Assembly: GCA_019310535.1 (NCBI GenBank)
Contig: JAFDED010000004.1
Location: 1-64,000 of the forward strand
DNA: 64,000 nucleotides
Origin: Deltaproteobacteria bacterium
Lineage (GTDB): Bacteria; Desulfobacterota; JAFDED01
Direction: 5' to 3'
Shown: piece after piece, positions 1-64,000 of the stretch
How positions within the stretch are numbered: position 1 is the stretch's first letter
How the letters are laid out: each line of letters opens with the position of its first letter
Translations under genes and position numbers: made by a program
Notes under the pieces: model-generated
Seen by the model: only the letters and a program-made list of their open reading frames with translations
Told to the model about the DNA's origin: nothing
Database searches by the model: none

Positions 1-224
1 GGTCTTGATGGTCAAAATTGCCCAATGGGAGTGTTTACGCCGTTAAAACATCTTTGATTGACAGCTTATCAACCCTACACCGATACAAAAATCACTCACA
101 GCGCAAATGGCTCCTCCAAAATTTTTCTTCCTTTCCAATAGATTTTATGGTATCCTATTATCAATCATATAAACTTCTATTGACGATACATTTATTTAAT
201 AAGCTGTTAATATTACAGGGTTAA
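1..224. other. AT-rich leader region upstream of parA
   Basis: No confident gene is visible here. One frame (bases 2-46) is open from the left edge and ends in TAA. It could be the last 14 codons of a gene cut by the window, but too little is left to identify it. The listed 68-residue ORF (18-224) starts with TTG, has no ribosome-binding site and reads like random AT-rich sequence, so it is not called. The promoter for parAB presumably lies here, but no clear -35/-10 pair stands out. Confidence 0.4.
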
Positions 225-992
225 ATGGGAAAAATTATCTGTGTCGCCAATCAAAAAGGCGGTGTTGGGAAGACCACCACGGCCGTTAATCTTGGTGCAT
301 CTATCGCATCATTTAAACGATCGACTCTTGTCGTAGATATGGATCCACAAGGAAATACAACCAGCGGCCTGGGCATTGACAGGCATGTTCTCCAAAAAAC
401 GGTTTACCACGCTTTGATCTCTTTCTGTCCCATGGAAGATGTTATACTCGCAACCGCGTCTGATTATCTCTCTGTTGCCCCTTCAAATGCGGATTTAATC
501 GGAGCGGAGATGGAACTGATGGACACGGATTCCAGGGAACAACATCTCAAGAGCTCTCTATCAACTGTTTTAAATCGGTATTCCTATATTTTGATAGACT
601 GCCCTCCTTCTCTTGGGCTTTTAACCCTGAACGCCCTCACAGCCGCTCATTCAATTTTGATTCCCATTCAATGCGAATTTTATGCTATGGAAGGTGTCGG
701 CCAGTTGCTTAAGACTATCAGTCGAGTTCGTCAATCTTTGAACCCCTCGCTTACAATAGAAGGATTTTTACTCACGATGTTCGACGCCAGAAATAAACTT
801 TCTCATCAAGTAGCGAATGAAATTTACAATTACTTTAAAGAGGAAGTCTTTCATACCGTTATACCCAGGAATGTTCGCCTCAGTGAAGCACCCAGCTTTG
901 GCCAGCCTATTCTTTTATATGACTTCACTTCCAAAGGCTGCCAAAGCTATCTCAGCCTTGCCAGAGAAATAATCAATAATGGAGGAAAATGA
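225..992 (+). CDS. parA: Chromosome-partitioning ATPase ParA/Soj
   Basis: This is the ParA-type Walker ATPase that works with ParB to segregate origins. The N-terminus has the deviant Walker A motif KGGVGKTTT (about residues 10-18), followed by the DMDPQGN motif and the Walker B-like LIDCPPSLGL. The length of 255 residues is typical of chromosomal Soj. The first ATG after an in-frame stop is used, with a weak AGGG upstream. It abuts parB with no gap, so the two are co-transcribed. Its place just before dnaA fits an origin-proximal chromosomal parAB rather than a plasmid pair. The assignment is secure from motifs; regulation cannot be seen. Confidence 0.96.
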   Translation: MGKIICVANQKGGVGKTTTAVNLGASIASFKRSTLVVDMDPQGNTTSGLGIDRHVLQKTVYHALISFCPMEDVILATASDYLSVAPSNADLIGAEMELMDTDSREQHLKSSLSTVLNRYSYILIDCPPSLGLLTLNALTAAHSILIPIQCEFYAMEGVGQLLKTISRVRQSLNPSLTIEGFLLTMFDARNKLSHQVANEIYNYFKEEVFHTVIPRNVRLSEAPSFGQPILLYDFTSKGCQSYLSLAREIINNGGK

Positions 993-1856
993 GTGGTGCG
1001 CAGAAAAACCGTTCTTGGCAAGGGATTAAGCGCGTTGATTCCCGATATGCCGGAAACGGCAATTATCTCTAGAATTATTACCTGCGGTATCGAACAAATC
1101 AGGCCTAATCCGCATCAGCCCAGAAAGTCATTTGACGAAGAATCTATGAAAGATCTGGCTGATTCTATCTCAGAGAAAGGAATCCTTCAGCCACTTCTTG
1201 TTCGTAAAATCTCTGATGACGAATACGAGCTGATTGCAGGAGAAAGAAGGTGGCGTGCCGCTCAGCAAGCAGGTTTACATGAAGTCCCTATTATGGTAAT
1301 GGATGTAGACAATATTGAATCCATTCAGCTATCTTTGATTGAGAATATTCAGCGAGATGAACTCAACCCGCTCGATCTTGCGGGTGCTTATCGTGTTTTG
1401 ATAGATACTTTTCAAATATCACATGAGGAGCTTTCGCAAAAACTCAGTAAAAAGCGGTCTACAATAACGAACATCTTGCGATTATCAAACCTGCCTGAAC
1501 CTGTGCGTGATAAGCTTCGATCAGGCAATATTTCCATGGGTCATGCCAGGGCAATGCTGGGGTGCGATGATCCTGAGACTCAACTCTTTGTCTGTAATGC
1601 TGTCGTAAAAAAAGATCTGTCTGTTCGACAAACCGAAAAACTTGTTCATACTTTGAAAAACAATAAAAAGAAACCTTACAAATCTTCCTCTATGGATCCT
1701 ATGATAGATCATGTACAATCTGAGTTGACGACTCTTCTCCAAACACGGGTACGTATTATATCTAAAGGGAAATCTAAAAAAATTCAAATTGACTTTTTTA
1801 CTGATGAAGATCTCGTTAGAATCGTTGATATAATAAAAAATGGTACTCTTCACTAA
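993..1856 (+). CDS. parB: Chromosome-partitioning protein ParB/Spo0J
   Basis: ParB is the CTP-dependent clamp that loads at parS sites and activates ParA. The N-terminal region carries the ParB nuclease-like fold (IRPNPHQPRKSFD), then the GERRWRA box involved in CTP binding, and LIENIQRDELNPLD. A helix-turn-helix follows (about residues 130-190) and then a C-terminal dimerisation segment. The gene starts with GTG directly after the parA stop, and GGAGG inside the end of parA acts as ribosome-binding site. The length of 287 residues is normal. No perfect parS (TGTTTCACGTGAAACA) was noticed by eye in the adjoining few kilobases. Confidence 0.96.
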   Translation: MVRRKTVLGKGLSALIPDMPETAIISRIITCGIEQIRPNPHQPRKSFDEESMKDLADSISEKGILQPLLVRKISDDEYELIAGERRWRAAQQAGLHEVPIMVMDVDNIESIQLSLIENIQRDELNPLDLAGAYRVLIDTFQISHEELSQKLSKKRSTITNILRLSNLPEPVRDKLRSGNISMGHARAMLGCDDPETQLFVCNAVVKKDLSVRQTEKLVHTLKNNKKKPYKSSSMDPMIDHVQSELTTLLQTRVRIISKGKSKKIQIDFFTDEDLVRIVDIIKNGTLH

Positions 1857-1991
1857 TTCTTATAAACATCTTATTCACTTTAACTGTTTATACTCTTTTT
1901 TTATTCTTTACTGTGATCACTTTTTATTTTAATTGTATTTATACCATTTACTCTTGGAATCCTTCTTTTTTCTTTGTTTCTTTATAATTAT

Positions 1992-2000
1992 TTGTCCACA
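1992..2000 (+). promoter_or_regulatory. DnaA box (one mismatch)
   Basis: TTGTCCACA differs from the consensus TTATCCACA at one base. It sits 60 bp before the dnaA start and faces the perfect box at 2015-2023. Confidence 0.55.
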
Positions 2001-2014
2001 TTGGTGGATATTTT

Positions 2015-2023
2015 TGTGGATAA
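2015..2023 (-). promoter_or_regulatory. DnaA box (perfect consensus)
   Basis: TGTGGATAA reads as TTATCCACA on the minus strand, which is the exact consensus. It lies 36 bp before the dnaA start, so it could serve the origin, dnaA autoregulation, or both. Confidence 0.7.
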
Positions 2024-2059
2024 CTTCTATCTTTATTTCAGCTCGGGGAACCAGCCATT

Positions 2060-3424
2060 ATGGAACACTTCTGGTCAAATTGTCTTGGATATATACAAAA
2101 TCGAATTTCAAAACAAACATTTTCCACTTGGTTCAAGCCTACCAGGCTTGTATCTCTTTCTAAAGAAGATGCTGTTATTTCCGTTCCCAACAAATTTTTC
2201 AAAGACTGGATAGTTGAAAACTATACTGATATTATACAGGAAGCTCTGTCCCATTTTTTAAAAAATGATGTTAGAGCCACTATTGTCGAAAGAAATAATC
2301 TTCCCTCTATCAATCCGGAGAAATCATCGAAACAAAAAGACGATCATGAATTATTCAACAAGGAATCTTCTCAATCATTATCAAGGCAAACACTGAATCT
2401 CCATCCAAAATACACATTTGGAAGTTTTGTTGTCGGTAACAGCAATAAATTTGCGGCTGCAGCCGCAACTGCTGTATCAAACAATCCTGGTACATGTTAC
2501 AACCCCTTATTTATATATGGTGGTGCCGGACTTGGCAAAACTCATCTTCTTAATGCGATAGGCCACCAGATTCTTAAAAAAAACAGTAATTGTAAATTGC
2601 ATTTAATTTACGCTGAAGAATTTATGAATGCACTAATTAACTCGATTCGATACAAGAAAATCACTGAATTTAAAGAAAAATATCGGAACATCGATGTCTT
2701 ATTAATAGACGACATTCAGTTTATCGCTGGTAAGGAACGTACTCAAGAAGAGTTTTTTCATACATTCAATGCCCTTTACGAAAATCACAAGCAGATCGCC
2801 ATAACCAGCGATAAATTTCCTAATCAGATTCCAGGCCTTGAGGAAAGACTCCGTTCTCGTTTTTCTTCCGGTCTCATTGCTGACATTCAACCACCAGAGC
2901 TCGAAATGAAAGTCGCAATCATTGAACGCAAAGCAATGGAAAATAACATCTCCATAACCCCTGAAGTTGCCATGTATATCTCCTCTAACGTTTCTTCTAA
3001 TATAAGGGAACTTGAGGGTTTACTAATTCGTATTGGCGCATTTTCGTCCATTAATAATTTAGAAATAGATATTGATTTAACGAAAAGGGTCCTAAAGGAC
3101 CTTCTTCTCGATGTCCACCGAGAAATTTCCGTTGATGATGTTTTAAATTGCGTTTCCAGCTATTTTCAAATTAAAGTTTCAGACTTGAAATCACATAAAA
3201 GGTTTCAGACTTTTGCATATCCCAGACAGATTGCCATGTACCTCGCTCGCACAATTACAGGCTCTTCATATGCCGAAATCGGAGCTAAATTTGGAGGAAA
3301 GGATCATTCAACAATCATACATGCTGTTCGTAAAATTGAAAAAGGTAAACAAAATAATACAAAACTTGCCTCTACTTTAAATGCAATAATGGAAGAAATT
3401 AAAAAAAGTGTTTATAAAGTGTGA
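2060..3424 (+). CDS. dnaA: Replication initiator DnaA
   Basis: DnaA binds origin boxes and opens DNA for replication. Domain I (residues 1-70, with FSTWFKPTR) is followed by a short linker. The AAA+ domain contains Walker A GGAGLGKTH and Walker B LLIDDIQFIAGKE. The C-terminal DNA-binding domain IV has the signature GGKDHSTIIHA. The length of 454 residues is standard. The ATG at 2060 follows a GGGGA ribosome-binding site and gives a canonical N-terminus; the upstream overlapping ORFs in other frames are not coding. The flanking DnaA boxes suggest autoregulation. Confidence 0.98.
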   Translation: MEHFWSNCLGYIQNRISKQTFSTWFKPTRLVSLSKEDAVISVPNKFFKDWIVENYTDIIQEALSHFLKNDVRATIVERNNLPSINPEKSSKQKDDHELFNKESSQSLSRQTLNLHPKYTFGSFVVGNSNKFAAAAATAVSNNPGTCYNPLFIYGGAGLGKTHLLNAIGHQILKKNSNCKLHLIYAEEFMNALINSIRYKKITEFKEKYRNIDVLLIDDIQFIAGKERTQEEFFHTFNALYENHKQIAITSDKFPNQIPGLEERLRSRFSSGLIADIQPPELEMKVAIIERKAMENNISITPEVAMYISSNVSSNIRELEGLLIRIGAFSSINNLEIDIDLTKRVLKDLLLDVHREISVDDVLNCVSSYFQIKVSDLKSHKRFQTFAYPRQIAMYLARTITGSSYAEIGAKFGGKDHSTIIHAVRKIEKGKQNNTKLASTLNAIMEEIKKSVYKV

Positions 3425-3632
3425 ATATTTTCTTTATCGATGGAAATATAGTTTTAAAGAAGGTTTTTTCTAAACTGGTTATCCTTTTTATTATTACCAA
3501 TATTGTTATCAATATATCCTCTATTTTATTGATATTTTCCATAAAAGTCCAGTTATAAACGAGCAGTATTATTTTTAATCTTTTAATTAATCTTTTTTAT
3601 CTTTAATATATAAATTAATAAGGAGTTGAAAA
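3425..3632. other. AT-rich dnaA-dnaN spacer
   Basis: A 208-bp spacer of strongly AT-rich DNA with several TTATC words but no perfect DnaA box that I could see. It ends with a strong ribosome-binding site (AAGGAG) for dnaN. It may be part of a bipartite origin or simply carry the dnaN promoter. Confidence 0.4.
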
Positions 3633-4778
3633 ATGGAACTTCTCATTGAAAAAACAGAACTGTTTCGCTGGTTTTTTAAGATTCAAAATATTTCGGAAAA
3701 AAGAAGTACTATGCCTATCCTATCTAACGGTCTTTTGAAAACTGAAGATAATTCAATTCATATTTATGCAACCGATCTTGAAGTGGGTATTCATGGTATT
3801 ATGCAGGGAGAAATAAAATCGCCTGGTGAAATCACCGTTCCATCAAAAAAGATTTTTGAAATTATCCGAGAACTTCCCAGTTCCAAAATTTCCTTACGAA
3901 TAATAAATCAAAATCAACTTGAACTACAATGCGGAAAGTCGCTATTTACTATGATGACGCTTCCACCTGAAAATTATCCTCCTTTTCCAACCATTGAAAA
4001 TATTAATTTCACACCAATTTCTTCAACGTCATTCCTTGACATGATTGAAAAAACTATGTTTTCAATTTCTGCAGAAAATATCCGATATAACTTAAGCGGC
4101 GCGTTACTAGAGAGGATAGAAAATGGAAAAGGTGAAAGAATTCGGATGGTAGCTACTGACGGACATAGATTGGCTTTAATTGATAAGCCGATGGAAAAAT
4201 CAGAAATTAATATACAGCTCAGTAGAAAAGTGATTATCTCAAGAAAAGGCATTCATGAGATCAGGCGACTTTTAGAAGAACTCAATACTATGGTTATGAT
4301 AGGTTTTGATGAGAAGTCAGTTATTTTTAAGTCGCACGATACGACTCTTATGGCGAGATTAATGGAAGGTGAGTTTCCAGAATACCAAGAAATTATCCCT
4401 AGAAGTTTCAACCGAATATTACAGGTTAATCGGAAGAAGTTTGCCGAATCTCTAAAAAGAGTATCTGTATTATCCGGTGATAGAAGCCAGATTATCAGAT
4501 TTTTGCTTGATGGAAATAATTTAAAACTAATCTTTTCCGACCCAGATATTGGGGAAGCAAAAGATGAACTAGAAGTTACTCGTTATGAAGGCGATCCCCT
4601 GGAAATTGGTTTTAACGCATTGTATTTTTCGGAAATATGCAACGCGTTGAGCTGTGATGAGATATTGATAAAAATGAATGACTCACTTAGTCCGGGTGTT
4701 GTGTTTCCTGTGGAGGAAAATCCTGATTATCTCTATGTTGTGATGCCCATCAAAATCATAGAGGATAGAGAGGAGTGA
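3633..4778 (+). CDS. dnaN: DNA polymerase III sliding clamp (beta subunit)
   Basis: DnaN forms the ring-shaped beta clamp that tethers DNA polymerase III. The 381-residue product has the three-repeat clamp layout. Recognisable segments are the N-terminal KRSTMPILSN, the middle ATDGHRLAL and the C-terminal VMPIKI, which is close to the usual VMPMR ending. AAGGAG lies 9 bases before the ATG. It follows dnaA and precedes gyrB with a 20-bp gap. recF, which often sits between these genes, is absent. Confidence 0.97.
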   Translation: MELLIEKTELFRWFFKIQNISEKRSTMPILSNGLLKTEDNSIHIYATDLEVGIHGIMQGEIKSPGEITVPSKKIFEIIRELPSSKISLRIINQNQLELQCGKSLFTMMTLPPENYPPFPTIENINFTPISSTSFLDMIEKTMFSISAENIRYNLSGALLERIENGKGERIRMVATDGHRLALIDKPMEKSEINIQLSRKVIISRKGIHEIRRLLEELNTMVMIGFDEKSVIFKSHDTTLMARLMEGEFPEYQEIIPRSFNRILQVNRKKFAESLKRVSVLSGDRSQIIRFLLDGNNLKLIFSDPDIGEAKDELEVTRYEGDPLEIGFNALYFSEICNALSCDEILIKMNDSLSPGVVFPVEENPDYLYVVMPIKIIEDREE

Positions 4779-4789
4779 TATTTTGTTGA

Positions 4790-7207
<2,418 letters not shown>

Positions 7208-7272
7208 CATACAGCTTTATCATTGCGAATTTCCATTTCGATAAAGTAACTGTCTTTAAAAAAAGAGAAAAA

Positions 7273-9759
7273 ATGATGCAGATGACGGAACATTCAATTC
7301 CTGTAAATATTGAAGAAGAAATGCGCCGTTCTTACATGGATTACGCAATGAGCGTAATCATTGGCAGAGCCCTGCCTGATGTCCGGGACGGTATGAAGCC
7401 GGTGCATCGTCGTATTCTTTACGCAATGTACGAATTGGGAAACACATGGAACCAGCCCAATAAAAAGTCGGCTAGGATCGTCGGTGATGTCATAGGCAAA
7501 TACCATCCACACGGCGATTCGGCTGTATATGATGCACTTGTTCGTTTGGCGCAAACTTTTACGATCCGGTATCCCCTGGTAGATGGACAGGGCAATTTTG
7601 GCTCCATAGACGGTGACCCTCCGGCCGCCATGCGATATACAGAAGTACGTATGTCCCGGCTTGCAAGTGAGTTGATGGAAGAAATTTCCAAGGAAACCGT
7701 TGATTTCATTCCTAACTATGATGAAACACTCAATGAACCTTGTGTTCTTCCGGCCCGATTTCCAAACCTTCTGCTTAATGGTTCATCGGGGATTGCGGTG
7801 GGTATGGCTACAAATATACCGCCTCATAACCTGAATGAATTGATAGAAGGGATACGCGCGATAATTTTGAATCCCGACATTTCCATTGATGAGCTGATTC
7901 ATCATATCCCCGGACCCGATTTTCCAACGGCTGGCTATATTCACGGAAAAAGCGGCATATATTCCGCCTATAAGACTGGAAGAGGACATTTACAACTTCG
8001 GGCGCGCTATCTAATTGAACACCTCGCGCGAAATGATCGGATGAATATCGTAGTCACTGAAATTCCTTATCAGGTCAATAAAGCTAAAATTATCGAGCAG
8101 ATTGTTGACCTGGTGAGATCAAAAAAAATCGAGGGAATATCCGATGTTCGAGATGAATCCGATCGAGATGGAATCCGTATTCTTATTGAACTCAGCCGGG
8201 AAGCATCCAATGATGTGCGTCTGCATACAATTCTGAATAACCTTTATAAGCACACATCACTTCAATCAACATTCAGCATTATTCTTCTGGCTATTGACAA
8301 AGGGCAACCTAAGTTATTAAACCTCAAAGAAATTTTAATTAATTTTATCGAACACCGAAAGGATGTCGTACGGCGCAGAACCACTTTTGATCTTAACAAC
8401 GCCCGCAGTCGAGCACACATTCTGGAAGGTTTGAAGATCGCCCTGGAGTATATTGACCTCGTGATAGAGGTGATTAAAAAATCGAAAAATCCCCAGGAAG
8501 CCCGCGAACAACTCGTGGCCAGGTTCGATCTTTCTAAAAAACAGGCGCAGGCTATTCTTGATATGCGATTGCAGAGATTGACTGCGCTTGAACGAAATAA
8601 AATCGTTCAAGACCTGGCTGAGGTTCATATAGAAATCAAAAAATACGAGCGAATCCTGGGAGATGAGTTTTTATTATTGAATCTTATTCTGGATGAGCTC
8701 GAAGAAATCAAAAGAAAATACGGCAACCCCCGTCGAACAGAAATCATTGAGGAAACAAAAGAGATCGATTTGGAAGACCTTATTGTTGACGAAGATATGG
8801 TGGTAACTATTTCCCACGGTGGATACATTAAAAGGAACCCCATCAGTCTGTATCGAAGCCAAAGACGCGGTGGTCGCGGAATCACCGGTATGAAAATGAA
8901 GGAAGAAGATTTCGTTGAAGACCTCTTCATCGCTTCCACACATCACTTCCTGCTCTTCTTTACTGATAAAGGCCGCGTGTATTGGCTCAAGGTATACCAG
9001 ATTCCAGAAGCAGGGCGGGCATCCAGGGGTAAGGCCATCGTCAATGTATTGAATCTTTCAAAAGACGAAAACATTGTTGCGTGTTTGCCCGTGAAGGATT
9101 TTGAAGAAGGTAAATTTATAGCCACATGTACTTGTAATGGCATGGTGAAAAAAACACCCCTGGAAGAATACAAGAATCTCCGCAGCAATGGCATTATTGG
9201 TCTTCTGGTAAGAGAGGGGGACCGGTTGATTTCGGCGGCCATTACCGATGGACAGCAGGATATATTTTTGGGCACCAAAAATGGCTTATCCATTCGTTTT
9301 AACGAGAAGATGGTCAGACCCATGGGAAGAAGTACTCATGGAGTACGCGGCATAAAACTTGATTCCGGCGATGAAGTCGTATCCATGGAAGTACTGTATG
9401 GCGGCACGACGCTTCTCTCAGTTACTGAGAACGGTTACGGGAAGCGGACGCGGACCGAAGAATATAGAGTTCAAAGTCGTGGTGGGCGCGGATTGATTAC
9501 CATTAAAACATGTGCGAGGGATCCCAAATGTATCAACGGTAAGGTGGTAGCCGTCCGGCAGGTTACGGATGAAGAAGATTTGATGCTTATAACGAATACG
9601 GGTCGAATTATTCGCATGCGTATGAAGGAAATCTCCACCATTGGCCGTAACACACAGGGTGTTAAGCTCGTGTCCATAGACCCGGAAGAGACGGTTTGTG
9701 GTGTGGCCCGCCTGGCTGAGAAGGATGATCACGAAGAAGAACCGGATAACTCGACTTAA
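7273..9759 (+). CDS. gyrA: DNA gyrase subunit A
   Basis: GyrA is the cleavage-religation subunit of gyrase. The N-terminal domain has [18 protein letters not shown], and the catalytic tyrosine sits in AAMRYTE. The quinolone-resistance region reads [10 protein letters not shown] with Ser and Asp at the usual positions, as in sensitive enzymes. The C-terminal beta-pinwheel includes the GyrA box QRRGGRG. The length of 828 residues is typical. Nearby in-frame ATGs make the exact start uncertain by a few codons. Confidence 0.97.
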
Positions 9760-9816
9760 TTGGGCGGGAAACGCTCTTTTTCTGTCCCGTGTTTTCGATA
9801 CGGGAGGATGGACAAA

Positions 9817-10539
9817 ATGGCTGGCAGGAAAAGCAGGTATTTAATTGCCATACTCGTCATTGTATCAGGTCAATTTGGGGCCGTTTTGCACGCTTTCGAA
9901 CTTGATTTCGTGAAAGCTCGCAAAAAGATGATCCAGAAGGATCTTATGGGGAGAGATATAAGCGATCCTGTGGTTTTGAAGGCCATGTCCACTATCCCCC
10001 GTGAAAAGTTTGTTCTTCCCAAGGATCAATACCGTGCTTATTCTGATCATCCTCTTCCCATCGGAGAAGGACAAACCATTTCTCAGCCTTATATAGTGGC
10101 ACTGATGACTCAGTTAGCGAATCTCAAGGGAAATGAGCGGGTTCTGGAGATTGGAACGGGATCAGGTTATCAGGCTGCTGTTCTGGCAGAGATTGTGCCC
10201 GAAGTGTATACCATTGAGATACGGAAGCCCTTGGCGGAGAGTGCAGCAAAAAGATTGAGGGAGCTCGACTATCATAATACGCGTGTGAAACATGCGGATG
10301 GCTATTTCGGCTGGAAGGAAGCTGCACCGTTTGATGTCATAATGATTACTGCGGCGGCGAATCATGTCCCCCCACCACTGAAGAAACAATTGGCCGACGG
10401 GGGTCGTTTGATCTTACCCTTAGGAAGCACTACCTACTTTCAAACGCTGACACTTATCGAAAAAAAGGGAAAATTTTTCCGTACGCGGCAGATCACTGGT
10501 GTGGTTTTCGTCCCTATGATCGGGAAAGCACGTGAGTGA
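9817..10539 (+). CDS. pcm: Protein-L-isoaspartate O-methyltransferase, apparently exported
   Basis: PCMT repairs damaged isoaspartyl residues using S-adenosylmethionine. Family motifs are PLPIGEGQTISQPY and the SAM-binding LEIGTGSGYQAAVLAE. The listed ORF begins at a TTG adjoining the gyrA stop. The ATG at 9817 has GGGAGG nine bases upstream and is chosen, giving 240 residues. This start opens with a basic region, a hydrophobic run (YLIAILVIVSG) and an A-X-A-like site before FELD, which reads as a signal peptide. Most PCMTs are cytosolic, so a periplasmic location is inferred and unusual. Confidence 0.9.
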   Translation: MAGRKSRYLIAILVIVSGQFGAVLHAFELDFVKARKKMIQKDLMGRDISDPVVLKAMSTIPREKFVLPKDQYRAYSDHPLPIGEGQTISQPYIVALMTQLANLKGNERVLEIGTGSGYQAAVLAEIVPEVYTIEIRKPLAESAAKRLRELDYHNTRVKHADGYFGWKEAAPFDVIMITAAANHVPPPLKKQLADGGRLILPLGSTTYFQTLTLIEKKGKFFRTRQITGVVFVPMIGKARE

Positions 10540-10587
10540 TGACTTCCATGCCCCCAACTACATCGCCATTTCTTGCCCGAATTCAAT

Positions 10588-13005
10588 TCATTTCCGATTA
10601 ACACTGTAAAATTTGATCATCGTGCATATGCCGGCCAGGAAATAACATGCGGCGGAGAGCAAAAATATGGCCCGGATTCCCAGCTCCAGCGCGGTTATCG
10701 CAGCCATTGTGGAGCCAACCACTGTGGCACCGCCGTTGATGCTCCATGCCCAGGGAACGTTTCCCATTCCCTTGCTGCTCTCATGTATAAAACGAAGAAC
10801 CGAAGGAAACGGTATGCCCATGACAAAACCGGTTGATGACAGAAAAATGCCGGCGAACAGGGTGCGCCAGAACGGTTTCCATGAGGATATTTCAAACAAG
10901 AAATATCTCATGAACAATTCATCAGCCAGCACAATGAATGAAATGACGATAACTAAGATACCCAGGCTTTTTTCTTTGCGGATTCGGTGCCCGCACAGGC
11001 GGCTTCCAATCCCGGAAGATACCAGTATCACTGATAGCGTTAAAGCAATGGCGTGGTATGGATGCCCCAGGTAGAGCGTCATCCGATGGATCATTCCGAT
11101 CTCCAGGAAGATAAACCCGAGGCCGATGAAGACAACAAAAGGGATATATCGCCGGACGTCGGAATAATCTATATGCTTACCGGTAAGAGGGACCAGTATT
11201 AATATGAGAGCCATTACGAGAGCCTGAATAGCCACCACCGGCACCAGATACCCCCCCTCCAGAAGTATTTGCCATTTGCCGCCTACGGCCTGTATTACCT
11301 GGCGAAGGGTGGACCATTTAAGAACATGGCTCAGAAAGGGGCGGTCGTCCGTAGTGGGGTTTATATCGAACAGGTATGTATTGTACAGCTCAGAGCGGCC
11401 TTCAGGGCTCATGATCTGGCGAAAAGGCTCAGCATAGATGGGGCCTGGAAACTGGTTGAATTGATTTGCTTCACCGGCCCTCATGTCAGGTAGATACACA
11501 ACATCGAACCACCGTAGAGCACAAAAATCCCTTATTTTGTTCAGTTCCTTTTCTCCCCATTCTTTCCGGCTGATCAGGATTTCAAGGGTGGTCAAGCTTC
11601 TAAAGGCGGCCATGTGCCGTCCGGGATCGGCGATTCCGAGATTCTCCAGCGCTGCGATGGCAACGGCCCATATCCGGATCTCTTCCCGGGGAGGGGGAAT
11701 GAGATAGCGGGATACGGAGATGATCCCGTTGTGAGAAAGGTGGGAAAAGTAAAGCCGGAAGGCTTCCATGGTGTATTCGTATTGCTCCTGGAGTCCATAC
11801 AGGCCGCTGGAGGCAGCCGCAAGAGCTCCGGTTATGGGAAGACGAATGACGTCGAAACGGGCAGTCAGACTCCGACGAAGGAAAGAGCGGCCATTTTCCT
11901 GAACCATCTGCAAAACGCTTCCGTTTGATTCTGAAAAATCGGAAAGCCCCTTTTCCAACTCCCTGATAACAAGATTGTTTTGTATGGCTGCCGTTATACT
12001 GGCTGCTTTGAACGTTTCCGCAATAAAAAAATCCAGGTTTCCACCGGGCTCGATTATAAACACGTGGCCCGAGGGGTTCAGGATATATGGCAGAGAGGCC
12101 GGAAGCCAGTGAATGAAATCCCTCTCACCGGGTTTACCCGTCAGGACCATGATTGCATTGAGGTTATCGCCGTCCGAGGTAATTCCGGTCTGGGATGGTA
12201 TGGACCCATCAAATCCAAGGCTGATTCCCGGGGCGAATCGGGCTGCCGGGCTCTCCACGAGATCGATCCTGGAGTATGCATTCCATTGAGTGTTAATGTG
12301 GCGGGCACCCGGATATTGCAGTGCAACCATCAGATCCTTGAAAGGCGAAATTCTGGGCCGCAGAGGACCTGGATGCAGGAAGATCAGCATGATGATCATC
12401 ATCATAATTCCAAGGGCCGATCCCAGCGCTTTCCGATTCCACCCGAGGGCGAAGCATGCCGCCGATAACGCCCCGAGAGCGGAACAAGTGGGGATTGCTC
12501 CGGCAGAGCCGTTGTAGTTGAAAATAAAGAGCGTGATTCCGCAACCTATCCCTGCTCCCAGAAGATCGCTGGCGTAAATGCCGTGGGTTTTTCCGCGATA
12601 GATGGCAAGCGCCGCGGCAAAGTTAAGGCCTGTAAAGAAAAATGGAGCAGAAACAAGAAGATACAATGGAAAGATCAGGACAAATTGTCCAGTATCCCAC
12701 GCAGCCCGCGCGGGGTCCATCGGAAGAATGTTGGCTCCTATGTACCCCACCAGGGAGGCCGCGCTGAATCCCATGGAACCCATCCAGAGCAACTTGGAAG
12801 TATGTCTTGAGAGTATATCGGGGCGCAGGGCCAGGAGGCTTCCTGCCGCGCTGTATCCCAGCAGCGCCATGGAGACTACCATGAAAGCGAAATGGTGCCA
12901 TCGGGTGATAGAAAAAAAGCGCGTGTAGGAGATTTCCAGCGCCAGCGATGCCACGGACAGCAGAGCAACCCCGATATAAATGGATGTCAAATTTCTGTGA
13001 TTCAT
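10588..13005 (-). CDS. Multi-pass membrane protein with spermidine-synthase-like domain
   Basis: This 805-residue protein has about a dozen hydrophobic segments. The N-terminal block begins SLALEISYTRFFSI, typical of fused membrane/spermidine-synthase-like proteins. A soluble middle part (about residues 210-560) resembles a Rossmann methyltransferase or aminopropyltransferase fold (for example VFIIEPGGNLDF and YEYTMEAFRLYFSHL). A second membrane block follows. The SAM-binding signature is weak (EPGGNLD rather than a clear GGGDG), so activity is uncertain. It is transcribed alone, converging on pcm, with a poor ribosome-binding site. No specific substrate can be assigned. Confidence 0.75.
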   Translation of the reverse strand: MNHRNLTSIYIGVALLSVASLALEISYTRFFSITRWHHFAFMVVSMALLGYSAAGSLLALRPDILSRHTSKLLWMGSMGFSAASLVGYIGANILPMDPARAAWDTGQFVLIFPLYLLVSAPFFFTGLNFAAALAIYRGKTHGIYASDLLGAGIGCGITLFIFNYNGSAGAIPTCSALGALSAACFALGWNRKALGSALGIMMMIIMLIFLHPGPLRPRISPFKDLMVALQYPGARHINTQWNAYSRIDLVESPAARFAPGISLGFDGSIPSQTGITSDGDNLNAIMVLTGKPGERDFIHWLPASLPYILNPSGHVFIIEPGGNLDFFIAETFKAASITAAIQNNLVIRELEKGLSDFSESNGSVLQMVQENGRSFLRRSLTARFDVIRLPITGALAAASSGLYGLQEQYEYTMEAFRLYFSHLSHNGIISVSRYLIPPPREEIRIWAVAIAALENLGIADPGRHMAAFRSLTTLEILISRKEWGEKELNKIRDFCALRWFDVVYLPDMRAGEANQFNQFPGPIYAEPFRQIMSPEGRSELYNTYLFDINPTTDDRPFLSHVLKWSTLRQVIQAVGGKWQILLEGGYLVPVVAIQALVMALILILVPLTGKHIDYSDVRRYIPFVVFIGLGFIFLEIGMIHRMTLYLGHPYHAIALTLSVILVSSGIGSRLCGHRIRKEKSLGILVIVISFIVLADELFMRYFLFEISSWKPFWRTLFAGIFLSSTGFVMGIPFPSVLRFIHESSKGMGNVPWAWSINGGATVVGSTMAAITALELGIRAIFLLSAACYFLAGICTMIKFYSVNRK

Positions 13006-13083
13006 TGATGTAAAATCACATGGAATCGTGTCTTTAATATGTCTACCTTGACACGGCTTGTTCTGATAATATATTAAAACAAC

Positions 13084-13100
13084 AATAGGATTATCCTATT
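13084..13100. repeat. Perfect 17-bp palindrome
   Basis: AATAGGAT and ATCCTATT form an 8-bp inverted repeat around a single T. It lies at the 3' end of the doubtful 91-codon minus-strand ORF and could be an operator or a weak terminator. Confidence 0.5.
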
Positions 13101-13374
13101 AGGTCAGCAAATAAAACTTTAATTGTTTGATTTTTATTAAATTCTTATAGCTTAACTGAAGAATTTTTAACAGAGTATCAGGGTGGACGAGATTTTCATA
13201 ATCCTTTTTATTCTGTAAAAAACTGATTTTATCGGAAACCAGCTGAAACGTTTCGAGATTCTGAATTATACCACCGATATAGGAATGTGCGGTTATGGAA
13301 AGGACATAAAAAAGCTTTTCCTGCACACGGAGAAGGCTCTTGGAGAAGGTAATTTTTGATATCCGATCTCTCAA
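13099..13374 (-). CDS. Doubtful small AT-rich ORF
   Basis: The 91-codon ORF encodes a Lys/Leu/Ile-rich, probably helical peptide of no recognised family. It would start with TTG and lacks a good ribosome-binding site. Its last codons (LSYKNLIKIKQL) correspond to the 36-bp repeat whose second copy reads LSNKNLIKINQF in the same frame. That hints at a decayed coding element, but the evidence is slight. Confidence 0.2.
   Translation of the reverse strand: MRDRISKITFSKSLLRVQEKLFYVLSITAHSYIGGIIQNLETFQLVSDKISFLQNKKDYENLVHPDTLLKILQLSYKNLIKIKQLKFYLLT
13121..13156. repeat. 36-bp repeat, copy 1
   Basis: Matches 20141-20176 at 34 of 36 bases (core TTGATTTTTATTAAATTC). Copy 2 overlaps the stop codon of the Fur-FeoA gene. 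The length and identity exceed chance expectation even for AT-rich DNA. Confidence 0.7.
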
Positions 13375-13464
13375 GGAAAGTTTTTCAGAAATGTATCAAT
13401 TGTTACTATGATTGTAACGCGTTGAAAATAATGCCTGGAAAGGTGTTTTCCAGAGGAGAAAGTC

Positions 13465-14916
13465 ATGAACGATGCGAAAAATCTTCACGTTATTCCCGGT
13501 GGTGAATGCCGGTGGGAAATACCCCGCTTCGGCGGGATGCGGGTTTCGGCGGTAATTTACGCCAGCGAAAAAATGATGAAGGATATCCTGAAAGACAATA
13601 GTCTGCAGCAGGTGATCAATGTCGCCCATTTACCGGGAATTATCGCTCATTCACTGGCCATGCCCGACATTCATTGGGGTTATGGTTTTCCCATAGGGGG
13701 TGTGGCGGCTTTTGATATGGACGAAGGTGTGATTTCGCCTGGTGGTGTTGGATACGATATTAACTGCGGTGTGCGTCTCCTCCGGACTAACTTGATGGCG
13801 CATGAGGTTCGAGGCAGAATAAAGGAACTGATAAATGCTCTGTTCAGAGATGTACCCACGGGCGTGGGGTCCAGGGGACAGATAAAGCTTTCCGAGCACG
13901 AAGAGAAACGCATTCTTTCCAAGGGTGCCAGGTGGGCCGTGGAACATGGCTACGGAACGTCCGACGATCTGAAACACACCGAAGATGGCGGGTGCATGGA
14001 GGGGGCCGATCCTTCGGCGGTGAGCAAAAGGGCCCTGGAGAGGGGACAAAGGCAGGTGGGCACATTGGGATCAGGGAATCATTTCATCGAATTGCAGGTT
14101 GTGGAAGAGGTGTTTAATGAGGAAGCTGCGCGAGTTTTCGGGTTGCATAGCGGTATGTTTGTGTTATTGATTCACTCAGGATCCCGCGGCCTGGGCCATC
14201 AGGTTTGCGATGATTATATTAAAGAAATGAACAGGATGTCGGGCCAACTGGGTTTTGATCTCCCGGATCGGCAGCTCGTCTGCGCCCCTGTGCATTCGAC
14301 CCAGGGAGAGTCATACTACTCCGCCATGGCCTGTGCGGCCAACTATGCATGGGCCAACCGACAAATGCTTATGCACTGGACGCGGGAGACTTTTATGCGA
14401 ACCCTGAACATATCTCCATCAGCTCTGGGAATGGAACTGGTCTACGATGTATGCCATAATGTGGCCAAGCGAGAAATTTATACCATTAATGGCGAGCAGC
14501 GGATGGTTTGTGTCCATCGGAAAGGTGCCACACGCGCGTTCCCCAAAGGACACCCGGACGTGCCGGATGACTACAGGGCGGTAGGACAACCGGTTCTGGT
14601 TCCCGGCGATATGGGACGTCATTCATTTGTGTTATTGGGACAGCAGAAAGCAATGGAGGAAACGTTCGGCAGCACATGCCACGGGGCCGGAAGACTGCTG
14701 AGCCGGCACCAGGCGATAAAGGCGTGCAAGGGGCGGTCCATTGCCCAGGAACTGGAAAGGCAAGGAATTTATGTACAAGCTGCTGCGCGAGGCACTCTGG
14801 CCGAGGAGGCGCCAGAGGCATACAAAGATGTTGTTGATGTGGCCGAAGTTGTGCACCGGGCGGGTATCTCCACAAAAGTTGCGGTGATGCGTCCGTTGGG
14901 TGTGATTAAGGGGTGA
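13465..14916 (+). CDS. rtcB: RNA-splicing ligase RtcB
   Basis: RtcB joins RNA 2',3'-cyclic phosphate and 5'-hydroxyl ends using GTP and manganese. The 483-residue protein has the metal-site motif DINCGVR, the HSGSRGLGH motif and the C-terminal guanylation motif STCHGAGR with the catalytic histidine. GGAGAA lies before the ATG. No archease or rtcA gene is adjacent, and no RtcR activator is seen, so its cellular target (tRNA or rRNA repair) is unknown. The gene ends 6 bp before the convergent PBP1A gene. Confidence 0.96.
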   Translation: MNDAKNLHVIPGGECRWEIPRFGGMRVSAVIYASEKMMKDILKDNSLQQVINVAHLPGIIAHSLAMPDIHWGYGFPIGGVAAFDMDEGVISPGGVGYDINCGVRLLRTNLMAHEVRGRIKELINALFRDVPTGVGSRGQIKLSEHEEKRILSKGARWAVEHGYGTSDDLKHTEDGGCMEGADPSAVSKRALERGQRQVGTLGSGNHFIELQVVEEVFNEEAARVFGLHSGMFVLLIHSGSRGLGHQVCDDYIKEMNRMSGQLGFDLPDRQLVCAPVHSTQGESYYSAMACAANYAWANRQMLMHWTRETFMRTLNISPSALGMELVYDVCHNVAKREIYTINGEQRMVCVHRKGATRAFPKGHPDVPDDYRAVGQPVLVPGDMGRHSFVLLGQQKAMEETFGSTCHGAGRLLSRHQAIKACKGRSIAQELERQGIYVQAAARGTLAEEAPEAYKDVVDVAEVVHRAGISTKVAVMRPLGVIKG

Positions 14917-14922
14917 GGAAAA

Positions 14923-17574
14923 TTAATCCAGGAAAAGCTTTTTATCACTGGAGGTGGTGTTGTCGAAAAACCGTCGCGGATCTGACTTGATCTGGTCGAG
15001 CGGTACCACTTTTGATGGTATCATTCCTTCCTTGAATGCCACATAAATGCTTTTTTGAGTTGATTCATCAGCCAGCAGGCCGGTGTTGGGATCGATTCTA
15101 GCGAATACGATGTTTGGAGGCACGTGAAAATCTTCCGGGGGCCTGTTTTTTGTGATGTTCTTCATAAAATTCAGCCAGATGGGACTTGCTGCACGAGAGC
15201 CGGTCTCGCGGCGACCAAGAGGTTTTTCTTCGTCAAACCCGACCCAGACGCCGGTGGTTAAAGAAGGCACAAACCCGATAAACCAGGCGTCGAAAAGATT
15301 ATTTGTAGTGCCCGTCTTACCGGCGACAGGCTTTCCAAGCGCCCGCACACGCCGGCCTGTCCCATATTGGACGACACCTTTCAGCAGATGGGTGATGATA
15401 TATGCTGTCATCGGGCTGATGACCTGCGGTGGCTTCCTCCATGATTTTCCGTTGAAGAAAAAGTATTCCAGATCTTCCTGCGTCCCCTTGAGTGATTGAT
15501 TATGGCGAGCCGTGGAAGTTTCATCAATCCTGGCCAGCTCTCGTAAATCTTCTTTACTGTCAAACGGTTTTTTTTCTTCCTGGATAAGTTCATCTATTTC
15601 TGGCTGCGTGTAACCTGGAGGAAATGTTTCCAGATCGGGTGGGAGATTTTCCTCCAGTACCTGGCCATGACGATCTACTATTTTCATGATAAAAGTTGGC
15701 TTTATGTAAAGACCTAGGTTCGGGAAAACACTGTAAGCTGAAGTCAACTCCAGGAGTGATACCCCGGAGGCACCCAGAGCCATGGAAAGATTTGGATAAA
15801 GGGGAGATATAATACCCATTTTTTGCGCGTATTTGAGTGCATACTGAACCCCTATATCCATGAGAATCTTGACCGTTACAATGTTGAGGGATTTAATAAG
15901 CGCTGTCCGAAGGGTCGTGGGACCTTTCCATGTTTTTTCATAGTTCTTGGGTTTCCAGACCTTTTCCATTCCTTTCTCGTAATACACGATGGGGGTGTCC
16001 AGAACAATACTGGACGGTGTGTAGTTCTTATCGATGGCGGCCGCATAAATAATGGGTTTGAAGGCTGAGCCCGGCTGTCGACGCGATTGAATACACCTGT
16101 TGAACTGGCTCTGGGAGAAGTCCCGCCCGCCCACCATTGCCTTTACGTAACCTGTTTTGTTTTCGATACAGAGCAGCGCCGATTGGACAAGGGGTTCCTG
16201 TTCGAGGAGAAAAAGTGGCACACCGTCCAATCCTGTATTTTTTTTCTCCGGCAGGGTTTTCGGACGAACGTTGATCACGTCTCCGACGCGAAGGGCATCC
16301 GCCGGGTCGGAGATGCGGGCATTGGAGTGAATGATACCGTTTGTGGGTCGTCGGGCCCACTGCATATCTTTCAGCAGTATCGTTCCTCTTATTGACCCAA
16401 CCCTGACGGTCACTGTTTTGTTCTGGCCGGAATTGTTGATCCTGGTTACGACGGCCGTGTAGAGTTTCTCAGGATTCAAACCGTCATTTCCCACTTCTTG
16501 GGAATGAATTTCCTGATAAAATGCCTCGATCTCTTCCGGTTTAAGTGTTTTCAGCGGACCCCGGAATCCCTGTCGTTTATCCAGTTCACGGAGCCCCTGT
16601 TGAATGGCTCGTTGGGCATATTCTTGCATTTGCAGATTGACAGTGGTGTAAACTGACAGGCCGCCGTTATACAGCAGGTCTCTCCCATATTTCTTTTCAA
16701 CGTACCGGCGGGTAAATTCAGAGAAATAGGGAGCTTTTTCCCATGCTGTTACACGTCTGGGCCGGATATGAATAGGAGCCTCCAACGCTCGTTGAAACTC
16801 TTTTTCTGTGATGTACCCGGCCGATTTCATTTGCCCCAGAACGTAACGTTGCCGGTTGCGTGCCTTATGAGGGTTAATAGCAGGGGAATATCGGCTTGGA
16901 GCACTGGGAAGACCGGCCAGTATCGCGGCCTCTGCCAGGTTAAGCTCGTCCACGTGTTTGTTGAAGTAGTTCTGTGCCGCCGCTTCAACGCCATAAGCGC
17001 CATAGCCAAGGTAAATCTGGTTCAGGTAAAGAAACAATATCTCTTCTTTTCTTAAGTGTTTTTCAAGATAGAGGGAGAGAATTGCCTCACGGATTTTCCT
17101 TTTCAGGCTTCTTTCAGGACTGAGCAGCAGCGACTTGGTAACCTGCTGAGTGATGGTGCTTCCTCCTTGAACAATTTCCCCGGCCTCCAGGTTTATCATG
17201 AAGGCCCGAAGTATTCCCAGGTAATCTACACCCTGATGTTCGAAAAACCGGTTATCCTCGGCTGCGACAAAAGCGTCGATGACGAATCCAGGAATTTGCT
17301 GTATGGGGACCACGTACCGCTTTTCGTTGAAATATTCACCGATGATGATTCCATCATCCGAATATACTCTTGTTGCTGTCGGGGGAAGGTAATTCTTCAA
17401 TGTGTGGATGGAGGGAAGATCGCGGGAGAAAAAGGCATATATTACATGGGAGACCGCAACTCCCATAGCGGCAACCATGAAACTAACGGATAATGGTATA
17501 ATGACAAAGCGCGCAATGCGCCGGCTCCAAGAATGCCGGGAAGATCGGATACGACGATGTGCGGTCACGTTCAT
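14923..17574 (-). CDS. mrcA: Penicillin-binding protein 1A (bifunctional glycosyltransferase/transpeptidase)
   Basis: PBP1A polymerises and cross-links peptidoglycan at the inner membrane. A cytoplasmic basic tail and one membrane segment (about residues 20-45) are followed by the GT51 domain with EDNRFFEHQGVD and GGSTITQQVTK. An OB-like insert comes next. The transpeptidase domain shows SAFK (SxxK serine), SLN (SxN) and KTGTTN (KTG). The length of 883 residues is in the usual range for PBP1A. It converges on rtcB with a 6-bp gap and is divergent from the hydrolase gene. Confidence 0.95.
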   Translation of the reverse strand: MNVTAHRRIRSSRHSWSRRIARFVIIPLSVSFMVAAMGVAVSHVIYAFFSRDLPSIHTLKNYLPPTATRVYSDDGIIIGEYFNEKRYVVPIQQIPGFVIDAFVAAEDNRFFEHQGVDYLGILRAFMINLEAGEIVQGGSTITQQVTKSLLLSPERSLKRKIREAILSLYLEKHLRKEEILFLYLNQIYLGYGAYGVEAAAQNYFNKHVDELNLAEAAILAGLPSAPSRYSPAINPHKARNRQRYVLGQMKSAGYITEKEFQRALEAPIHIRPRRVTAWEKAPYFSEFTRRYVEKKYGRDLLYNGGLSVYTTVNLQMQEYAQRAIQQGLRELDKRQGFRGPLKTLKPEEIEAFYQEIHSQEVGNDGLNPEKLYTAVVTRINNSGQNKTVTVRVGSIRGTILLKDMQWARRPTNGIIHSNARISDPADALRVGDVINVRPKTLPEKKNTGLDGVPLFLLEQEPLVQSALLCIENKTGYVKAMVGGRDFSQSQFNRCIQSRRQPGSAFKPIIYAAAIDKNYTPSSIVLDTPIVYYEKGMEKVWKPKNYEKTWKGPTTLRTALIKSLNIVTVKILMDIGVQYALKYAQKMGIISPLYPNLSMALGASGVSLLELTSAYSVFPNLGLYIKPTFIMKIVDRHGQVLEENLPPDLETFPPGYTQPEIDELIQEEKKPFDSKEDLRELARIDETSTARHNQSLKGTQEDLEYFFFNGKSWRKPPQVISPMTAYIITHLLKGVVQYGTGRRVRALGKPVAGKTGTTNNLFDAWFIGFVPSLTTGVWVGFDEEKPLGRRETGSRAASPIWLNFMKNITKNRPPEDFHVPPNIVFARIDPNTGLLADESTQKSIYVAFKEGMIPSKVVPLDQIKSDPRRFFDNTTSSDKKLFLD

Positions 17575-17888
17575 TGTAGAGAGTGTTTAAGAAGGTTGTT
17601 TCAATAGGGTCGAACCCTTCCGTTGCTGAGTAAAATGAAGCGTTACCCGGGGTTCCTCGAATGGTGTCGCCATCACCCGTTAATCCCGCGTAGAAGCGTT
17701 TTTTGGCTGGAAACATTTTCTGATATGGGCCCGGTGACAGCGTTCTCTAAGCGTGAAGCGTGCATCCGTAAGTAAAAAATTATTACTGAAAATTAATAAC
17801 AATATACATATATTATAATATTCATGACGCTAATATTCAATCATTTCTTTCAATGCTTCTTTATTATGAAGTACTAACAGGGGGCACA
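17575..17888. other. Divergent promoter region between mrcA and hydrolase gene
   Basis: This 314-bp spacer becomes very AT-rich from 17780 on, including a TATAAT at 17814-17819 that could serve as a -10 for the rightward gene, although no matching -35 was seen. The leftward promoter for the PBP gene should also lie here. No ORF is convincing. Confidence 0.35.
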
Positions 17889-18524
17889 ATGCGCGAAGAA
17901 CGGGTGTTCTTTTCATGCGGAGATCTGAGGCTGGAAGGTCTTTACTGTTCCGGCACATATGGACGGGCGGTAATTTGCCATCCTCATCCAAAACAGGGGG
18001 GTTCGATGCAAAACAACGTTGTGGAAGCTGCCACCAGGGCAATGTTAAGCTGCGGGCTGGCAACTCTTCGGTTCAATTTCAGGGGAGTGGGAGCCAGTGA
18101 AGGAAGCTTTGGCGGTGGTGTGGATGAGATTGAGGACGTGAAGGCCGCGGTATCCCTTTTAGAAACCCTGTTTCCCTATGGGCCGCTGATTCTCGGTGGA
18201 TACTCATTTGAAGCTAAACCGGCATTGCTGGTCGGATCAGTGCTTTCCAGTGCCTCAGGTCTGGTGGGCATCGCCCCGCCGATAACTATGATGGATTTTG
18301 ACTTTTTAAAGAAATGTATGAAGCGAATACTAGTAATTGTCGGTGATGAAGATCTTTATTGCCCTCTGAAGGCCCTTCGCAGATTGATCGATCCCCCTGC
18401 TTCCCACGTCCATTATACGGTGATAACTGGTGCAGACCACTTCTTTGTGGACGTGGAAGATCGTCTCTTTTCTTCCATTATGCCTTTCGTTAAAGGGGAT
18501 CCTCTGATCACCCCAGCGACATGA
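17889..18524 (+). CDS. Alpha/beta hydrolase
   Basis: This is a 211-residue protein of the small alpha/beta hydrolase type. It has CHPHPKQGGSM near the oxyanion region, FNFRGVGASEG, a nucleophile-elbow segment GYSFEA and a late GADHFF that supplies the histidine. The usual GxSxG elbow reads GYSFE, with Glu replacing the last Gly, which is unusual. The ATG at 17889 follows AGGGGG and is preferred to the listed start at 17853. The substrate is unknown. It is read toward fur but lies before the fur promoter, so it is probably a separate unit. Confidence 0.82.
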   Translation: MREERVFFSCGDLRLEGLYCSGTYGRAVICHPHPKQGGSMQNNVVEAATRAMLSCGLATLRFNFRGVGASEGSFGGGVDEIEDVKAAVSLLETLFPYGPLILGGYSFEAKPALLVGSVLSSASGLVGIAPPITMMDFDFLKKCMKRILVIVGDEDLYCPLKALRRLIDPPASHVHYTVITGADHFFVDVEDRLFSSIMPFVKGDPLITPAT

Positions 18525-18572
18525 TCCAGGAAAAATGGTGTTACGTTTTGAATTATGCCATGGTAATTTTTC

Positions 18573-18602
18573 TTGACACATTTCTATGCAGCATGATATA
18601 AA
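18573..18602 (+). promoter_or_regulatory. fur promoter
   Basis: TTGACA (18573-18578) and TATAAA (18597-18602) are separated by 18 bp and lie just upstream of fur. The -10 is followed at once by the Fur-box-like dyad. Confidence 0.7.
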
Positions 18603-18603
18603 T

Positions 18604-18623
18604 GTAATTGATTCTCAAAATCA
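18604..18623 (+). promoter_or_regulatory. Fur-box-like operator
   Basis: GTAATTGATTCTCAAAATC matches 12 of 19 positions of the Fur consensus, and its core TGATTCT-C-AAAATCA is a near-perfect 7-1-7 dyad. It lies between the -10 and the start codon, where bound repressor would block transcription. Autoregulation by iron is inferred. Confidence 0.6.
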
Positions 18624-18632
18624 GGAAGCGCT

Positions 18633-19106
18633 ATGAGAGCAAAAAAAGAGGTGTTCCGTCGTTATCTTCGGGAAAATGGCCTTCGCTTTACGCCTGAAAG
18701 GGGCCGCATTCTGGAAGCCGCCGTCTCCCAATCCGCCCACTTTGACGCCGAGGAGCTCTATTTAAAGTTACGAAGGCGTTACGGGCGAATATCCAAGGCT
18801 TCGGTCTACCGGACTATACCCTTACTTGTACAATGCGGCCTGATTAGAGCCGTCGGCCACCATGATGGACGGTATCACTATGAGTATATATATGGGCATG
18901 CCCACCATTGTCATCTGCGCTGCCTGGAATGCGATAAAATGGTTGAATTTACCTTGAATTCGCTGAACGAAATCGAGGGTCAGGTGGGGAAGAAGTACCG
19001 CTTTATAGTGACAGGTCATAGATTAGAATTCCATGGCTATTGTTTACAATGTTCCAGGGCGATCAAAAAGAATCGACACTCCCCTGTTTTCGATTCCTCT
19101 CCTTGA
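18633..19106 (+). CDS. fur: Fur-family metalloregulator
   Basis: This 157-residue Fur-type repressor has a winged-helix domain (FTPERGRILEAA, SKASVYRTIPLL) and a dimerisation domain with the His-rich HAHHCHLRCLEC and two CxxC pairs (CLEC, CLQC) for structural zinc. AGGAAG precedes the ATG. It is followed 39 bp later by a gene for a Fur-FeoA fusion and then feoB, so it most likely controls ferrous iron uptake and, through the operator-like dyad, itself. The sequence cannot separate Fur from Zur or PerR with certainty; the feo context favours Fur. Confidence 0.9.
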   Translation: MRAKKEVFRRYLRENGLRFTPERGRILEAAVSQSAHFDAEELYLKLRRRYGRISKASVYRTIPLLVQCGLIRAVGHHDGRYHYEYIYGHAHHCHLRCLECDKMVEFTLNSLNEIEGQVGKKYRFIVTGHRLEFHGYCLQCSRAIKKNRHSPVFDSSP

Positions 19107-19145
19107 TCTTCATATCGGCTTTTGACTGCAAAGAGGCTGTTACCC

Positions 19146-20150
19146 ATGCATAAAGAAGATATTTACCGCGGGATTGAAGAGCATTTCGAGGCGATGCTCT
19201 CCCGCGAAGGAAGAAAACACAGCAATGAAAAATGGAAAATCCTGAAGGTTTTTCTTGAGATCGATGATCACTGCACCGTTCAGGATATTGCCCATCGGCT
19301 GGAATCGCAAGGCTCGAAAATTTCAGAAGAGCTCATCCGGGATACAATGGAAAGTTTCTGCCGGTATGGCATATCCGGAAAAAGGCGGTTCGAGGGAAAG
19401 GACGTGCTTTATGAGCATCTCTACCCCGGGAGTCATCACGATCATTTCGTCTGTATAAAGTGCGGAAAAATAATCGAGTTCACAAATCATGAAATGGAGA
19501 AAATTCAGTATCGGATAGCCCGGCGGTCGGGGTTCTATCCTTTACACCATCTGATGGAAATGTATGGTCTGTGTTCTGCGTGCTATGAGGATCGCAAGGA
19601 CATTTTACCGCTGGTCCAGGCCTCACCGGGAGAGCGGCTGGTGATCGAGCAGCTTCAGTGCGGCCGAGGCATGGCGAACCGATTGAACAGTTTGGGTCTT
19701 ACCGTGGGAACGCGTCTCGAAGTGATTGGCAATCCAGGGTTTGGTCCTGTGCTCGTTGCCGTCAGGGGATCCAGGCTCGGATTGGGGCATGAAATGGCAC
19801 AAAAAATCATGGTTTGCCCGGTCGGGGACGGGGATTTCCAGGAAGATTCAGCAGATATGGAAACCTCGGGCGAAACTGAGCGCCCATCTCCAAAAAGAGT
19901 TGAGACCAAGAAGGCAGTGGAAAAAAATTTGAGTCAGCTCCGAGAGGGACAAAGGGGTGTTATCAAGCGTATCGCTGGCAGGGGCTATTTTCGCCACAGA
20001 TTAATGGAAATGGGATTTACTCCGGGCTCAGAGGTTTACGTCGAAAAATACGCCCCTTTGAAAGATCCCATTGAGTATATTCTCAAGGGATATCATGTCA
20101 GCTTGCGCCGAGGTGAGGCTGCGAATGTCATAATTGAGGAAATTGGTTGA
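19146..20150 (+). CDS. Fur-FeoA-FeoA fusion protein
   Basis: The 334-residue product joins three parts. Residues 1-155 form a Fur-like winged helix and dimerisation domain (HHDHFVCIKCGKIIEF, with a second CSAC pair). Residues about 165-230 form a FeoA/SH3-like domain (NRLNSLGLTVGTRLEV). After an acidic, low-complexity linker, residues about 260-330 form a second FeoA domain (HRLMEMGFTPGSEVYV). ATG 19146 has GAGG nine bases upstream and is preferred to the listed TTG at 19122. FeoA normally assists FeoB; fusion to a Fur domain could tie iron sensing to transport. Its DNA-binding helix is less like canonical Fur than that of its neighbour. Confidence 0.88.
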   Translation: MHKEDIYRGIEEHFEAMLSREGRKHSNEKWKILKVFLEIDDHCTVQDIAHRLESQGSKISEELIRDTMESFCRYGISGKRRFEGKDVLYEHLYPGSHHDHFVCIKCGKIIEFTNHEMEKIQYRIARRSGFYPLHHLMEMYGLCSACYEDRKDILPLVQASPGERLVIEQLQCGRGMANRLNSLGLTVGTRLEVIGNPGFGPVLVAVRGSRLGLGHEMAQKIMVCPVGDGDFQEDSADMETSGETERPSPKRVETKKAVEKNLSQLREGQRGVIKRIAGRGYFRHRLMEMGFTPGSEVYVEKYAPLKDPIEYILKGYHVSLRRGEAANVIIEEIG

Positions 20151-20176
20151 TTTTTATTAAATTCTTATTGCTTAAC
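20141..20176. repeat. 36-bp repeat, copy 2
   Basis: Near-identical (34 of 36) to 13121-13156. It overlaps the last codons and stop of the Fur-FeoA gene and marks the left side of the 440-bp insert before feoB. Confidence 0.7.
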
Positions 20177-20243
20177 CATTGGACCGAAAGCTGCGATTCA
20201 ATACCGGCCAAACCTTAATGGCATTCAGGTTTCATGAGGGGTG

Positions 20244-20267
20244 GCCCGGACAATTTATTGTCCGGGC
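20244..20267. repeat. Perfect hairpin in feo spacer
   Basis: GCCCGGACAAT and ATTGTCCGGGC form an 11-bp perfect inverted repeat around TT. No T-run follows, so it is more like a repeat-type palindrome than a terminator. Confidence 0.65.
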
Positions 20268-20350
20268 TGCGCAGCAGCAAGAGGCAGTACATGGCTCGTT
20301 TAATGGTTCCCGGGCGCGGGGTGCACCGGGCAAAACCTCTTGTCGCTTCG

Positions 20351-20466
20351 CGCCCCGGACGACAGGTCGTCCGGGGCGCCCCAACAACATTTTTCATCCA
20401 TTATCGGCGGCAATTTGACCGTAATATCGTTGATCAATCTGTTGCTGATCAAAGTGGATAATTCTA
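20351..20466. repeat. Dispersed hairpin-plus-tail repeat, copy 1
   Basis: It begins with a perfect 13-bp hairpin (CGCCCCGGACGAC, 20351-20378) and continues with a roughly 85-bp tail including TTGATCAATCTGTTGCTGATC. The tail is nearly identical to that at 50.62-50.70 kb. On the minus strand most differences between the copies fall at third codon positions of one reading frame (ELSTLISN...NDITVKLPPI), which suggests a formerly coding tail. A DnaA-box-like AGTGGATAA is also shared. Confidence 0.75.
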
Positions 20467-20589
20467 TTGAGGAAAAAGGTTCGTGAGGATTTTTCAGTGC
20501 CAAGCGGGATTTTTTCCGGATATGCCCTCCCAGCCTGAAGCCAGGTAAAAAACCGTTCTTATAAGAGGAATAGATAAAGGATTTGCACG

Positions 20590-22683
20590 ATGCCTAAAAC
20601 TATAACCATTGCCCTTACAGGCAATCCCAATTCGGGGAAAACCACCATATTCAATAATCTGACGGGTGCACGCCAGAAAGTCGGGAACTGGGGCGGTGTT
20701 ACCGTAGAGATGAAGAAAGGTCTGTGTCGGCACGGCGACTATTCCATCAGGGTGGTGGACCTCCCTGGAACTTACAGCCTTACTGCTTACTCCATCGAAG
20801 AGATTATAGCCCGTAATTATATCGTTGAAGAGCGTCCGGACGTAGTCGTGGATGTCATTGACGCATCGAATTTGGAACGAAATCTTTACCTGGCCACGCA
20901 GCTCATCGAGCTGGATGTCAAGCTGATTTTTGTGCTCAATATGGCTGATGTGGCCAAAAATCGCGGATTTCGCATCGATGCAGAGACGCTGGGTAGATTG
21001 CTGGGTGTGCCGGTAGTCTTCACCGTGGGAACCCGTAACGAGGGCACAAAAGAGGTCCTTGACAAAGTAGTACAGGTGTATGAAGACAGCGATACCAATT
21101 CGCGTAATATCTATGTGCATTATGGCAGGGAGATTGAGGAGGAGATTGTAAAAATTCAGAATCTTCTCAACTGTGATGCAAAAATCGACCGCTCATACTC
21201 GCCGCGCTGGTTGTCAGTAAAGCTTTTGGAAAATGATCCGGAGGTTCGCAAAACGCTTCAGCAGAAGCAATGCCTTGACGAAAAACTGGTAAAGCAGGTA
21301 AATCAGAGCTGCGAGCATTTGAAGTCCATTTTTAAAGATGATCCCGAGTCTGTCATCACTGAGAGACGCTATGGGTTCATCAGCGGCGCCCTGCGCGAAA
21401 CAATGAAAAGTCCCCCCTGGGATCGTCGATACCTCTCCGATCAGATTGATAAGATTCTCACCAATCGACTTCTTGGATTTCCTCTTTTCTTTTTTTTCAT
21501 ATGGCTCATGTTCAAGTTTACATTTGACCTGGGCAATTATCCCATGGAGTGGATTGACCAGGGGGTAGTGGCGTTGCAGAGTTGGGTCCGGTGGGTTATC
21601 CCTTCAGGCTTGTTTCGAGACTTGCTGGTGGAGGGGATATTATCAGGCGTGGGCAGTGTGCTGGTTTTTTTGCCCAACATATTCATACTATTCTTCTGCA
21701 TTGCAATTTTTGAAGATACAGGGTACATGGCCCGGGCTGCATTTATCATGGACAAAATCATGCACTCCATGGGTCTCCACGGAAAAAGCTTCATCCCCAT
21801 GATCATGGGGTTTGGTTGCACCGTACCGGCCATCATGGCGACCCGAACACTGGAGAGTCGCAGGGACCGCTTCCTGACCATCCTGCTTTTGCCGCTGATC
21901 TCTTGCTCCGCTCGACTTCCGGTCTATATTTTACTGGCAGGCGCTTTTTTTCACCGACATGCCGGCAATGTCATTTTTAGCATTTATATTCTGGGGATCG
22001 TGTTGGTTTTGCTCCTGGGGCAGATTTTTAAACGTGTTCTTTTTCCGGGCCAGGCAGAGCCTTTTGTCCTGGAGCTCCCTCCTTACCGAATGCCTACACT
22101 CAAAGGGCTGGTAATCCACATGTGGGAACGTGGTTCGCTTTTTTTGAAAAAAATGGGAACCGTCATTCTGGTAGGAGCTGTCATAGTGTGGTTTCTCAGC
22201 ACCTTTCCCAGGCAGAACCCGGCGGAGCATGATGTCCGGGGAGCTGTTTCCAGGGGGGAGGTATCTTCACCGGGGTCCGAGGTAATCCAGCCTTTATCCT
22301 ATCTTGAAAAAATCGGTTATACATTGGAGCCTCTGGTAACTCCGCTTGGGTTCGACTGGAGACATTCCGTTGCGTTATTAACCGGTTTTGTTGCTAAAGA
22401 AGTGATTATCAGCACCATGGGAGTACTCTATCACGTTAAAGATGCGAATGAGGAGTCGGAATCACTGCGTCAGGCCATCCGGAGTTCCATGACACCGCTG
22501 ACGGCGTATGCCTTAATGGCTTTTGTGTTGATTTATACCCCGTGTCTGGCAACAGTGGCTGCCATTCGCCGAGAAACAGGATCTTGGAGGTGGGCACACT
22601 TTTCTGTGGGTGTTAGTCTTTTGTTAGCTTGGGCCGTTGCCTTCGTTATCTATCGCGCAGGCCAGGGATTGGGGTTCAGCTAA
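20590..22683 (+). CDS. feoB: Ferrous iron transporter FeoB
   Basis: FeoB is the main ferrous iron permease. The cytosolic G domain has G1 GNPNSGKTT, G3 DLPGTYS and G4 NMAD, followed by a helical spacer domain. From about residue 295 onward there are multiple membrane segments with the conserved core motifs (GFGCTVPAIMATRTLE and GFVAKEVIIST). The length of 697 residues is typical of a FeoB without fused FeoA or FeoC. It is preceded by the repeat-bearing spacer and followed 21 bp later by a small Cys-rich membrane protein gene. Iron regulation through Fur is likely from context. Confidence 0.96.
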   Translation: MPKTITIALTGNPNSGKTTIFNNLTGARQKVGNWGGVTVEMKKGLCRHGDYSIRVVDLPGTYSLTAYSIEEIIARNYIVEERPDVVVDVIDASNLERNLYLATQLIELDVKLIFVLNMADVAKNRGFRIDAETLGRLLGVPVVFTVGTRNEGTKEVLDKVVQVYEDSDTNSRNIYVHYGREIEEEIVKIQNLLNCDAKIDRSYSPRWLSVKLLENDPEVRKTLQQKQCLDEKLVKQVNQSCEHLKSIFKDDPESVITERRYGFISGALRETMKSPPWDRRYLSDQIDKILTNRLLGFPLFFFFIWLMFKFTFDLGNYPMEWIDQGVVALQSWVRWVIPSGLFRDLLVEGILSGVGSVLVFLPNIFILFFCIAIFEDTGYMARAAFIMDKIMHSMGLHGKSFIPMIMGFGCTVPAIMATRTLESRRDRFLTILLLPLISCSARLPVYILLAGAFFHRHAGNVIFSIYILGIVLVLLLGQIFKRVLFPGQAEPFVLELPPYRMPTLKGLVIHMWERGSLFLKKMGTVILVGAVIVWFLSTFPRQNPAEHDVRGAVSRGEVSSPGSEVIQPLSYLEKIGYTLEPLVTPLGFDWRHSVALLTGFVAKEVIISTMGVLYHVKDANEESESLRQAIRSSMTPLTAYALMAFVLIYTPCLATVAAIRRETGSWRWAHFSVGVSLLLAWAVAFVIYRAGQGLGFS

Positions 22684-22704
22684 AGACACGTAAGAGAGAG
22701 ACAG

Positions 22705-22902
22705 ATGGAAACTTTAATCATTACGATCATATTTTTAATCGCAGTGGCGCTGGCTGGACGGCATATTGTGAAGATTTTTATGGGCCGCCGAGGCGTGTGC
22801 TGCTGTCCGGCCTCGGAAAATGGAATTTGTTCGGGAAAGCCACAGGACGCCTGCACCGGAGATCAGGATTTACATAAGCCGCGTTGCTGCGATGGTAGCT
22901 AA
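22705..22902 (+). CDS. Small FeoB-associated Cys-rich membrane protein
   Basis: The 65-residue protein has one N-terminal membrane helix (LIITIIFLIAVALA) and a C-terminal cytosolic or periplasmic tail with seven cysteines, starting GVCCCPA and ending CCDG. This layout fits the small FeoB-associated Cys-rich membrane protein family. A purine-rich ribosome-binding site precedes the ATG, 21 bp after feoB, so it is the last gene of the feo unit. A role in binding iron at the FeoB exit, or in assembly, is plausible but not shown. Confidence 0.8.
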   Translation: METLIITIIFLIAVALAGRHIVKIFMGRRGVCCCPASENGICSGKPQDACTGDQDLHKPRCCDGS

Positions 22903-22965
22903 AAAAATATTGTGCGGTGGATAACCTCGTTGATATGCCACTCTTTTTAGCACCTCATGATTATA

Positions 22966-22988
22966 CCGCTTTACTCGGTAAAGTGCGG
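22966..22988 (+). terminator. Possible stem-loop after the feo genes
   Basis: CCGCTTTAC and GTAAAGtgCGG form an imperfect stem about 60 bp after the last feo gene, followed by GTTTAATT. The T-run is short, so termination is only a suggestion. Confidence 0.35.
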
Positions 22989-23022
22989 GTTTAATTCCAA
23001 GATATTAATTCCAAGACTTCTC

Positions 23023-23051
23023 TTGACAAAAAGAGAAACCCTCGATAATGT
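23023..23051 (+). promoter_or_regulatory. Promoter for hsp20
   Basis: TTGACA (23023-23028), a 17-bp spacer and TAATGT (23046-23051) form a good housekeeping-type promoter 134 bp upstream of the hsp20 start. No CIRCE or clear heat-shock element was found. Confidence 0.6.
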
Positions 23052-23184
23052 GAAAAATGCCTTACCTTAAATGAGTGTCCCGGTTAATGTGCAAATAATT
23101 GATCCGCGGGGGAGATTACCGGTTGTTCCGGCGTGTACCTGGAAAAAGCATTGGTTTCCGGGGAACGTTGAAAAGAGGTAAAGA

Positions 23185-23625
23185 ATGGAGTATTTTAACA
23201 ATAACCTGCTAATAAAAATAGATGTCGTTCAAAAAAGAACAGAGGAAATGATAAAAGAGTTTTTCGGCGATGCATACTCCACGAAATTGCTTGAATATCG
23301 TTATTGGACGCCCGCCGTGGATATTTATGAAACTGATGAAGATATTATCATCCTCGTGGAGCTGGCCGGTGTAAGGCGGGAAGATATCTCAGTTATACTT
23401 GACTGCGACGCGGTCTGCATCGTCGGAAAAAGAATTGCCTCTACCATTCCGCACAAAATTCGCCAGCACCAGATGGAGATACCTTTTGGGGTGTTTAAGC
23501 GGGTTTTTAGAGTTTCGGTCCCTATTAAGGGTGACGAGGTTGAGGCGAGTTTTCAGGATGGCTTCCTGACCATCCGAATGCCCAAGCAAGGGCCGGTTTC
23601 AGTGAAAATCTATGTGGAAAAGTGA
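23185..23625 (+). CDS. Hsp20/alpha-crystallin small heat-shock protein
   Basis: This is a 146-residue ATP-independent holdase. The alpha-crystallin domain spans about residues 45-140: it begins WTPAVDIYETDEDIIIL, includes LAGVRREDISV, and ends with the GFLTIRMPK signature. A C-terminal IxI-like element (VKIYV) follows. GAGGTAAAG precedes the ATG. It sits just upstream of lon, so a protein quality-control pair is suggested, although a 98-bp gap separates them. Confidence 0.93.
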   Translation: MEYFNNNLLIKIDVVQKRTEEMIKEFFGDAYSTKLLEYRYWTPAVDIYETDEDIIILVELAGVRREDISVILDCDAVCIVGKRIASTIPHKIRQHQMEIPFGVFKRVFRVSVPIKGDEVEASFQDGFLTIRMPKQGPVSVKIYVEK

Positions 23626-23723
23626 AATGGTTTTATTTTCAGGAAGAAGTCGTGTATGTGATGATGGATATTTTTCCAATGACTTAGTTGAAATGGATAT
23701 GTAGCGTTTGTTATGGGAGTTTC

Positions 23724-26162
23724 ATGGTGAGCGCGGAGACCGAAAAAAAGAATGGAGAAACCGAGCCGGCTCAGAATGCGCCGGAGGAGCCATCGTCATC
23801 TGTCCCCAGTGAGATTCCAATTCTTCCCACGGGGGATATGGTGATTTTCCCACGGATGATTCTTCCCCTGCTGGTCAAGCAGGAAAACTTGGTCAAGATG
23901 ATTGAAGATCTGATTGTTGGGGATAGAATCCTGGGAACGGTGCTTCTTCGGCAGCCGGAAGTTGAAGAAGTAAAGCCGGAAAATCTTTACTCCATTGGGA
24001 CGGCCAGCATTATCCACAAGATGGTGAAGATGTTCGATGGCGGTATTCGCCTGTTGGTACAGGGGCTTGAGCGGGTTCAGATACAGCGGTTTTCCACCGA
24101 AACACCATATTTTCGTGCGGCTGTGGAAATTTTGGAAGACCGGATAGAGGAGGGAGAGCATGAGGAAATAGCGGCGCTGATGGTGAATATTCGCAATATG
24201 TTCCAGCGGATCATGGAGCTTTCACCTCATCTGCCCTCAGAACTGGGCGCCATGCTTACCAGCGTGGAGGAGCCGGGCAGTCTGGCCGATCTACTGTCCG
24301 CCAATCTTAATATCCCTTTGACCGACAAGCAAGAAATATTGGAGACGCTCTCGGTTTTGGATAGACTAAAAAAAGTTTTGGTTAAGCTCAATCAACAACT
24401 GGAGGTGCTTGAGCTCGGCAATAAGATCCAGTCCCAGGTAAAAGAGGGAATAGACAAAAGCCAGAGGGAGTACTTTTTAAGAGAGCAGCTCAAGGCCATC
24501 CAAAAGGAACTGGGCGAAAAGGACGAGCGAACGGTTGAAATTGAGGAACTTCGCGAGCGCCTTGAAAAGGCGGGCCTCCCGGAAGGCGCCATGAAAGAAG
24601 CCCTCAGGGAGTTGGACCGGCTTGCCAGTATGCCTCCGGCCGCGGCTGAATACACAGTGGCCCGGACGTACCTGGAATGGCTTATCGAGTTGCCATGGAA
24701 CCTTTCCACGGAAGACAATCTGGACATTTCAGCCGCAAAAGAAGTGCTGGACGAGGATCATTACAATCTGGAAAAACTCAAAAAGCGCGTTATAGAATAC
24801 CTGGCCGTACGGCAGCTCAAAAAAGATATGAAAGGTCCCATTTTATGTTTTGTGGGTCCCCCCGGTACAGGGAAAACCTCTCTCGGCCAATCGATCGCAA
24901 GGGCACTGGGACGGAAATTTATGCGTATATCCCTTGGTGGCGTGCGGGACGAGGCGGAGATTCGCGGTCATCGACGCACATATGTGGGTGCGCTTCCGGG
25001 GAGGATTATCCAGGGTATCCGCCGGGTCGGGTTCAACAACCCCGTCTTTATGCTGGACGAGATTGATAAACTGGGGATGGACTTTCGCGGCGATCCGTCC
25101 TCCGCGCTCCTGGAAGTTCTGGATCCCGAGCAAAATTTTTCTTTTTCCGATCACTACCTGGATGTGGAGTTCGATCTCTCCCGAGTGATGTTCATTGCCA
25201 CCGCAAACATCCTGGACACCATCCCCCCGGCGCTACTGGACCGGATGGAGGTGCTGAATTTACCGGGATACACCGAAGAAGAGAAACTGGGAATCGCCCG
25301 TAAGTATTTGATTCCTCGCCAGATTCGAGAGCACGGGATACGGGAAGATCAGCTTAGAATCGAGGATGAGGCTGTTAAGGCAATAATACGCGGCTACACC
25401 CGGGAGGCCGGCCTTCGAAACCTGGAGCGAGAGATTGCCACGATTTGCAGGGGCGTTGCCCGAAAGGTGGTGGAAGGTCATTATGAGTCCATCACTATCC
25501 GCTCCGAGGACCTCCATGAGTATTTGGGAGCAATAAAGTTCATATTCGAGGCAGCGGAACGCACTGCTGAGCCTGGAGTTGCCACCGGCCTTGCCTGGAC
25601 TCCTGCGGGTGGAGACATTTTATTTGTGGAAGCAACCCGGATGCCGGGCAAGCAGAATCTCACCCTCACGGGTTCCCTGGGAGAAATCATGAAAGAGTCG
25701 GCACAGGCCGCTCTGAGTTATATCCGTTCCCGGTCGCAGGAATTGGACATTCCCGAGGACATATTCAGCAAAAACGACATTCACATCCATGTTCCGGCGG
25801 GCGCTATTCCCAAAGACGGCCCTTCGGCGGGGGTCACAATCTTCACAGCACTGGTTTCGCTTCTCACCGATCGTCCTGTCCGCAGCGATATCGCTATGAC
25901 CGGTGAGATTACCCTGCGAGGCCTCGTGTTGCCGGTAGGCGGGATCAAAGAAAAGGTACTGGCGGCCCATCGGGCAGGGCTTCGACAGGTTATCCTTCCC
26001 AGACGAAATGAAAAGGATCTAGAGGATATTCCGGAGACCGTAAAGAAGGATATGACGTTTCACTTTGTCGATCGCATGAGCGAGCTTGTAAACCTTTCCC
26101 TGCGGCGCGATGGCGCGGTCAGTGCCGAAGTAACGAACGGAAATCGAAAAGAACGTCCGTAA
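23724..26162 (+). CDS. lon: ATP-dependent Lon protease
   Basis: Lon degrades misfolded and regulatory proteins in the cytosol. Order: LON substrate-binding domain (about residues 40-240, [14 protein letters not shown]), coiled-coil region, AAA+ domain with Walker [12 protein letters not shown] and Walker [10 protein letters not shown], then the protease domain with the catalytic serine in KDGPSAGVT (near residue 700) and lysine in [17 protein letters not shown] 23724 with GGGAG upstream gives 812 residues and is preferred to the listed 23688 start. A non-conserved acidic/Ser-rich stretch precedes the LON domain. Confidence 0.96.
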
Positions 26163-26298
26163 ATCTTGAACCGCCTTCATATCAAAAACACCCTCTCCCT
26201 TTTCATTGCTGACCTCCGTTAAGATCGACATTTCATTCTTAACGCTTCTTATTAAGAATGGTGATGGAATGCGATCTTGGTGCCGTGAGGATAAAGAC

Positions 26299-27840
26299 AT
26301 GATACACATGAACATTAAAGAGACGTTAGACGAGCTCGGCATACGAGAAGTCAACTCCGGTGTGTTTGCAGGGCAATGGATTGAAAAACCATCGGGCGGT
26401 GAACTGGTTTCCTTTTCGCCTATCAATGGAGAGCCCATTGCCCGGGTGCTCATAGCGTCGGAGAGAGATCTCGATCACGTGCTGGAATCCGCTCAGCATG
26501 CGTTCAGGCAATGGCGAATGGTGCCCGCACCGACGCGCGGGGAGATAGTCCGGCAGATCGGCCTGGCCCTTCGGGAGAAGAAAAGCGCTCTGGGTCGTTT
26601 GGTTACTCTGGAGATGGGAAAAATTCTGCCCGAGGGCGAGGGCGAAGTACAGGAGATGATCGATATTTCGGATTTTGTTGTGGGTCTCTCCCGGCAGTTG
26701 TACGGACTGACCATGGCCAGCGAACGGCCATTGCACCGCCTTTATGAGCAATGGCATCCCCTCGGGCCCGTGGGCGTCATCACCGCATTCAATTTTCCAG
26801 TGGCGGTCTGGTCATGGAATGCGTTGCTGGCAGCCGTGTGCGGCGACACCATTGTGTGGAAACCCTCCAGCCAGGTGCCCCTGTGTGCCATCGCTGTGCA
26901 GAACATTGTCAACGGTGTGCTCTCCAGGAATGGATACACCGGTGTTATGAACCTGGTGATCGGCAGCGGTGATACGATAGGTGAAAGGTTCATAGCCGAT
27001 CGGCGCGTACCGCTGATCAGTGCCACGGGATCCTGTCCCATGGGGAAGCGCGTGGCCGAGGTCGTGAGTAAACGGCTGGGACGAACCATCCTGGAGTTGG
27101 GAGGAAACAACGCCGTTATCATCATGGACGATGCCGACCTTGATCTGGCCGTTCGGGCCGTTTTATTCGGCGCCGTGGGCACAGCGGGACAACGCTGTAC
27201 AACCATCCGCCGGCTGATCCTGCACAAACGCATTACCCGTGATATGACAGAACGTCTGGTTCAAGCTTATGGTGATGTCCCTATCGGCAATCCTCTAGAG
27301 CCCGGTATCCTGATGGGGCCCATGGTCAGCCGCCGGGCGGTTGAGGACATGATGAGGGCCCTGGAAAGGATACGTCGGGAAGGGGGGAAAATACTGTACG
27401 GGGGAAAGTTGGTGGAGGATCCGGCACTGAAAAGAGGCTGTTATGTTCAACCCGCGCTGGTGAAGGCCCGCAAAGAAATGCCCATTCTTCAGGAGGAGGT
27501 CTTTGCCCCGATCCTCTACGTAATCGAGGTTGAGGACCTACCGGAAGCTCTGGAAGTTCATAATGATGTGCCGCAAGGGCTCAGTTCCGCAATATTTACA
27601 GATAGTCTTCGGACTGCGGAGACGTTCCTGGGGCCGGCGGGAAGCGATTGCGGCATCGCCAATGTCAATATCGGCACCAGCGGGGCGGAGATCGGGGGAG
27701 CCTTTGGGGGAGAGAAAGACACCGGGGGCGGCCGGGAAGCCGGTTCAGACTCGTGGAAGGCCTATATGAGGCGCCAGACCGTTACCATCAACTGGTCCAG
27801 GGAACTCCCTCTTGCCCAGGGGATTAAGTTTGGGAATTGA
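26299..27840 (+). CDS. ALDH7-type semialdehyde dehydrogenase
   Basis: This is an NAD(P)-dependent aldehyde dehydrogenase of 513 residues. Catalytic Cys is in GTAGQRCTT and the general-base Glu in LELGGNN. The C-terminal region (NIGTSGAEIGGAFGGEK, then GSDSWKAYMRR) closely matches ALDH7 enzymes, which oxidise alpha-aminoadipic semialdehyde / piperideine-6-carboxylate in lysine breakdown. ATG 26299 has GAGG eight bases upstream and is preferred to the listed 26206 start. No lysine-catabolic partner gene is adjacent, so the substrate is inferred from the family only. Confidence 0.88.
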   Translation: MIHMNIKETLDELGIREVNSGVFAGQWIEKPSGGELVSFSPINGEPIARVLIASERDLDHVLESAQHAFRQWRMVPAPTRGEIVRQIGLALREKKSALGRLVTLEMGKILPEGEGEVQEMIDISDFVVGLSRQLYGLTMASERPLHRLYEQWHPLGPVGVITAFNFPVAVWSWNALLAAVCGDTIVWKPSSQVPLCAIAVQNIVNGVLSRNGYTGVMNLVIGSGDTIGERFIADRRVPLISATGSCPMGKRVAEVVSKRLGRTILELGGNNAVIIMDDADLDLAVRAVLFGAVGTAGQRCTTIRRLILHKRITRDMTERLVQAYGDVPIGNPLEPGILMGPMVSRRAVEDMMRALERIRREGGKILYGGKLVEDPALKRGCYVQPALVKARKEMPILQEEVFAPILYVIEVEDLPEALEVHNDVPQGLSSAIFTDSLRTAETFLGPAGSDCGIANVNIGTSGAEIGGAFGGEKDTGGGREAGSDSWKAYMRRQTVTINWSRELPLAQGIKFGN

Positions 27841-28019
27841 CGGTTTTGATCAGTCCGCGGAGTCGCCCTTAAGCCATTGCGTCTCCCGGGTGGAACCGGA
27901 TACTAAGCGTCGCAGGAGCTAAGCCTTGTTGGTTGGAAATGCCGTACTCAAGCTCCTCTCGAGCGTTTCCGCAGAGACAACCTTCCTGGATGGGCAATAG
28001 TGTATAAGGAGAAAAATCC

Positions 28020-28703
28020 ATGAGCAAAAATGTAGCGCTGATTCATGCCACCCGAGCGGCCATCGAGCCAACCCATACAGCCCTGCATGAGGCGTTGCCT
28101 GCCCATGAGATCGTTCATTATATGGACGAGGCGCTTTTAAAAATTGCCCATGACAAAGGCTCCACCTCTTCCGAGGTTTTGCGCAGGTTCTTCAGATTGT
28201 TTATTTCGGCCGAGGAAGGGGGCGCCTGTGTGGCGCTGATGACCTGTTCTTCATTAACAAAGTGTGCTGACCTTCTGAGGCCCATGCTGCGGTTTCCGGT
28301 GGTCAAGATCGATACACCCATGATGGAAAGGGCCGTTTCTTTCGGGGGAAAAATCGGCATTGTGGCCACGATGTCCAGCGCCATAAATCCTGCGCGCGAA
28401 CAACTCGAACAGATCGCCCGGGAGAGGGGTGTGATCCTTAATGAGCGGTCTGTTGTGGTCGAGGGCGCTTTTCAAGCATTAATTGACAATGATCGGGAGC
28501 GACATGACCAACTGGTGATGAAGAAAGTTCGCGCCCTTGCCCGCGGCTGTGATGCTATTGTTCTCGCCCAGGCATCCATCGCCGGGGTAGCTGCAAGGGA
28601 TGACCTGAAGATTTCTGTTCCTGTCTTGACCAGCCCACCACTGGCCGCCGCTCGTGTGAGGGAAATCCTGGAGCGGGGTAAAAAGGCGCATCATACCGCG
28701 TGA
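28020..28703 (+). CDS. Asp/Glu racemase-superfamily protein
   Basis: This 227-residue protein has the Asp/Glu/hydantoin racemase fold. The first catalytic Cys is present in LMTCSSLT. At the second position, where racemases have a GCT-like Cys, it reads VLAQASIAG, with no Cys. Enzymes with one Cys (such as decarboxylases and isomerases of this superfamily) suggest a reaction other than classical two-base racemisation. GGAGAAAA precedes the ATG. It lies 179 bp after the ALDH gene; functional linkage is possible but not shown. Confidence 0.8.
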   Translation: MSKNVALIHATRAAIEPTHTALHEALPAHEIVHYMDEALLKIAHDKGSTSSEVLRRFFRLFISAEEGGACVALMTCSSLTKCADLLRPMLRFPVVKIDTPMMERAVSFGGKIGIVATMSSAINPAREQLEQIARERGVILNERSVVVEGAFQALIDNDRERHDQLVMKKVRALARGCDAIVLAQASIAGVAARDDLKISVPVLTSPPLAAARVREILERGKKAHHTA

Positions 28704-28981
28704 TGCTCATTTCACCATGTGAGGAGTCTGCCGGAAAACCTGATGTAATTTTAACTTTTGAGAATTCTGGTCTTCGAAAAATCGATGCCTTTTGATATAG
28801 CGTTCCATACTTGTGCGCGCGGCAAGGAAAACTGTCCCGGACAGTACCGCACTATGCAATGTATTGATCGGGTACCGAGGGAAAGAAAACCGTGATCACA
28901 AGTAATAGGAGTTCCTCTTTGGTAAAGGGAGATATAAACATGAGAATTTTGAGTCAAGGCTGTAACCCGGGATAAAAAGAT

Positions 28982-30178
28982 ATGGAAAAAACGGCAATAA
29001 TACTTGCTCCCGATGATAGAGGGCTTCAACCGGTATTCGGTATTCCCGCAGTTCGCAGGCTCGCTCTTCTCATCCTCCAGATGGGGCTTCGAGCTGTACA
29101 TATAGTCGGGCACGTCAATCCCCTTACCGCGATTCTTTCCGATCTTCTCCCACCGCAAGCATTCCATCAGTTGGACGATCCATCCTCGCTGGATCGAGTT
29201 GCGGAGGGGCTCGCTCTTCTTGATGAAGAGAGGGTTCTCGTGTTAAAAGCCAATCTTGTCATTGACCGGCATTCCCTTGCTCGATTGATTGAGGCCGGGA
29301 ATAACTCGGGCCTTTATTATATGGAAGCCGTGGGGGAGAACGGCGCTGAAAGACTTTACGTGTGCAGCCCCGCCGATCTTGTCTCGGTCTTCCGCGGCCT
29401 ATGGTCGCTTGATTCATCATATTTTACAATTCCAGACAAAGCGCAGCTCGTCCGGGGTGTTGCGGGACTTCCTTATGCTGCCGACAAGGGAGAGGAGCAG
29501 ACAAGGTCTGCAGAGGCCAAGCTGATTGCGGCCCTTTCCTTCCAGACCGCAGCGGGTGATGGCTTTTTAGCCCGCCATTTTGATCGGCGAATCTCACGCG
29601 CTATCAGCGAGAGGCTTGCCCGAACCAGGGCGACACCGAATCAAATCACTCTCGGCGGCATGACAATAGGGCTTATCGGGGCATACCTTCTTTCATGGCC
29701 GGGCTACTGGTCCCACCTCATCGGCTCTTTGTTGTTTCTCTTTTGCGTCATTGTGGATGGTGTTGACGGTGAGGTGGCCCGTTTGACGGTACAAGAGACC
29801 CGCTTCGGCCATTATCTGGATATAATTACAGACAATATAGTGCATGGTGCCATTTTCGCGGGGATAGCTTTTGGCCTTTACCATGACACAGGTGATGGAG
29901 GGTACCTGCGTGCTTTATGGTTTCTCATGGGCGGTTTTGGACTGAGTATTGTTGCGGTGTATCACTGTATTTTAAGGCGAAGCCCCGATGAGCTCAGACG
30001 ATCACCCATTACTATTCGGCTGATGACGCTCCTGGCCAGCCGCGACTTTGCCTATCTTGTTGTCGTCCTGGCAATTTTTAACAGACTCAGTTGGTTCCTA
30101 ATCGGTGCAGCGGCAGGGTCTTATCTGTTTGCCGCTGCTTTATGGATTATAAGTATCCGTGAAAAAGCAAACGCGTGA
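28982..30178 (+). CDS. Two-domain nucleotidyltransferase-like/CDP-alcohol phosphatidyltransferase
   Basis: The first ~200 of 398 residues resemble a nucleotidyltransferase fold (AIILAPDDRGLQPVFGIP) but without the classic GGxGTR motif, so this half may be inactive or divergent. The rest is a membrane CDP-alcohol phosphatidyltransferase with the signature DGVDGEVARLT, then FGHYLDIITD, giving all four aspartates at standard spacing. It would join a CDP-activated alcohol to another alcohol, releasing CMP. It lies next to, but opposite in strand from, the large lipid-type operon that contains a second protein of the same architecture. The product is unknown. Confidence 0.82.
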   Translation: MEKTAIILAPDDRGLQPVFGIPAVRRLALLILQMGLRAVHIVGHVNPLTAILSDLLPPQAFHQLDDPSSLDRVAEGLALLDEERVLVLKANLVIDRHSLARLIEAGNNSGLYYMEAVGENGAERLYVCSPADLVSVFRGLWSLDSSYFTIPDKAQLVRGVAGLPYAADKGEEQTRSAEAKLIAALSFQTAAGDGFLARHFDRRISRAISERLARTRATPNQITLGGMTIGLIGAYLLSWPGYWSHLIGSLLFLFCVIVDGVDGEVARLTVQETRFGHYLDIITDNIVHGAIFAGIAFGLYHDTGDGGYLRALWFLMGGFGLSIVAVYHCILRRSPDELRRSPITIRLMTLLASRDFAYLVVVLAIFNRLSWFLIGAAAGSYLFAAALWIISIREKANA

Positions 30179-30359
30179 CGATCGGCCAGTAACTTCCGCT
30201 CCATTCTCGCCACAGGCTGCGGAACACTGGAAAATGGCCGTAGCTGGGGGCAGGTCGCCATCCTCCCCTCAGATTACAAGAGAACACCTCGTGCGGCATA
30301 TAAGGCATATAATGCGTTCTTCGATTTGCAAACCGTAATCCCTGCGGCGATAGACTATC

Positions 30360-31577
30360 TCAATATTCAGTTAATTGGCAGCACCGATTGCAGATAGGAA
30401 GCAGTCCGCCCTGGTCCATGAGCATTCCGCGAAATTTCATAAAATTGGAACCGTGCCAGATCTCAAGAAAAGGGGTTTCATACACATTCCCCATGGAAAG
30501 AGGGGCATCTGTGAAAAGGTTGCACGGGTAAACATTGCCATCTGCGTCTATGGTGGGCTCATCAAAGGGCACCGGGCAGGGACCGCGACCAAGATCCCAG
30601 GAATAATCGGCATATAAGCGAGGAATCTGATGTAAGGGAATATGAGGGAGGGGTTCCAGTAAAAAGTCGAAAGCTTCCTTTTTAAGCGCAGAGACAACTT
30701 TAACGATTCTGTAACCCTCCTCGACGAAATCTGAATAATCGTCCCTGAATCCTCCCGGTGACAAGACCCCTTTATCGACATCAAAGTATTTCTTTACCAG
30801 GTTAATGTACGCCTGCTCAGCTTGCTCAGGAATAAAAATCGGGGATAGTTTGATTTCCAAAACGTCTGCCAGTTCTTTTCCTCGTAAATCCCGGCAGAGA
30901 TTTCTCAGGGCCATGGCACCGTTGTGCCTGTTCATCGTGAAGGCAATCTGTACCAGGGGAGTGTTTCTTCCCAGCCTTTTTTTCATCTCCCGAAGAGCAT
31001 ACAGCCCTTTCATAGTTTTGTCATAGGCCCAGTTGCTACCTCTGATCTGGTTATGGGTATCTTTGTCGCCGTCTATTGAAACCGTTATTGATGTAACGCC
31101 TGATTTAACAACAGCACCGGCACAATGATCGAGCAACGTCCCGTTAGTAACAAATTTAACATAAAGGTTTTGTTTGCGCATCCTGTCCAGTAGCGTTTCA
31201 AATTGCGGATACAGTAAGGTCTCTCCACCTTCCATATCTATCAGTTTCAATCCCCTGGGTGTTAATTCATTCAGGATACGTTCTATGACTTCAATCTCAA
31301 GCAGGGTATTTCTTTTTGACGTATCGTACGCAAAATAGGCCCCGGTTTCTCCCCATTGGCCGCACATTTTGCACCTGAGGTTGCAATCATAGAGAATGCG
31401 AAGGTTGAGCTTGGTGGGAAAATAGGAACGGGGTGTAGGCATACGGCCGTGTTTCAAGATTTTCCTGATCCGGGTCGATTGTCTCCGCCCCAGCAGATAA
31501 AAGTAGTACCCGGCGTTTACTCTTAGATTTTTCCACAGTCTCCAGTAAAGCTTCATTCGTGTTTTAGAAAGTACCAT
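30360..31577 (-). CDS. Radical SAM/SPASM enzyme
   Basis: This 405-residue enzyme has the radical SAM cluster motif CNLRCKMC (CxxxCxxC) near residue 65, a GGE motif (EGGETLLYP), SITVSIDG, and a C-terminal SPASM-type cysteine set (CPVPF..., YPCNLF, CNRCC). The domain normally binds extra iron-sulphur clusters. It is the last gene of the thirteen-gene minus-strand operon, 27 bp after the HpnM-like gene. It differs from HpnH in the same operon and could catalyse another C-C bond-forming or maturation step. The substrate is unknown. Confidence 0.85.
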   Translation of the reverse strand: MVLSKTRMKLYWRLWKNLRVNAGYYFYLLGRRQSTRIRKILKHGRMPTPRSYFPTKLNLRILYDCNLRCKMCGQWGETGAYFAYDTSKRNTLLEIEVIERILNELTPRGLKLIDMEGGETLLYPQFETLLDRMRKQNLYVKFVTNGTLLDHCAGAVVKSGVTSITVSIDGDKDTHNQIRGSNWAYDKTMKGLYALREMKKRLGRNTPLVQIAFTMNRHNGAMALRNLCRDLRGKELADVLEIKLSPIFIPEQAEQAYINLVKKYFDVDKGVLSPGGFRDDYSDFVEEGYRIVKVVSALKKEAFDFLLEPLPHIPLHQIPRLYADYSWDLGRGPCPVPFDEPTIDADGNVYPCNLFTDAPLSMGNVYETPFLEIWHGSNFMKFRGMLMDQGGLLPICNRCCQLTEY

Positions 31578-31604
31578 TGATTTCCTTACGTTAGGAAAAA
31601 TATT

Positions 31605-32219
31605 CTATGAGCTTTTTTCAATGGCCTGAAGCTGCAAGCGCATCTTTTGCAGGAGGATTTGATACGATTCCCGCTTGATCACTCTGCCGAAGGATTTCCG
31701 GTAGTTTTGGACAATGCTCACACCGTCGATCTTCACGTCGTGAACAAGCCACTCCTCATTCACCAGTGACAGGAAGTAATCCACTGGAATTTCCTCATGT
31801 GTCCGGAGGATGGTGGTCTTTACCACAGCCCGGCCCTGATTGATATCTTCTTCAGTGTAGAGAATTGTTTCTTGCCTGAGAAAGTCCAAGACAAGCCTCG
31901 TATAGGAGTCCTGAAAAAGGTCCTGGAAAATGCCTTTGAATTCTGTCCGTTGAGCGCCATTGAGCTCCTGCCAATACCGGCCCAGAGACTGCTCAGCCAT
32001 TGCATCGAAATCAAAATTTTTGGCGATGACCTTTTTAATGGCAATCCTCCTTACCTCCCTGAATTCATGACCCTGGAGTTCAGGATCGCCCTGGATAGAC
32101 ATCATATCTTCAAGCATTCGGCGTATTCCCTCTGTAGGCTCCTCTGCCTGACAGGGGGCATATAAATAGAAAAAGGAGAGGGCTGAGAGCATGGCCATCG
32201 CGATAATTTTCTCTTTCAT
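31605..32219 (-). CDS. hpnM: HpnM/MlaC-like periplasmic lipid-carrier protein
   Basis: The 204-residue protein has a signal peptide (MKEKIIAMAMLSALSFFYLY, then CQAEE) and the MlaC/Ttg2D-type fold (FDFDAMAEQSLGRYW, NEEWLVHDVKIDGVSI). In hopanoid loci the homologue HpnM works with the RND protein HpnN; in other bacteria MlaC shuttles phospholipids across the periplasm. GAGGAG precedes the ATG. It follows an HpnN-like gene by 44 bp, which supports the HpnM-type role. The symbol is by analogy and context. Confidence 0.8.
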   Translation of the reverse strand: MKEKIIAMAMLSALSFFYLYAPCQAEEPTEGIRRMLEDMMSIQGDPELQGHEFREVRRIAIKKVIAKNFDFDAMAEQSLGRYWQELNGAQRTEFKGIFQDLFQDSYTRLVLDFLRQETILYTEEDINQGRAVVKTTILRTHEEIPVDYFLSLVNEEWLVHDVKIDGVSIVQNYRKSFGRVIKRESYQILLQKMRLQLQAIEKSS

Positions 32220-32263
32220 GATATCTCCTCACGTGGGAGCTGATCTATTGTTAGAAACTCACT

Positions 32264-35035
32264 TCACCGGTTAATGTTTTGTTTCGGGGAAAGATGAGGT
32301 GTTGAATGGATTCGCCCCCTTTCCGAAAAATTTGTCATAAGCTGCATAAAGGCCGGGAGGAAAAGAATTGCTGCTGCCAATATGCACAGACTCCCCACCA
32401 TAGCAAGCAATCCCAGGCTATGGATGCCCTGGTGGTCTGATATGGCGAGGCTCCCGAAGCCCACAGTGGTTGTGAGCCCCGCGAGGATGACCCCCTTGGC
32501 GGTGCTGAATGGAAGCGTCACGTTTCCGGTGTCGCCGCCTTCGTGCTGCCGCCAGCGGTCTATGATGATGATGCCATATTCGACACCGGCGCCGACGATG
32601 AGGGGCAGGAAGATGCTGTTGGCCAGGTTAAAGTCTACTCCAAGAAAACGCATCAATCCCATAGTCCACGCCGTTCCTACTACGAGCGGCATCATGACCA
32701 TGAAGGCATGGATCAGGTTACGGAAGGTGAGGAGCATCAGAGTGAAGATAAAAACCACCGCGTACATAGCCGCTTTAATAGCCGCATCGCGAAAGGCCTT
32801 GGTAAATACATAGAGAGTAACGGGATCACCGATGACGTCAGGGTCAACGGATCGAAGGTCACGCACGAACCTGCCGAGAAGCACCGGATCCCAGATATCC
32901 TGAGACGGAAAAACCCGGATGAGATAATGACGGTCTTTGCTGACAAAACGCTGGAGCAGGGGTTTGGGTAAATCCTCAAGCTGCATGGGCGCGGCGTTCA
33001 CATTGGTGCGGAGAATGTCAACCTTGTCGTTCAGGTCTTGGATCAGAGCACGTTCAAAGGCGTGCAATGCATCAGAAAGACGAGGTCTCTCCATGGAGTG
33101 AAAGCGGTGCCGGAGTTGATCAATGAGGTCTCGCACCTGGATCATTTGTGTTTCCACGGGCTTGCTGACACCCCACTGGGACTTACTGGAATCCAGCATT
33201 TTAAAACGAATCCTGCCAAGGGTCTTATCTAATTCTGACAGATTGACAGAACCATCAGGACTTCGGGGTGAACCGACTCTTATCAGTAGCGGTTTCATTT
33301 GCCGCAGGAAATCGATCTTGTCCTCCTGATCTTGAGGGAGTAAATTTATTATGCTTTGCACTTCCGAAACCGTTGGGAGAACCTCAAGGGCCGTCGTCTT
33401 TTTTTGAACTTCTTCAAGAGAGCGGGCCAGGACCGCTCCATACATGCTGGAACGCTCAGAACCTTCGAGAAGTTTTTTTTCCCAGATGACCGATTCCGCT
33501 CCTTTGGATTGAAGCCGGAGCATATTCAGGTCAAAGGTCACCTTTCCCGCTCCCCACAAAGACAAGCCCAATCCAATGGTGGCGGGAATCAAGATGGCAA
33601 TGGCCCATCTGTTGTTTAGTTTCAACAGATGTTTCACCCGGGCGGGAGGCAAAAGGGTCCCTGTTCTGTGGCTTGACTTATCGAATATCAAGGCAAGAGC
33701 GGGCAGAACACAGAGCGTGGTCGCCGTGGTCATGAGCATTCCCATTGAGGTGATGATCCCTAATTCCACCAGGCCCCTGAAACCGGTGAGCACAAGGGGG
33801 AAGAAAGAAAGGGCTGCAGTCAAACCCGCGAGAAGAATCCCCGGACCGAGCTTGATCATGGTAGCCTGAATGGCCTCTCTCTTAGTAGCAGCCCGGAGCT
33901 GTTCCTCTTCTTGATAGCGGGCGAACCAGTGAATGCCGTAATCAATGCCCAATCCGAGAAGCAGAGGCGCAAAAGTTACTGATAGAATATTGAGATGACC
34001 GATGAACAAGGTGGTCAGGCCGAAGGTCAATGATAGAGCGATAAGGAGCTCGATAATTTCCAACAGCGGTCGCCGGAACCCTCGCCAGAAGAGCACAAGA
34101 AGTCCCATGAGTCCGAATAGAGAGAGCACGGTGGCCAGGCTCATATCATGAAACGCCACGCCCATTTCATCCTCATTCAAGGCCTCTTGCCCGGTGACGC
34201 CTACCTCTATATGGGGAAATCCGGCCTGCACCCGGGCAATCGCTTTCCTCAGGGCTTGCAGAGAATGCTGCGCATTGACAAAACTCTTGTCTATCTTTCT
34301 GGGCGTAACGAAAAGAAGAAGATACCGTTTATTTTCTGTCCAGAAATAACCCTCCTCGGAGTCATGGTCCCAGGATTTTTCAGTGAAAAACGATTCCCAC
34401 GGAGAAGTATAAGAAGCGTCTCCGTCCAACCAGTCTCTCAATTCCCGCAGGACACGAATGAGAAAACCAAGATCGAGAGGTTCTTTATCACTCTCTGAAG
34501 GGGTCTCATTGAGAAACCCGGTAAAAAGCTCTCCCACCATTTCGGAAGCCATCTCATGATTGACTCCCCTGAAAAAATCGGTCAAACCGGGCGACTGCAC
34601 CAGATTTTCAATAAAGCCGCGGTGTTCCTGGATGTTATCGCGAAGGGTTACGAGATCTTTTTTGTCCAGATACAGAAGCACCCAGGGCCTGAAAGGTTTT
34701 GGGTCCACGCGGTAAAAGACCTGAATGTAATTTTCGTCATCCTTCTCCAGTTGGGAGACCAAGGTGTGGAGAAATTTCAGGGAGCGTGAATTGTCCCGGT
34801 TTTCAATGGCGACCACAAAGGTGTCCAGATCCTCAAACTGATCCATCTGTTCCGACAGCCGTATCAGCCGATTGTGCGGAGAGATGAGATCTTTCTGGCT
34901 GGTGAGGAAATCCAGATTCCTTACGGTGTAAAAAATTGAAAGCGCGGCCAGTGTGAGCGCAATAAAAAGGGTAAGAAAGGGGTGCCCGGTTACAGCGATG
35001 AAAATTTTTCGCAATACCCGTTGCAAGGCATTCAT
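32264..35035 (-). CDS. hpnN: HpnN-like RND/MMPL lipid transporter
   Basis: The 923-residue RND-superfamily protein has two repeats, each with one membrane helix, a large periplasmic loop and five more helices. The sterol-sensing-like first bundle includes LLLGLGIDYGIHWFARYQ, and the second includes LIVGAGVEYGIIIIDRW. Both have the small residues and acidic positions typical of MMPL/HpnN proteins. HpnN moves hopanoids to the outer membrane. The ATG overlaps the end of the TolC-like gene by 4 bp, and an HpnM-like gene follows. The cargo here could be hopanoid or another lipid of this operon. Confidence 0.85.
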   Translation of the reverse strand: MNALQRVLRKIFIAVTGHPFLTLFIALTLAALSIFYTVRNLDFLTSQKDLISPHNRLIRLSEQMDQFEDLDTFVVAIENRDNSRSLKFLHTLVSQLEKDDENYIQVFYRVDPKPFRPWVLLYLDKKDLVTLRDNIQEHRGFIENLVQSPGLTDFFRGVNHEMASEMVGELFTGFLNETPSESDKEPLDLGFLIRVLRELRDWLDGDASYTSPWESFFTEKSWDHDSEEGYFWTENKRYLLLFVTPRKIDKSFVNAQHSLQALRKAIARVQAGFPHIEVGVTGQEALNEDEMGVAFHDMSLATVLSLFGLMGLLVLFWRGFRRPLLEIIELLIALSLTFGLTTLFIGHLNILSVTFAPLLLGLGIDYGIHWFARYQEEEQLRAATKREAIQATMIKLGPGILLAGLTAALSFFPLVLTGFRGLVELGIITSMGMLMTTATTLCVLPALALIFDKSSHRTGTLLPPARVKHLLKLNNRWAIAILIPATIGLGLSLWGAGKVTFDLNMLRLQSKGAESVIWEKKLLEGSERSSMYGAVLARSLEEVQKKTTALEVLPTVSEVQSIINLLPQDQEDKIDFLRQMKPLLIRVGSPRSPDGSVNLSELDKTLGRIRFKMLDSSKSQWGVSKPVETQMIQVRDLIDQLRHRFHSMERPRLSDALHAFERALIQDLNDKVDILRTNVNAAPMQLEDLPKPLLQRFVSKDRHYLIRVFPSQDIWDPVLLGRFVRDLRSVDPDVIGDPVTLYVFTKAFRDAAIKAAMYAVVFIFTLMLLTFRNLIHAFMVMMPLVVGTAWTMGLMRFLGVDFNLANSIFLPLIVGAGVEYGIIIIDRWRQHEGGDTGNVTLPFSTAKGVILAGLTTTVGFGSLAISDHQGIHSLGLLAMVGSLCILAAAILFLPAFMQLMTNFSERGRIHSTPHLSPKQNINR

Positions 35036-36456
35036 TTTTTCCGGTCCTCTTGCCAGTCCTTCGCGCCCGCAACAAATTCCAACTTGGCCAGGGACATGTT
35101 GTAATTGAACAGCGCCTCAAGATATTTGCTCTGATTGTGGCCGTACTTTTCTATGGCCACAAGCATATTTTCGGCTGTTCCAACGCCCATATCGAAATCG
35201 GCAAGGGCTGTGATTACCCATTTTCTGGAGGAGGAGACGGCCTTGCGATAAGCGTTTACGGCCTTTTTCCATTCCAGTACCTCTTGGTAAGATTTAACTG
35301 TCTGGATACGGATGTTCATCTCAGCAGAAGCTTTTGTATAAAGAAGTTTGCTGTACTCCGCCGATACTTTATCCACCTTGGCTCTGCCGATCCCAAAATC
35401 GAACTCCCATTTGACTCCGGCCACTACTCCGGCGTAGGCGTGATTGAAATCGTCAGGGATATAGGGGTTATCCAGGATATCCCGGCCCGGAGCCGTTGCA
35501 AAGGAACCCTCCAACGCGACAAAAAAGGAAGGATACCTGTCGCTCTGAGCCGCTTGCACCTGGAACTTTTGGGCTTCCAGTGCAGCGTTAAGCTGCTTGA
35601 ATTCCGGGCGATTTGCAAATGCCTTTTTAATATAACTTTCCATCTCATCGAGGTCTTCATCCTTCATCGGGAGAGCTTCTTCGGCAATATCAAACTCCTT
35701 GCCGGGGGGCAGGTGGATTAGGGATTTCAAGGCAAAGTAAGCAACCTCCACTCCCTTTTGTGCCTCAGCTCGGGACCTGATGGAATCGGCACGGAAGGCA
35801 TCGATCCTGTAAAGATCGCTTTCACTGACATTGGGGGAATCTAAATCCAAGAGGCGAATGATCCGGCGTCTGGCATCGTCAAAAAAATCCCCCGCTTCAT
35901 CGGCCGCATCGATTCCTTCACGGGCAAGAATCAAAGCGTAATAGAGTTGCTTGACCCTGAGGGCAATCCGGCTTTTTTTCTCTACAAGGCCGAATTCCTT
36001 AGCCCTGACTCCATCGCTGGCCGCTTTTCTTCGGTTAGCGAGCTTGCCAAAGGTATAAAGGGGTTGAGTTATGGTAAAGTCCAGCCTGCCAAAAATACCT
36101 ATATTGGAAAGGCTCGTGCCGGGGGAGGGGTCAAAGATTTTGTTATCGCGAATCACCGGTTCCCTGGCATCATCGATGGGGCCGACAACGGCTGTGCTCT
36201 CAAGCTGCGGATAATATGCGGCTTTCACCTGTTCAAGATCGCTTCGGGCTGCCGCTATTTCACTTCGGCTCTCACCAATCTCAGGGCTCTTGGCAATGGC
36301 CATATGGATCAACTGCGGCAAACTCAGGACAAGCTTCTCTTTTATCCGGGGTTCCCCCCAGGCCGGCCCGTGGAGGATAAAAACCGGGCAGAGGCTCATA
36401 ATTAACGTTAAAATAAAGAATCGGGCGGAAAATCGAAAACTGTGTATTATAGGCAT
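35032..36456 (-). CDS. TolC-family outer-membrane efflux protein
   Basis: This 474-residue outer-membrane channel subunit has a signal peptide (FFILTLIMSLCPVFIL) and two coiled-coil repeats of the TolC type (LPQLIHMAIAKSPEIGESRSE; later LVAIEKYGHNQSKYLEALFN). The listed frame begins with TTG at 36462; the ATG at 36456 has GGGAGGG at good distance and is used. It sits between a flippase gene and the RND gene, overlapping the latter, so channel, pump and periplasmic carrier are encoded together. TolC proteins are unusual companions for HpnN/HpnM. Confidence 0.88.
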   Translation of the reverse strand: MPIIHSFRFSARFFILTLIMSLCPVFILHGPAWGEPRIKEKLVLSLPQLIHMAIAKSPEIGESRSEIAAARSDLEQVKAAYYPQLESTAVVGPIDDAREPVIRDNKIFDPSPGTSLSNIGIFGRLDFTITQPLYTFGKLANRRKAASDGVRAKEFGLVEKKSRIALRVKQLYYALILAREGIDAADEAGDFFDDARRRIIRLLDLDSPNVSESDLYRIDAFRADSIRSRAEAQKGVEVAYFALKSLIHLPPGKEFDIAEEALPMKDEDLDEMESYIKKAFANRPEFKQLNAALEAQKFQVQAAQSDRYPSFFVALEGSFATAPGRDILDNPYIPDDFNHAYAGVVAGVKWEFDFGIGRAKVDKVSAEYSKLLYTKASAEMNIRIQTVKSYQEVLEWKKAVNAYRKAVSSSRKWVITALADFDMGVGTAENMLVAIEKYGHNQSKYLEALFNYNMSLAKLEFVAGAKDWQEDRKK

Positions 36457-36486
36457 GTCCAACGTTCCCTCCCTGTACTGATCGAA

Positions 36487-37500
36487 TTAGGGCTTCCCTC
36501 CCACCGGCTCTTTCTTTGGGAAAAGCCCTCCTTCTCGTTTCGCCGACAAGAGAGTCGCATACAGCAAAAGTCCGACTCCAGCCCAAAAGATTTGCTCCAA
36601 TCGGAGTACCACCCCGTATGTCAGACCCAGAGCCAGGTCAAAACCCACGGCCTTGAGAGCAAGCACTCTGGTGCCCTCCTGGATACCAATCCCCAGAGGG
36701 ATGGGAAATGTCAGGAGATCAAACCAACTCCCCAGAAACCAGATCCCTGCAGCAATAAAAAAAGACCCATGATCTGTTAACAGGAGCAAGAAATACCAGG
36801 CTTGCACAATGCCGCAGGCCATGCCGACAATATGCCAAAAAATGGCGAAAGGTAAATTTCCGGGGCGCTGTGTGTAAAAGCATTTGAGTTCTTCATCCAC
36901 GGTTGTAAGATGGCCGGCCAGAGTTTCCAGGGCCTTTCCGCCCAAATTGTGGGTGACGAACCATCGCGCAACAGCACCGAATTTACCAGCCTTTTGAACA
37001 ATCAAGAATCCCACGATTCCTGCCGCAAGAAGGGAACTGCTCACCAGCATTGCAGGCCAAATTCCCGGGGGCAGGTGAATTTTCCAAAGGATGAAAAATG
37101 TTCCGAAGGCTACAAAAAGGAGTTGTGCAAGGGCATATGCCAGCTTGCCGATGAGGACACTGGTGATGGCATCAGTACCGCCATGATTCGAGGCCAGGAG
37201 AGCTCCCTTGGTCACCTCACCACCCAGAGTGGCCGTCGGGGTAATATAGTTGATGGAACTGCCGGCCATCCGGATGCGAAATAATTGAAAAAAGGGGAGA
37301 GATCGATGGGGTCCGGTAAGGCAATATCGCCATCCGAGAGTATGAAAAATGTCCGCCACTCCTTCAATCAAGATCAATGGCACGAGTCCCCAGCCCAGCA
37401 GAGCCAGTTCCCGCCATAATGCCTTGGGGCCGATTTTCCAGATCAGGAGGGCCAGCAGGATTATCCCGAAAAGAACGCTGTATGTGTGGAACTTTTTCAT
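36487..37500 (-). CDS. Flippase-like integral membrane protein (HpnL/LPG-synthase TM family)
   Basis: The 337-residue protein has about eight hydrophobic segments and the UPF0104/lysylphosphatidylglycerol-synthase membrane-region pattern (GWRYCLTG near the N-terminus; FPIPLGIGIQEGTRVLALKAVG near the C-terminus). Relatives include MprF-type flippases and HpnL of hopanoid clusters. It overlaps the upstream CDP-alcohol phosphatidyltransferase by one base (ATGA), so translational coupling is likely. It probably flips or binds the lipid made by its neighbours. Confidence 0.8.
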   Translation of the reverse strand: MKKFHTYSVLFGIILLALLIWKIGPKALWRELALLGWGLVPLILIEGVADIFHTLGWRYCLTGPHRSLPFFQLFRIRMAGSSINYITPTATLGGEVTKGALLASNHGGTDAITSVLIGKLAYALAQLLFVAFGTFFILWKIHLPPGIWPAMLVSSSLLAAGIVGFLIVQKAGKFGAVARWFVTHNLGGKALETLAGHLTTVDEELKCFYTQRPGNLPFAIFWHIVGMACGIVQAWYFLLLLTDHGSFFIAAGIWFLGSWFDLLTFPIPLGIGIQEGTRVLALKAVGFDLALGLTYGVVLRLEQIFWAGVGLLLYATLLSAKREGGLFPKKEPVGGKP

Positions 37501-38780
37501 CAGGTCCCTACGGCCTGTTGCCCGAGTGTCTTTTTCATTGTTCTGTTGTATTGAATCAACCGAACGCCGTGGATGACGGCGGTAAGAGCGGCCCAGACAG
37601 CCACTACGGCGAAAGTGTAAAACGGATAACCCAGCGAAAAACCAAAAATAAACATAATACCGTAGACGTTGCGCCGTCCGGCGATGCGCCGGAATGTCGC
37701 ATCGAAAGGGCTGAATAGATCAATGCTTTTGCTATACCATCTGCCCGCCAGAGTATAAACTATATTATCCGCTGTATCTGAGAGAATCAGCAAGCCAGCC
37801 AGGAACGCGGGCAAATTATTTGGGGCTGTGTCCCGTAATCCCACTGCCAGGGCCACGTACCAGCTATTCTCATAGATATAGTCGATAACGTCTTCATACT
37901 TCCCGAATTTAGTATAGTGAAGCTTGGTGCGTGCCAGCTTGCCATCCACGCCATCCAGGATTTCCACAAGAAAGGTGCATAAGGCTCCCGCCACAAAATA
38001 GCCGTGCCAGAACAGCCATGCCACCACCACCCCAACAGCCGCGCCGATCAGGGTAATCATGTTGGGAGTAACGGGTGTGTTGCAAAGGAGCAGGGTCAGC
38101 GCATTTTCAATGGGTGGATCGATGAATTGAGCGGGGAGATCCATAACCTTTTTTTGCTGACTGCGGATCAAGAGTCGGGTCGCTTCCCGGGCATCATCCT
38201 TGGAACGCACTTCCATGAAATAAGGGGTCAAAGGTCCTCTGATCTCCGGACAGAAAGGATTAATGTCGCCGGGGAAAAGGAATCCGGAATGACTGATCAG
38301 GGCGGCGCTTCCTTGTTTGGCCCAGATATGAAGATCCTCTATTTTCAGGAACCCCGCCCGAATTACCCGCCTTTCCCTGTCTACGGGGTCGATATAGGCA
38401 AAAGTGGTTCCTGATGCGGATGCCAGAGTGTATAAGAGCCGGGGGTCAATCAGGTGTGCCGTGTCAATGTATAAAAAACGCTGCTCAAGATCGGTAATGG
38501 AGAGAATTGTACCCGGGATATTTACCTTTGCCCTCACCTGCTGTAATTCGAGGGTCCCCTGCCATTTCGTGAGCTCTATGGGGATACTGTCGGTGCTCAA
38601 AAGCAAAACGACCTTTTTTATCCCTGCCTCTTTGAGGTGGAAAAGCGTCCTTGCGGTGAGCGTAATACCGCCCACTTTCTCCCACGCTCCGGGATGGCAA
38701 GCATTCAGAATGGCCAGAGACGGAGGCGTGTTTTGGGTGGCTTCCGGAGGATGAGATACCTGTATGGATTCTGAAAGCAT
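37500..38780 (-). CDS. Two-domain nucleotidyltransferase-like/CDP-alcohol phosphatidyltransferase
   Basis: Residues 1-200 of 426 form a nucleotidyltransferase-like domain with a degenerate motif (ILNACHPGAWEKVGGI). The C-terminal membrane half has DGVDGKLARTK, then FGKYEDVIDY. The second half of the signature is altered: the usual G-x3-D-x3-D becomes G-x2-E-x3-D. This may mark a subfamily with a different acceptor. It overlaps the flippase gene and lies 8 bp after a Gfo/Idh/MocA gene. It should attach a CDP-activated head group to an alcohol; the products of the upstream genes are the likely head group. Confidence 0.82.
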   Translation of the reverse strand: MLSESIQVSHPPEATQNTPPSLAILNACHPGAWEKVGGITLTARTLFHLKEAGIKKVVLLLSTDSIPIELTKWQGTLELQQVRAKVNIPGTILSITDLEQRFLYIDTAHLIDPRLLYTLASASGTTFAYIDPVDRERRVIRAGFLKIEDLHIWAKQGSAALISHSGFLFPGDINPFCPEIRGPLTPYFMEVRSKDDAREATRLLIRSQQKKVMDLPAQFIDPPIENALTLLLCNTPVTPNMITLIGAAVGVVVAWLFWHGYFVAGALCTFLVEILDGVDGKLARTKLHYTKFGKYEDVIDYIYENSWYVALAVGLRDTAPNNLPAFLAGLLILSDTADNIVYTLAGRWYSKSIDLFSPFDATFRRIAGRRNVYGIMFIFGFSLGYPFYTFAVVAVWAALTAVIHGVRLIQYNRTMKKTLGQQAVGT

Positions 38781-38788
38781 GCTGAGTC

Positions 38789-39838
38789 CTACAGAATCGG
38801 ATTATGGACCGGGATAAAACACGACCCTTCTCGATGAGATTTATAGGCGAGATAGGTAAGTTGAGCACAATACTTGCATTCCATAAAATTGGCGCCGCGA
38901 GCATCGACTTCCAGTATTTCCCGATGAAAATCCTCCATTACGGGTTTCATCCAATCCAAATGATGGGAACCTCCGGAAAGGGCTTCAGCGAAATCATACC
39001 GGGTGGGCGGCAAACCATCGGCGTGCAAAATCAGGTGATCATCATTGATAACAATCGTTCCCTGTTCTCCCGTGATGGTTCCATAATTTTGACGATACGA
39101 GGCCCGCCAGGTGAGTTGCAGCCGCGCCTCTGCATCGCGGAATCGCAGCACCACATCCACCGTCTCCTCCAAACCGGGGCCATTAACTTGTGAGTACTCC
39201 ATCCTGGCCGAGATAGACAAGGGCGACTCATTGATGACGGAGAGAATCAGGTAGAAATGGTGCCAGCCATGATCCAGGAGAATGCCGCCGCCGGCAATTT
39301 CTGCGCACTTCCGCCAGTTAGTGGCGCCTCCACCCGAATTGGAAGGGCGCAGCACCGTGAGTAAGATGGATCGCACGGTGCCGATTCTGTTTTCGCGGAT
39401 GAGTTCGACCGCCTTGGACCAAAGAGGTGCATGTTTCCAGTTGTTTACGGTAAAGATGACCCGCTGAAACTCATCGGCGGCCTCCTGGATCTTATGCAAA
39501 CTTTCTAAAGAAGTTACAAGAGGTTTTTCACAAAAAACGTGCAGTCCTGACCTGCACGATTCGAGCATGAGATCCGCATGAAAACAGGGAGGAGTGCAGA
39601 TATCCACGAAATCCAGATCGTTCTCGGCAACCAGGGGTTCTATTCCAGAATAAATCCGCGCTTCCGGTAGCACATCCATTGCTACCCTGGCCCGTTCGGG
39701 AAGGGGTTCCACGACGGCATCAATTCTAAAATGGTTGCTTTTCAGCCATAAGGGCAAATGAGCATGAATTGCCACATTGCCAAAACCGATAATGGCTCCC
39801 CGCAATGGGGGACTATGCTTGGGATTATCCCCGGTCAT
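38789..39838 (-). CDS. Gfo/Idh/MocA-family NAD(P)-dependent dehydrogenase
   Basis: This is a 349-residue oxidoreductase with an N-terminal Rossmann domain (GAIIGFGNVAIHAHLPL) and the family motif CEKPL, whose lysine contributes to catalysis. A later segment has DHGWHHF, close to the usual catalytic histidine region. ATG 39838 has AAGGA upstream and avoids overlap with the aminotransferase gene, so it is preferred to the listed 39901 start. Family members oxidise or reduce sugars and inositols. Next to an aminotransferase it may make the keto group that is then aminated. Confidence 0.85.
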   Translation of the reverse strand: MTGDNPKHSPPLRGAIIGFGNVAIHAHLPLWLKSNHFRIDAVVEPLPERARVAMDVLPEARIYSGIEPLVAENDLDFVDICTPPCFHADLMLESCRSGLHVFCEKPLVTSLESLHKIQEAADEFQRVIFTVNNWKHAPLWSKAVELIRENRIGTVRSILLTVLRPSNSGGGATNWRKCAEIAGGGILLDHGWHHFYLILSVINESPLSISARMEYSQVNGPGLEETVDVVLRFRDAEARLQLTWRASYRQNYGTITGEQGTIVINDDHLILHADGLPPTRYDFAEALSGGSHHLDWMKPVMEDFHREILEVDARGANFMECKYCAQLTYLAYKSHREGSCFIPVHNPIL

Positions 39839-39851
39839 TGAGAGTTTTCCT

Positions 39852-41198
39852 TTATCTTTTATAAGGGATATGTTTGGCCAGGAATGCAAAGACGTCATCA
39901 AGAATTTGTAATCCTACGTCCGCTTCTTCCTTGCTGAGACTCAAGGGAGGATTGACGCGGAAGTTGGGTTTGTAATTCATGCTCATCATGCCTCTTTTGA
40001 GCGTCTCCAGGAAAAGCTGTCTCGTAACGGCTTTATCAAGAGGTTCCTTGGTTTTCCTGTCCTTTACCAGTTCTACGCCGATAAGGAGACCACAACCACG
40101 GACGTCTCCGATAAACTCATATTTTTCCTGAATCCGGCGTATTCCATTGAGCAGATAATCACCCACTGTGCGCGAATTTTCCACCAGGGATTCCTCCAGG
40201 ATCGTTTGAATGGTCGCCAGAGCTGCGGTGCTGGCCAGGGGATTTCCCCCGTAACTGCTTGAGGATGCACTGGGTTTTGAAAAGGGCTTGCTCTTCGTGA
40301 TCTCCTCAGTAGAGACGAGACCGCTGATGGGAAACCCGTTTCCCATTCCTTTCCCGATGGTCATGATATCGGGCCTGATGCCTGTATGATTGGAGCCGAA
40401 CATCATTCCTGTGCGGCCAAATCCGGTGATCATTTCATCGGCAATAAGAAGAGCGTCATTTTCATGTGCGATCTCAAGCAGACCAGGAAGAAATTCCGGG
40501 GGTGGAATCACGTTGCCCGCCGTGCCCTGCATGGTTTCAACAATGATCGCGGCGAGGCCCCCTGCTGTATTGTTCTCAATAACTTTGCGGATGAATTCCA
40601 GACAGAAAAGGCCGCACCGAGGATATTCCATTTTAAATGGGCAGCGGTAACAATCAGCATAAGGTGCCAGATGAAGACCAGGATGAAGCACTTGCCAGTG
40701 TTTTTTAAACGGATCACCAATCAGGCCCAGGACTCCGCTGGTTTTGCCGTGAAAACCGCCCCAAAAACCGAGGATTTCAAATTTCTTGGTGTACGATTTG
40801 GCTAAACGAATGGCAGCCTCCACCGCTTCTGCACCGCCGCTGTAAAGTTGGATTTTGTTCAGGCCCGGAGGTGTCAGAGAAGCGATCAACCGCATCAAAG
40901 CCAACCGGTTTTCCGTAGTGAAGCTGCCCACGGTAATTTTTTCAAGCTGCTCTTTAATGGCCGCGACGTATTTTTGGTGTGAGTGTCCCAGGCTACAAAC
41001 CGCCACACCAGCCATAAAATCCAGGTAACGCCTGCCATCCGCGTCTACAAGCCAGCAGCCGCTTCCTTCCTTGATGGCCAATTGAGACAGTTGGGCCACT
41101 TCCTGAAGGCCGGGCGACATGTATTGCTGTTCTTGAAGGTACAGTTGTGAAGACATCGTTTCAGCGATGTCTTTAATAGACACAGCTTGATATTCCAT
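39852..41198 (-). CDS. Class III PLP-dependent aminotransferase (HpnO-like or GABA-type)
   Basis: This 448-residue fold-type-I aminotransferase has the PLP motif IADEMITGFGRTG and the Schiff-base lysine in TIGKGMGNGFP. A four-Cys stretch (YADCYRCPFKMEYPRCGLFC) resembles that of archaeal and bacterial GABA-type enzymes. AAGGAG precedes the ATG, which overlaps the ATP-grasp gene by 26 bases. HpnO, which aminates ribosylhopane to aminobacteriohopanetriol, is also class III, and hpnH lies four genes upstream, so an HpnO role is one option. Amination of a keto-polyol is another. Confidence 0.85.
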   Translation of the reverse strand: MEYQAVSIKDIAETMSSQLYLQEQQYMSPGLQEVAQLSQLAIKEGSGCWLVDADGRRYLDFMAGVAVCSLGHSHQKYVAAIKEQLEKITVGSFTTENRLALMRLIASLTPPGLNKIQLYSGGAEAVEAAIRLAKSYTKKFEILGFWGGFHGKTSGVLGLIGDPFKKHWQVLHPGLHLAPYADCYRCPFKMEYPRCGLFCLEFIRKVIENNTAGGLAAIIVETMQGTAGNVIPPPEFLPGLLEIAHENDALLIADEMITGFGRTGMMFGSNHTGIRPDIMTIGKGMGNGFPISGLVSTEEITKSKPFSKPSASSSSYGGNPLASTAALATIQTILEESLVENSRTVGDYLLNGIRRIQEKYEFIGDVRGCGLLIGVELVKDRKTKEPLDKAVTRQLFLETLKRGMMSMNYKPNFRVNPPLSLSKEEADVGLQILDDVFAFLAKHIPYKR

Positions 41199-42015
41199 TA
41201 AATTCTCCTTGGCAGATTCGCGTTATGTAGCTCGCGATGCTTTTGGCTGCAAACTGGCGACATAGCGAAAAGCTGGGCCAATCATTGAGATCGATCAACA
41301 CCACGTCACCTCCTCGGGCAAGGATTGCATCACCCCCGTAAATTTCAAGGCCCACCGCCTCAGCAGACCGGCTGGCTATTGCGGCGAGTTGTTTCATCCG
41401 CGAGGTGACCTCTTCGCCGCTGGATGCCAAAAATGCGCTGAAATAATCACCGGCACCCACACCGTAAAACTTGATCACCCGACCCTCCACATGTTCCTGG
41501 ACAAGAATCTCCTCAATCTTCTGTCCGCGGAAATGATTGAGTGCTCTGTTCAGTTCTTCGCTCGATGCTATCTTCACGACATCATCTGACCGTATAGCAT
41601 GAACATCCCCTCGCTTCAACCAGTACCGGGTGGACGACCCGAAAGAGATTTTCCGCTCCACTTCTTCGAGGGGGACAATCTGGCTGGGAGGTATGGGGAA
41701 GCCACCTTTTGCAAGCAGATGAATCAGAGGCTTGCGATAACAGTTGCGAACCGAGCCGACGGAGTTGATGATTCTGGTTCCGCTCTTGTGCCAATTTTCT
41801 ATGATATTGAGTGCCCGATTAGATTGTACCATGATCAATGCGCAGGAAGGTCGCATGGAAAGAATATCAAGAGCTTCGGCCTGCACGGTAGAGACCTCAT
41901 ACCCCAGACGGGACAGCTCAAGCAGGGTGGCGTCCAGAATAGCGGCGTCTTCACGGACTTTTCCCGGTGAAAAGATTGGCTCCCGATACACGCCGAGCAC
42001 CGTCATGCAGTGCAT
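41173..42015 (-). CDS. ATP-grasp enzyme of unknown substrate
   Basis: This 280-residue protein is of ATP-grasp type: YWLKRGDVHAI (ATP-binding Lys), VQEHVEGRVIKFYGVG and the metal-binding end VVLIDLNDWPSF. The layout is RimK/ITPK-like. Such enzymes ligate amino acids through acyl phosphates or phosphorylate polyols such as inositol phosphates. It overlaps both neighbours, so it belongs to the same pathway as the nucleotidyltransferase and aminotransferase. Ligation or kinase activity cannot be separated from sequence alone. Confidence 0.78.
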   Translation of the reverse strand: MHCMTVLGVYREPIFSPGKVREDAAILDATLLELSRLGYEVSTVQAEALDILSMRPSCALIMVQSNRALNIIENWHKSGTRIINSVGSVRNCYRKPLIHLLAKGGFPIPPSQIVPLEEVERKISFGSSTRYWLKRGDVHAIRSDDVVKIASSEELNRALNHFRGQKIEEILVQEHVEGRVIKFYGVGAGDYFSAFLASSGEEVTSRMKQLAAIASRSAEAVGLEIYGGDAILARGGDVVLIDLNDWPSFSLCRQFAAKSIASYITRICQGEFNGISSCVY

Positions 42016-42719
42016 TTCTTCTCAGTCTCCCGCAAATAGGTTTCAGCCTTCTCTATATCTTCGCGATAATCCACATCGACAGTCTTGGAGACCGGGATAC
42101 CATACAGTGAATACCCGCTTTCCATCAAAAAGCCCAAAAACTGGCGAAGAGCGTTCATTGCTTTTGCCTGCGCGGCTTCTATCATAGCAAAGATGTCCGG
42201 CTTAAAATAGTAAAAACCGGCAGTCACATACCGGCTCGGGCGGGCGGAATCTCCCATGGCAAGTATTTTAAGACGAGTATCCACTCTCACCCACAGTGGC
42301 TTTTCATCATCGATGAACCGGGTGAGAGCCAAAACCCCCTGCGCGTTATTCAGGGTTTGAGCTTTTGTAAGAAACTTTTCCAGGCTCTCGAATCCAAATA
42401 CCGAATCGACGGTAAACAAGACAAAGGGTTCATCGCACAAAAACGGAGCCAGCGAAAACAGGCTTTCCATGGAACTGGGTGTAGTCTTCACAACGAGTTC
42501 CAAATGGACCGGCCAAGAGCCCGAACGCACGTAATCGGCGACAGCAGGGTTCAAATCGTTCACAATGCAGGCGATGGAAGTTGCTTTGACTTTCGCGGCG
42601 GCACGAATGACCCTGGCAATCAAAGGCTCGCCGCCAACAGGAATTAAGGGCTTTGGGATCGAGATGCCTCCCCGCGCGAGACGTTCTCCTCTGCCGGCAG
42701 CGATGATTCCCGCCTTCAT
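42003..42719 (-). CDS. Sugar-phosphate-type nucleotidyltransferase
   Basis: The 238-residue protein has the nucleotidyltransferase signature IIAAGRGERL followed by PKPLIPVGGEPLI, and an acidic metal site FTVDSVFGF in place of the usual xDxD. It should activate a phosphorylated alcohol or sugar with an NTP, probably CTP given the CDP-alcohol phosphatidyltransferase three genes downstream. It overlaps its neighbours by 4 and 13 bases. The substrate is unknown; inositol phosphate, glycerol phosphate or an amino-polyol phosphate are possibilities. Confidence 0.83.
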   Translation of the reverse strand: MKAGIIAAGRGERLARGGISIPKPLIPVGGEPLIARVIRAAAKVKATSIACIVNDLNPAVADYVRSGSWPVHLELVVKTTPSSMESLFSLAPFLCDEPFVLFTVDSVFGFESLEKFLTKAQTLNNAQGVLALTRFIDDEKPLWVRVDTRLKILAMGDSARPSRYVTAGFYYFKPDIFAMIEAAQAKAMNALRQFLGFLMESGYSLYGIPVSKTVDVDYREDIEKAETYLRETEKKCTA

Positions 42720-43471
42720 GAGATCAACGCCTCCAGCTCAGACAGGCTTGATATCCAGGCATCCACGGGGCCGGCATTCTCAGGCATCCGAGGATTGGGT
42801 CCCTTCATCCAGATGGTTTTCATTCCAAGTTCTCGGGCCGGAATCATGTCCCTCTCATAAGAATCCCCGATAAAAACAACCTGTTCTGGGGACAAATTAA
42901 GCTTGCCCAGAGCGGTCAAGAATATCTCAGGGTGAGGTTTGCTGATCCCGGCCTGAGCGGAGTCCAGAATTACATCCAGTGATTCCGCCAATCCCGCCTC
43001 TTCACACAGTATGGAGACATTGCCGTAAAAATTGGATACCAAGCCCAGCCGATACCGGTTTTTCACGCGGCCGAGTAAACGCGCGCTTTGCAGGAGAAAC
43101 CGCTCCGATTTGTTACAAAATGCTTCGACCAATTTTTTCTCTTTCCCGTGATCCTCCAGGTTCAAGGCCGCAAACTGCAAATGCACATGGTGTTTCATCA
43201 ATGGGCGGAGGCCGAGTGAAACCACCAGTGAATCATTGCAGCACAGGGCGTCAGCATGATAAAAAGCGCGCTTGATTTCGGAACGGGGGACGTCCAATCC
43301 GAAGTGTTCGTAGAGAGCGTAAAACCGATCCAGCCAGTGTTCCCCGTCGGAATCCAGGGTGCCTCCGAAATCGAAAAGAATTGCCTTGCATTCACGGAAT
43401 TTCGAGGCATTAATATGGCCGGCACCGGAAAAAACACCGCCGGGACCGCCGCCATCAGCTAACGAACACAC
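42716..43471 (-). CDS. HAD-family phosphatase
   Basis: This is a 251-residue haloacid dehalogenase-type hydrolase. Motif I reads FDFGGTLDSDG: the nucleophile Asp is present, while the second Asp of DxD is replaced by Gly, as in several HAD dehalogenase or phosphatase groups. Motif II is LVSNFYG, and motifs III/IV include KPHPEIF and FIGDSYERDM. It starts with GTG and has GGGAG upstream. It overlaps the nucleotidyltransferase gene by 4 bases and may remove a phosphate from an intermediate of this pathway. Without the second Asp, phosphatase activity is not certain. Confidence 0.82.
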   Translation of the reverse strand: MCSLADGGGPGGVFSGAGHINASKFRECKAILFDFGGTLDSDGEHWLDRFYALYEHFGLDVPRSEIKRAFYHADALCCNDSLVVSLGLRPLMKHHVHLQFAALNLEDHGKEKKLVEAFCNKSERFLLQSARLLGRVKNRYRLGLVSNFYGNVSILCEEAGLAESLDVILDSAQAGISKPHPEIFLTALGKLNLSPEQVVFIGDSYERDMIPARELGMKTIWMKGPNPRMPENAGPVDAWISSLSELEALIS

Positions 43472-43504
43472 GTAAGATCACTCCCTTTTGCCGCTGCAAG
43501 CCGG

Positions 43505-44617
43505 TCAAACCTTGCCCGTCGGGTATGTTTCTTTTACCATATCCGCTTCGGAATCGGAAGCGGGTTCGGCACCACTCATAATCAGATCCGGGGCCATGGG
43601 ACCATCGGTGCCGGGACCTCGCAGATACACGTATAGTGCCTTGAGCGGATGTGCCAGAGCGTCGTTTACCGCCGTCGCCTCAAAACCGCTGTGAAGCATG
43701 CAGTTGGCGCATTTGGGGTTGCGCCCCGTGCCGTAGCTCTCCCAGTCTGTCTCCTCCATAAGCGCCTTGTAGCTGGGGGCATAGCCCTCATCCACCAGAA
43801 GATAACAGGGCTTTTGCCAGCCAAAGACGTTCCGCGTGGGGGTACCCCAGGGAGTGCACTGGTAGGTCTGGTTGCCTGCAAGAAAATCAAGAAACAGACT
43901 CGACTGATTAAATCTCCACTTACGCCCTCTGCCCAGCTTGAAGATATCCCGAAAGAGCTGTTTACTGTGTGTGCGCTTCAGGAACATGTCTTTCTGTAGG
44001 GCGTGCGCATAGCTGTATCCGGGAGATACGGTGATGCCTTCCACGCCCATGCCCATGACGCAATCGAAGAGTTCGGCGGCTTCTGCGGCGGTCATGCCAT
44101 CATACAGAGTGCAGTTAACGGTAACCCGAAAGCCCCTCGCGTGTGCAAGCTTTATTGCCTCCACCGCCGAATCATAGACTCCTTGCCGACAGGCCAGAGC
44201 ATCATGCCGTTCCCGACAGCCGTCAAGGTGAATGGAGATGTTCAGAAAGGGCGATGGGGTGTAGTCCTTGATGTGCGTTTTCAGCAGCAGGCCATTAGTG
44301 CAAAGATAGATGAACTTCTCGCGCCTCACCAGGCCGGCCGCAATCTGCGGCATGTCCCTGTGGATCAGCGGCTCGCCCCCGGCGATCGATACGATAGGTG
44401 CACCGCATTCATCCACTGCAGAGAAACATTCCTCCACACTGAGACGTCGATCGAGGATCTCCTCAGGATAGTCGATCTTGCCACAACCGGCACAGGCGAG
44501 ATTGCATTGGAACAGGGGCTCCAGCATCAACACCAGTGGATAGCGCCGCCTCCCGCGAAGCTTCTGGCTGATTACATATCGCCCGAGACGATATTGCTGA
44601 ATGAAAGGCACACTCAT
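43505..44617 (-). CDS. hpnH: Radical SAM adenosylhopane synthase HpnH
   Basis: HpnH joins the 5'-deoxyadenosyl group to diploptene, making adenosylhopane, the first side-chain step of C35 hopanoids. The N-terminus PFIQQYRLGRYVI, the cluster motif CNLACAGCG (CxxxCxxC), and SIAGGEPLIH are typical of the family. ATG 44617 has CAGGAG upstream; the listed start at 44716 would overlap ispH by 80 bases. The length of 370 residues fits. It follows ispH by 19 bp, a common pairing in hopanoid loci. Squalene-hopene cyclase and hpnG are not in this window. Confidence 0.9.
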   Translation of the reverse strand: MSVPFIQQYRLGRYVISQKLRGRRRYPLVLMLEPLFQCNLACAGCGKIDYPEEILDRRLSVEECFSAVDECGAPIVSIAGGEPLIHRDMPQIAAGLVRREKFIYLCTNGLLLKTHIKDYTPSPFLNISIHLDGCRERHDALACRQGVYDSAVEAIKLAHARGFRVTVNCTLYDGMTAAEAAELFDCVMGMGVEGITVSPGYSYAHALQKDMFLKRTHSKQLFRDIFKLGRGRKWRFNQSSLFLDFLAGNQTYQCTPWGTPTRNVFGWQKPCYLLVDEGYAPSYKALMEETDWESYGTGRNPKCANCMLHSGFEATAVNDALAHPLKALYVYLRGPGTDGPMAPDLIMSGAEPASDSEADMVKETYPTGKV

Positions 44618-44636
44618 TGCGCGCTCCTGAGGGAGA

Positions 44637-45551
44637 TCATAGTGATTCAGGCAGCCGGACGTGCATGTGTTCCCGCTCAGCGTCCATCTCTCTGACCTCA
44701 CCGGCACCGAAGGCAAGCAACCTCTCTAAAACCCTTTGCACCATCTCTTCCGGCGCCGAGGCCCCGGCCGTGATCCCTACCACGCAGTCTTCCCAGAACC
44801 AGGCCCTGTTTATATCCTCCGCATCCTCGATCAAATAGGACGGTACACCGCTGTGCTCGCCCACCTCGCGCAGACGATTGGAATTGGAACTGTTGCGGCC
44901 GCCCACTACCAGCAGCACGTCTATGTCCCTGGTCAGCCGGCGGACAGCGTTCTGTCGACTCTGGGTGGCATAACAGATATTACTCAAGTCCGGCCCCTGA
45001 ATAAGGAAACGCTTCTTCAACGCCTCGATCACCCCCAGGGTATCGTCAATGCTCAGGGTGGTCTGGGTAACATAGGCAAGCCGATCAGGACGACTGACCC
45101 GCAATGTGGCAACATCGGCGATACTGGACACCACATACACCGGACCTTCCACACGGCCCCGGGTGCCCTCCACCTCCGGATGGCCGGGGTGGCCGATGAT
45201 GACGACCTCAAAGCCCTTGCGGCTGAAGTGCTGGGCCTGCAGATGCACCCTGGTGACCAGCGGACAGGTGGCGTCAATGATCCGCAGGTTCCTTTTTTCC
45301 GCCTCCTTGACCACCGCTGTCGGTACACCGTGGGCACTGAAAATGGACACCGCACCGGGAGGCACTTCATCGAGGGATTCAACAAATAAAGCTCCCTTGA
45401 CCTTCAAATCTTCGACCACGTGGCGGTTGTGTACGATCTCATGCAGGACATAGATAGGCGAGTCATAGGTCTCCAGTGTACGTTCCACAATTTTTATCGC
45501 GCGGATCACTCCTGCACAAAACCCGCGCGGCTGAGCCAGTATCACCTGCAT
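44637..45551 (-). CDS. ispH: 4-hydroxy-3-methylbut-2-enyl diphosphate reductase IspH
   Basis: IspH (LytB) makes IPP and DMAPP in the last step of the MEP isoprenoid pathway, using an iron-sulphur cluster. The three cluster cysteines are in GFCAGVIRA, DATCPLVTR and NICYATQSRQ. The length of 304 residues is standard. It is the first gene of the minus-strand operon, preceded by a 658-bp spacer that should hold the operon promoter. Its presence supplies isoprenoid precursors to hopanoid synthesis and fits the following hpnH. Confidence 0.95.
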   Translation of the reverse strand: MQVILAQPRGFCAGVIRAIKIVERTLETYDSPIYVLHEIVHNRHVVEDLKVKGALFVESLDEVPPGAVSIFSAHGVPTAVVKEAEKRNLRIIDATCPLVTRVHLQAQHFSRKGFEVVIIGHPGHPEVEGTRGRVEGPVYVVSSIADVATLRVSRPDRLAYVTQTTLSIDDTLGVIEALKKRFLIQGPDLSNICYATQSRQNAVRRLTRDIDVLLVVGGRNSSNSNRLREVGEHSGVPSYLIEDAEDINRAWFWEDCVVGITAGASAPEEMVQRVLERLLAFGAGEVREMDAEREHMHVRLPESL

Positions 45552-45755
45552 CAGTCCTCTAACCTCTTCGTGGTTTGTAGTAACCGCTCACCTGGGTGAA
45601 ATTTGTTCATTCACTTACAAAAACTATTATAAAAGGATGAAGTACGGTTTCCTGGATTTTATTGTACACTCTTGGATACCGAATCATGCGCCTCGCAACT
45701 TGAAGTATTTATATCATAAATGGGAAAGAAAGCGTATTGTTTTTATTCCGGCTTT

Positions 45756-45984
45756 TTATTGGGCGACAACGGGAGTAAAGGCGGGCAGGCCCATGATCCT
45801 TAGGTTTTGCCGCAGCTCCGTTTTGGTCAGGTGAGATCCTGGCGGTCGGAAACATATCCTTGCAATGCTCTTTTAGTACCTCCCGCCCGAATTTTTCAAG
45901 AGGAAAGGGTGTCTCCCGCTGATTATTTGTGTGTTTGATGATCCCCGTTCTTTTCAAGCCGAAATGAACGACGGATGGGGACAT
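45756..45984 (-). pseudogene. Possible frameshifted small gene
   Basis: The first part (to about 45830) reads FGREVLKEHCKDMFPTARIS in one frame. A +1 shift would continue LTKTELRQNLRIMGLPAFTP and end at TAA (near 45759). The composite looks more protein-like than either single frame, but there is no family match, so this is a weak suggestion. It could equally be a 91-residue hypothetical (45709-45984) or noise. Confidence 0.25.
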
Positions 45985-46066
45985 TTTAAGTGCGGCCGGA
46001 AGGGAGATATTTACATTACTGACATAAACCGATTTATTGCCTGTGCAAGAAGGTTAATCTATGGTA

Positions 46067-46082
46067 TTATCGTGAACGATAA
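46067..46082. promoter_or_regulatory. Perfect dyad upstream of the thiolase gene
   Basis: TTATCGT-GA-ACGATAA is a 7-bp perfect inverted repeat about 130 bp before the thiolase ATG. It is operator-like; the binding protein is unknown. Confidence 0.4.
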
Positions 46083-46209
46083 AAGCCTCCCAGTCAGTTA
46101 AAATTTCAGTCAAAATTGTTTTAACAAGCCTCGACCTGTGTGCAGGGAGTTTCATAAAGAACTGGTGTTGATCCCTGCTATTAAATAATAAAGAGATTAA
46201 GGAGGTCAC

Positions 46210-47475
46210 ATGAGAGAGGTAGTTATAACTGGTGCGGTGAGAACACCTATAGGAGCATATTGCGGCATGTTGCGTGATGTGCCTGTGGAGAAACTTGCCG
46301 CCATTGTTCTGAATGAGGCAATAAAGAGGGCCAATATCAAGCCGGAAGAAGTGGACGATGTAATTATGGGTCAATCATATGCCAATGGTGAAGCGCCCAA
46401 CCTTGCCCGTCTGGCCATCCTCGAGGCAGGCTGGCCGGTTGAAGTTCCGGGCTACACGCTTGATCGGCGATGTTGCACGGGCCTGCAATCGATTTGGTCT
46501 GGTGCCATGGAAATCCAAACATTAAATGCCGAAATAGTTGTTGCCGGGGGGGCCGAAAGCATGAGCCGTACGGAGTTTTACATCCCCGGTGAATATATGA
46601 AGTGGGGCGTAGGCGGGAAGACCGACCCAAAGTGGGGTTTCTTTCCAAGGCATCATGGCAGCTTATCTCTTTGGGGGATACCTCTTTACGATAGAATACA
46701 GCGGGGCAGACCCATGCATCAGCCTGTGGATAGATTTGGTGAGCTTAATTCAATGATGACCTGGGCAGAGACAGCCGCTAAAAAGGAAGGGATAAGTCGT
46801 GAAGAAGCTGACAGATGGGCATTGCGATCTCATCAACGAGCGATCGCCGCTATTGACTCCGGCAAGTTTAAAGAAGAAATTGTCCCCGTTCCGGTCCCCC
46901 AAAAGGACGGAGAAATGATGGTTGATACAGACGAAACGCCTCGCCGTGATACTTCATTAGAGAAGCTTTCCAGGCTGCGCCTCGTTTATCCAGATGGGGT
47001 CTGCACAGCGGGCAACTCTTCCAGTGAAAACGACGGTGCCGCTTGCCTGGTACTGACAACTCCAGAGAGAGCGAAAGAGCACCAAATTGAGCCGATGGCA
47101 TACCTGCGCTCCTTTGCTATTGCTGGTTCCGATCCGACCCTTACGTACCCTTCAGTGCCTGCATCAGTAAATCGGGCGCTCAAGAAAGCCGGCCTCGTGA
47201 TCGATGAAATTGATCTTATAGAAATCCAGGAAGCTTTCGCCGTGCAAGCGTTAGCGGATGCCAAATTAATGGGCATTCGTGAAGGAGATCTGGAGAAAAA
47301 GGTGAATGTGAACGGCTCGGGGATTTCCCTTGGCCATCCCATTGGAGCTACCGGAACAATGAGACTGATCACATTAGCTCATGAGATGGCAAGACGCAAT
47401 GCCAGGTACGGCCTTTTGACCATCTGTGGTGGAGGAGGCCTGGGTATCTGCGGAATCCTGGAGAGGAAAGAGTGA
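46210..47475 (+). CDS. Thiolase (acetyl-CoA acetyltransferase type)
   Basis: This 421-residue thiolase condenses or cleaves acyl-CoA units. The nucleophile Cys is in DRRCCTGLQS, the GHP motif in GHPIGATGT and the final active-site Cys in CGGGGLG. AAGGAGGT precedes the ATG. Family members act in beta-oxidation or acetoacetyl-CoA formation. It is flanked by long spacers and so is probably transcribed alone, but the nearby acyl-CoA dehydrogenase suggests acyl-CoA breakdown. The physiological direction is unknown. Confidence 0.92.
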   Translation: MREVVITGAVRTPIGAYCGMLRDVPVEKLAAIVLNEAIKRANIKPEEVDDVIMGQSYANGEAPNLARLAILEAGWPVEVPGYTLDRRCCTGLQSIWSGAMEIQTLNAEIVVAGGAESMSRTEFYIPGEYMKWGVGGKTDPKWGFFPRHHGSLSLWGIPLYDRIQRGRPMHQPVDRFGELNSMMTWAETAAKKEGISREEADRWALRSHQRAIAAIDSGKFKEEIVPVPVPQKDGEMMVDTDETPRRDTSLEKLSRLRLVYPDGVCTAGNSSSENDGAACLVLTTPERAKEHQIEPMAYLRSFAIAGSDPTLTYPSVPASVNRALKKAGLVIDEIDLIEIQEAFAVQALADAKLMGIREGDLEKKVNVNGSGISLGHPIGATGTMRLITLAHEMARRNARYGLLTICGGGGLGICGILERKE

Positions 47476-47563
47476 GAGGCTTTTTCAAAATCATTTTCGA
47501 CAGTTAAAAAATAATGTTCTTTGGAAACAATAAATTATACCTATTAACTTAGCTCAGCTAATA

Positions 47564-47604
47564 CTGTATATTGTAGTTATTAAATCACGGCATACAATAT
47601 ACAG
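47564..47604. repeat. 12-bp inverted repeat
   Basis: CTGTATATTGTA (47564-47575) and TACAATATACAG (47593-47604) are perfect inverted copies 17 bp apart. They end 18 bp before the mini-ORF start, so they could be an operator or the end of a decayed mobile element. Confidence 0.55.
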
Positions 47605-47622
47605 AAGAAGAGAAGTAGGCAT

Positions 47623-47751
47623 ATGAAAAAGCCATATCAAAAAACAAACCTTCTGGAATTCCAGAAAAATATCAAACCGAACAAGTTTAATAGATTGGTT
47701 ACGGCTTGTGTTAACTCCAGGAGCGTTTGTTATGCTGAGTTAACTCAATAG
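47623..47751 (+). pseudogene. 42-codon mini-ORF, perhaps a remnant
   Basis: This ORF was not in the track (too short). It reads MKKPYQKTNLLEFQKNI at its N-terminus and ends at TAG. The NLLEFQK start faintly recalls the N-terminus of some transposases, but the rest does not match and the call is open. The AGAAG upstream could serve as a weak ribosome-binding site. Confidence 0.25.
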
Positions 47752-48045
47752 CAATTTTAAAATGATTTTTGCACCTATTAATTAAAATGTACTGCGAAAC
47801 TTTAGTACGATAAGGGTCATTTGGGGGAAAGAAAAAGAAATTGCAATGTCCCTTGAAATGTGTTACATGTCTCGATGTCATAATAATAATGCAAATTTTA
47901 TATGCTTCAGCCGGTTTGCAAAAGGCACAAGGGTTTTCCAATAAAAGTTTGCGAGTTTACCCAACACAAGGTATAAGCAGGTTCACATTGGTCGTTGGAA
48001 AACGACGCTTTTAGATTTTTGTTGCTTGTTTCAAATGGGAACAAC

Positions 48046-48059
48046 GCTGAACGTTCAGC
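48046..48059. promoter_or_regulatory. Palindrome upstream of the GntR gene
   Basis: GCTGAACGTTCAGC is a perfect 14-bp palindrome 134 bp before the regulator gene. GntR-family operators are often short palindromes, so autoregulation is a reasonable guess. Confidence 0.4.
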
Positions 48060-48193
48060 CCGCTGGATATTTCATCCGCAGGAAAGGGTTTGACCCAGGG
48101 GTACATGTGCGTGATTGACTATCGGATCCACAGAAAAGCCGTAAGGGAAGTCGCTATTGTGAACACGATTCTCTGCATCCACGGAGCCTCGGG

Positions 48194-48946
48194 ATGAAAA
48201 AACGAGTAGCGGGCCCCATCCCGCTTTATTATCAAATAGGGAATATCCTGCGGGATAAAATCCACAAAGGTGAATATAAATTGGGTGAACGATTTCCCAG
48301 TGAGAAGGAATTATGCGTTGAGTTTGGGGTAAGTCGTATAACCATCCGGCAGACCCTGGCGTCCATGGCTGATCAAGGCCTATTGAACAGGCAGCGGGGT
48401 CGAGGGACTTTTGTTCAGGAAAAGCCGCGTTCAAGGAAAGTTTATCAATTTGGAGGATTTCTGGAGGACCTGGCCGGTCAGGTGATGCGGTTAAAGGCGC
48501 ATCTGATCCGGTTTGAACCCATCGACCCCGGGTCGGATATTCGCCAAATCTTACGCCTCGGCCCACAAGATGAGGTGTTCATAGTGGAGCGCGTTCGACT
48601 TTCCAGTCAAGAACCTATACTGCACGCGATCCATTACATTCCCGGTCTTATAGCCCGGCAGTTTGATCCTGCGGACCTTTATAAACAGAACATTATGGAA
48701 ATTATTGAAAAGAAATGCGGAATCAGCATCAGCCATGCAGAGCAGACTATGGTGGCGACCCTTGCCGATGCAACTATGTCCGAAATACTTCAAGTGAGGA
48801 TCGGTGCTCCGTTATTGAAGATCCGGAGGACATTTTTCGCCATCGATCACCAGCCGGTGGAGAACGTGCTGGTCCACTACCGGGGTGATATGTATGAGTT
48901 TGTTGTGCGATTGAATAGGCGCGATGAGGATAATAAAGAAAAGTAA
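48194..48946 (+). CDS. GntR/HutC-family transcriptional regulator
   Basis: The 250-residue protein has an N-terminal winged helix typical of GntR (GERFPSEKELCVEFGVSRIT and GLLNRQRGRGTFV) and a C-terminal UbiC/UTRA-type ligand domain (about residues 90-245). It precedes an acyl-CoA dehydrogenase gene by 116 bp and the large transport/catabolic cluster, so it may control one or both. The effector is unknown. The start ATG has only a weak CGGGA upstream. Confidence 0.9.
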   Translation: MKKRVAGPIPLYYQIGNILRDKIHKGEYKLGERFPSEKELCVEFGVSRITIRQTLASMADQGLLNRQRGRGTFVQEKPRSRKVYQFGGFLEDLAGQVMRLKAHLIRFEPIDPGSDIRQILRLGPQDEVFIVERVRLSSQEPILHAIHYIPGLIARQFDPADLYKQNIMEIIEKKCGISISHAEQTMVATLADATMSEILQVRIGAPLLKIRRTFFAIDHQPVENVLVHYRGDMYEFVVRLNRRDEDNKEK

Positions 48947-49062
48947 ATTGCACTTTTTCCAGCCAGGAAGTGATCACCGCCATGAACCCGGCAGTATTTT
49001 AAACGGCATGACTGTTCGCCCGCCAGGTAAATCCCTGCTGCAACACAAGGAGGACTGACAAT

Positions 49063-50223
49063 ATGGATTTCAATCTCACGGAAGAACAAAGGATTTTGCA
49101 GGACAGCGCGAAGCGCCTTGCGGAACGGGAATTTGCCCAAAACGCGTTTACATGGGAGGAGCGCGGGGAATACCCATGGCAGAACCTGAAAATCCTGGCT
49201 GAAAACGGTTTCACCGGTATCCGCATACCTCAGGAAGACGGCGGTCAGGGTGGGGAGCTATTGGACGCCATCATTGCCATGGAGGCGGTTTCGAAAGTCT
49301 GCCCGCACAGTGGTGATTGCGTGCAGGCAACTAACTTTGGAGCTATCCAGCAATTGGCCGTGCTGGGGTCCCGGGAACTGAAGCAGCAGTCCCTTGTCCC
49401 TCTCCTGAAAGGCGACGGGCTGATTACCGTTGCGATGTCCGAGCCGAACGCAGGATCAGCCGTGACAGACTTGCAAACCGCGGCCCGCCTGGACGGGGAT
49501 TCAGTGGTCATCAACGGCAGCAAGATTTTCAACTCCAATGGGCCCCATGCCACGTGCTTCGTGGTCTGGGTACGGTTCGGCAAGGATGTGCAGTCCTCCG
49601 GCGCCGTCCTGGTGGACCATGAGGCGCCGGGTTTCTCCAGAGGAAAAACGGAATATCACATGTCGGGCGAGGCTCACTGCATGCTGTATTTCGATGATTG
49701 CCGCGTTCCACGGGGAAATATCATCGTGGAGGAGGACGGATTTCGGCGTCTGCTGCCGGTCTTCAACATCGAGCGACTGGGAAACTCCACCCGGTCCCTT
49801 GCACTGGCGCAGGCCTGCTTTGATCGTGCAGTCCAGCACGCAAAGGAACGCCAGCAATTTAACCGCCCCATTTGTGAATTCCAGGGGATCCAGTGGAAGG
49901 TGGCGGAGATGAAGATGAAGCTGGACGCCGCCCGCCTCCTGCTGTACCGGGCAGCCGTAAACGCTCAGGAGGGGACCCCCTCGGCCCTTGAGACGTCCAT
50001 TGCCAAGGCATACTGCAACCAGACCGCCTTTGAGGTTGCCCACGAGGCCGTGCAGATCATGGGCGGGTATGGTTACTCACGGGAGTTTCCCGTGGAATAC
50101 ATGTTTCGCCGTATCCGCGGATGGATGATAGCCGGCGGCACTATCGAGATGCTGAAGAACCGCATCGCCTCAGAGGTCTTCGGGCGTCGCTTCAGCCAGC
50201 GGCCCCCCCGTCCGAAAGCTTAA
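49063..50223 (+). CDS. Acyl-CoA dehydrogenase family protein
   Basis: This 386-residue flavoprotein shows ACAD signatures: MSEPNAGSAVTDLQ, ERQQFNRPICEFQGIQWKVAEM, and QIMGGYGYSREFPVEYMFR. At the catalytic-base site, where short- and medium-chain enzymes read YEGT, this protein reads AGGT (WMIAGGTIEM), so the usual Glu is missing. The base may come from another position, as in isovaleryl-type enzymes, or the reaction may differ. The substrate cannot be named. An AAGGAGG ribosome-binding site is present. Confidence 0.88.
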   Translation: MDFNLTEEQRILQDSAKRLAEREFAQNAFTWEERGEYPWQNLKILAENGFTGIRIPQEDGGQGGELLDAIIAMEAVSKVCPHSGDCVQATNFGAIQQLAVLGSRELKQQSLVPLLKGDGLITVAMSEPNAGSAVTDLQTAARLDGDSVVINGSKIFNSNGPHATCFVVWVRFGKDVQSSGAVLVDHEAPGFSRGKTEYHMSGEAHCMLYFDDCRVPRGNIIVEEDGFRRLLPVFNIERLGNSTRSLALAQACFDRAVQHAKERQQFNRPICEFQGIQWKVAEMKMKLDAARLLLYRAAVNAQEGTPSALETSIAKAYCNQTAFEVAHEAVQIMGGYGYSREFPVEYMFRRIRGWMIAGGTIEMLKNRIASEVFGRRFSQRPPRPKA

Positions 50224-50584
50224 CCTGACAACCCTACTGGGTAAGAAGCAAACTCCGGCGTTACGAAATATACTTCTCCCAACCAGCAATGCGAAGAAGG
50301 GGGTTCTCATGATTTACGTGCAGTATCCCCTGAAGGAGAGCATTAAAGAGGCAAACCTTTATTCTATGTTGTTACGGTGGACGCTTAATTAAGGCAGCAT
50401 AGGGCTCGTCTTCTGATGTGTCACTACCTCAAGCATGTTTGTTGCGGGAGCTCCCTTCCGGATCCTCATATTCCTTTTTCTTTGTTTGCCTTTATTAAGG
50501 ATTCTAACTCTCTCTCTAGGATCGTACCAACTTGTATTTTCCCCGGTTATTAAGGACTTTTGGAGAAGCTTTTCGAAAAGGGGG

Positions 50585-50704
50585 GGGTGGCTAGGATGAC
50601 CTGTCGTCCTGGCTACCCCAACTGCATCCTTCATCTATTATTGGCGGTAATTTGACTGTAATATCGTTGATCAATATGTTGCTGATCAAAGTGGATAATT
50701 CTGT
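50585..50704. repeat. Dispersed hairpin-plus-tail repeat, copy 2
   Basis: It opens with a 16-bp stem (GGGTGGCTAGGATGAC against GTCGTCCTGGCTACCC). All non-Watson-Crick positions would be G-U pairs in plus-strand RNA. The tail (GTAATATCGTTGATCAATAT onward) matches copy 1 at 20.38-20.47 kb nearly base for base. Confidence 0.75.
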
Positions 50705-50746
50705 TTTCCTTTCAAAATTTTGTGGTAAATCCTGATACTTTTTTGC

Positions 50747-50775
50747 TTGACATCAAATATGTGAACTGGTATGGG
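50747..50775 (+). promoter_or_regulatory. Possible promoter for the transport cluster
   Basis: TTGACA (50747-50752), a 17-bp spacer and a poor TATGGG -10. It lies 259 bp upstream of the first gene. Confidence 0.35.
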
Positions 50776-51034
50776 AAATATCATAAAAAGAATACAAGTA
50801 ATACAAATATGGTCGTACGATCAAGGCTGCTTTTACCGTAATTTTTTATCGTTCCTGCTTCTGGATTAGTGGGGAGAGCGCATTTTTTCGTGCCTATTTG
50901 ATATCATGCAGAAGAAGACGAAATGTTTTAAAGGCGCAACAATAAAGGGGATGGGTTTGGGTTTTTTAATAACACCTTACTCAAAGGTGATAATTTCGGG
51001 AGCCAGCTTTAATTGTTAAGGAAAGGAGGGAATC

Positions 51035-51442
51035 ATGATCAGACCGAAAAGAATATACTTGACAGCCCTGCTGGCAGTGAGTGCTTTCTTGATTGGATAT
51101 GCCTCTATATCCATAGCGGATGAGAAGGGGAGTGGTGGACCCAAGTTTGACCTCAAAATCGCTCCAGAGGCTGATGTCAAAGCCAGCGCGTATAAGAAAG
51201 AGTGGAAAGGGAAAAGCCGTCTCCACGTGCAATTGGAAATCACCAACGTGACCGACAAGCCACAACGTTTCAAGGTTATGGGCGACATCCCGGAGGGGCC
51301 TGCCTTCGCCATGAAGGTTCCCCGGAAGGGCAAACCACCGGTGGTGAAACCCAAGGAGACCCAGAAGGTTGTCTTCCCGCTGATTTACGAGAAGATGCCG
51401 GATCGGATCTTTATTGAGCTGATTACCGTTTCTGCGCAGTGA
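51035..51442 (+). CDS. Small exported protein of unknown function
   Basis: The 135-residue product has a signal peptide (YLTALLAVSAFLIG, cleavage near SIADE). The mature part is Lys-rich and predicted beta-rich (SRLHVQLEITNVTDK, KPKETQKVVFPLIYEK), like a small immunoglobulin-like domain. GGAGG precedes the ATG. It is the first gene ahead of the TAXI receptor and TRAP permease (105 bp upstream), so it may assist uptake or protect the receptor. I do not recognise a family. Confidence 0.75.
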   Translation: MIRPKRIYLTALLAVSAFLIGYASISIADEKGSGGPKFDLKIAPEADVKASAYKKEWKGKSRLHVQLEITNVTDKPQRFKVMGDIPEGPAFAMKVPRKGKPPVVKPKETQKVVFPLIYEKMPDRIFIELITVSAQ

Positions 51443-51546
51443 ATTTCGGAGATGAAACAAGGTGCAGGATCATTAAACCTCTTTCCGAGGGGGAAACCCC
51501 CTATTACTGGGAGGGCGACGAGACCCCTGCCAAAAGGAGGGTAGAG

Positions 51547-52518
51547 ATGAAGGACAGAAGCCTTACTATCCTTACTGTCGTAAGTATTGCGGTGGCCCTG
51601 GTCATTGTGGGTGCAGCGGCCGCCGACTCCCACGCAGAGAAAATGAAGCGTTATTCAGTGGCCACAGGCGGAACAGGCGGAACAGTATATCCCATGTTCG
51701 GCGCCATCGCCGAAATTGTCAATAGAAACGTCAAAAATGTGAAGCTGACCGTGGAGGTAACCGCAGCCTCTAACGAAAACCTGCGCTTGATCCAGACCGG
51801 AGAGGTGGACTTCTTTATCTCCAACGGCCAGTTGTGCAGCAAGGCCGTCAAAGGAGAAAAGCCCTTCCCCACCAAGTTCGACAAAGTCCGGCTCGCAGGT
51901 TGGATGCATGGAAGTCCCTTGCAGATCGCTGTATTCGCCAAAAGCAATATTAAGTCCCTCATGGACCTGAAAGGGAAAAAAGTGGTGGTCGGCGCTGTTG
52001 GTTCGGGCAACGAGGCCTCCGTGCGGATCATTTTTGGGATGGCGGGGCTGACCTACAAGGATTTCAAGCCGTTATACCTTAGCTTCAGCGAGGGTGCTGC
52101 GGCCATGAAAGACCGCAGGGTTGACGTGTTGACCGTACAGGCGGGTTACCCTACCACCGCCCTGCTGGACCTGTCCACATCAGTTCCCATCAGGCTGATT
52201 CCGGTCGAAATGGCGCTGGCTAAAAAGGTCAACGCCAAGTACCCGCTCTATATTCCATCCACGATCCCGGCAAATATCTATAAAGGCCAGACTGAGCCAA
52301 CACTGGTTATCGACTCCCCCGGCGTGTGGGGCGCCGCAGCGTCTGTCCCTGCGGACTTGGTTTACCAGGTGGTGAAGTTAACCAAGGAAAACATCGACGA
52401 ACTGGCCAACGTCCACGTTGCCTTCAAGCAATGGAAATTCGAACCGTCTGTCCAGGCGGCAGGTCCTCTGCATCCTGGCGCCATCCGGTATTACAAAGAA
52501 CTGGGGTTGATGAAGTAA
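51547..52518 (+). CDS. TAXI-family TRAP solute-binding protein
   Basis: This 323-residue periplasmic receptor has a signal peptide (LTILTVVSIAVALVIVG) and the TAXI-type start VATGGTGGTVYPMFGAIA. GGAGG precedes the ATG at 51547; the listed frame from 51439 would overlap the gene upstream. TAXI receptors serve TRAP transporters and often bind glutamate-like or dicarboxylate ligands. The fused permease follows after a 165-bp spacer holding a strong stem-loop. The ligand is not known; cyclic or D-amino acid compounds are suggested by neighbouring enzymes. Confidence 0.9.
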   Translation: MKDRSLTILTVVSIAVALVIVGAAAADSHAEKMKRYSVATGGTGGTVYPMFGAIAEIVNRNVKNVKLTVEVTAASNENLRLIQTGEVDFFISNGQLCSKAVKGEKPFPTKFDKVRLAGWMHGSPLQIAVFAKSNIKSLMDLKGKKVVVGAVGSGNEASVRIIFGMAGLTYKDFKPLYLSFSEGAAAMKDRRVDVLTVQAGYPTTALLDLSTSVPIRLIPVEMALAKKVNAKYPLYIPSTIPANIYKGQTEPTLVIDSPGVWGAAASVPADLVYQVVKLTKENIDELANVHVAFKQWKFEPSVQAAGPLHPGAIRYYKELGLMK

Positions 52519-52560
52519 CCTCCATCGATTGATTCGTTTTCTGTTAACGGTACCATGTTT

Positions 52561-52599
52561 GGCTCCGGGGCGGCTTAGCTGTCCGGTTGCCCCGGAGCC
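52561..52599. promoter_or_regulatory. Strong stem-loop between TAXI receptor and TRAP permease
   Basis: GGCTCCGGGGC (52561-52571) and GCCCCGGAGCC (52589-52599) are perfect 11-bp arms. No T-run follows, so it is more likely to protect the 3' end of the receptor message or to reduce read-through than to be a full terminator. Confidence 0.75.
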
Positions 52600-52683
52600 G
52601 ACATTCTGTCGGAAATGGACCGCCCTCCATCGGGGAAACCGGAATTGTTGAATCACCAAACATGATGCTTCACGGGATTTTAG

Positions 52684-54561
52684 ATGACCAGTCAACGCCA
52701 TCTGACGGGTATTATCGCCAAAGTCGCCATGGTCACTGCTGTGGCCATGACTCTGTTCCATCTCTATTATACCACGCTGGGCATCATGCAGATGATGTAC
52801 TTCCGAAGCTTCCACGTCATGTTTGCCTGCGTGCTGATTTTTCTGCTCTACCCAATCTCCAGGAAATCATCCCGTTCGAGTGTCCCCTGGTATGATTATC
52901 TCTTTGCCGCCCTGACCATCGCGGGCGGAACATACATCATCGTCGAGTTTGAGTCCATGGTGGCCCGGTTGGGCATCCAGACCACCCGTGATGTGGTCTT
53001 CGCCATCATTACCATCAGCCTTGTATTGGAAGCCACCCGGAGGACCGTTGGGAATGCATTGCCGATCTTATGCCTGGTCTTTATTGCTTACGCCATGTTC
53101 GGACACTACCTTCCCGATGCAATTGCTCACCGAGGCTTCAGCATCCAGCGCATCACCAGTCAGCTTTATTCAACCATGGAAGGCATCTACGGCATGACCA
53201 CAAAAGCCATGGCCGTGTATGTGTTCTTGTTCATAGTATTCGGTGCCTTCCTGGACGCATCCGGCGCCGGCAACTATTTCAACGATTTGGCGTACAGCCT
53301 GACCGGTTCCTGGCGGGGAGGCCCCGCTCAGACCGCCGTGGTTGCCAGCACACTGATGGGGTCGGTCTCGGGGGCCGCAGTGGCCAACGTGGTCGCCACA
53401 GGCAGTTTTACTATCCCTTTGATGAAGAAGGTCGGATATCGCCCGCATGAGGCCGGTGCAATCGAGGCGGCTGCATCCACCGGCGGCCAGTTCATGCCGC
53501 CGGTGATGGGCTCGGGCATATTCATCATGTCCGAGTGGACGGGCATCCCTTACTTTGAAATCGTCAAGTTGGCGTTCCTTCCTGCCCTGCTCTATTTTTT
53601 TTCCGTGGGAGTGTACGTCTATATTCAGGCCAATAAAATGGGCCTTCAGCCGATCCCTCGCTCTGACCTGCCACCCATCGGCAAAACGTTGCTGAAAGGA
53701 ATCCACTACATGGTGCCCCTGATTATTCTGGTTGTGGTGCTTCTTATTGGTCGCACCCCTACGTTTGCTGCAGTCATCGGTATCCTTTCGGTAATTGTGA
53801 TCAGTTGGTTTCGCAGGGAAACCCGGATGTATCCACGGGACATCATGCGTGGACTGGCCATGGGCGCCAGGAAGGCCATAGCAGTTTCCGCGGCCTGCGT
53901 GGCGTCGGGCGTCGTGGTGGGCGTGGTAGGCCTTACAGGGATAGGGCTGTCATTTTCCTCAGGTGTTATTTCACTGGCCGGGGATTCTTTGATCCTCGCC
54001 TTGCTTTTGGTCATGGGCGCCACCGGCATCCTTGGGATGGGCCTGCCCATCACGGCGGCCTATATTGTCACCGCCATTCTGGCAGCTCCGGCCATGCTCA
54101 AGATGGGAATCCCCCTGCTGGTGGCGCATATGGTCATTTTCTGGTTCAGCTCCATCGGCAACGTTACTCCACCTGTCTGCCTTGCGGCATACGCCGGCGC
54201 CGGGATGGCTGGTGCCGATCCCATGCGCACCGGCTTTACCGCCTGGAACGTGGCAAAAGGGTTGTATGTGATACCATTCATGATGGTTTACACTCCGTTG
54301 ATGACCGGTGAACCGGGTCCGATTCTGCTCAATACTTGCCTCATTGCGCTGGGGCTCACGGCCTTCACTATAACACTTTCACGACAATTAATCCGGCCAT
54401 TGAGCCTTTTTCAGCATGCGGCGTTCTTGGGAGCAACGATCTTCCTGCTTTTCCCCATCAACACCATTACTTATGGCTTGGGCATGGCGCTGTTCCTCTG
54501 GGGGATCGTCAGTGATATCTTAAAAGGGAGGGAAAAGATCAGCCAGACTGCTTCGGCTTGA
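52684..54561 (+). CDS. Fused TRAP transporter permease (DctQM type)
   Basis: This 625-residue membrane protein of the TRAP-TAXI type fuses the small (4-helix) and large (12-helix) subunits. Many hydrophobic segments are visible; typical motifs are ASGAGNYFNDLA and GSVSGAAVANVVATGSFTIP, and later GMGLPITAAYIVTAILAAP. It imports the ligand of the TAXI receptor using the sodium gradient. The start ATG has a weak upstream site, which fits its dependence on the stem-loop-bearing leader. A DUF1850 gene follows 21 bp later. Confidence 0.93.
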   Translation: MTSQRHLTGIIAKVAMVTAVAMTLFHLYYTTLGIMQMMYFRSFHVMFACVLIFLLYPISRKSSRSSVPWYDYLFAALTIAGGTYIIVEFESMVARLGIQTTRDVVFAIITISLVLEATRRTVGNALPILCLVFIAYAMFGHYLPDAIAHRGFSIQRITSQLYSTMEGIYGMTTKAMAVYVFLFIVFGAFLDASGAGNYFNDLAYSLTGSWRGGPAQTAVVASTLMGSVSGAAVANVVATGSFTIPLMKKVGYRPHEAGAIEAAASTGGQFMPPVMGSGIFIMSEWTGIPYFEIVKLAFLPALLYFFSVGVYVYIQANKMGLQPIPRSDLPPIGKTLLKGIHYMVPLIILVVVLLIGRTPTFAAVIGILSVIVISWFRRETRMYPRDIMRGLAMGARKAIAVSAACVASGVVVGVVGLTGIGLSFSSGVISLAGDSLILALLLVMGATGILGMGLPITAAYIVTAILAAPAMLKMGIPLLVAHMVIFWFSSIGNVTPPVCLAAYAGAGMAGADPMRTGFTAWNVAKGLYVIPFMMVYTPLMTGEPGPILLNTCLIALGLTAFTITLSRQLIRPLSLFQHAAFLGATIFLLFPINTITYGLGMALFLWGIVSDILKGREKISQTASA

Positions 54562-54582
54562 ATTTAGGCGAGGGAAAAGACG

Positions 54583-55056
54583 ATGAAAATCACGATTCCA
54601 GCCGTCTTTGGTGTTTTTGTTGGAATCCTGATCACCGCCCCGGCATCCGGGGGCCGATACGTTATCGAGGTGTACAACGACAGCTTGGGAAAGATGATCA
54701 TCCAGCGGCCCGCGGTGCCCGGCAATAGGTTCTCACTCGAATACATGCACTCCATTCAGCTTCATCCGGTGGTGGAAAACTTCACTTTTGATAAGCAGGG
54801 AGACATCATCCTGACCGACCAGATTATCATGGACCACGGGCACGGGCTGCCTGAGCCCTCCCCAAAGGATCACTGGCGTTTGGTTGATGACAAGATCCAC
54901 ATTTATAACATCAACAAGCGTATTGGGACCATCGTTCTGCGGGTCAGCTTTTTACATGACCAGTTCCTGGTGTTCGGCTCATTTCGACTGAACCTGGTGA
55001 AAGTCGCACGGGGAGGACAGAGAATAATCATTTCTGTCCATCGTTTCGAGGAGTAG
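54583..55056 (+). CDS. DUF1850 family protein
   Basis: This is a 157-residue protein with an N-terminal hydrophobic segment (AVFGVFVGILITAPAS). The FSLEYMHSIQLHPVVENF stretch matches DUF1850 proteins, which are often found beside TAXI-type TRAP genes. Its role is unknown; the genomic link suggests that it assists the transporter. An AGGCGAGGG ribosome-binding site precedes the ATG, 21 bp after the permease gene. Confidence 0.82.
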   Translation: MKITIPAVFGVFVGILITAPASGGRYVIEVYNDSLGKMIIQRPAVPGNRFSLEYMHSIQLHPVVENFTFDKQGDIILTDQIIMDHGHGLPEPSPKDHWRLVDDKIHIYNINKRIGTIVLRVSFLHDQFLVFGSFRLNLVKVARGGQRIIISVHRFEE

Positions 55057-55176
55057 TTCTTTCCCCCGAGTCGCCCTATGGGTGCGGCAGTTCACTAAAG
55101 GGCGGTGTCCAGCGTTTTGGCGGAGCTTGCCCGACTTCGCATTTTGTTCCGAGTTCCGGGTGATGAGGAGGTTTCT

Positions 55177-56307
55177 ATGCAGCTTACGGAAAAGGAGATC
55201 AAGTTCGCCACAGATGGTATTGATCGTCTGGTTTGTGCTCCAATCGGCGCCAAGTTTTTCCGGCGCACCGAATACCCGCTGATCCATTTGCTCTATGAGG
55301 CGGCCCGAAAAAAAACGGCGACGGGAGACCCGTTGAGCTACCAGGCGGCCAAAGGCCTGGCCGAGCGGGTCAAGCCGGGTGACACGGTGATTTTTCTGAC
55401 CGGTTGGTACTTGCCCATGTACATGATCGGCGAGAATGACGGCCCTCCGGGCTCCGCTGGCTTGGCCCGCGCCATCAACTTCGGGCTGGGGGCCACTCCC
55501 ATCGTCTTCTCAGAGTCCGGCCACCTGGACATAATAAAGGCCTCTTTTCAAGGTGCGGGCTTTCGCATTGCCGATGATCTCAAAGAGGCCCGGAAGATAA
55601 TGCGCCGCGTATATGTGGCAGCCCCGCTCTCGCCTCGCATGGATGAAACACAGAGCATAGAGATCATAAATCGCCGGCTGGATGAGCTGAAGCCCTCTGC
55701 CGTCATCGCAGTGGAGAAAAGCGGTCCCAATGCAGCCGGACTGAATCACTCGCTGCCCGGACGAGATCTGACACCCATCAACGGGAAATACCACCTCTTG
55801 GTGGAAGAGGCCCGGCGCAGGGGCATATTTACCATTGGCTGCGGTGATGGCGGCAACGAGATCGGCATGGGCAACGTTCACGAGGAGGTGCGAAAATACC
55901 TTGCCACCGGCGACACGTGCTACTGTGGATGGTATTCAGGTTGCGCCGCCACTACTCAGACTGATGTACTGGTTGTGGGCTTCATTTCCAATTGGGCCGC
56001 TTATGGCATCGAGGCAGCACTGGCACTATTCCTCCAGCGCCACGAACTCATGCATGACGGGGAGATCGAGGAGCGTGTTTTGCGCTTGACCGCCGACGCC
56101 GGCGCTGCCGGACCTCCTTACGGATTTTCCGAAATGGGTGTGGATGAGCTTCCCACCCGCTTTAATATCCTGCTGGTAGAACAGCTCAAGTTCACCGTGC
56201 TGGATTACCTGACACATACAGAGGGCCGCCGCAGATACATGGAGACTATCAAGGGGATCGCAGCCCTGGACACTTGGATTAAAGAGGAATACGCCCACAA
56301 AGATTAG
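55177..56307 (+). CDS. D-glutamate-cyclase-like protein
   Basis: The 376-residue protein is of the D-glutamate cyclase (DUF4392/DGLUCY C-terminal) type: TGWYLPMYMIGENDGPPGS, VIAVEKSGPNAAGLNHS and IGCGDGGNEIGMGNVHEEV. The family converts D-glutamate to 5-oxo-D-proline. GGAGG lies before the ATG at 55177; the listed start at 55105 is not favoured. It lies between TRAP and TTT transporter genes and upstream of hydantoinase/oxoprolinase subunits, which fits a D-glutamate or 5-oxoproline pathway. Activity on other D-amino acids is possible. Confidence 0.87.
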   Translation: MQLTEKEIKFATDGIDRLVCAPIGAKFFRRTEYPLIHLLYEAARKKTATGDPLSYQAAKGLAERVKPGDTVIFLTGWYLPMYMIGENDGPPGSAGLARAINFGLGATPIVFSESGHLDIIKASFQGAGFRIADDLKEARKIMRRVYVAAPLSPRMDETQSIEIINRRLDELKPSAVIAVEKSGPNAAGLNHSLPGRDLTPINGKYHLLVEEARRRGIFTIGCGDGGNEIGMGNVHEEVRKYLATGDTCYCGWYSGCAATTQTDVLVVGFISNWAAYGIEAALALFLQRHELMHDGEIEERVLRLTADAGAAGPPYGFSEMGVDELPTRFNILLVEQLKFTVLDYLTHTEGRRRYMETIKGIAALDTWIKEEYAHKD

Positions 56308-56351
56308 TGAGGTGTCTCAATGTCGACTTTTGTAAAAGGAGGAGGAAAGCC

Positions 56352-57326
56352 ATGAAGAAGAGAACATCCGTCTGGTTTGTCAGTTTAGCGGCGCTATTGG
56401 TTTTTGGGTTCAGCCCATCGGTTCCGGCAGCGGACTATCCGGTAAAGCCGGTTCAGTTGATCGTGCCCTATTCGCCCGGAGGCAGCCTGGACAGGACTGC
56501 TCGGATCATCGCAAAACACGCCGAGAAGTACCTGGGCCAGAAGGTGGTAGTCGTTAACAGGACCGGCGCCAGCGGTTCCGTCGGCTTCACGGCCATCGCG
56601 CAGGCCAAGCCGGAGGGTTACGTCCTGGGTATGGGCGCCACACCTTTGATCCAGCACCACCTGCTCCTGGAAGGGGTGACATACACATACAAAAGCTTCA
56701 CCCCCGTCGTAATGTGCTCCTATGATAATAACACCTTTACGGTGAAAGCTGGGAGCCCCATCGACAAGCCATGGAAGGAGTTTTTGGCATATATGAAGGC
56801 GCATCCTAATGAAATACCCATCGGATTGGGAGGACACTGGTCTTCCCTGGATCTGGCTCGGGCGGCTTTCGAGCTGGCCACCGGGACGAGCTTTCGCAGG
56901 GTCCAATTCAAGGGAGGCGCCAAGGCTGTCGCATCTGTTCTGGGGGGGCATACTATGGCCACCACCGCTTATCAGGATGAAATTTACGACCACGTTAAGT
57001 TGGGCAAGCTTCGCATCCTGACCTTTATGTCCGAGAAGCGCATGGCCAACTTCCCCGATGTCCCAACCATGAAGGAACTCGGTTACGATGTGGTCATGGG
57101 TGTATGGCGTGGTGTCATCGCTCCCAACGGTCTGCCGGACGACGTCAAAAAGAAGGTCATCGAGGCTTTTGACAAGACGATCAAGGATCCCGCACTCAAG
57201 GCAGACTTCGAAAAAGGAAAGGTCCCCTACGTGTATAAGAACGCCGAGGAATTTGGAAAGATCAGGGCTCAGGGCCACGAGAAAATCACCAAGATCGTCC
57301 AGACCATCAAGGCCAGGTCAAAATAA
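56352..57326 (+). CDS. tctC: TctC/Bug-family solute-binding protein
   Basis: This 324-residue periplasmic receptor of the tripartite tricarboxylate transporter (TTT) family has a signal peptide (FVSLAALLVFGFSPS, then AADYPVK). YPVKPVQLIVPYSPGGSLD is the Bug-protein signature at the mature N-terminus. AGGAGGAAAG precedes the ATG at 56352. Bug proteins bind carboxylates including glutamate and aspartate. The TctB and TctA genes follow after a stem-loop-bearing gap. Confidence 0.92.
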   Translation: MKKRTSVWFVSLAALLVFGFSPSVPAADYPVKPVQLIVPYSPGGSLDRTARIIAKHAEKYLGQKVVVVNRTGASGSVGFTAIAQAKPEGYVLGMGATPLIQHHLLLEGVTYTYKSFTPVVMCSYDNNTFTVKAGSPIDKPWKEFLAYMKAHPNEIPIGLGGHWSSLDLARAAFELATGTSFRRVQFKGGAKAVASVLGGHTMATTAYQDEIYDHVKLGKLRILTFMSEKRMANFPDVPTMKELGYDVVMGVWRGVIAPNGLPDDVKKKVIEAFDKTIKDPALKADFEKGKVPYVYKNAEEFGKIRAQGHEKITKIVQTIKARSK

Positions 57327-57397
57327 GAATTTATCGGGGGAATCCGGCGTCCTTATGGTTCAAAACTCAAGGGTTCCCCCTGTACATGTAAATTCTT
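57325..57397. promoter_or_regulatory. Nested stem-loop between tctC and tctB
   Basis: AAGAATTTA (57325-57333) pairs with TAAATTCTT (57389-57397), and inside it GGGGGAA (57336-57342) pairs with TTCCCCC (57374-57380). It begins in the tctC stop codon. Like the stem-loop after the TAXI gene, it may stabilise the binding-protein message or attenuate the membrane genes. Confidence 0.65.
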
Positions 57398-57450
57398 CGT
57401 GAAGACGAGATCGATTCGGAAACGAGCCGGTTAAAGTTTGGAGGATTGTG

Positions 57451-57939
57451 ATGTCCCGCGCTGAGAGGCTCTCCGTTCCTTTGACGCTGATCGTTTTCAG
57501 CGCCCTGAGCTATTTACAGACAACAAGATTTCCGCCCCTGGCGGCCCGATTCCCCAAATTGGTCATTACGGGAATATTGTCGCTGTCGTTGTGCCTCTTT
57601 ATCAAAGAATTGAGATCCCGCACACCACCGGCCGAAGTGGAATCAGAGAAAGAGAATGCGGAAGGGCTGCAGTTTGGTGCCGGGGGGCTCACCATGCCCA
57701 GGGCCCGGCAGAGCCTGATTATCGTCTCCATGATCGGATATATTGGCCTCTTGCAATATCTGGGCTTTGTATTGGCCACGCTTCCGTTTCTTCTTGTGCA
57801 ATTCTGGCTCCTTGGATATCGGGGGATCTGGACCGTCGTGTCGGTGGCGGTTTGCATGACTTTGGCGATTTATTATATATTTGTTAAGATTTTTCTGATT
57901 ATGTTTCCGGAGGGGATCATTTTACCCGGTCTTTTATGA
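57451..57939 (+). CDS. tctB: TctB-family small membrane subunit
   Basis: The 162-residue protein has four hydrophobic segments (for example SLIIVSMIGYIGLLQYLGFV and AVCMTLAIYYIFVKIFLI) and the ending of a TctB subunit. It partners TctA and TctC in the TTT importer. GGAGG lies before the ATG at 57451; a GTG three bases upstream (57448) is an alternative. The gene lies between tctC and tctA in the usual C-B-A order. Confidence 0.85.
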   Translation: MSRAERLSVPLTLIVFSALSYLQTTRFPPLAARFPKLVITGILSLSLCLFIKELRSRTPPAEVESEKENAEGLQFGAGGLTMPRARQSLIIVSMIGYIGLLQYLGFVLATLPFLLVQFWLLGYRGIWTVVSVAVCMTLAIYYIFVKIFLIMFPEGIILPGLL

Positions 57940-58012
57940 CAAAGAGGCATGACTGTTTCTTCACTGCCAAACAGACTGAAAGCGGCACATATTTTGCCGG
58001 TATGAGGACCGT

Positions 58013-59497
58013 ATGCTCCACAACATTTCCGCCGGCTTTTTTGTTGCCTTTCAGTTGCTCACGATCCTTACGAGTGCCCTTGGCGTGATGTTTGGGATCA
58101 TTGTGGGTGCCATTCCCGGCCTGTCTGCCACAATGGGCGTGGCGCTTCTGGTCCCTCTTACCTTTGTCATGGAACCCGCCCAGGGTTTGCTTATGCTCAT
58201 GGGTATTTTCTGCGGCGCTGTTTACGGCGGCTCCATCTCCGCCATCCTTTTTCGCGTTCCGGGAACAGGCGCCGCTGTGATGACCATGCTCGACGGCAAC
58301 GAGATGACAAAAAAGGGGGAGAGCCAGAAAGCGCTTCAAGCCTCGGTATGGGCATCCTTTGCCGGCGGCGTAATGAGCGCCTTTGCCCTCATGTTTTTTG
58401 CCCCCGCCCTAGCGGTGATCGCGTTGAAATTCGGCCCCTCGGAGTACTTCGCCCTGGCTCTATGCGGATTGACGATCATTTGCACCCTTGAGTCCAGCAA
58501 TCTCATCAAGGGTTTTATCAGTGGGCTGTTCGGTCTCCTGGTGGGAACCATGGGGCTGGACCCCATGACGGGTTACCCCCGCTTCACCTTTGGACGGGCT
58601 GATCTTTTCGAGGGAGTCCAGCTCATTCCTGCGCTCATCGGCCTGTTCTCGTTACCCGAGGTTCTCTCTATTGTGACACGAAGAGGGAGCGTGAAGATGA
58701 TTTCGGGTGCTGAAATGACCCATAAAGGATTGACCCGCGGGGAAATCCGTCGCACTGCGCCCTTGCTGGTTAAAACAGGTCTTCTGGGAGTGTTTATCGG
58801 GGTCTTGCCCGGTGCCGGTGGTGTGATCTCTTCCATTATTTCTTACAGTGAAGCCAAACGATCGGCCAAAAGACCCGAATTATTCGGAACAGGGATTATC
58901 GAGGGAGTGATCGCCCCTGAAGCAGCAAACAACGGGTCTTCAGCAGCGTCTCTGGTGCCAATGCTGACTCTCGGCATCCCCGGCAGCGCAACCGCTGCCA
59001 TCTTCCTTGGTGCCCTGACAATACATGGCTTGCGTCCCGGTCCCCTGCTGTTCCACAGCAACTCTTCAGTGGTCTTCGGGCTACTGGTGGGAACGTTTTA
59101 TGTTCAGGTCATCATGCTCATATTAGGGCTTTTTGGGGCACGGTTGTTTGCCCGGCTTGTTCAAATTCCGGGCGCATTCATCGCCCCCAGCATCGCATTG
59201 TTCAGCATAGTCGGCTCTTATGCCATGGGGACCAACATTTTCGACGTGTGGATCATGTTCATTTTCGGAATCATAGGGACCTTGATAAAGCGATACGGAT
59301 TTTCCTCGCCTGCCCTGCTCTTGGCCCTTGTGCTCGGCCCCATTTTGGAAGAGAACATGGCCGCCAGCCTCCAGATATCAGGAGGCTCCCTATGGATATT
59401 TATCAGCCGTCCTCTGACGCTGTTGATTTACGCCGCAACCATTTTCCTGATTATCGGCACTCTGCGGCATCTGAAGAAACAAAGATTATCTTCATGA
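58013..59497 (+). CDS. tctA: TctA-family large membrane subunit
   Basis: This 494-residue permease has about a dozen membrane segments. The family signature near the N-terminus reads GAIPGLSATMGVALLVPLT, with VYGGSISAILFRVPGT nearby; a second motif in the middle reads LTLGIPGSATAAIFLGAL. It is the channel subunit of the TTT importer, driven by ion gradients. It follows tctB by 73 bp and precedes an aminotransferase gene by 16 bp. Confidence 0.94.
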   Translation: MLHNISAGFFVAFQLLTILTSALGVMFGIIVGAIPGLSATMGVALLVPLTFVMEPAQGLLMLMGIFCGAVYGGSISAILFRVPGTGAAVMTMLDGNEMTKKGESQKALQASVWASFAGGVMSAFALMFFAPALAVIALKFGPSEYFALALCGLTIICTLESSNLIKGFISGLFGLLVGTMGLDPMTGYPRFTFGRADLFEGVQLIPALIGLFSLPEVLSIVTRRGSVKMISGAEMTHKGLTRGEIRRTAPLLVKTGLLGVFIGVLPGAGGVISSIISYSEAKRSAKRPELFGTGIIEGVIAPEAANNGSSAASLVPMLTLGIPGSATAAIFLGALTIHGLRPGPLLFHSNSSVVFGLLVGTFYVQVIMLILGLFGARLFARLVQIPGAFIAPSIALFSIVGSYAMGTNIFDVWIMFIFGIIGTLIKRYGFSSPALLLALVLGPILEENMAASLQISGGSLWIFISRPLTLLIYAATIFLIIGTLRHLKKQRLSS

Positions 59498-59513
59498 ATG
59501 GGAGGTACAACCG

Positions 59514-60440
59514 ATGGCCAAAGAGATTCGAAAGCCGGATTTTGTCTGGCTCAACGGTGAATTTATCCCCTTTGACGAGGCCAGAGTCCACCTGTTGAGC
59601 CCCTGCGCCCGCTATGGCATCAATGTCTTCGAGGGTCTGCGTGCTTACTGGAATGATGAGGTGCGGCAACTCTACGCATTCCGTCTCCGGGAACACTATG
59701 TCCGGCTTGCGGAGTCCATGAAGATGATGCGGCTTCAGATTCCGCAGTCCATAGAGGATAATATCAAAATCCTGATAGAGACCTTTCAAAAGAATAACCT
59801 GCGCGAAGATTGCCACATCAGACACGTTGTCTATGTAGATGGTTTTGAGGGGTATTATTCCACAGAACCGGTGGGCATGCTCGTGTGCGCCCTTCCCACG
59901 GGGCGGTTTCTTAATATCGAGGAGGGCATCACTGCCACCATCAGTTCCTGGCGGAGGATAGATGACAACAGCATCCCGGCGCGCATAAAGGCGGGATCCA
60001 ATTATCAGAACAGCAGACTTGCTACGATGTGGGCCAAAAAAGACGGCTATGACCAGCCCATCATACTGAACGCCGACGGGAAAGTGGCCGAGGGACCGGG
60101 TTCGTGTTTCTTCATGGTGCGCAAGGGGATAGTCCTCACTCCGCCCGTCACCGCCGGCATACTTGAAAGTGTAACCCGCGATTCGCTGATCCAGTTGATC
60201 AGCGAGGAATTGAGGCTTCCAATGGAAGTCCGAGACATCGACCGGACAGAGGTATACGTGGCAGAAGAGGCCTTCCTCTGCGGGAGCGGCTATGAGGTTA
60301 CTCCCATCAATTCGGTTGACCGCTTACCCCTGGGTGAGGGAAAGCCGGGACCCATTACCCGTCGGATACAGAAAGCTTACTTTGACATCGCTAGGGGACG
60401 TAGCCCCAAGTATCCTGAGTGGAGAACTGCCGTTTACTGA
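59514..60440 (+). CDS. Fold-type-IV aminotransferase (BCAT/D-amino-acid type)
   Basis: This is a 308-residue PLP enzyme of the IlvE/D-alanine transaminase family: YGINVFEGLRAYW, the Schiff-base Lys in RIKAGSNYQNSRLA, and EGPGSCFFMV. The branched-chain aminotransferase pattern is strong, but D-amino-acid transaminases share the fold. GGAGG precedes the ATG. Between transporter and hydantoinase/oxoprolinase genes, and in the same cluster as a D-glutamate-cyclase-like gene, a role in moving amino groups to or from glutamate is plausible. The substrate side cannot be settled by eye. Confidence 0.86.
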   Translation: MAKEIRKPDFVWLNGEFIPFDEARVHLLSPCARYGINVFEGLRAYWNDEVRQLYAFRLREHYVRLAESMKMMRLQIPQSIEDNIKILIETFQKNNLREDCHIRHVVYVDGFEGYYSTEPVGMLVCALPTGRFLNIEEGITATISSWRRIDDNSIPARIKAGSNYQNSRLATMWAKKDGYDQPIILNADGKVAEGPGSCFFMVRKGIVLTPPVTAGILESVTRDSLIQLISEELRLPMEVRDIDRTEVYVAEEAFLCGSGYEVTPINSVDRLPLGEGKPGPITRRIQKAYFDIARGRSPKYPEWRTAVY

Positions 60441-60463
60441 GCGGTGCAACTGCGGGGACGCAA

Positions 60464-62164
60464 ATGGATAGCATTACTCTGGAAGTGATCTGGAGCCGTT
60501 TGATCTCCATTGTGGATGAGATGGCCATCACACTCAAAAGAATGTCTTTCTCCACTATCGTCAGGGAGGCCAACGATTTTGCTTGCGTACTCTTCAACGA
60601 ACGGGGAGAGTCAATAGCCCAGAGCAGCCTGTCCATTCCTTCCTTCATCGGGTGCCTTCCCCGCACTATCAAGTTGATGCTCGAGCGGTTTCCGCCTGAG
60701 GCTCTGGCGGAAGGCGACGTGCTGATCACCAATGATCCGTGGATAGGCGCAGGACACTTGCCGGACATTGTCGTGGTGGCCCCCATCCACCGCAGTGGAA
60801 AGCTTATCGGGTTCAGCGGAAGCATTGCACACGCCTCGGACGTGGGAGGCCGGCTCTGGTCGGCCGATGCTGGCGAACTATTCGAAGAAGGAATCAGAAT
60901 TCCCGTCATGAAGCTTTATCGGTGCGGTGAACCCAATCAGGACCTGCTTGAAATGATCCTGGCAAACGTCCGCGTCCCGGAGCAAGTGCTGGGCGATATC
61001 AGCGCCCAGGTCATTGCCAACGAAATGATTGTCAAACGACTGGATGAGCTGTTGACCGAGTATGAGCAGGAAGACCTGGAGGAGCTTTCTCAGGAGGTCA
61101 TCCGCCGCTCCGAGCAGGCCATGCGCAATGAGATCGAACGAATTTCCGACGGCACTTACCGACACACGGTCCATGCCGATGGGTTCGAATCACCGGTGAC
61201 GATCTGCTGCACCCTGACAGTGGAAGGATCGGATCTTCGGGTCGACTACGCGGGCAGTTCTTCCCAGAGCCGACGGGGGATCAACGTGGTGCCTAACTAC
61301 ACCTTTTCGTTCACCATGTACGCCGTCAAGTGCGCCCTTCTGCCCCATATTCCAAACAACGAAGGGTGTTTTCGGCCTGTAGATGTGTGTGCGCCCGAGG
61401 GCACTATCTTCAACCCTCGCTTTCCCGCCGCCGTGGGAGCGAGGCACATCATCGGTCACTACATACCGTATGCCGTCTTCGGCGCACTGGCCCGGGTCAT
61501 TCCCGAGCGGGTCATTGCTGATAGCGGAACCAGCGGATATCCTTACTTCGGTGGAACCGATGAGCGCGGCAGAAAATTCACCCAGTTCTTACCCACGGCC
61601 GGCGGCCTGGGAGCCAGACACGATAAGGACGGTGAGAACTGCCTCTATTTTCCGAGCAACGTCTCCAATGTCCCCGTGGAAGTGGTGGAAGCGATGACAC
61701 CTCTGCAGATTGATCGCAAGGAATTCGCGACGGATTCGGGGGGTCCCGGGAAGTTTCGGGGTGGCTGCGGGCAGGAGTTTGTGATCCGAATAAAAGATGG
61801 TGCCGACATTCCGCCCTTAACCATGTCCATGATCACCGAGCGCACCATATTTCCCGCCAACGGTATCGCCGGGGGCAAGCCGGGCTGCACCCGGGTAACG
61901 GTGCTCAACGATGGAGAGACACCCCATCCCAAGCTCCAGGTCCCGTTCCCCCCCGGAACCCGTATTTTCACCCTTGCACCTGGCGGCGGCGGCTACGGGG
62001 ACCCTCTTGAACGCGATCCGGTCCTGGTCGCGCAGGACGTCCGATTGGGTCTTGTCTCCCATGAGAGAGCCCGCGAGGACTACGGGGTGGTCCTGGACCT
62101 CAATACCGGAGAGGTCTTAATCGAGGAGACATTGAAATTGCGTAAAGAGATGAGTCGCGACTGA
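60464..62164 (+). CDS. hyuB: Hydantoinase/oxoprolinase B-type subunit
   Basis: The 566-residue HyuB-like subunit carries ITLEVIWSRLISIVDEMA at the N-terminus, FLVRE-like STIVREANDFACVLF, and VLITNDPWIGAGHLPDI. The C-terminal region includes APGGGGYGDPLERDP, typical of the family. HyuA-HyuB pairs use ATP to open hydantoin or 5-oxoproline rings, or carboxylate ketones. ATG 60464 with GGGGA upstream is preferred to the listed start that overlaps the aminotransferase gene. The hyuA gene follows within 2 bp. Confidence 0.9.
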   Translation: MDSITLEVIWSRLISIVDEMAITLKRMSFSTIVREANDFACVLFNERGESIAQSSLSIPSFIGCLPRTIKLMLERFPPEALAEGDVLITNDPWIGAGHLPDIVVVAPIHRSGKLIGFSGSIAHASDVGGRLWSADAGELFEEGIRIPVMKLYRCGEPNQDLLEMILANVRVPEQVLGDISAQVIANEMIVKRLDELLTEYEQEDLEELSQEVIRRSEQAMRNEIERISDGTYRHTVHADGFESPVTICCTLTVEGSDLRVDYAGSSSQSRRGINVVPNYTFSFTMYAVKCALLPHIPNNEGCFRPVDVCAPEGTIFNPRFPAAVGARHIIGHYIPYAVFGALARVIPERVIADSGTSGYPYFGGTDERGRKFTQFLPTAGGLGARHDKDGENCLYFPSNVSNVPVEVVEAMTPLQIDRKEFATDSGGPGKFRGGCGQEFVIRIKDGADIPPLTMSMITERTIFPANGIAGGKPGCTRVTVLNDGETPHPKLQVPFPPGTRIFTLAPGGGGYGDPLERDPVLVAQDVRLGLVSHERAREDYGVVLDLNTGEVLIEETLKLRKEMSRD

Positions 62165-62165
62165 G

Positions 62166-64000
62166 ATGGGATTTTCTGACAGAAATCCGAAGTTCCGGGT
62201 GGGAATCGACATCGGGGGCACCTTCACCGATCTGTTCCTTGTCCGGGATGATCGGGCTGCCGCCCGGCACAAACTTCTGACGACCCCGCACGATCCATCG
62301 GAGGCAATGTTTCAGGGGTTGCAAGAGCTGTTGAGCAGGCACAACCTTTCCATGGACGATTGCCTGGTCATCATTCACGGGACAACTCTGGTGACCAACG
62401 CCATCATCGAGCGCAAAGGCTCAAAAACCGCTCTGATCACTACAGATGGTTTTCGTGATCTGTACGAGATGGGCCGTGAACTGAGATACGACATATACGA
62501 CCTGGAAATTGATCGACCCCGGCCCCTTGTGCCCAGAGACCTTCGATGGGGGCTGAAGGAGCGTGTATCGTCAGAGGGACGGATTCTGGTTCCTCTGGAC
62601 GAAGAACAGGCTCGGGACATAGCCAATCGATTAGCCCGCGAAAACATAGAGGCCGTTGGGATTTCCTTTCTCCATGCCTACCGGAACCCGTCGCACGAGC
62701 AGAAGATGGGGGAGATCATCCGGGAGCACACCCCTCATATGTTTATTTCCATTTCTTCGGAGGTGGTGCCCGCCATACGGGAATACGAACGGACGTCCAC
62801 CACGGTGGCCAATGCCTACGTTCAGAGCATGGTGGCAAGCTACCTTGAGCGGCTTCAGGAACGTCTGGCGCAGACAGGCTTCGATGGCCGGTTGTACCTG
62901 ATGATGTCCAATGGCGGAGTCATGACGCCCGAGATGGCCCGGAAGTTTCCCGTTCGTATGTTGGAGTCCGGACCTGCCGCCGGCGCTCTGGGGGCTGCTT
63001 ACCTGGCTCGCCGGGGACGGAATAAGCGTGTGTTGTCCTTTGACATGGGAGGCACAACTGCCAAAACCTGCCTGATCGATGACGGAGAACCGCTGGTTGC
63101 CCCTGAGTTCGAGGCGGCACGGATCGGTCGGTTCAAAAAGGGCAGCGGTCTGCCCATCCAAATACCTGCTGTCGAGATGATCGAGATCGGTGCAGGCGGC
63201 GGGAGCATTGCCCGGGTGGACGAACTGGGCTTGCTGAAAGTCGGGCCTGACAGCGCCGGGGCGGACCCCGGCCCGGCCTGTTATGGCCTTGGCGGTACGG
63301 AGCCTACTGTAACTGACGCGGATCTGATCCTCGGCTATCTCAGTCCCGAATACTTCCTGGGAGGGAAAATGCGGCTTGACCGGGAAGCAGCAGCGGAGGC
63401 TATTGCCCGACGTGTGGCACAACCCCTGGGAATCGACCTGCTGCAGGCTTCCTGGGGAATCCATGAGGTGGTTTGCGAAAATATGGCCATCGCCTCCCGC
63501 ATCCACATCCTGGAGCGCGGCCGTGATCCCAGGAACTACACAATGCTGGCCATGGGAGGGGCCGGTCCGGTCCATGCTCTCCGCATTGCCCAGAAGCTGG
63601 GCATCGAGCGGGTCATCATGCCTGCGGCGGCTGGTGTCTTTTCGGCCCTGGGCTTGCTGGTGGCGCCGTTGGCCTTTGACTACATACGCACCCGCTATAT
63701 GATCCTGGAAGAGGCTGACCTGGAAACAGTTTCAGCACTCTTCCGGGAGATGGAAAAAGATGGGTACACTCAATTAGACGCACTCGGGATCACGGAAGAA
63801 AAGGCCATGGTTCAACGATCGGCTGACATGCGATATCTCGGACAGGGCCATGAGATCAAGGTGGTGCTCCCCGGCGGAGAAATGGACGGGCAGTGGATCA
63901 AAAAAGCGTACCAGGCTTTCGAACAGGCTTATCGGACACTCTATCACCGTTCTCTGGATGAGATTCCTGTGGAGGTGGTTAACTGGCGATGCGTGATCTC
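62166..64000 (+). CDS. hyuA: Hydantoinase/oxoprolinase A-type subunit (partial, runs off right edge)
   Basis: This open frame was not in the track because it has no stop before the window end. At least 611 codons are present. The N-terminus reads RVGIDIGGTFTDLF, the ASKHA-type phosphate-binding motif of HyuA; VIHGTTLVTNAIIE, LSFDMGGTTAKTCLI and GADPGPACYG follow. It starts 1 bp after the hyuB stop, so the two are coupled. The family hydrolyses hydantoins or 5-oxoproline with ATP or takes part in ketone carboxylation. With a D-glutamate-cyclase-like gene upstream, 5-oxoprolinase activity is favoured. Confidence 0.9.
   Translation, partial: MGFSDRNPKFRVGIDIGGTFTDLFLVRDDRAAARHKLLTTPHDPSEAMFQGLQELLSRHNLSMDDCLVIIHGTTLVTNAIIERKGSKTALITTDGFRDLYEMGRELRYDIYDLEIDRPRPLVPRDLRWGLKERVSSEGRILVPLDEEQARDIANRLARENIEAVGISFLHAYRNPSHEQKMGEIIREHTPHMFISISSEVVPAIREYERTSTTVANAYVQSMVASYLERLQERLAQTGFDGRLYLMMSNGGVMTPEMARKFPVRMLESGPAAGALGAAYLARRGRNKRVLSFDMGGTTAKTCLIDDGEPLVAPEFEAARIGRFKKGSGLPIQIPAVEMIEIGAGGGSIARVDELGLLKVGPDSAGADPGPACYGLGGTEPTVTDADLILGYLSPEYFLGGKMRLDREAAAEAIARRVAQPLGIDLLQASWGIHEVVCENMAIASRIHILERGRDPRNYTMLAMGGAGPVHALRIAQKLGIERVIMPAAAGVFSALGLLVAPLAFDYIRTRYMILEEADLETVSALFREMEKDGYTQLDALGITEEKAMVQRSADMRYLGQGHEIKVVLPGGEMDGQWIKKAYQAFEQAYRTLYHRSLDEIPVEVVNWRCVI

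Follow-up and report, generated by a model that had tools for sequence, protein, structure and literature searches.

The proven mammalian D-glutamate cyclase (DGLUCY, 9030617O03Rik) is a two-domain enzyme that combines DUF1445 (D-Glu_cyclase, PF07286) with DUF4392 (PF14336), the latter as its C-terminal domain (Sci Rep 2017, PMC5339696). The Thermococcus protein TON_0340 has DUF4392 only and was assayed solely as a phosphatase, with Mn-dependent and very low activity (PLoS One 2016, PMC5132392). HyuAB-type enzymes, the ATP-dependent lactamases and hydantoinases, are represented by the caprolactamase CapAB of the 5-oxoprolinase/hydantoinase family (PMC8453981); acetone and acetophenone carboxylases also belong to the HyuAB family. 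Among importers, VcGluP is a glutamate-specific TAXI receptor.

Relatives of these proteins are encoded together in the genome of a Deltaproteobacteria bacterium (assembly GCA_019310535.1). We analyzed positions 1 to 64,000 of contig JAFDED010000004.1, a 64,000-nucleotide stretch hereafter called the window. The genes of interest lie on the forward strand, in a run that extends from ~51.0 to ~69.8 kb of the 105.7-kb contig; the window holds its 5′ two-thirds, and small gaps or overlaps between genes continue beyond the window up to ~69.8 kb. On balance, we read the run as a putative catabolic operon for an imported organic acid, which joins a ‘DUF4392 + importer’ module to a ‘HyuBA + class-IV aminotransferase’ module. 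A nitrogen-containing cyclic amide, or an amino or keto acid derived from it, is the likeliest identity of this acid. Both modules recur separately elsewhere. The initial annotation had described an import and catabolism run with HyuAB, and this part stands: all of its gene families are present where it placed them, with Pfam scores far above chance, and the metal and ATP motifs of HyuAB are kept. The substrates it proposed, D-glutamate or 5-oxoproline, are not supported.

The run probably opens with a small open reading frame of 135 aa (51035–51442), which has a signal-like N-terminal segment and a good ribosome site, AAAGGAGGGAATC, ahead of its ATG; a Pfam search matched it to no family. It is followed by a TAXI-type solute-binding protein (51547–52518; PF16868, E=2e-72; TIGR02122, 267.8 bits against a cut-off of 84). 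The reading frame is open from a GTG at 51439, but the gene probably starts at 51547, which is preceded by the ribosome site AAAAGGAGGGTAGAG. A fused TRAP membrane subunit of the DctQM type (52684–54561; PF06808, E=8e-87; TIGR02123, 674 bits against 321) and a DUF1850 protein (54583–55056; PF08905, E=9e-13) come next. When the TAXI receptor is aligned with VcGluP, the two main glutamate-binding residues of the latter, Tyr45 and Gln93, are replaced by V83 and N129; E125 is likewise a Ser, while S75 is kept. These replacements speak against the uptake of D-glutamate proposed in the initial annotation. A second importer, of the TTT type, comprises the solute-binding protein TctC (56307–57326; PF03401, 172 bits, E=3e-50), TctB (57448–57939; PF07331, E=6e-15) and TctA (58013–59497; PF01970, 486 bits, E=8e-146).

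Between the two importers lies the gene annotated as D-glutamate cyclase-like (55105–56307, with a likely start near 55177). Its 400-aa product matches PF14336 at 185 bits (cut-off 27.9; E=2e-54), and this DUF4392/GLUCM-like_C domain is its sole Pfam domain. DUF4392 is thus common to the window protein and DGLUCY, whereas DUF1445 had no match in the window protein or anywhere in the 95%-complete genome, in a search that detected a Bacillus positive control. The cyclase role assigned to the protein is weakened accordingly. The window protein resembles TON_0340 in having DUF4392 alone with conserved acidic Mn-site residues, though it differs in length (TON_0340 has 268 aa) and in adjoining a TTT importer. 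Homology to TON_0340 is clear (E=1e-18), and five of the six metal ligands are aligned (E110, D112, E204, D248, E252); the sixth, D347, is matched by position only, at an Asp that is invariant in 12 homologues. In the DUF4392 tree, the window protein sits on a long branch where placement is weak. A search of viral contigs for DUF4392 found none.

To place this arrangement in context, we counted the neighbors of 87 related DUF4392 loci by six-frame analysis, as greedy gene calls undercount high-GC loci. A TTT, TRAP or ABC importer gene is present within 5 kb in 44 of the 87, so the pairing of DUF4392 with TRAP-TAXI and TTT importers is not unusual, contrary to the initial annotation. TTT genes occur within this distance at 11 loci, and the linkage is found on at least four separate branches of the tree. 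Genes for PLP enzymes are present at 26/87 loci and those of the Asp/Glu-racemase family at 11/87, but HyuAB lies within 5 kb at only one. On plasmids of Sinorhizobium and Roseinatronobacter, DUF4392 is directly followed by TctC-TctB-TctA; in a Devosia plasmid, the order is TctB-TctA-DUF4392-TctC. In these three modules, DUF4392 adjoins the TTT genes as in the window, but the same operon contains neither HyuAB nor a class-IV aminotransferase, and the DUF4392 proteins are only ~31–32% identical to the window protein. A relative from the same phylum has the order IclR-TPP enzyme-DUF4392-class-IV aminotransferase-epimerase-TctCBA, with an aminotransferase from a different branch of the tree than that of the window. 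Caution is warranted in reading such linkages within this organism: its genome encodes ~21 TctA and >50 DctM genes, and an importer may therefore lie near a catabolic gene by chance.

The second module begins with the class-IV aminotransferase (59514–60440; Aminotran_4, E=5e-38), the 3′ end of which overlaps the start of HyuB (60419 versus 60440). The protein passes NCBIfam branched-chain (IlvE) cut-offs (302 versus 279 bits for NF005146; 291 versus 246 bits for another model). The genome encodes four related paralogues, and in the tree the window copy stands apart from the IlvE-type copy on contig C162. We considered whether it is a biosynthetic IlvE serving the downstream ilvBN genes, and dropped this reading because it is the copy on C162 that belongs to the housekeeping type. 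The aminotransferase associates with HyuAB: a second cluster in the genome, on contig C178, combines HyuAB, TctCBA and a related aminotransferase, and operons of Antarctobacter heliothermus and Shinella sp. have the order HyuB-HyuA-TPP enzyme-SDR-aminotransferase. The latter share HyuBA and a related class-IV aminotransferase (44–45% identical) with the window; they differ from it in placing the TPP enzyme and SDR between HyuA and the aminotransferase and in lacking DUF4392, TTT and TAXI genes.

HyuB, the metal subunit (60419–62164; PF02538, Hydantoinase_B, 527 bits, E=6e-158), conserves all of the CapB metal tetrad (D41, H99, D102, H124) when aligned to 6yra. HyuA, the ATP subunit, starts at 62166, is cut by the window at 64000 and ends at contig position 64,283; it contains three Pfam domains (PF01968, 312 bits) and, by sequence and alignment with CapA, retains the phosphate motifs DIGGTFTD, DMGGT and GxxPGP. 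The pair thus belongs to the same fold families as CapAB and has its ATP motifs and metal tetrad, but falls far under the CapA and CapB equivalog cut-offs (542 and 236 bits versus 1000) and below every other NCBIfam equivalog cut-off, including acetophenone carboxylase (314 versus 1500 bits). We also considered CapA Lys40 as a discriminator between oxoprolinases and lactamases and set it aside, as the published number maps to no Lys in the 6yra chain. The initial annotation had HyuAB act on 5-oxoproline. In addition to these sub-threshold scores, a complete PxpABC 5-oxoprolinase is encoded on contig C163; its proteins are unrelated to HyuAB yet perform the reaction proposed for it, which makes such a role for HyuAB unnecessary.

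On the reading that we prefer, TAXI-TRAP and TTT would each import a carboxylate-bearing substrate. HyuA would use ATP to activate the imported compound and HyuB, with its bound metal, would hydrolyze the ring amide, after which the aminotransferase may replace the amino group so released with a keto group. The DUF4392 protein would be a putative Mn-type metalloenzyme acting on the compound imported by TTT. Downstream of HyuA, the same strand carries OYE/BaiCD-like, MmgE/PrpD, NicX-like and RraA-like genes; an OYE-type reductase, a PrpD-type (de)hydratase and an RraA-type aldolase could pass the keto acid to central metabolism, perhaps with participation of a 2-oxoacid:ferredoxin oxidoreductase further on. 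The close spacing of the genes and the intact catalytic motifs of HyuA, HyuB and the DUF4392 protein are consistent with this scheme.

The downstream genes could also belong to a pathway for N-heterocycles such as pyridine- or pyridone-carboxylates, in which HyuAB would open the lactam of a reduced or hydroxylated ring and the OYE reductase, PrpD and RraA would take the later steps, somewhat resembling anaerobic nicotinate breakdown. We consider this unlikely. The activities of the OYE, PrpD and RraA genes match reduction, (de)hydration and aldol cleavage, and the gene at contig 67,933–69,030 encodes a distant relative of the 2,5-dihydroxypyridine dioxygenase NicX (7cn3, E=3.5e-13), with plasmid relatives found in NicX operons. 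However, two of the four NicX iron ligands (H265, S302, H318, D320) are replaced, by Glu and Ala, so that the product is unlikely to be a NicX dioxygenase. Further copies of this NicX-like family occur at other places in the genome, and neither a ring hydroxylase nor a 6-hydroxynicotinate reductase was identified.

Lactam opening is itself not certain, as some relatives of HyuAB are ketone carboxylases and, within the phylum, the closest kin of HyuA adjoin genes for methylmalonyl-CoA mutase, CoA-ligase and Cox-type proteins. HyuAB could instead be an ATP-dependent ketone or enol carboxylase in an operon that degrades a keto acid, with which the 2-oxoacid:ferredoxin oxidoreductase and CoA-transferase-like genes at 70–74 kb would agree. 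This appears quite improbable: among structural matches, an annotated N-methylhydantoinase and caprolactamase take the top places and the carboxylases rank lower, and the window HyuA falls outside the mutase-linked clade, on a long branch where placement is weak. Conversion of imported D-glutamate to 5-oxo-D-proline by the DUF4392 protein, with reopening of the ring by HyuAB, is very improbable, because the supposed cyclase has only the unproven half of the animal enzyme and the usual 5-oxoproline enzyme is encoded elsewhere; the shared C-terminal domain, the racemase-family and PLP enzyme genes at DUF4392 loci, the binding of glutamate by some TAXI and TTT receptors, and the Sinorhizobium DUF4392-TTT and HyuAB-aminotransferase operons ~15 kb or less apart speak for it, but the weak phosphatase activity of TON_0340, the altered TAXI receptor and the near absence of HyuAB from DUF4392 loci count against it, and cyclase and oxoprolinase together would form an ATP-consuming loop back to glutamate.

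DUF4392 proteins are distributed across bacteria, archaea and animals, and the annotation of the bacterial members as glutamate cyclases rests on one two-domain animal enzyme. In the neighborhoods compared here, genes for importers and PLP enzymes often accompany the stand-alone forms, and HyuAB hardly ever does. We tentatively suggest that DUF4392-only proteins may be dedicated enzymes of widespread import-and-catabolism modules, performing on the imported acid a putative, undescribed Mn-dependent step other than D-glutamate cyclization, and that the module in the window has been joined to an ATP-dependent ring opening. The importer-linked neighborhoods therefore make the substrate directly testable, as the adjoining receptor would be expected to bind it.

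The gene run that begins at window position 51035 lies on the forward strand throughout. On the basis of open reading frames and profile matches, it comprises a 135-aa ORF (51035-51442) with a signal-like N-terminus, a good ribosome site and no Pfam family, followed by genes for a TAXI solute-binding protein, a fused TRAP membrane subunit, a DUF1850 protein, a DUF4392/GLUCM-like_C protein, TctC, TctB, TctA, a class-IV aminotransferase, HyuB, and HyuA. The gene names of the initial annotation are correct. The window ends within HyuA, which, read from the sequence beyond, stops at position 64,283 of the 105,684-base contig (C17). An OYE/BaiCD-like flavoenzyme (contig 64,288), an MmgE/PrpD protein (66,422), a 365-aa protein (C17:67,933-69,030), and an RraA-like protein (69,012) follow, with a 2-oxoacid:ferredoxin oxidoreductase, a CoA-transferase-like protein, and ilvBN downstream. 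As intergenic gaps within the run are at most 165 nt and several genes overlap, it is likely to form a single operon. Upstream (46210-50223) lie genes for a thiolase, a GntR/UTRA regulator, and an acyl-CoA dehydrogenase; the GntR/UTRA protein is a possible regulator of the run, from which an 800-base gap separates its gene.

Association of DUF4392 with TRAP-TAXI and TTT importers had been considered unusual, which a survey of 87 DUF4392 loci contradicts. These loci (80 from named genomes plus plasmid loci, one duplicate dropped) were chosen by DUF4392 similarity rather than gene context. At 44 of the 87, DUF4392 has a TTT, TRAP or ABC gene no more than 5 kb away, with the ABC share inflated because a lone ABC ATPase was scored as an importer gene. 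Within the same distance are TTT genes (11 loci), PLP enzymes of aminotransferase, SelA-like or PALP type (26), Asp/Glu-racemase-family genes (11), and HyuA or HyuB (1); as many contigs are short, all counts are lower bounds. DUF4392 stands immediately 5' of TctC-TctB-TctA on annotated plasmids of Roseinatronobacter and Sinorhizobium, inside a TTT set on a Devosia plasmid, and before a DctP-type TRAP on a Sagittula plasmid. Further plasmid loci carry ABC importers and Asp/Glu-racemase-family, UbiD, SelA-like, and ALDH genes. On the DUF4392 tree, TTT linkage must have arisen or been lost independently four or more times. Based on these counts and the tree, the importer pairing is recurrent and the rare element is HyuAB adjoining DUF4392. 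The closest parallel comes from Sinorhizobium: there, a HyuAB-aminotransferase-KdgD-ALDH run neighbours a DUF4392-TctCBA-RidA run with a LysR gene between. Secondary importers are very numerous for a 4.8-Mb genome, with 22 TctA and 59 DctM matches, a few being split genes.

Judging by the neighbours of its aminotransferase and DUF4392 genes in other loci, the locus joins two modules that are also present separately. The aminotransferase passes IlvE models and groups with paralogues on contigs C55, C111, and C178, apart from an IlvE-type copy on C162; the C178 paralogue adjoins a HyuA-HyuB-flavoprotein-TctC-TctB-TctA set. Its relatives in Antarctobacter and Shinella lie within HyuB-HyuA-TPP enzyme-SDR-aminotransferase operons. 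A phylum relative carries, in order, a TPP enzyme, DUF4392, an aminotransferase of another branch, an epimerase, and TctCBA. The HyuB-HyuA-TPP enzyme-SDR-class-IV aminotransferase operon is conserved in a Roseobacter and on a Rhizobiaceae plasmid (L183:5852-12933, L184:5810-13397), where genes for ALDH, an FAD oxidoreductase, and ornithine cyclodeaminase run divergently from it.

HyuAB shares key motifs with the caprolactamase CapAB (PMC8453981). HyuB retains the CapB metal ligands D41, H99, D102, and H124 in the alignment, and HyuA retains two phosphate motifs and the adenosine motif. Both subunits score far below the curated thresholds that define caprolactamase and acetophenone carboxylase, and therefore no substrate name is assigned. 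HyuAB may alternatively be a carboxylase, since the nearest HyuA relatives in the phylum adjoin methylmalonyl-CoA-mutase-type genes, although the window HyuA falls outside the mutase-linked clade. Such a neighbour was not seen at the HyuA loci of this genome (C17, C162, C178). Among phylum relatives, 21 of 44 HyuA loci (L148, L157, L168, L173, and others) adjoin a gene of the methylmalonyl-CoA-mutase family, which is frequently accompanied by a small companion gene and by CoA-ligase and CoxM/CoxL-type genes; in this conserved operon HyuAB may act as a carboxylase.

An N-heterocyclic substrate is hinted at by the 365-aa protein, a distant relative of NicX, but two of the four NicX iron ligands (H265, S302; PMC7910607) are replaced by Glu and Ala. 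The protein matches no Pfam family, and more copies are present in the genome, three of them on contig C2.

The DUF4392 protein has PF14336 as its sole Pfam domain. The only proven D-glutamate cyclase that we found in the literature, a mammalian protein, combines DUF1445 with DUF4392 (PMC5339696). Pfam reserves D-Glu_cyclase for DUF1445 (PF07286) and names DUF4392 merely GLUCM-like_C; the public name of the DUF4392-only family is probably misleading. The closest solved relative, archaeal TON_0340, is also DUF4392-only; it carries a Mn site, and its phosphatase activity is very low across many compounds (PMC5132392). Its metal ligands align with E110, D112, E204, D248, and E252 of the window protein, in which D347, a residue that does not vary among 12 homologues, is likely the sixth ligand. 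Since this site is retained, the window protein is predicted to be an intact metalloenzyme. A second DUF4392 gene, 36-37% identical, lies at the end of contig C29 (L006:1-2328), adjoining an ISXO2/IS1595-type transposase with an ABC importer a few kb further along.

The initial annotation proposed uptake and recycling of D-glutamate or 5-oxoproline; import with catabolism is supported, but this substrate is unlikely on five points taken together. PF07286 has no match in the genome, which is ~95% complete, and this absence of the cyclase partner domain counts against D-glutamate. PxpA, PxpB, and PxpC are all encoded on contig C163, together with a periplasmic receptor of amino-acid type; PxpABC is a demonstrated bacterial 5-oxoproline route, for example in Corynebacterium (PMC13274462). 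In the TAXI receptor, V83 and N129 replace Tyr45 and Gln93, the two decisive glutamate residues of VcGluP (PMC11574862), while S75 is kept as S111. A cyclase followed by an ATP-dependent oxoprolinase would regenerate glutamate and spend ATP unless stereochemistry changes. Finally, HyuAB is not a regular DUF4392 partner.

Import, ring-opening, and degradation most likely account for the gene content and order, the motifs, and the recurrence that were observed. The receptors and membrane subunits would import an acid, HyuAB would open a ring amide at the cost of ATP, and the aminotransferase, flavoenzyme, PrpD-like, and RraA-like enzymes would degrade the product. The DUF4392 enzyme would work on the TTT-imported compound. 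The region is a probable catabolic operon of an ordinary kind.
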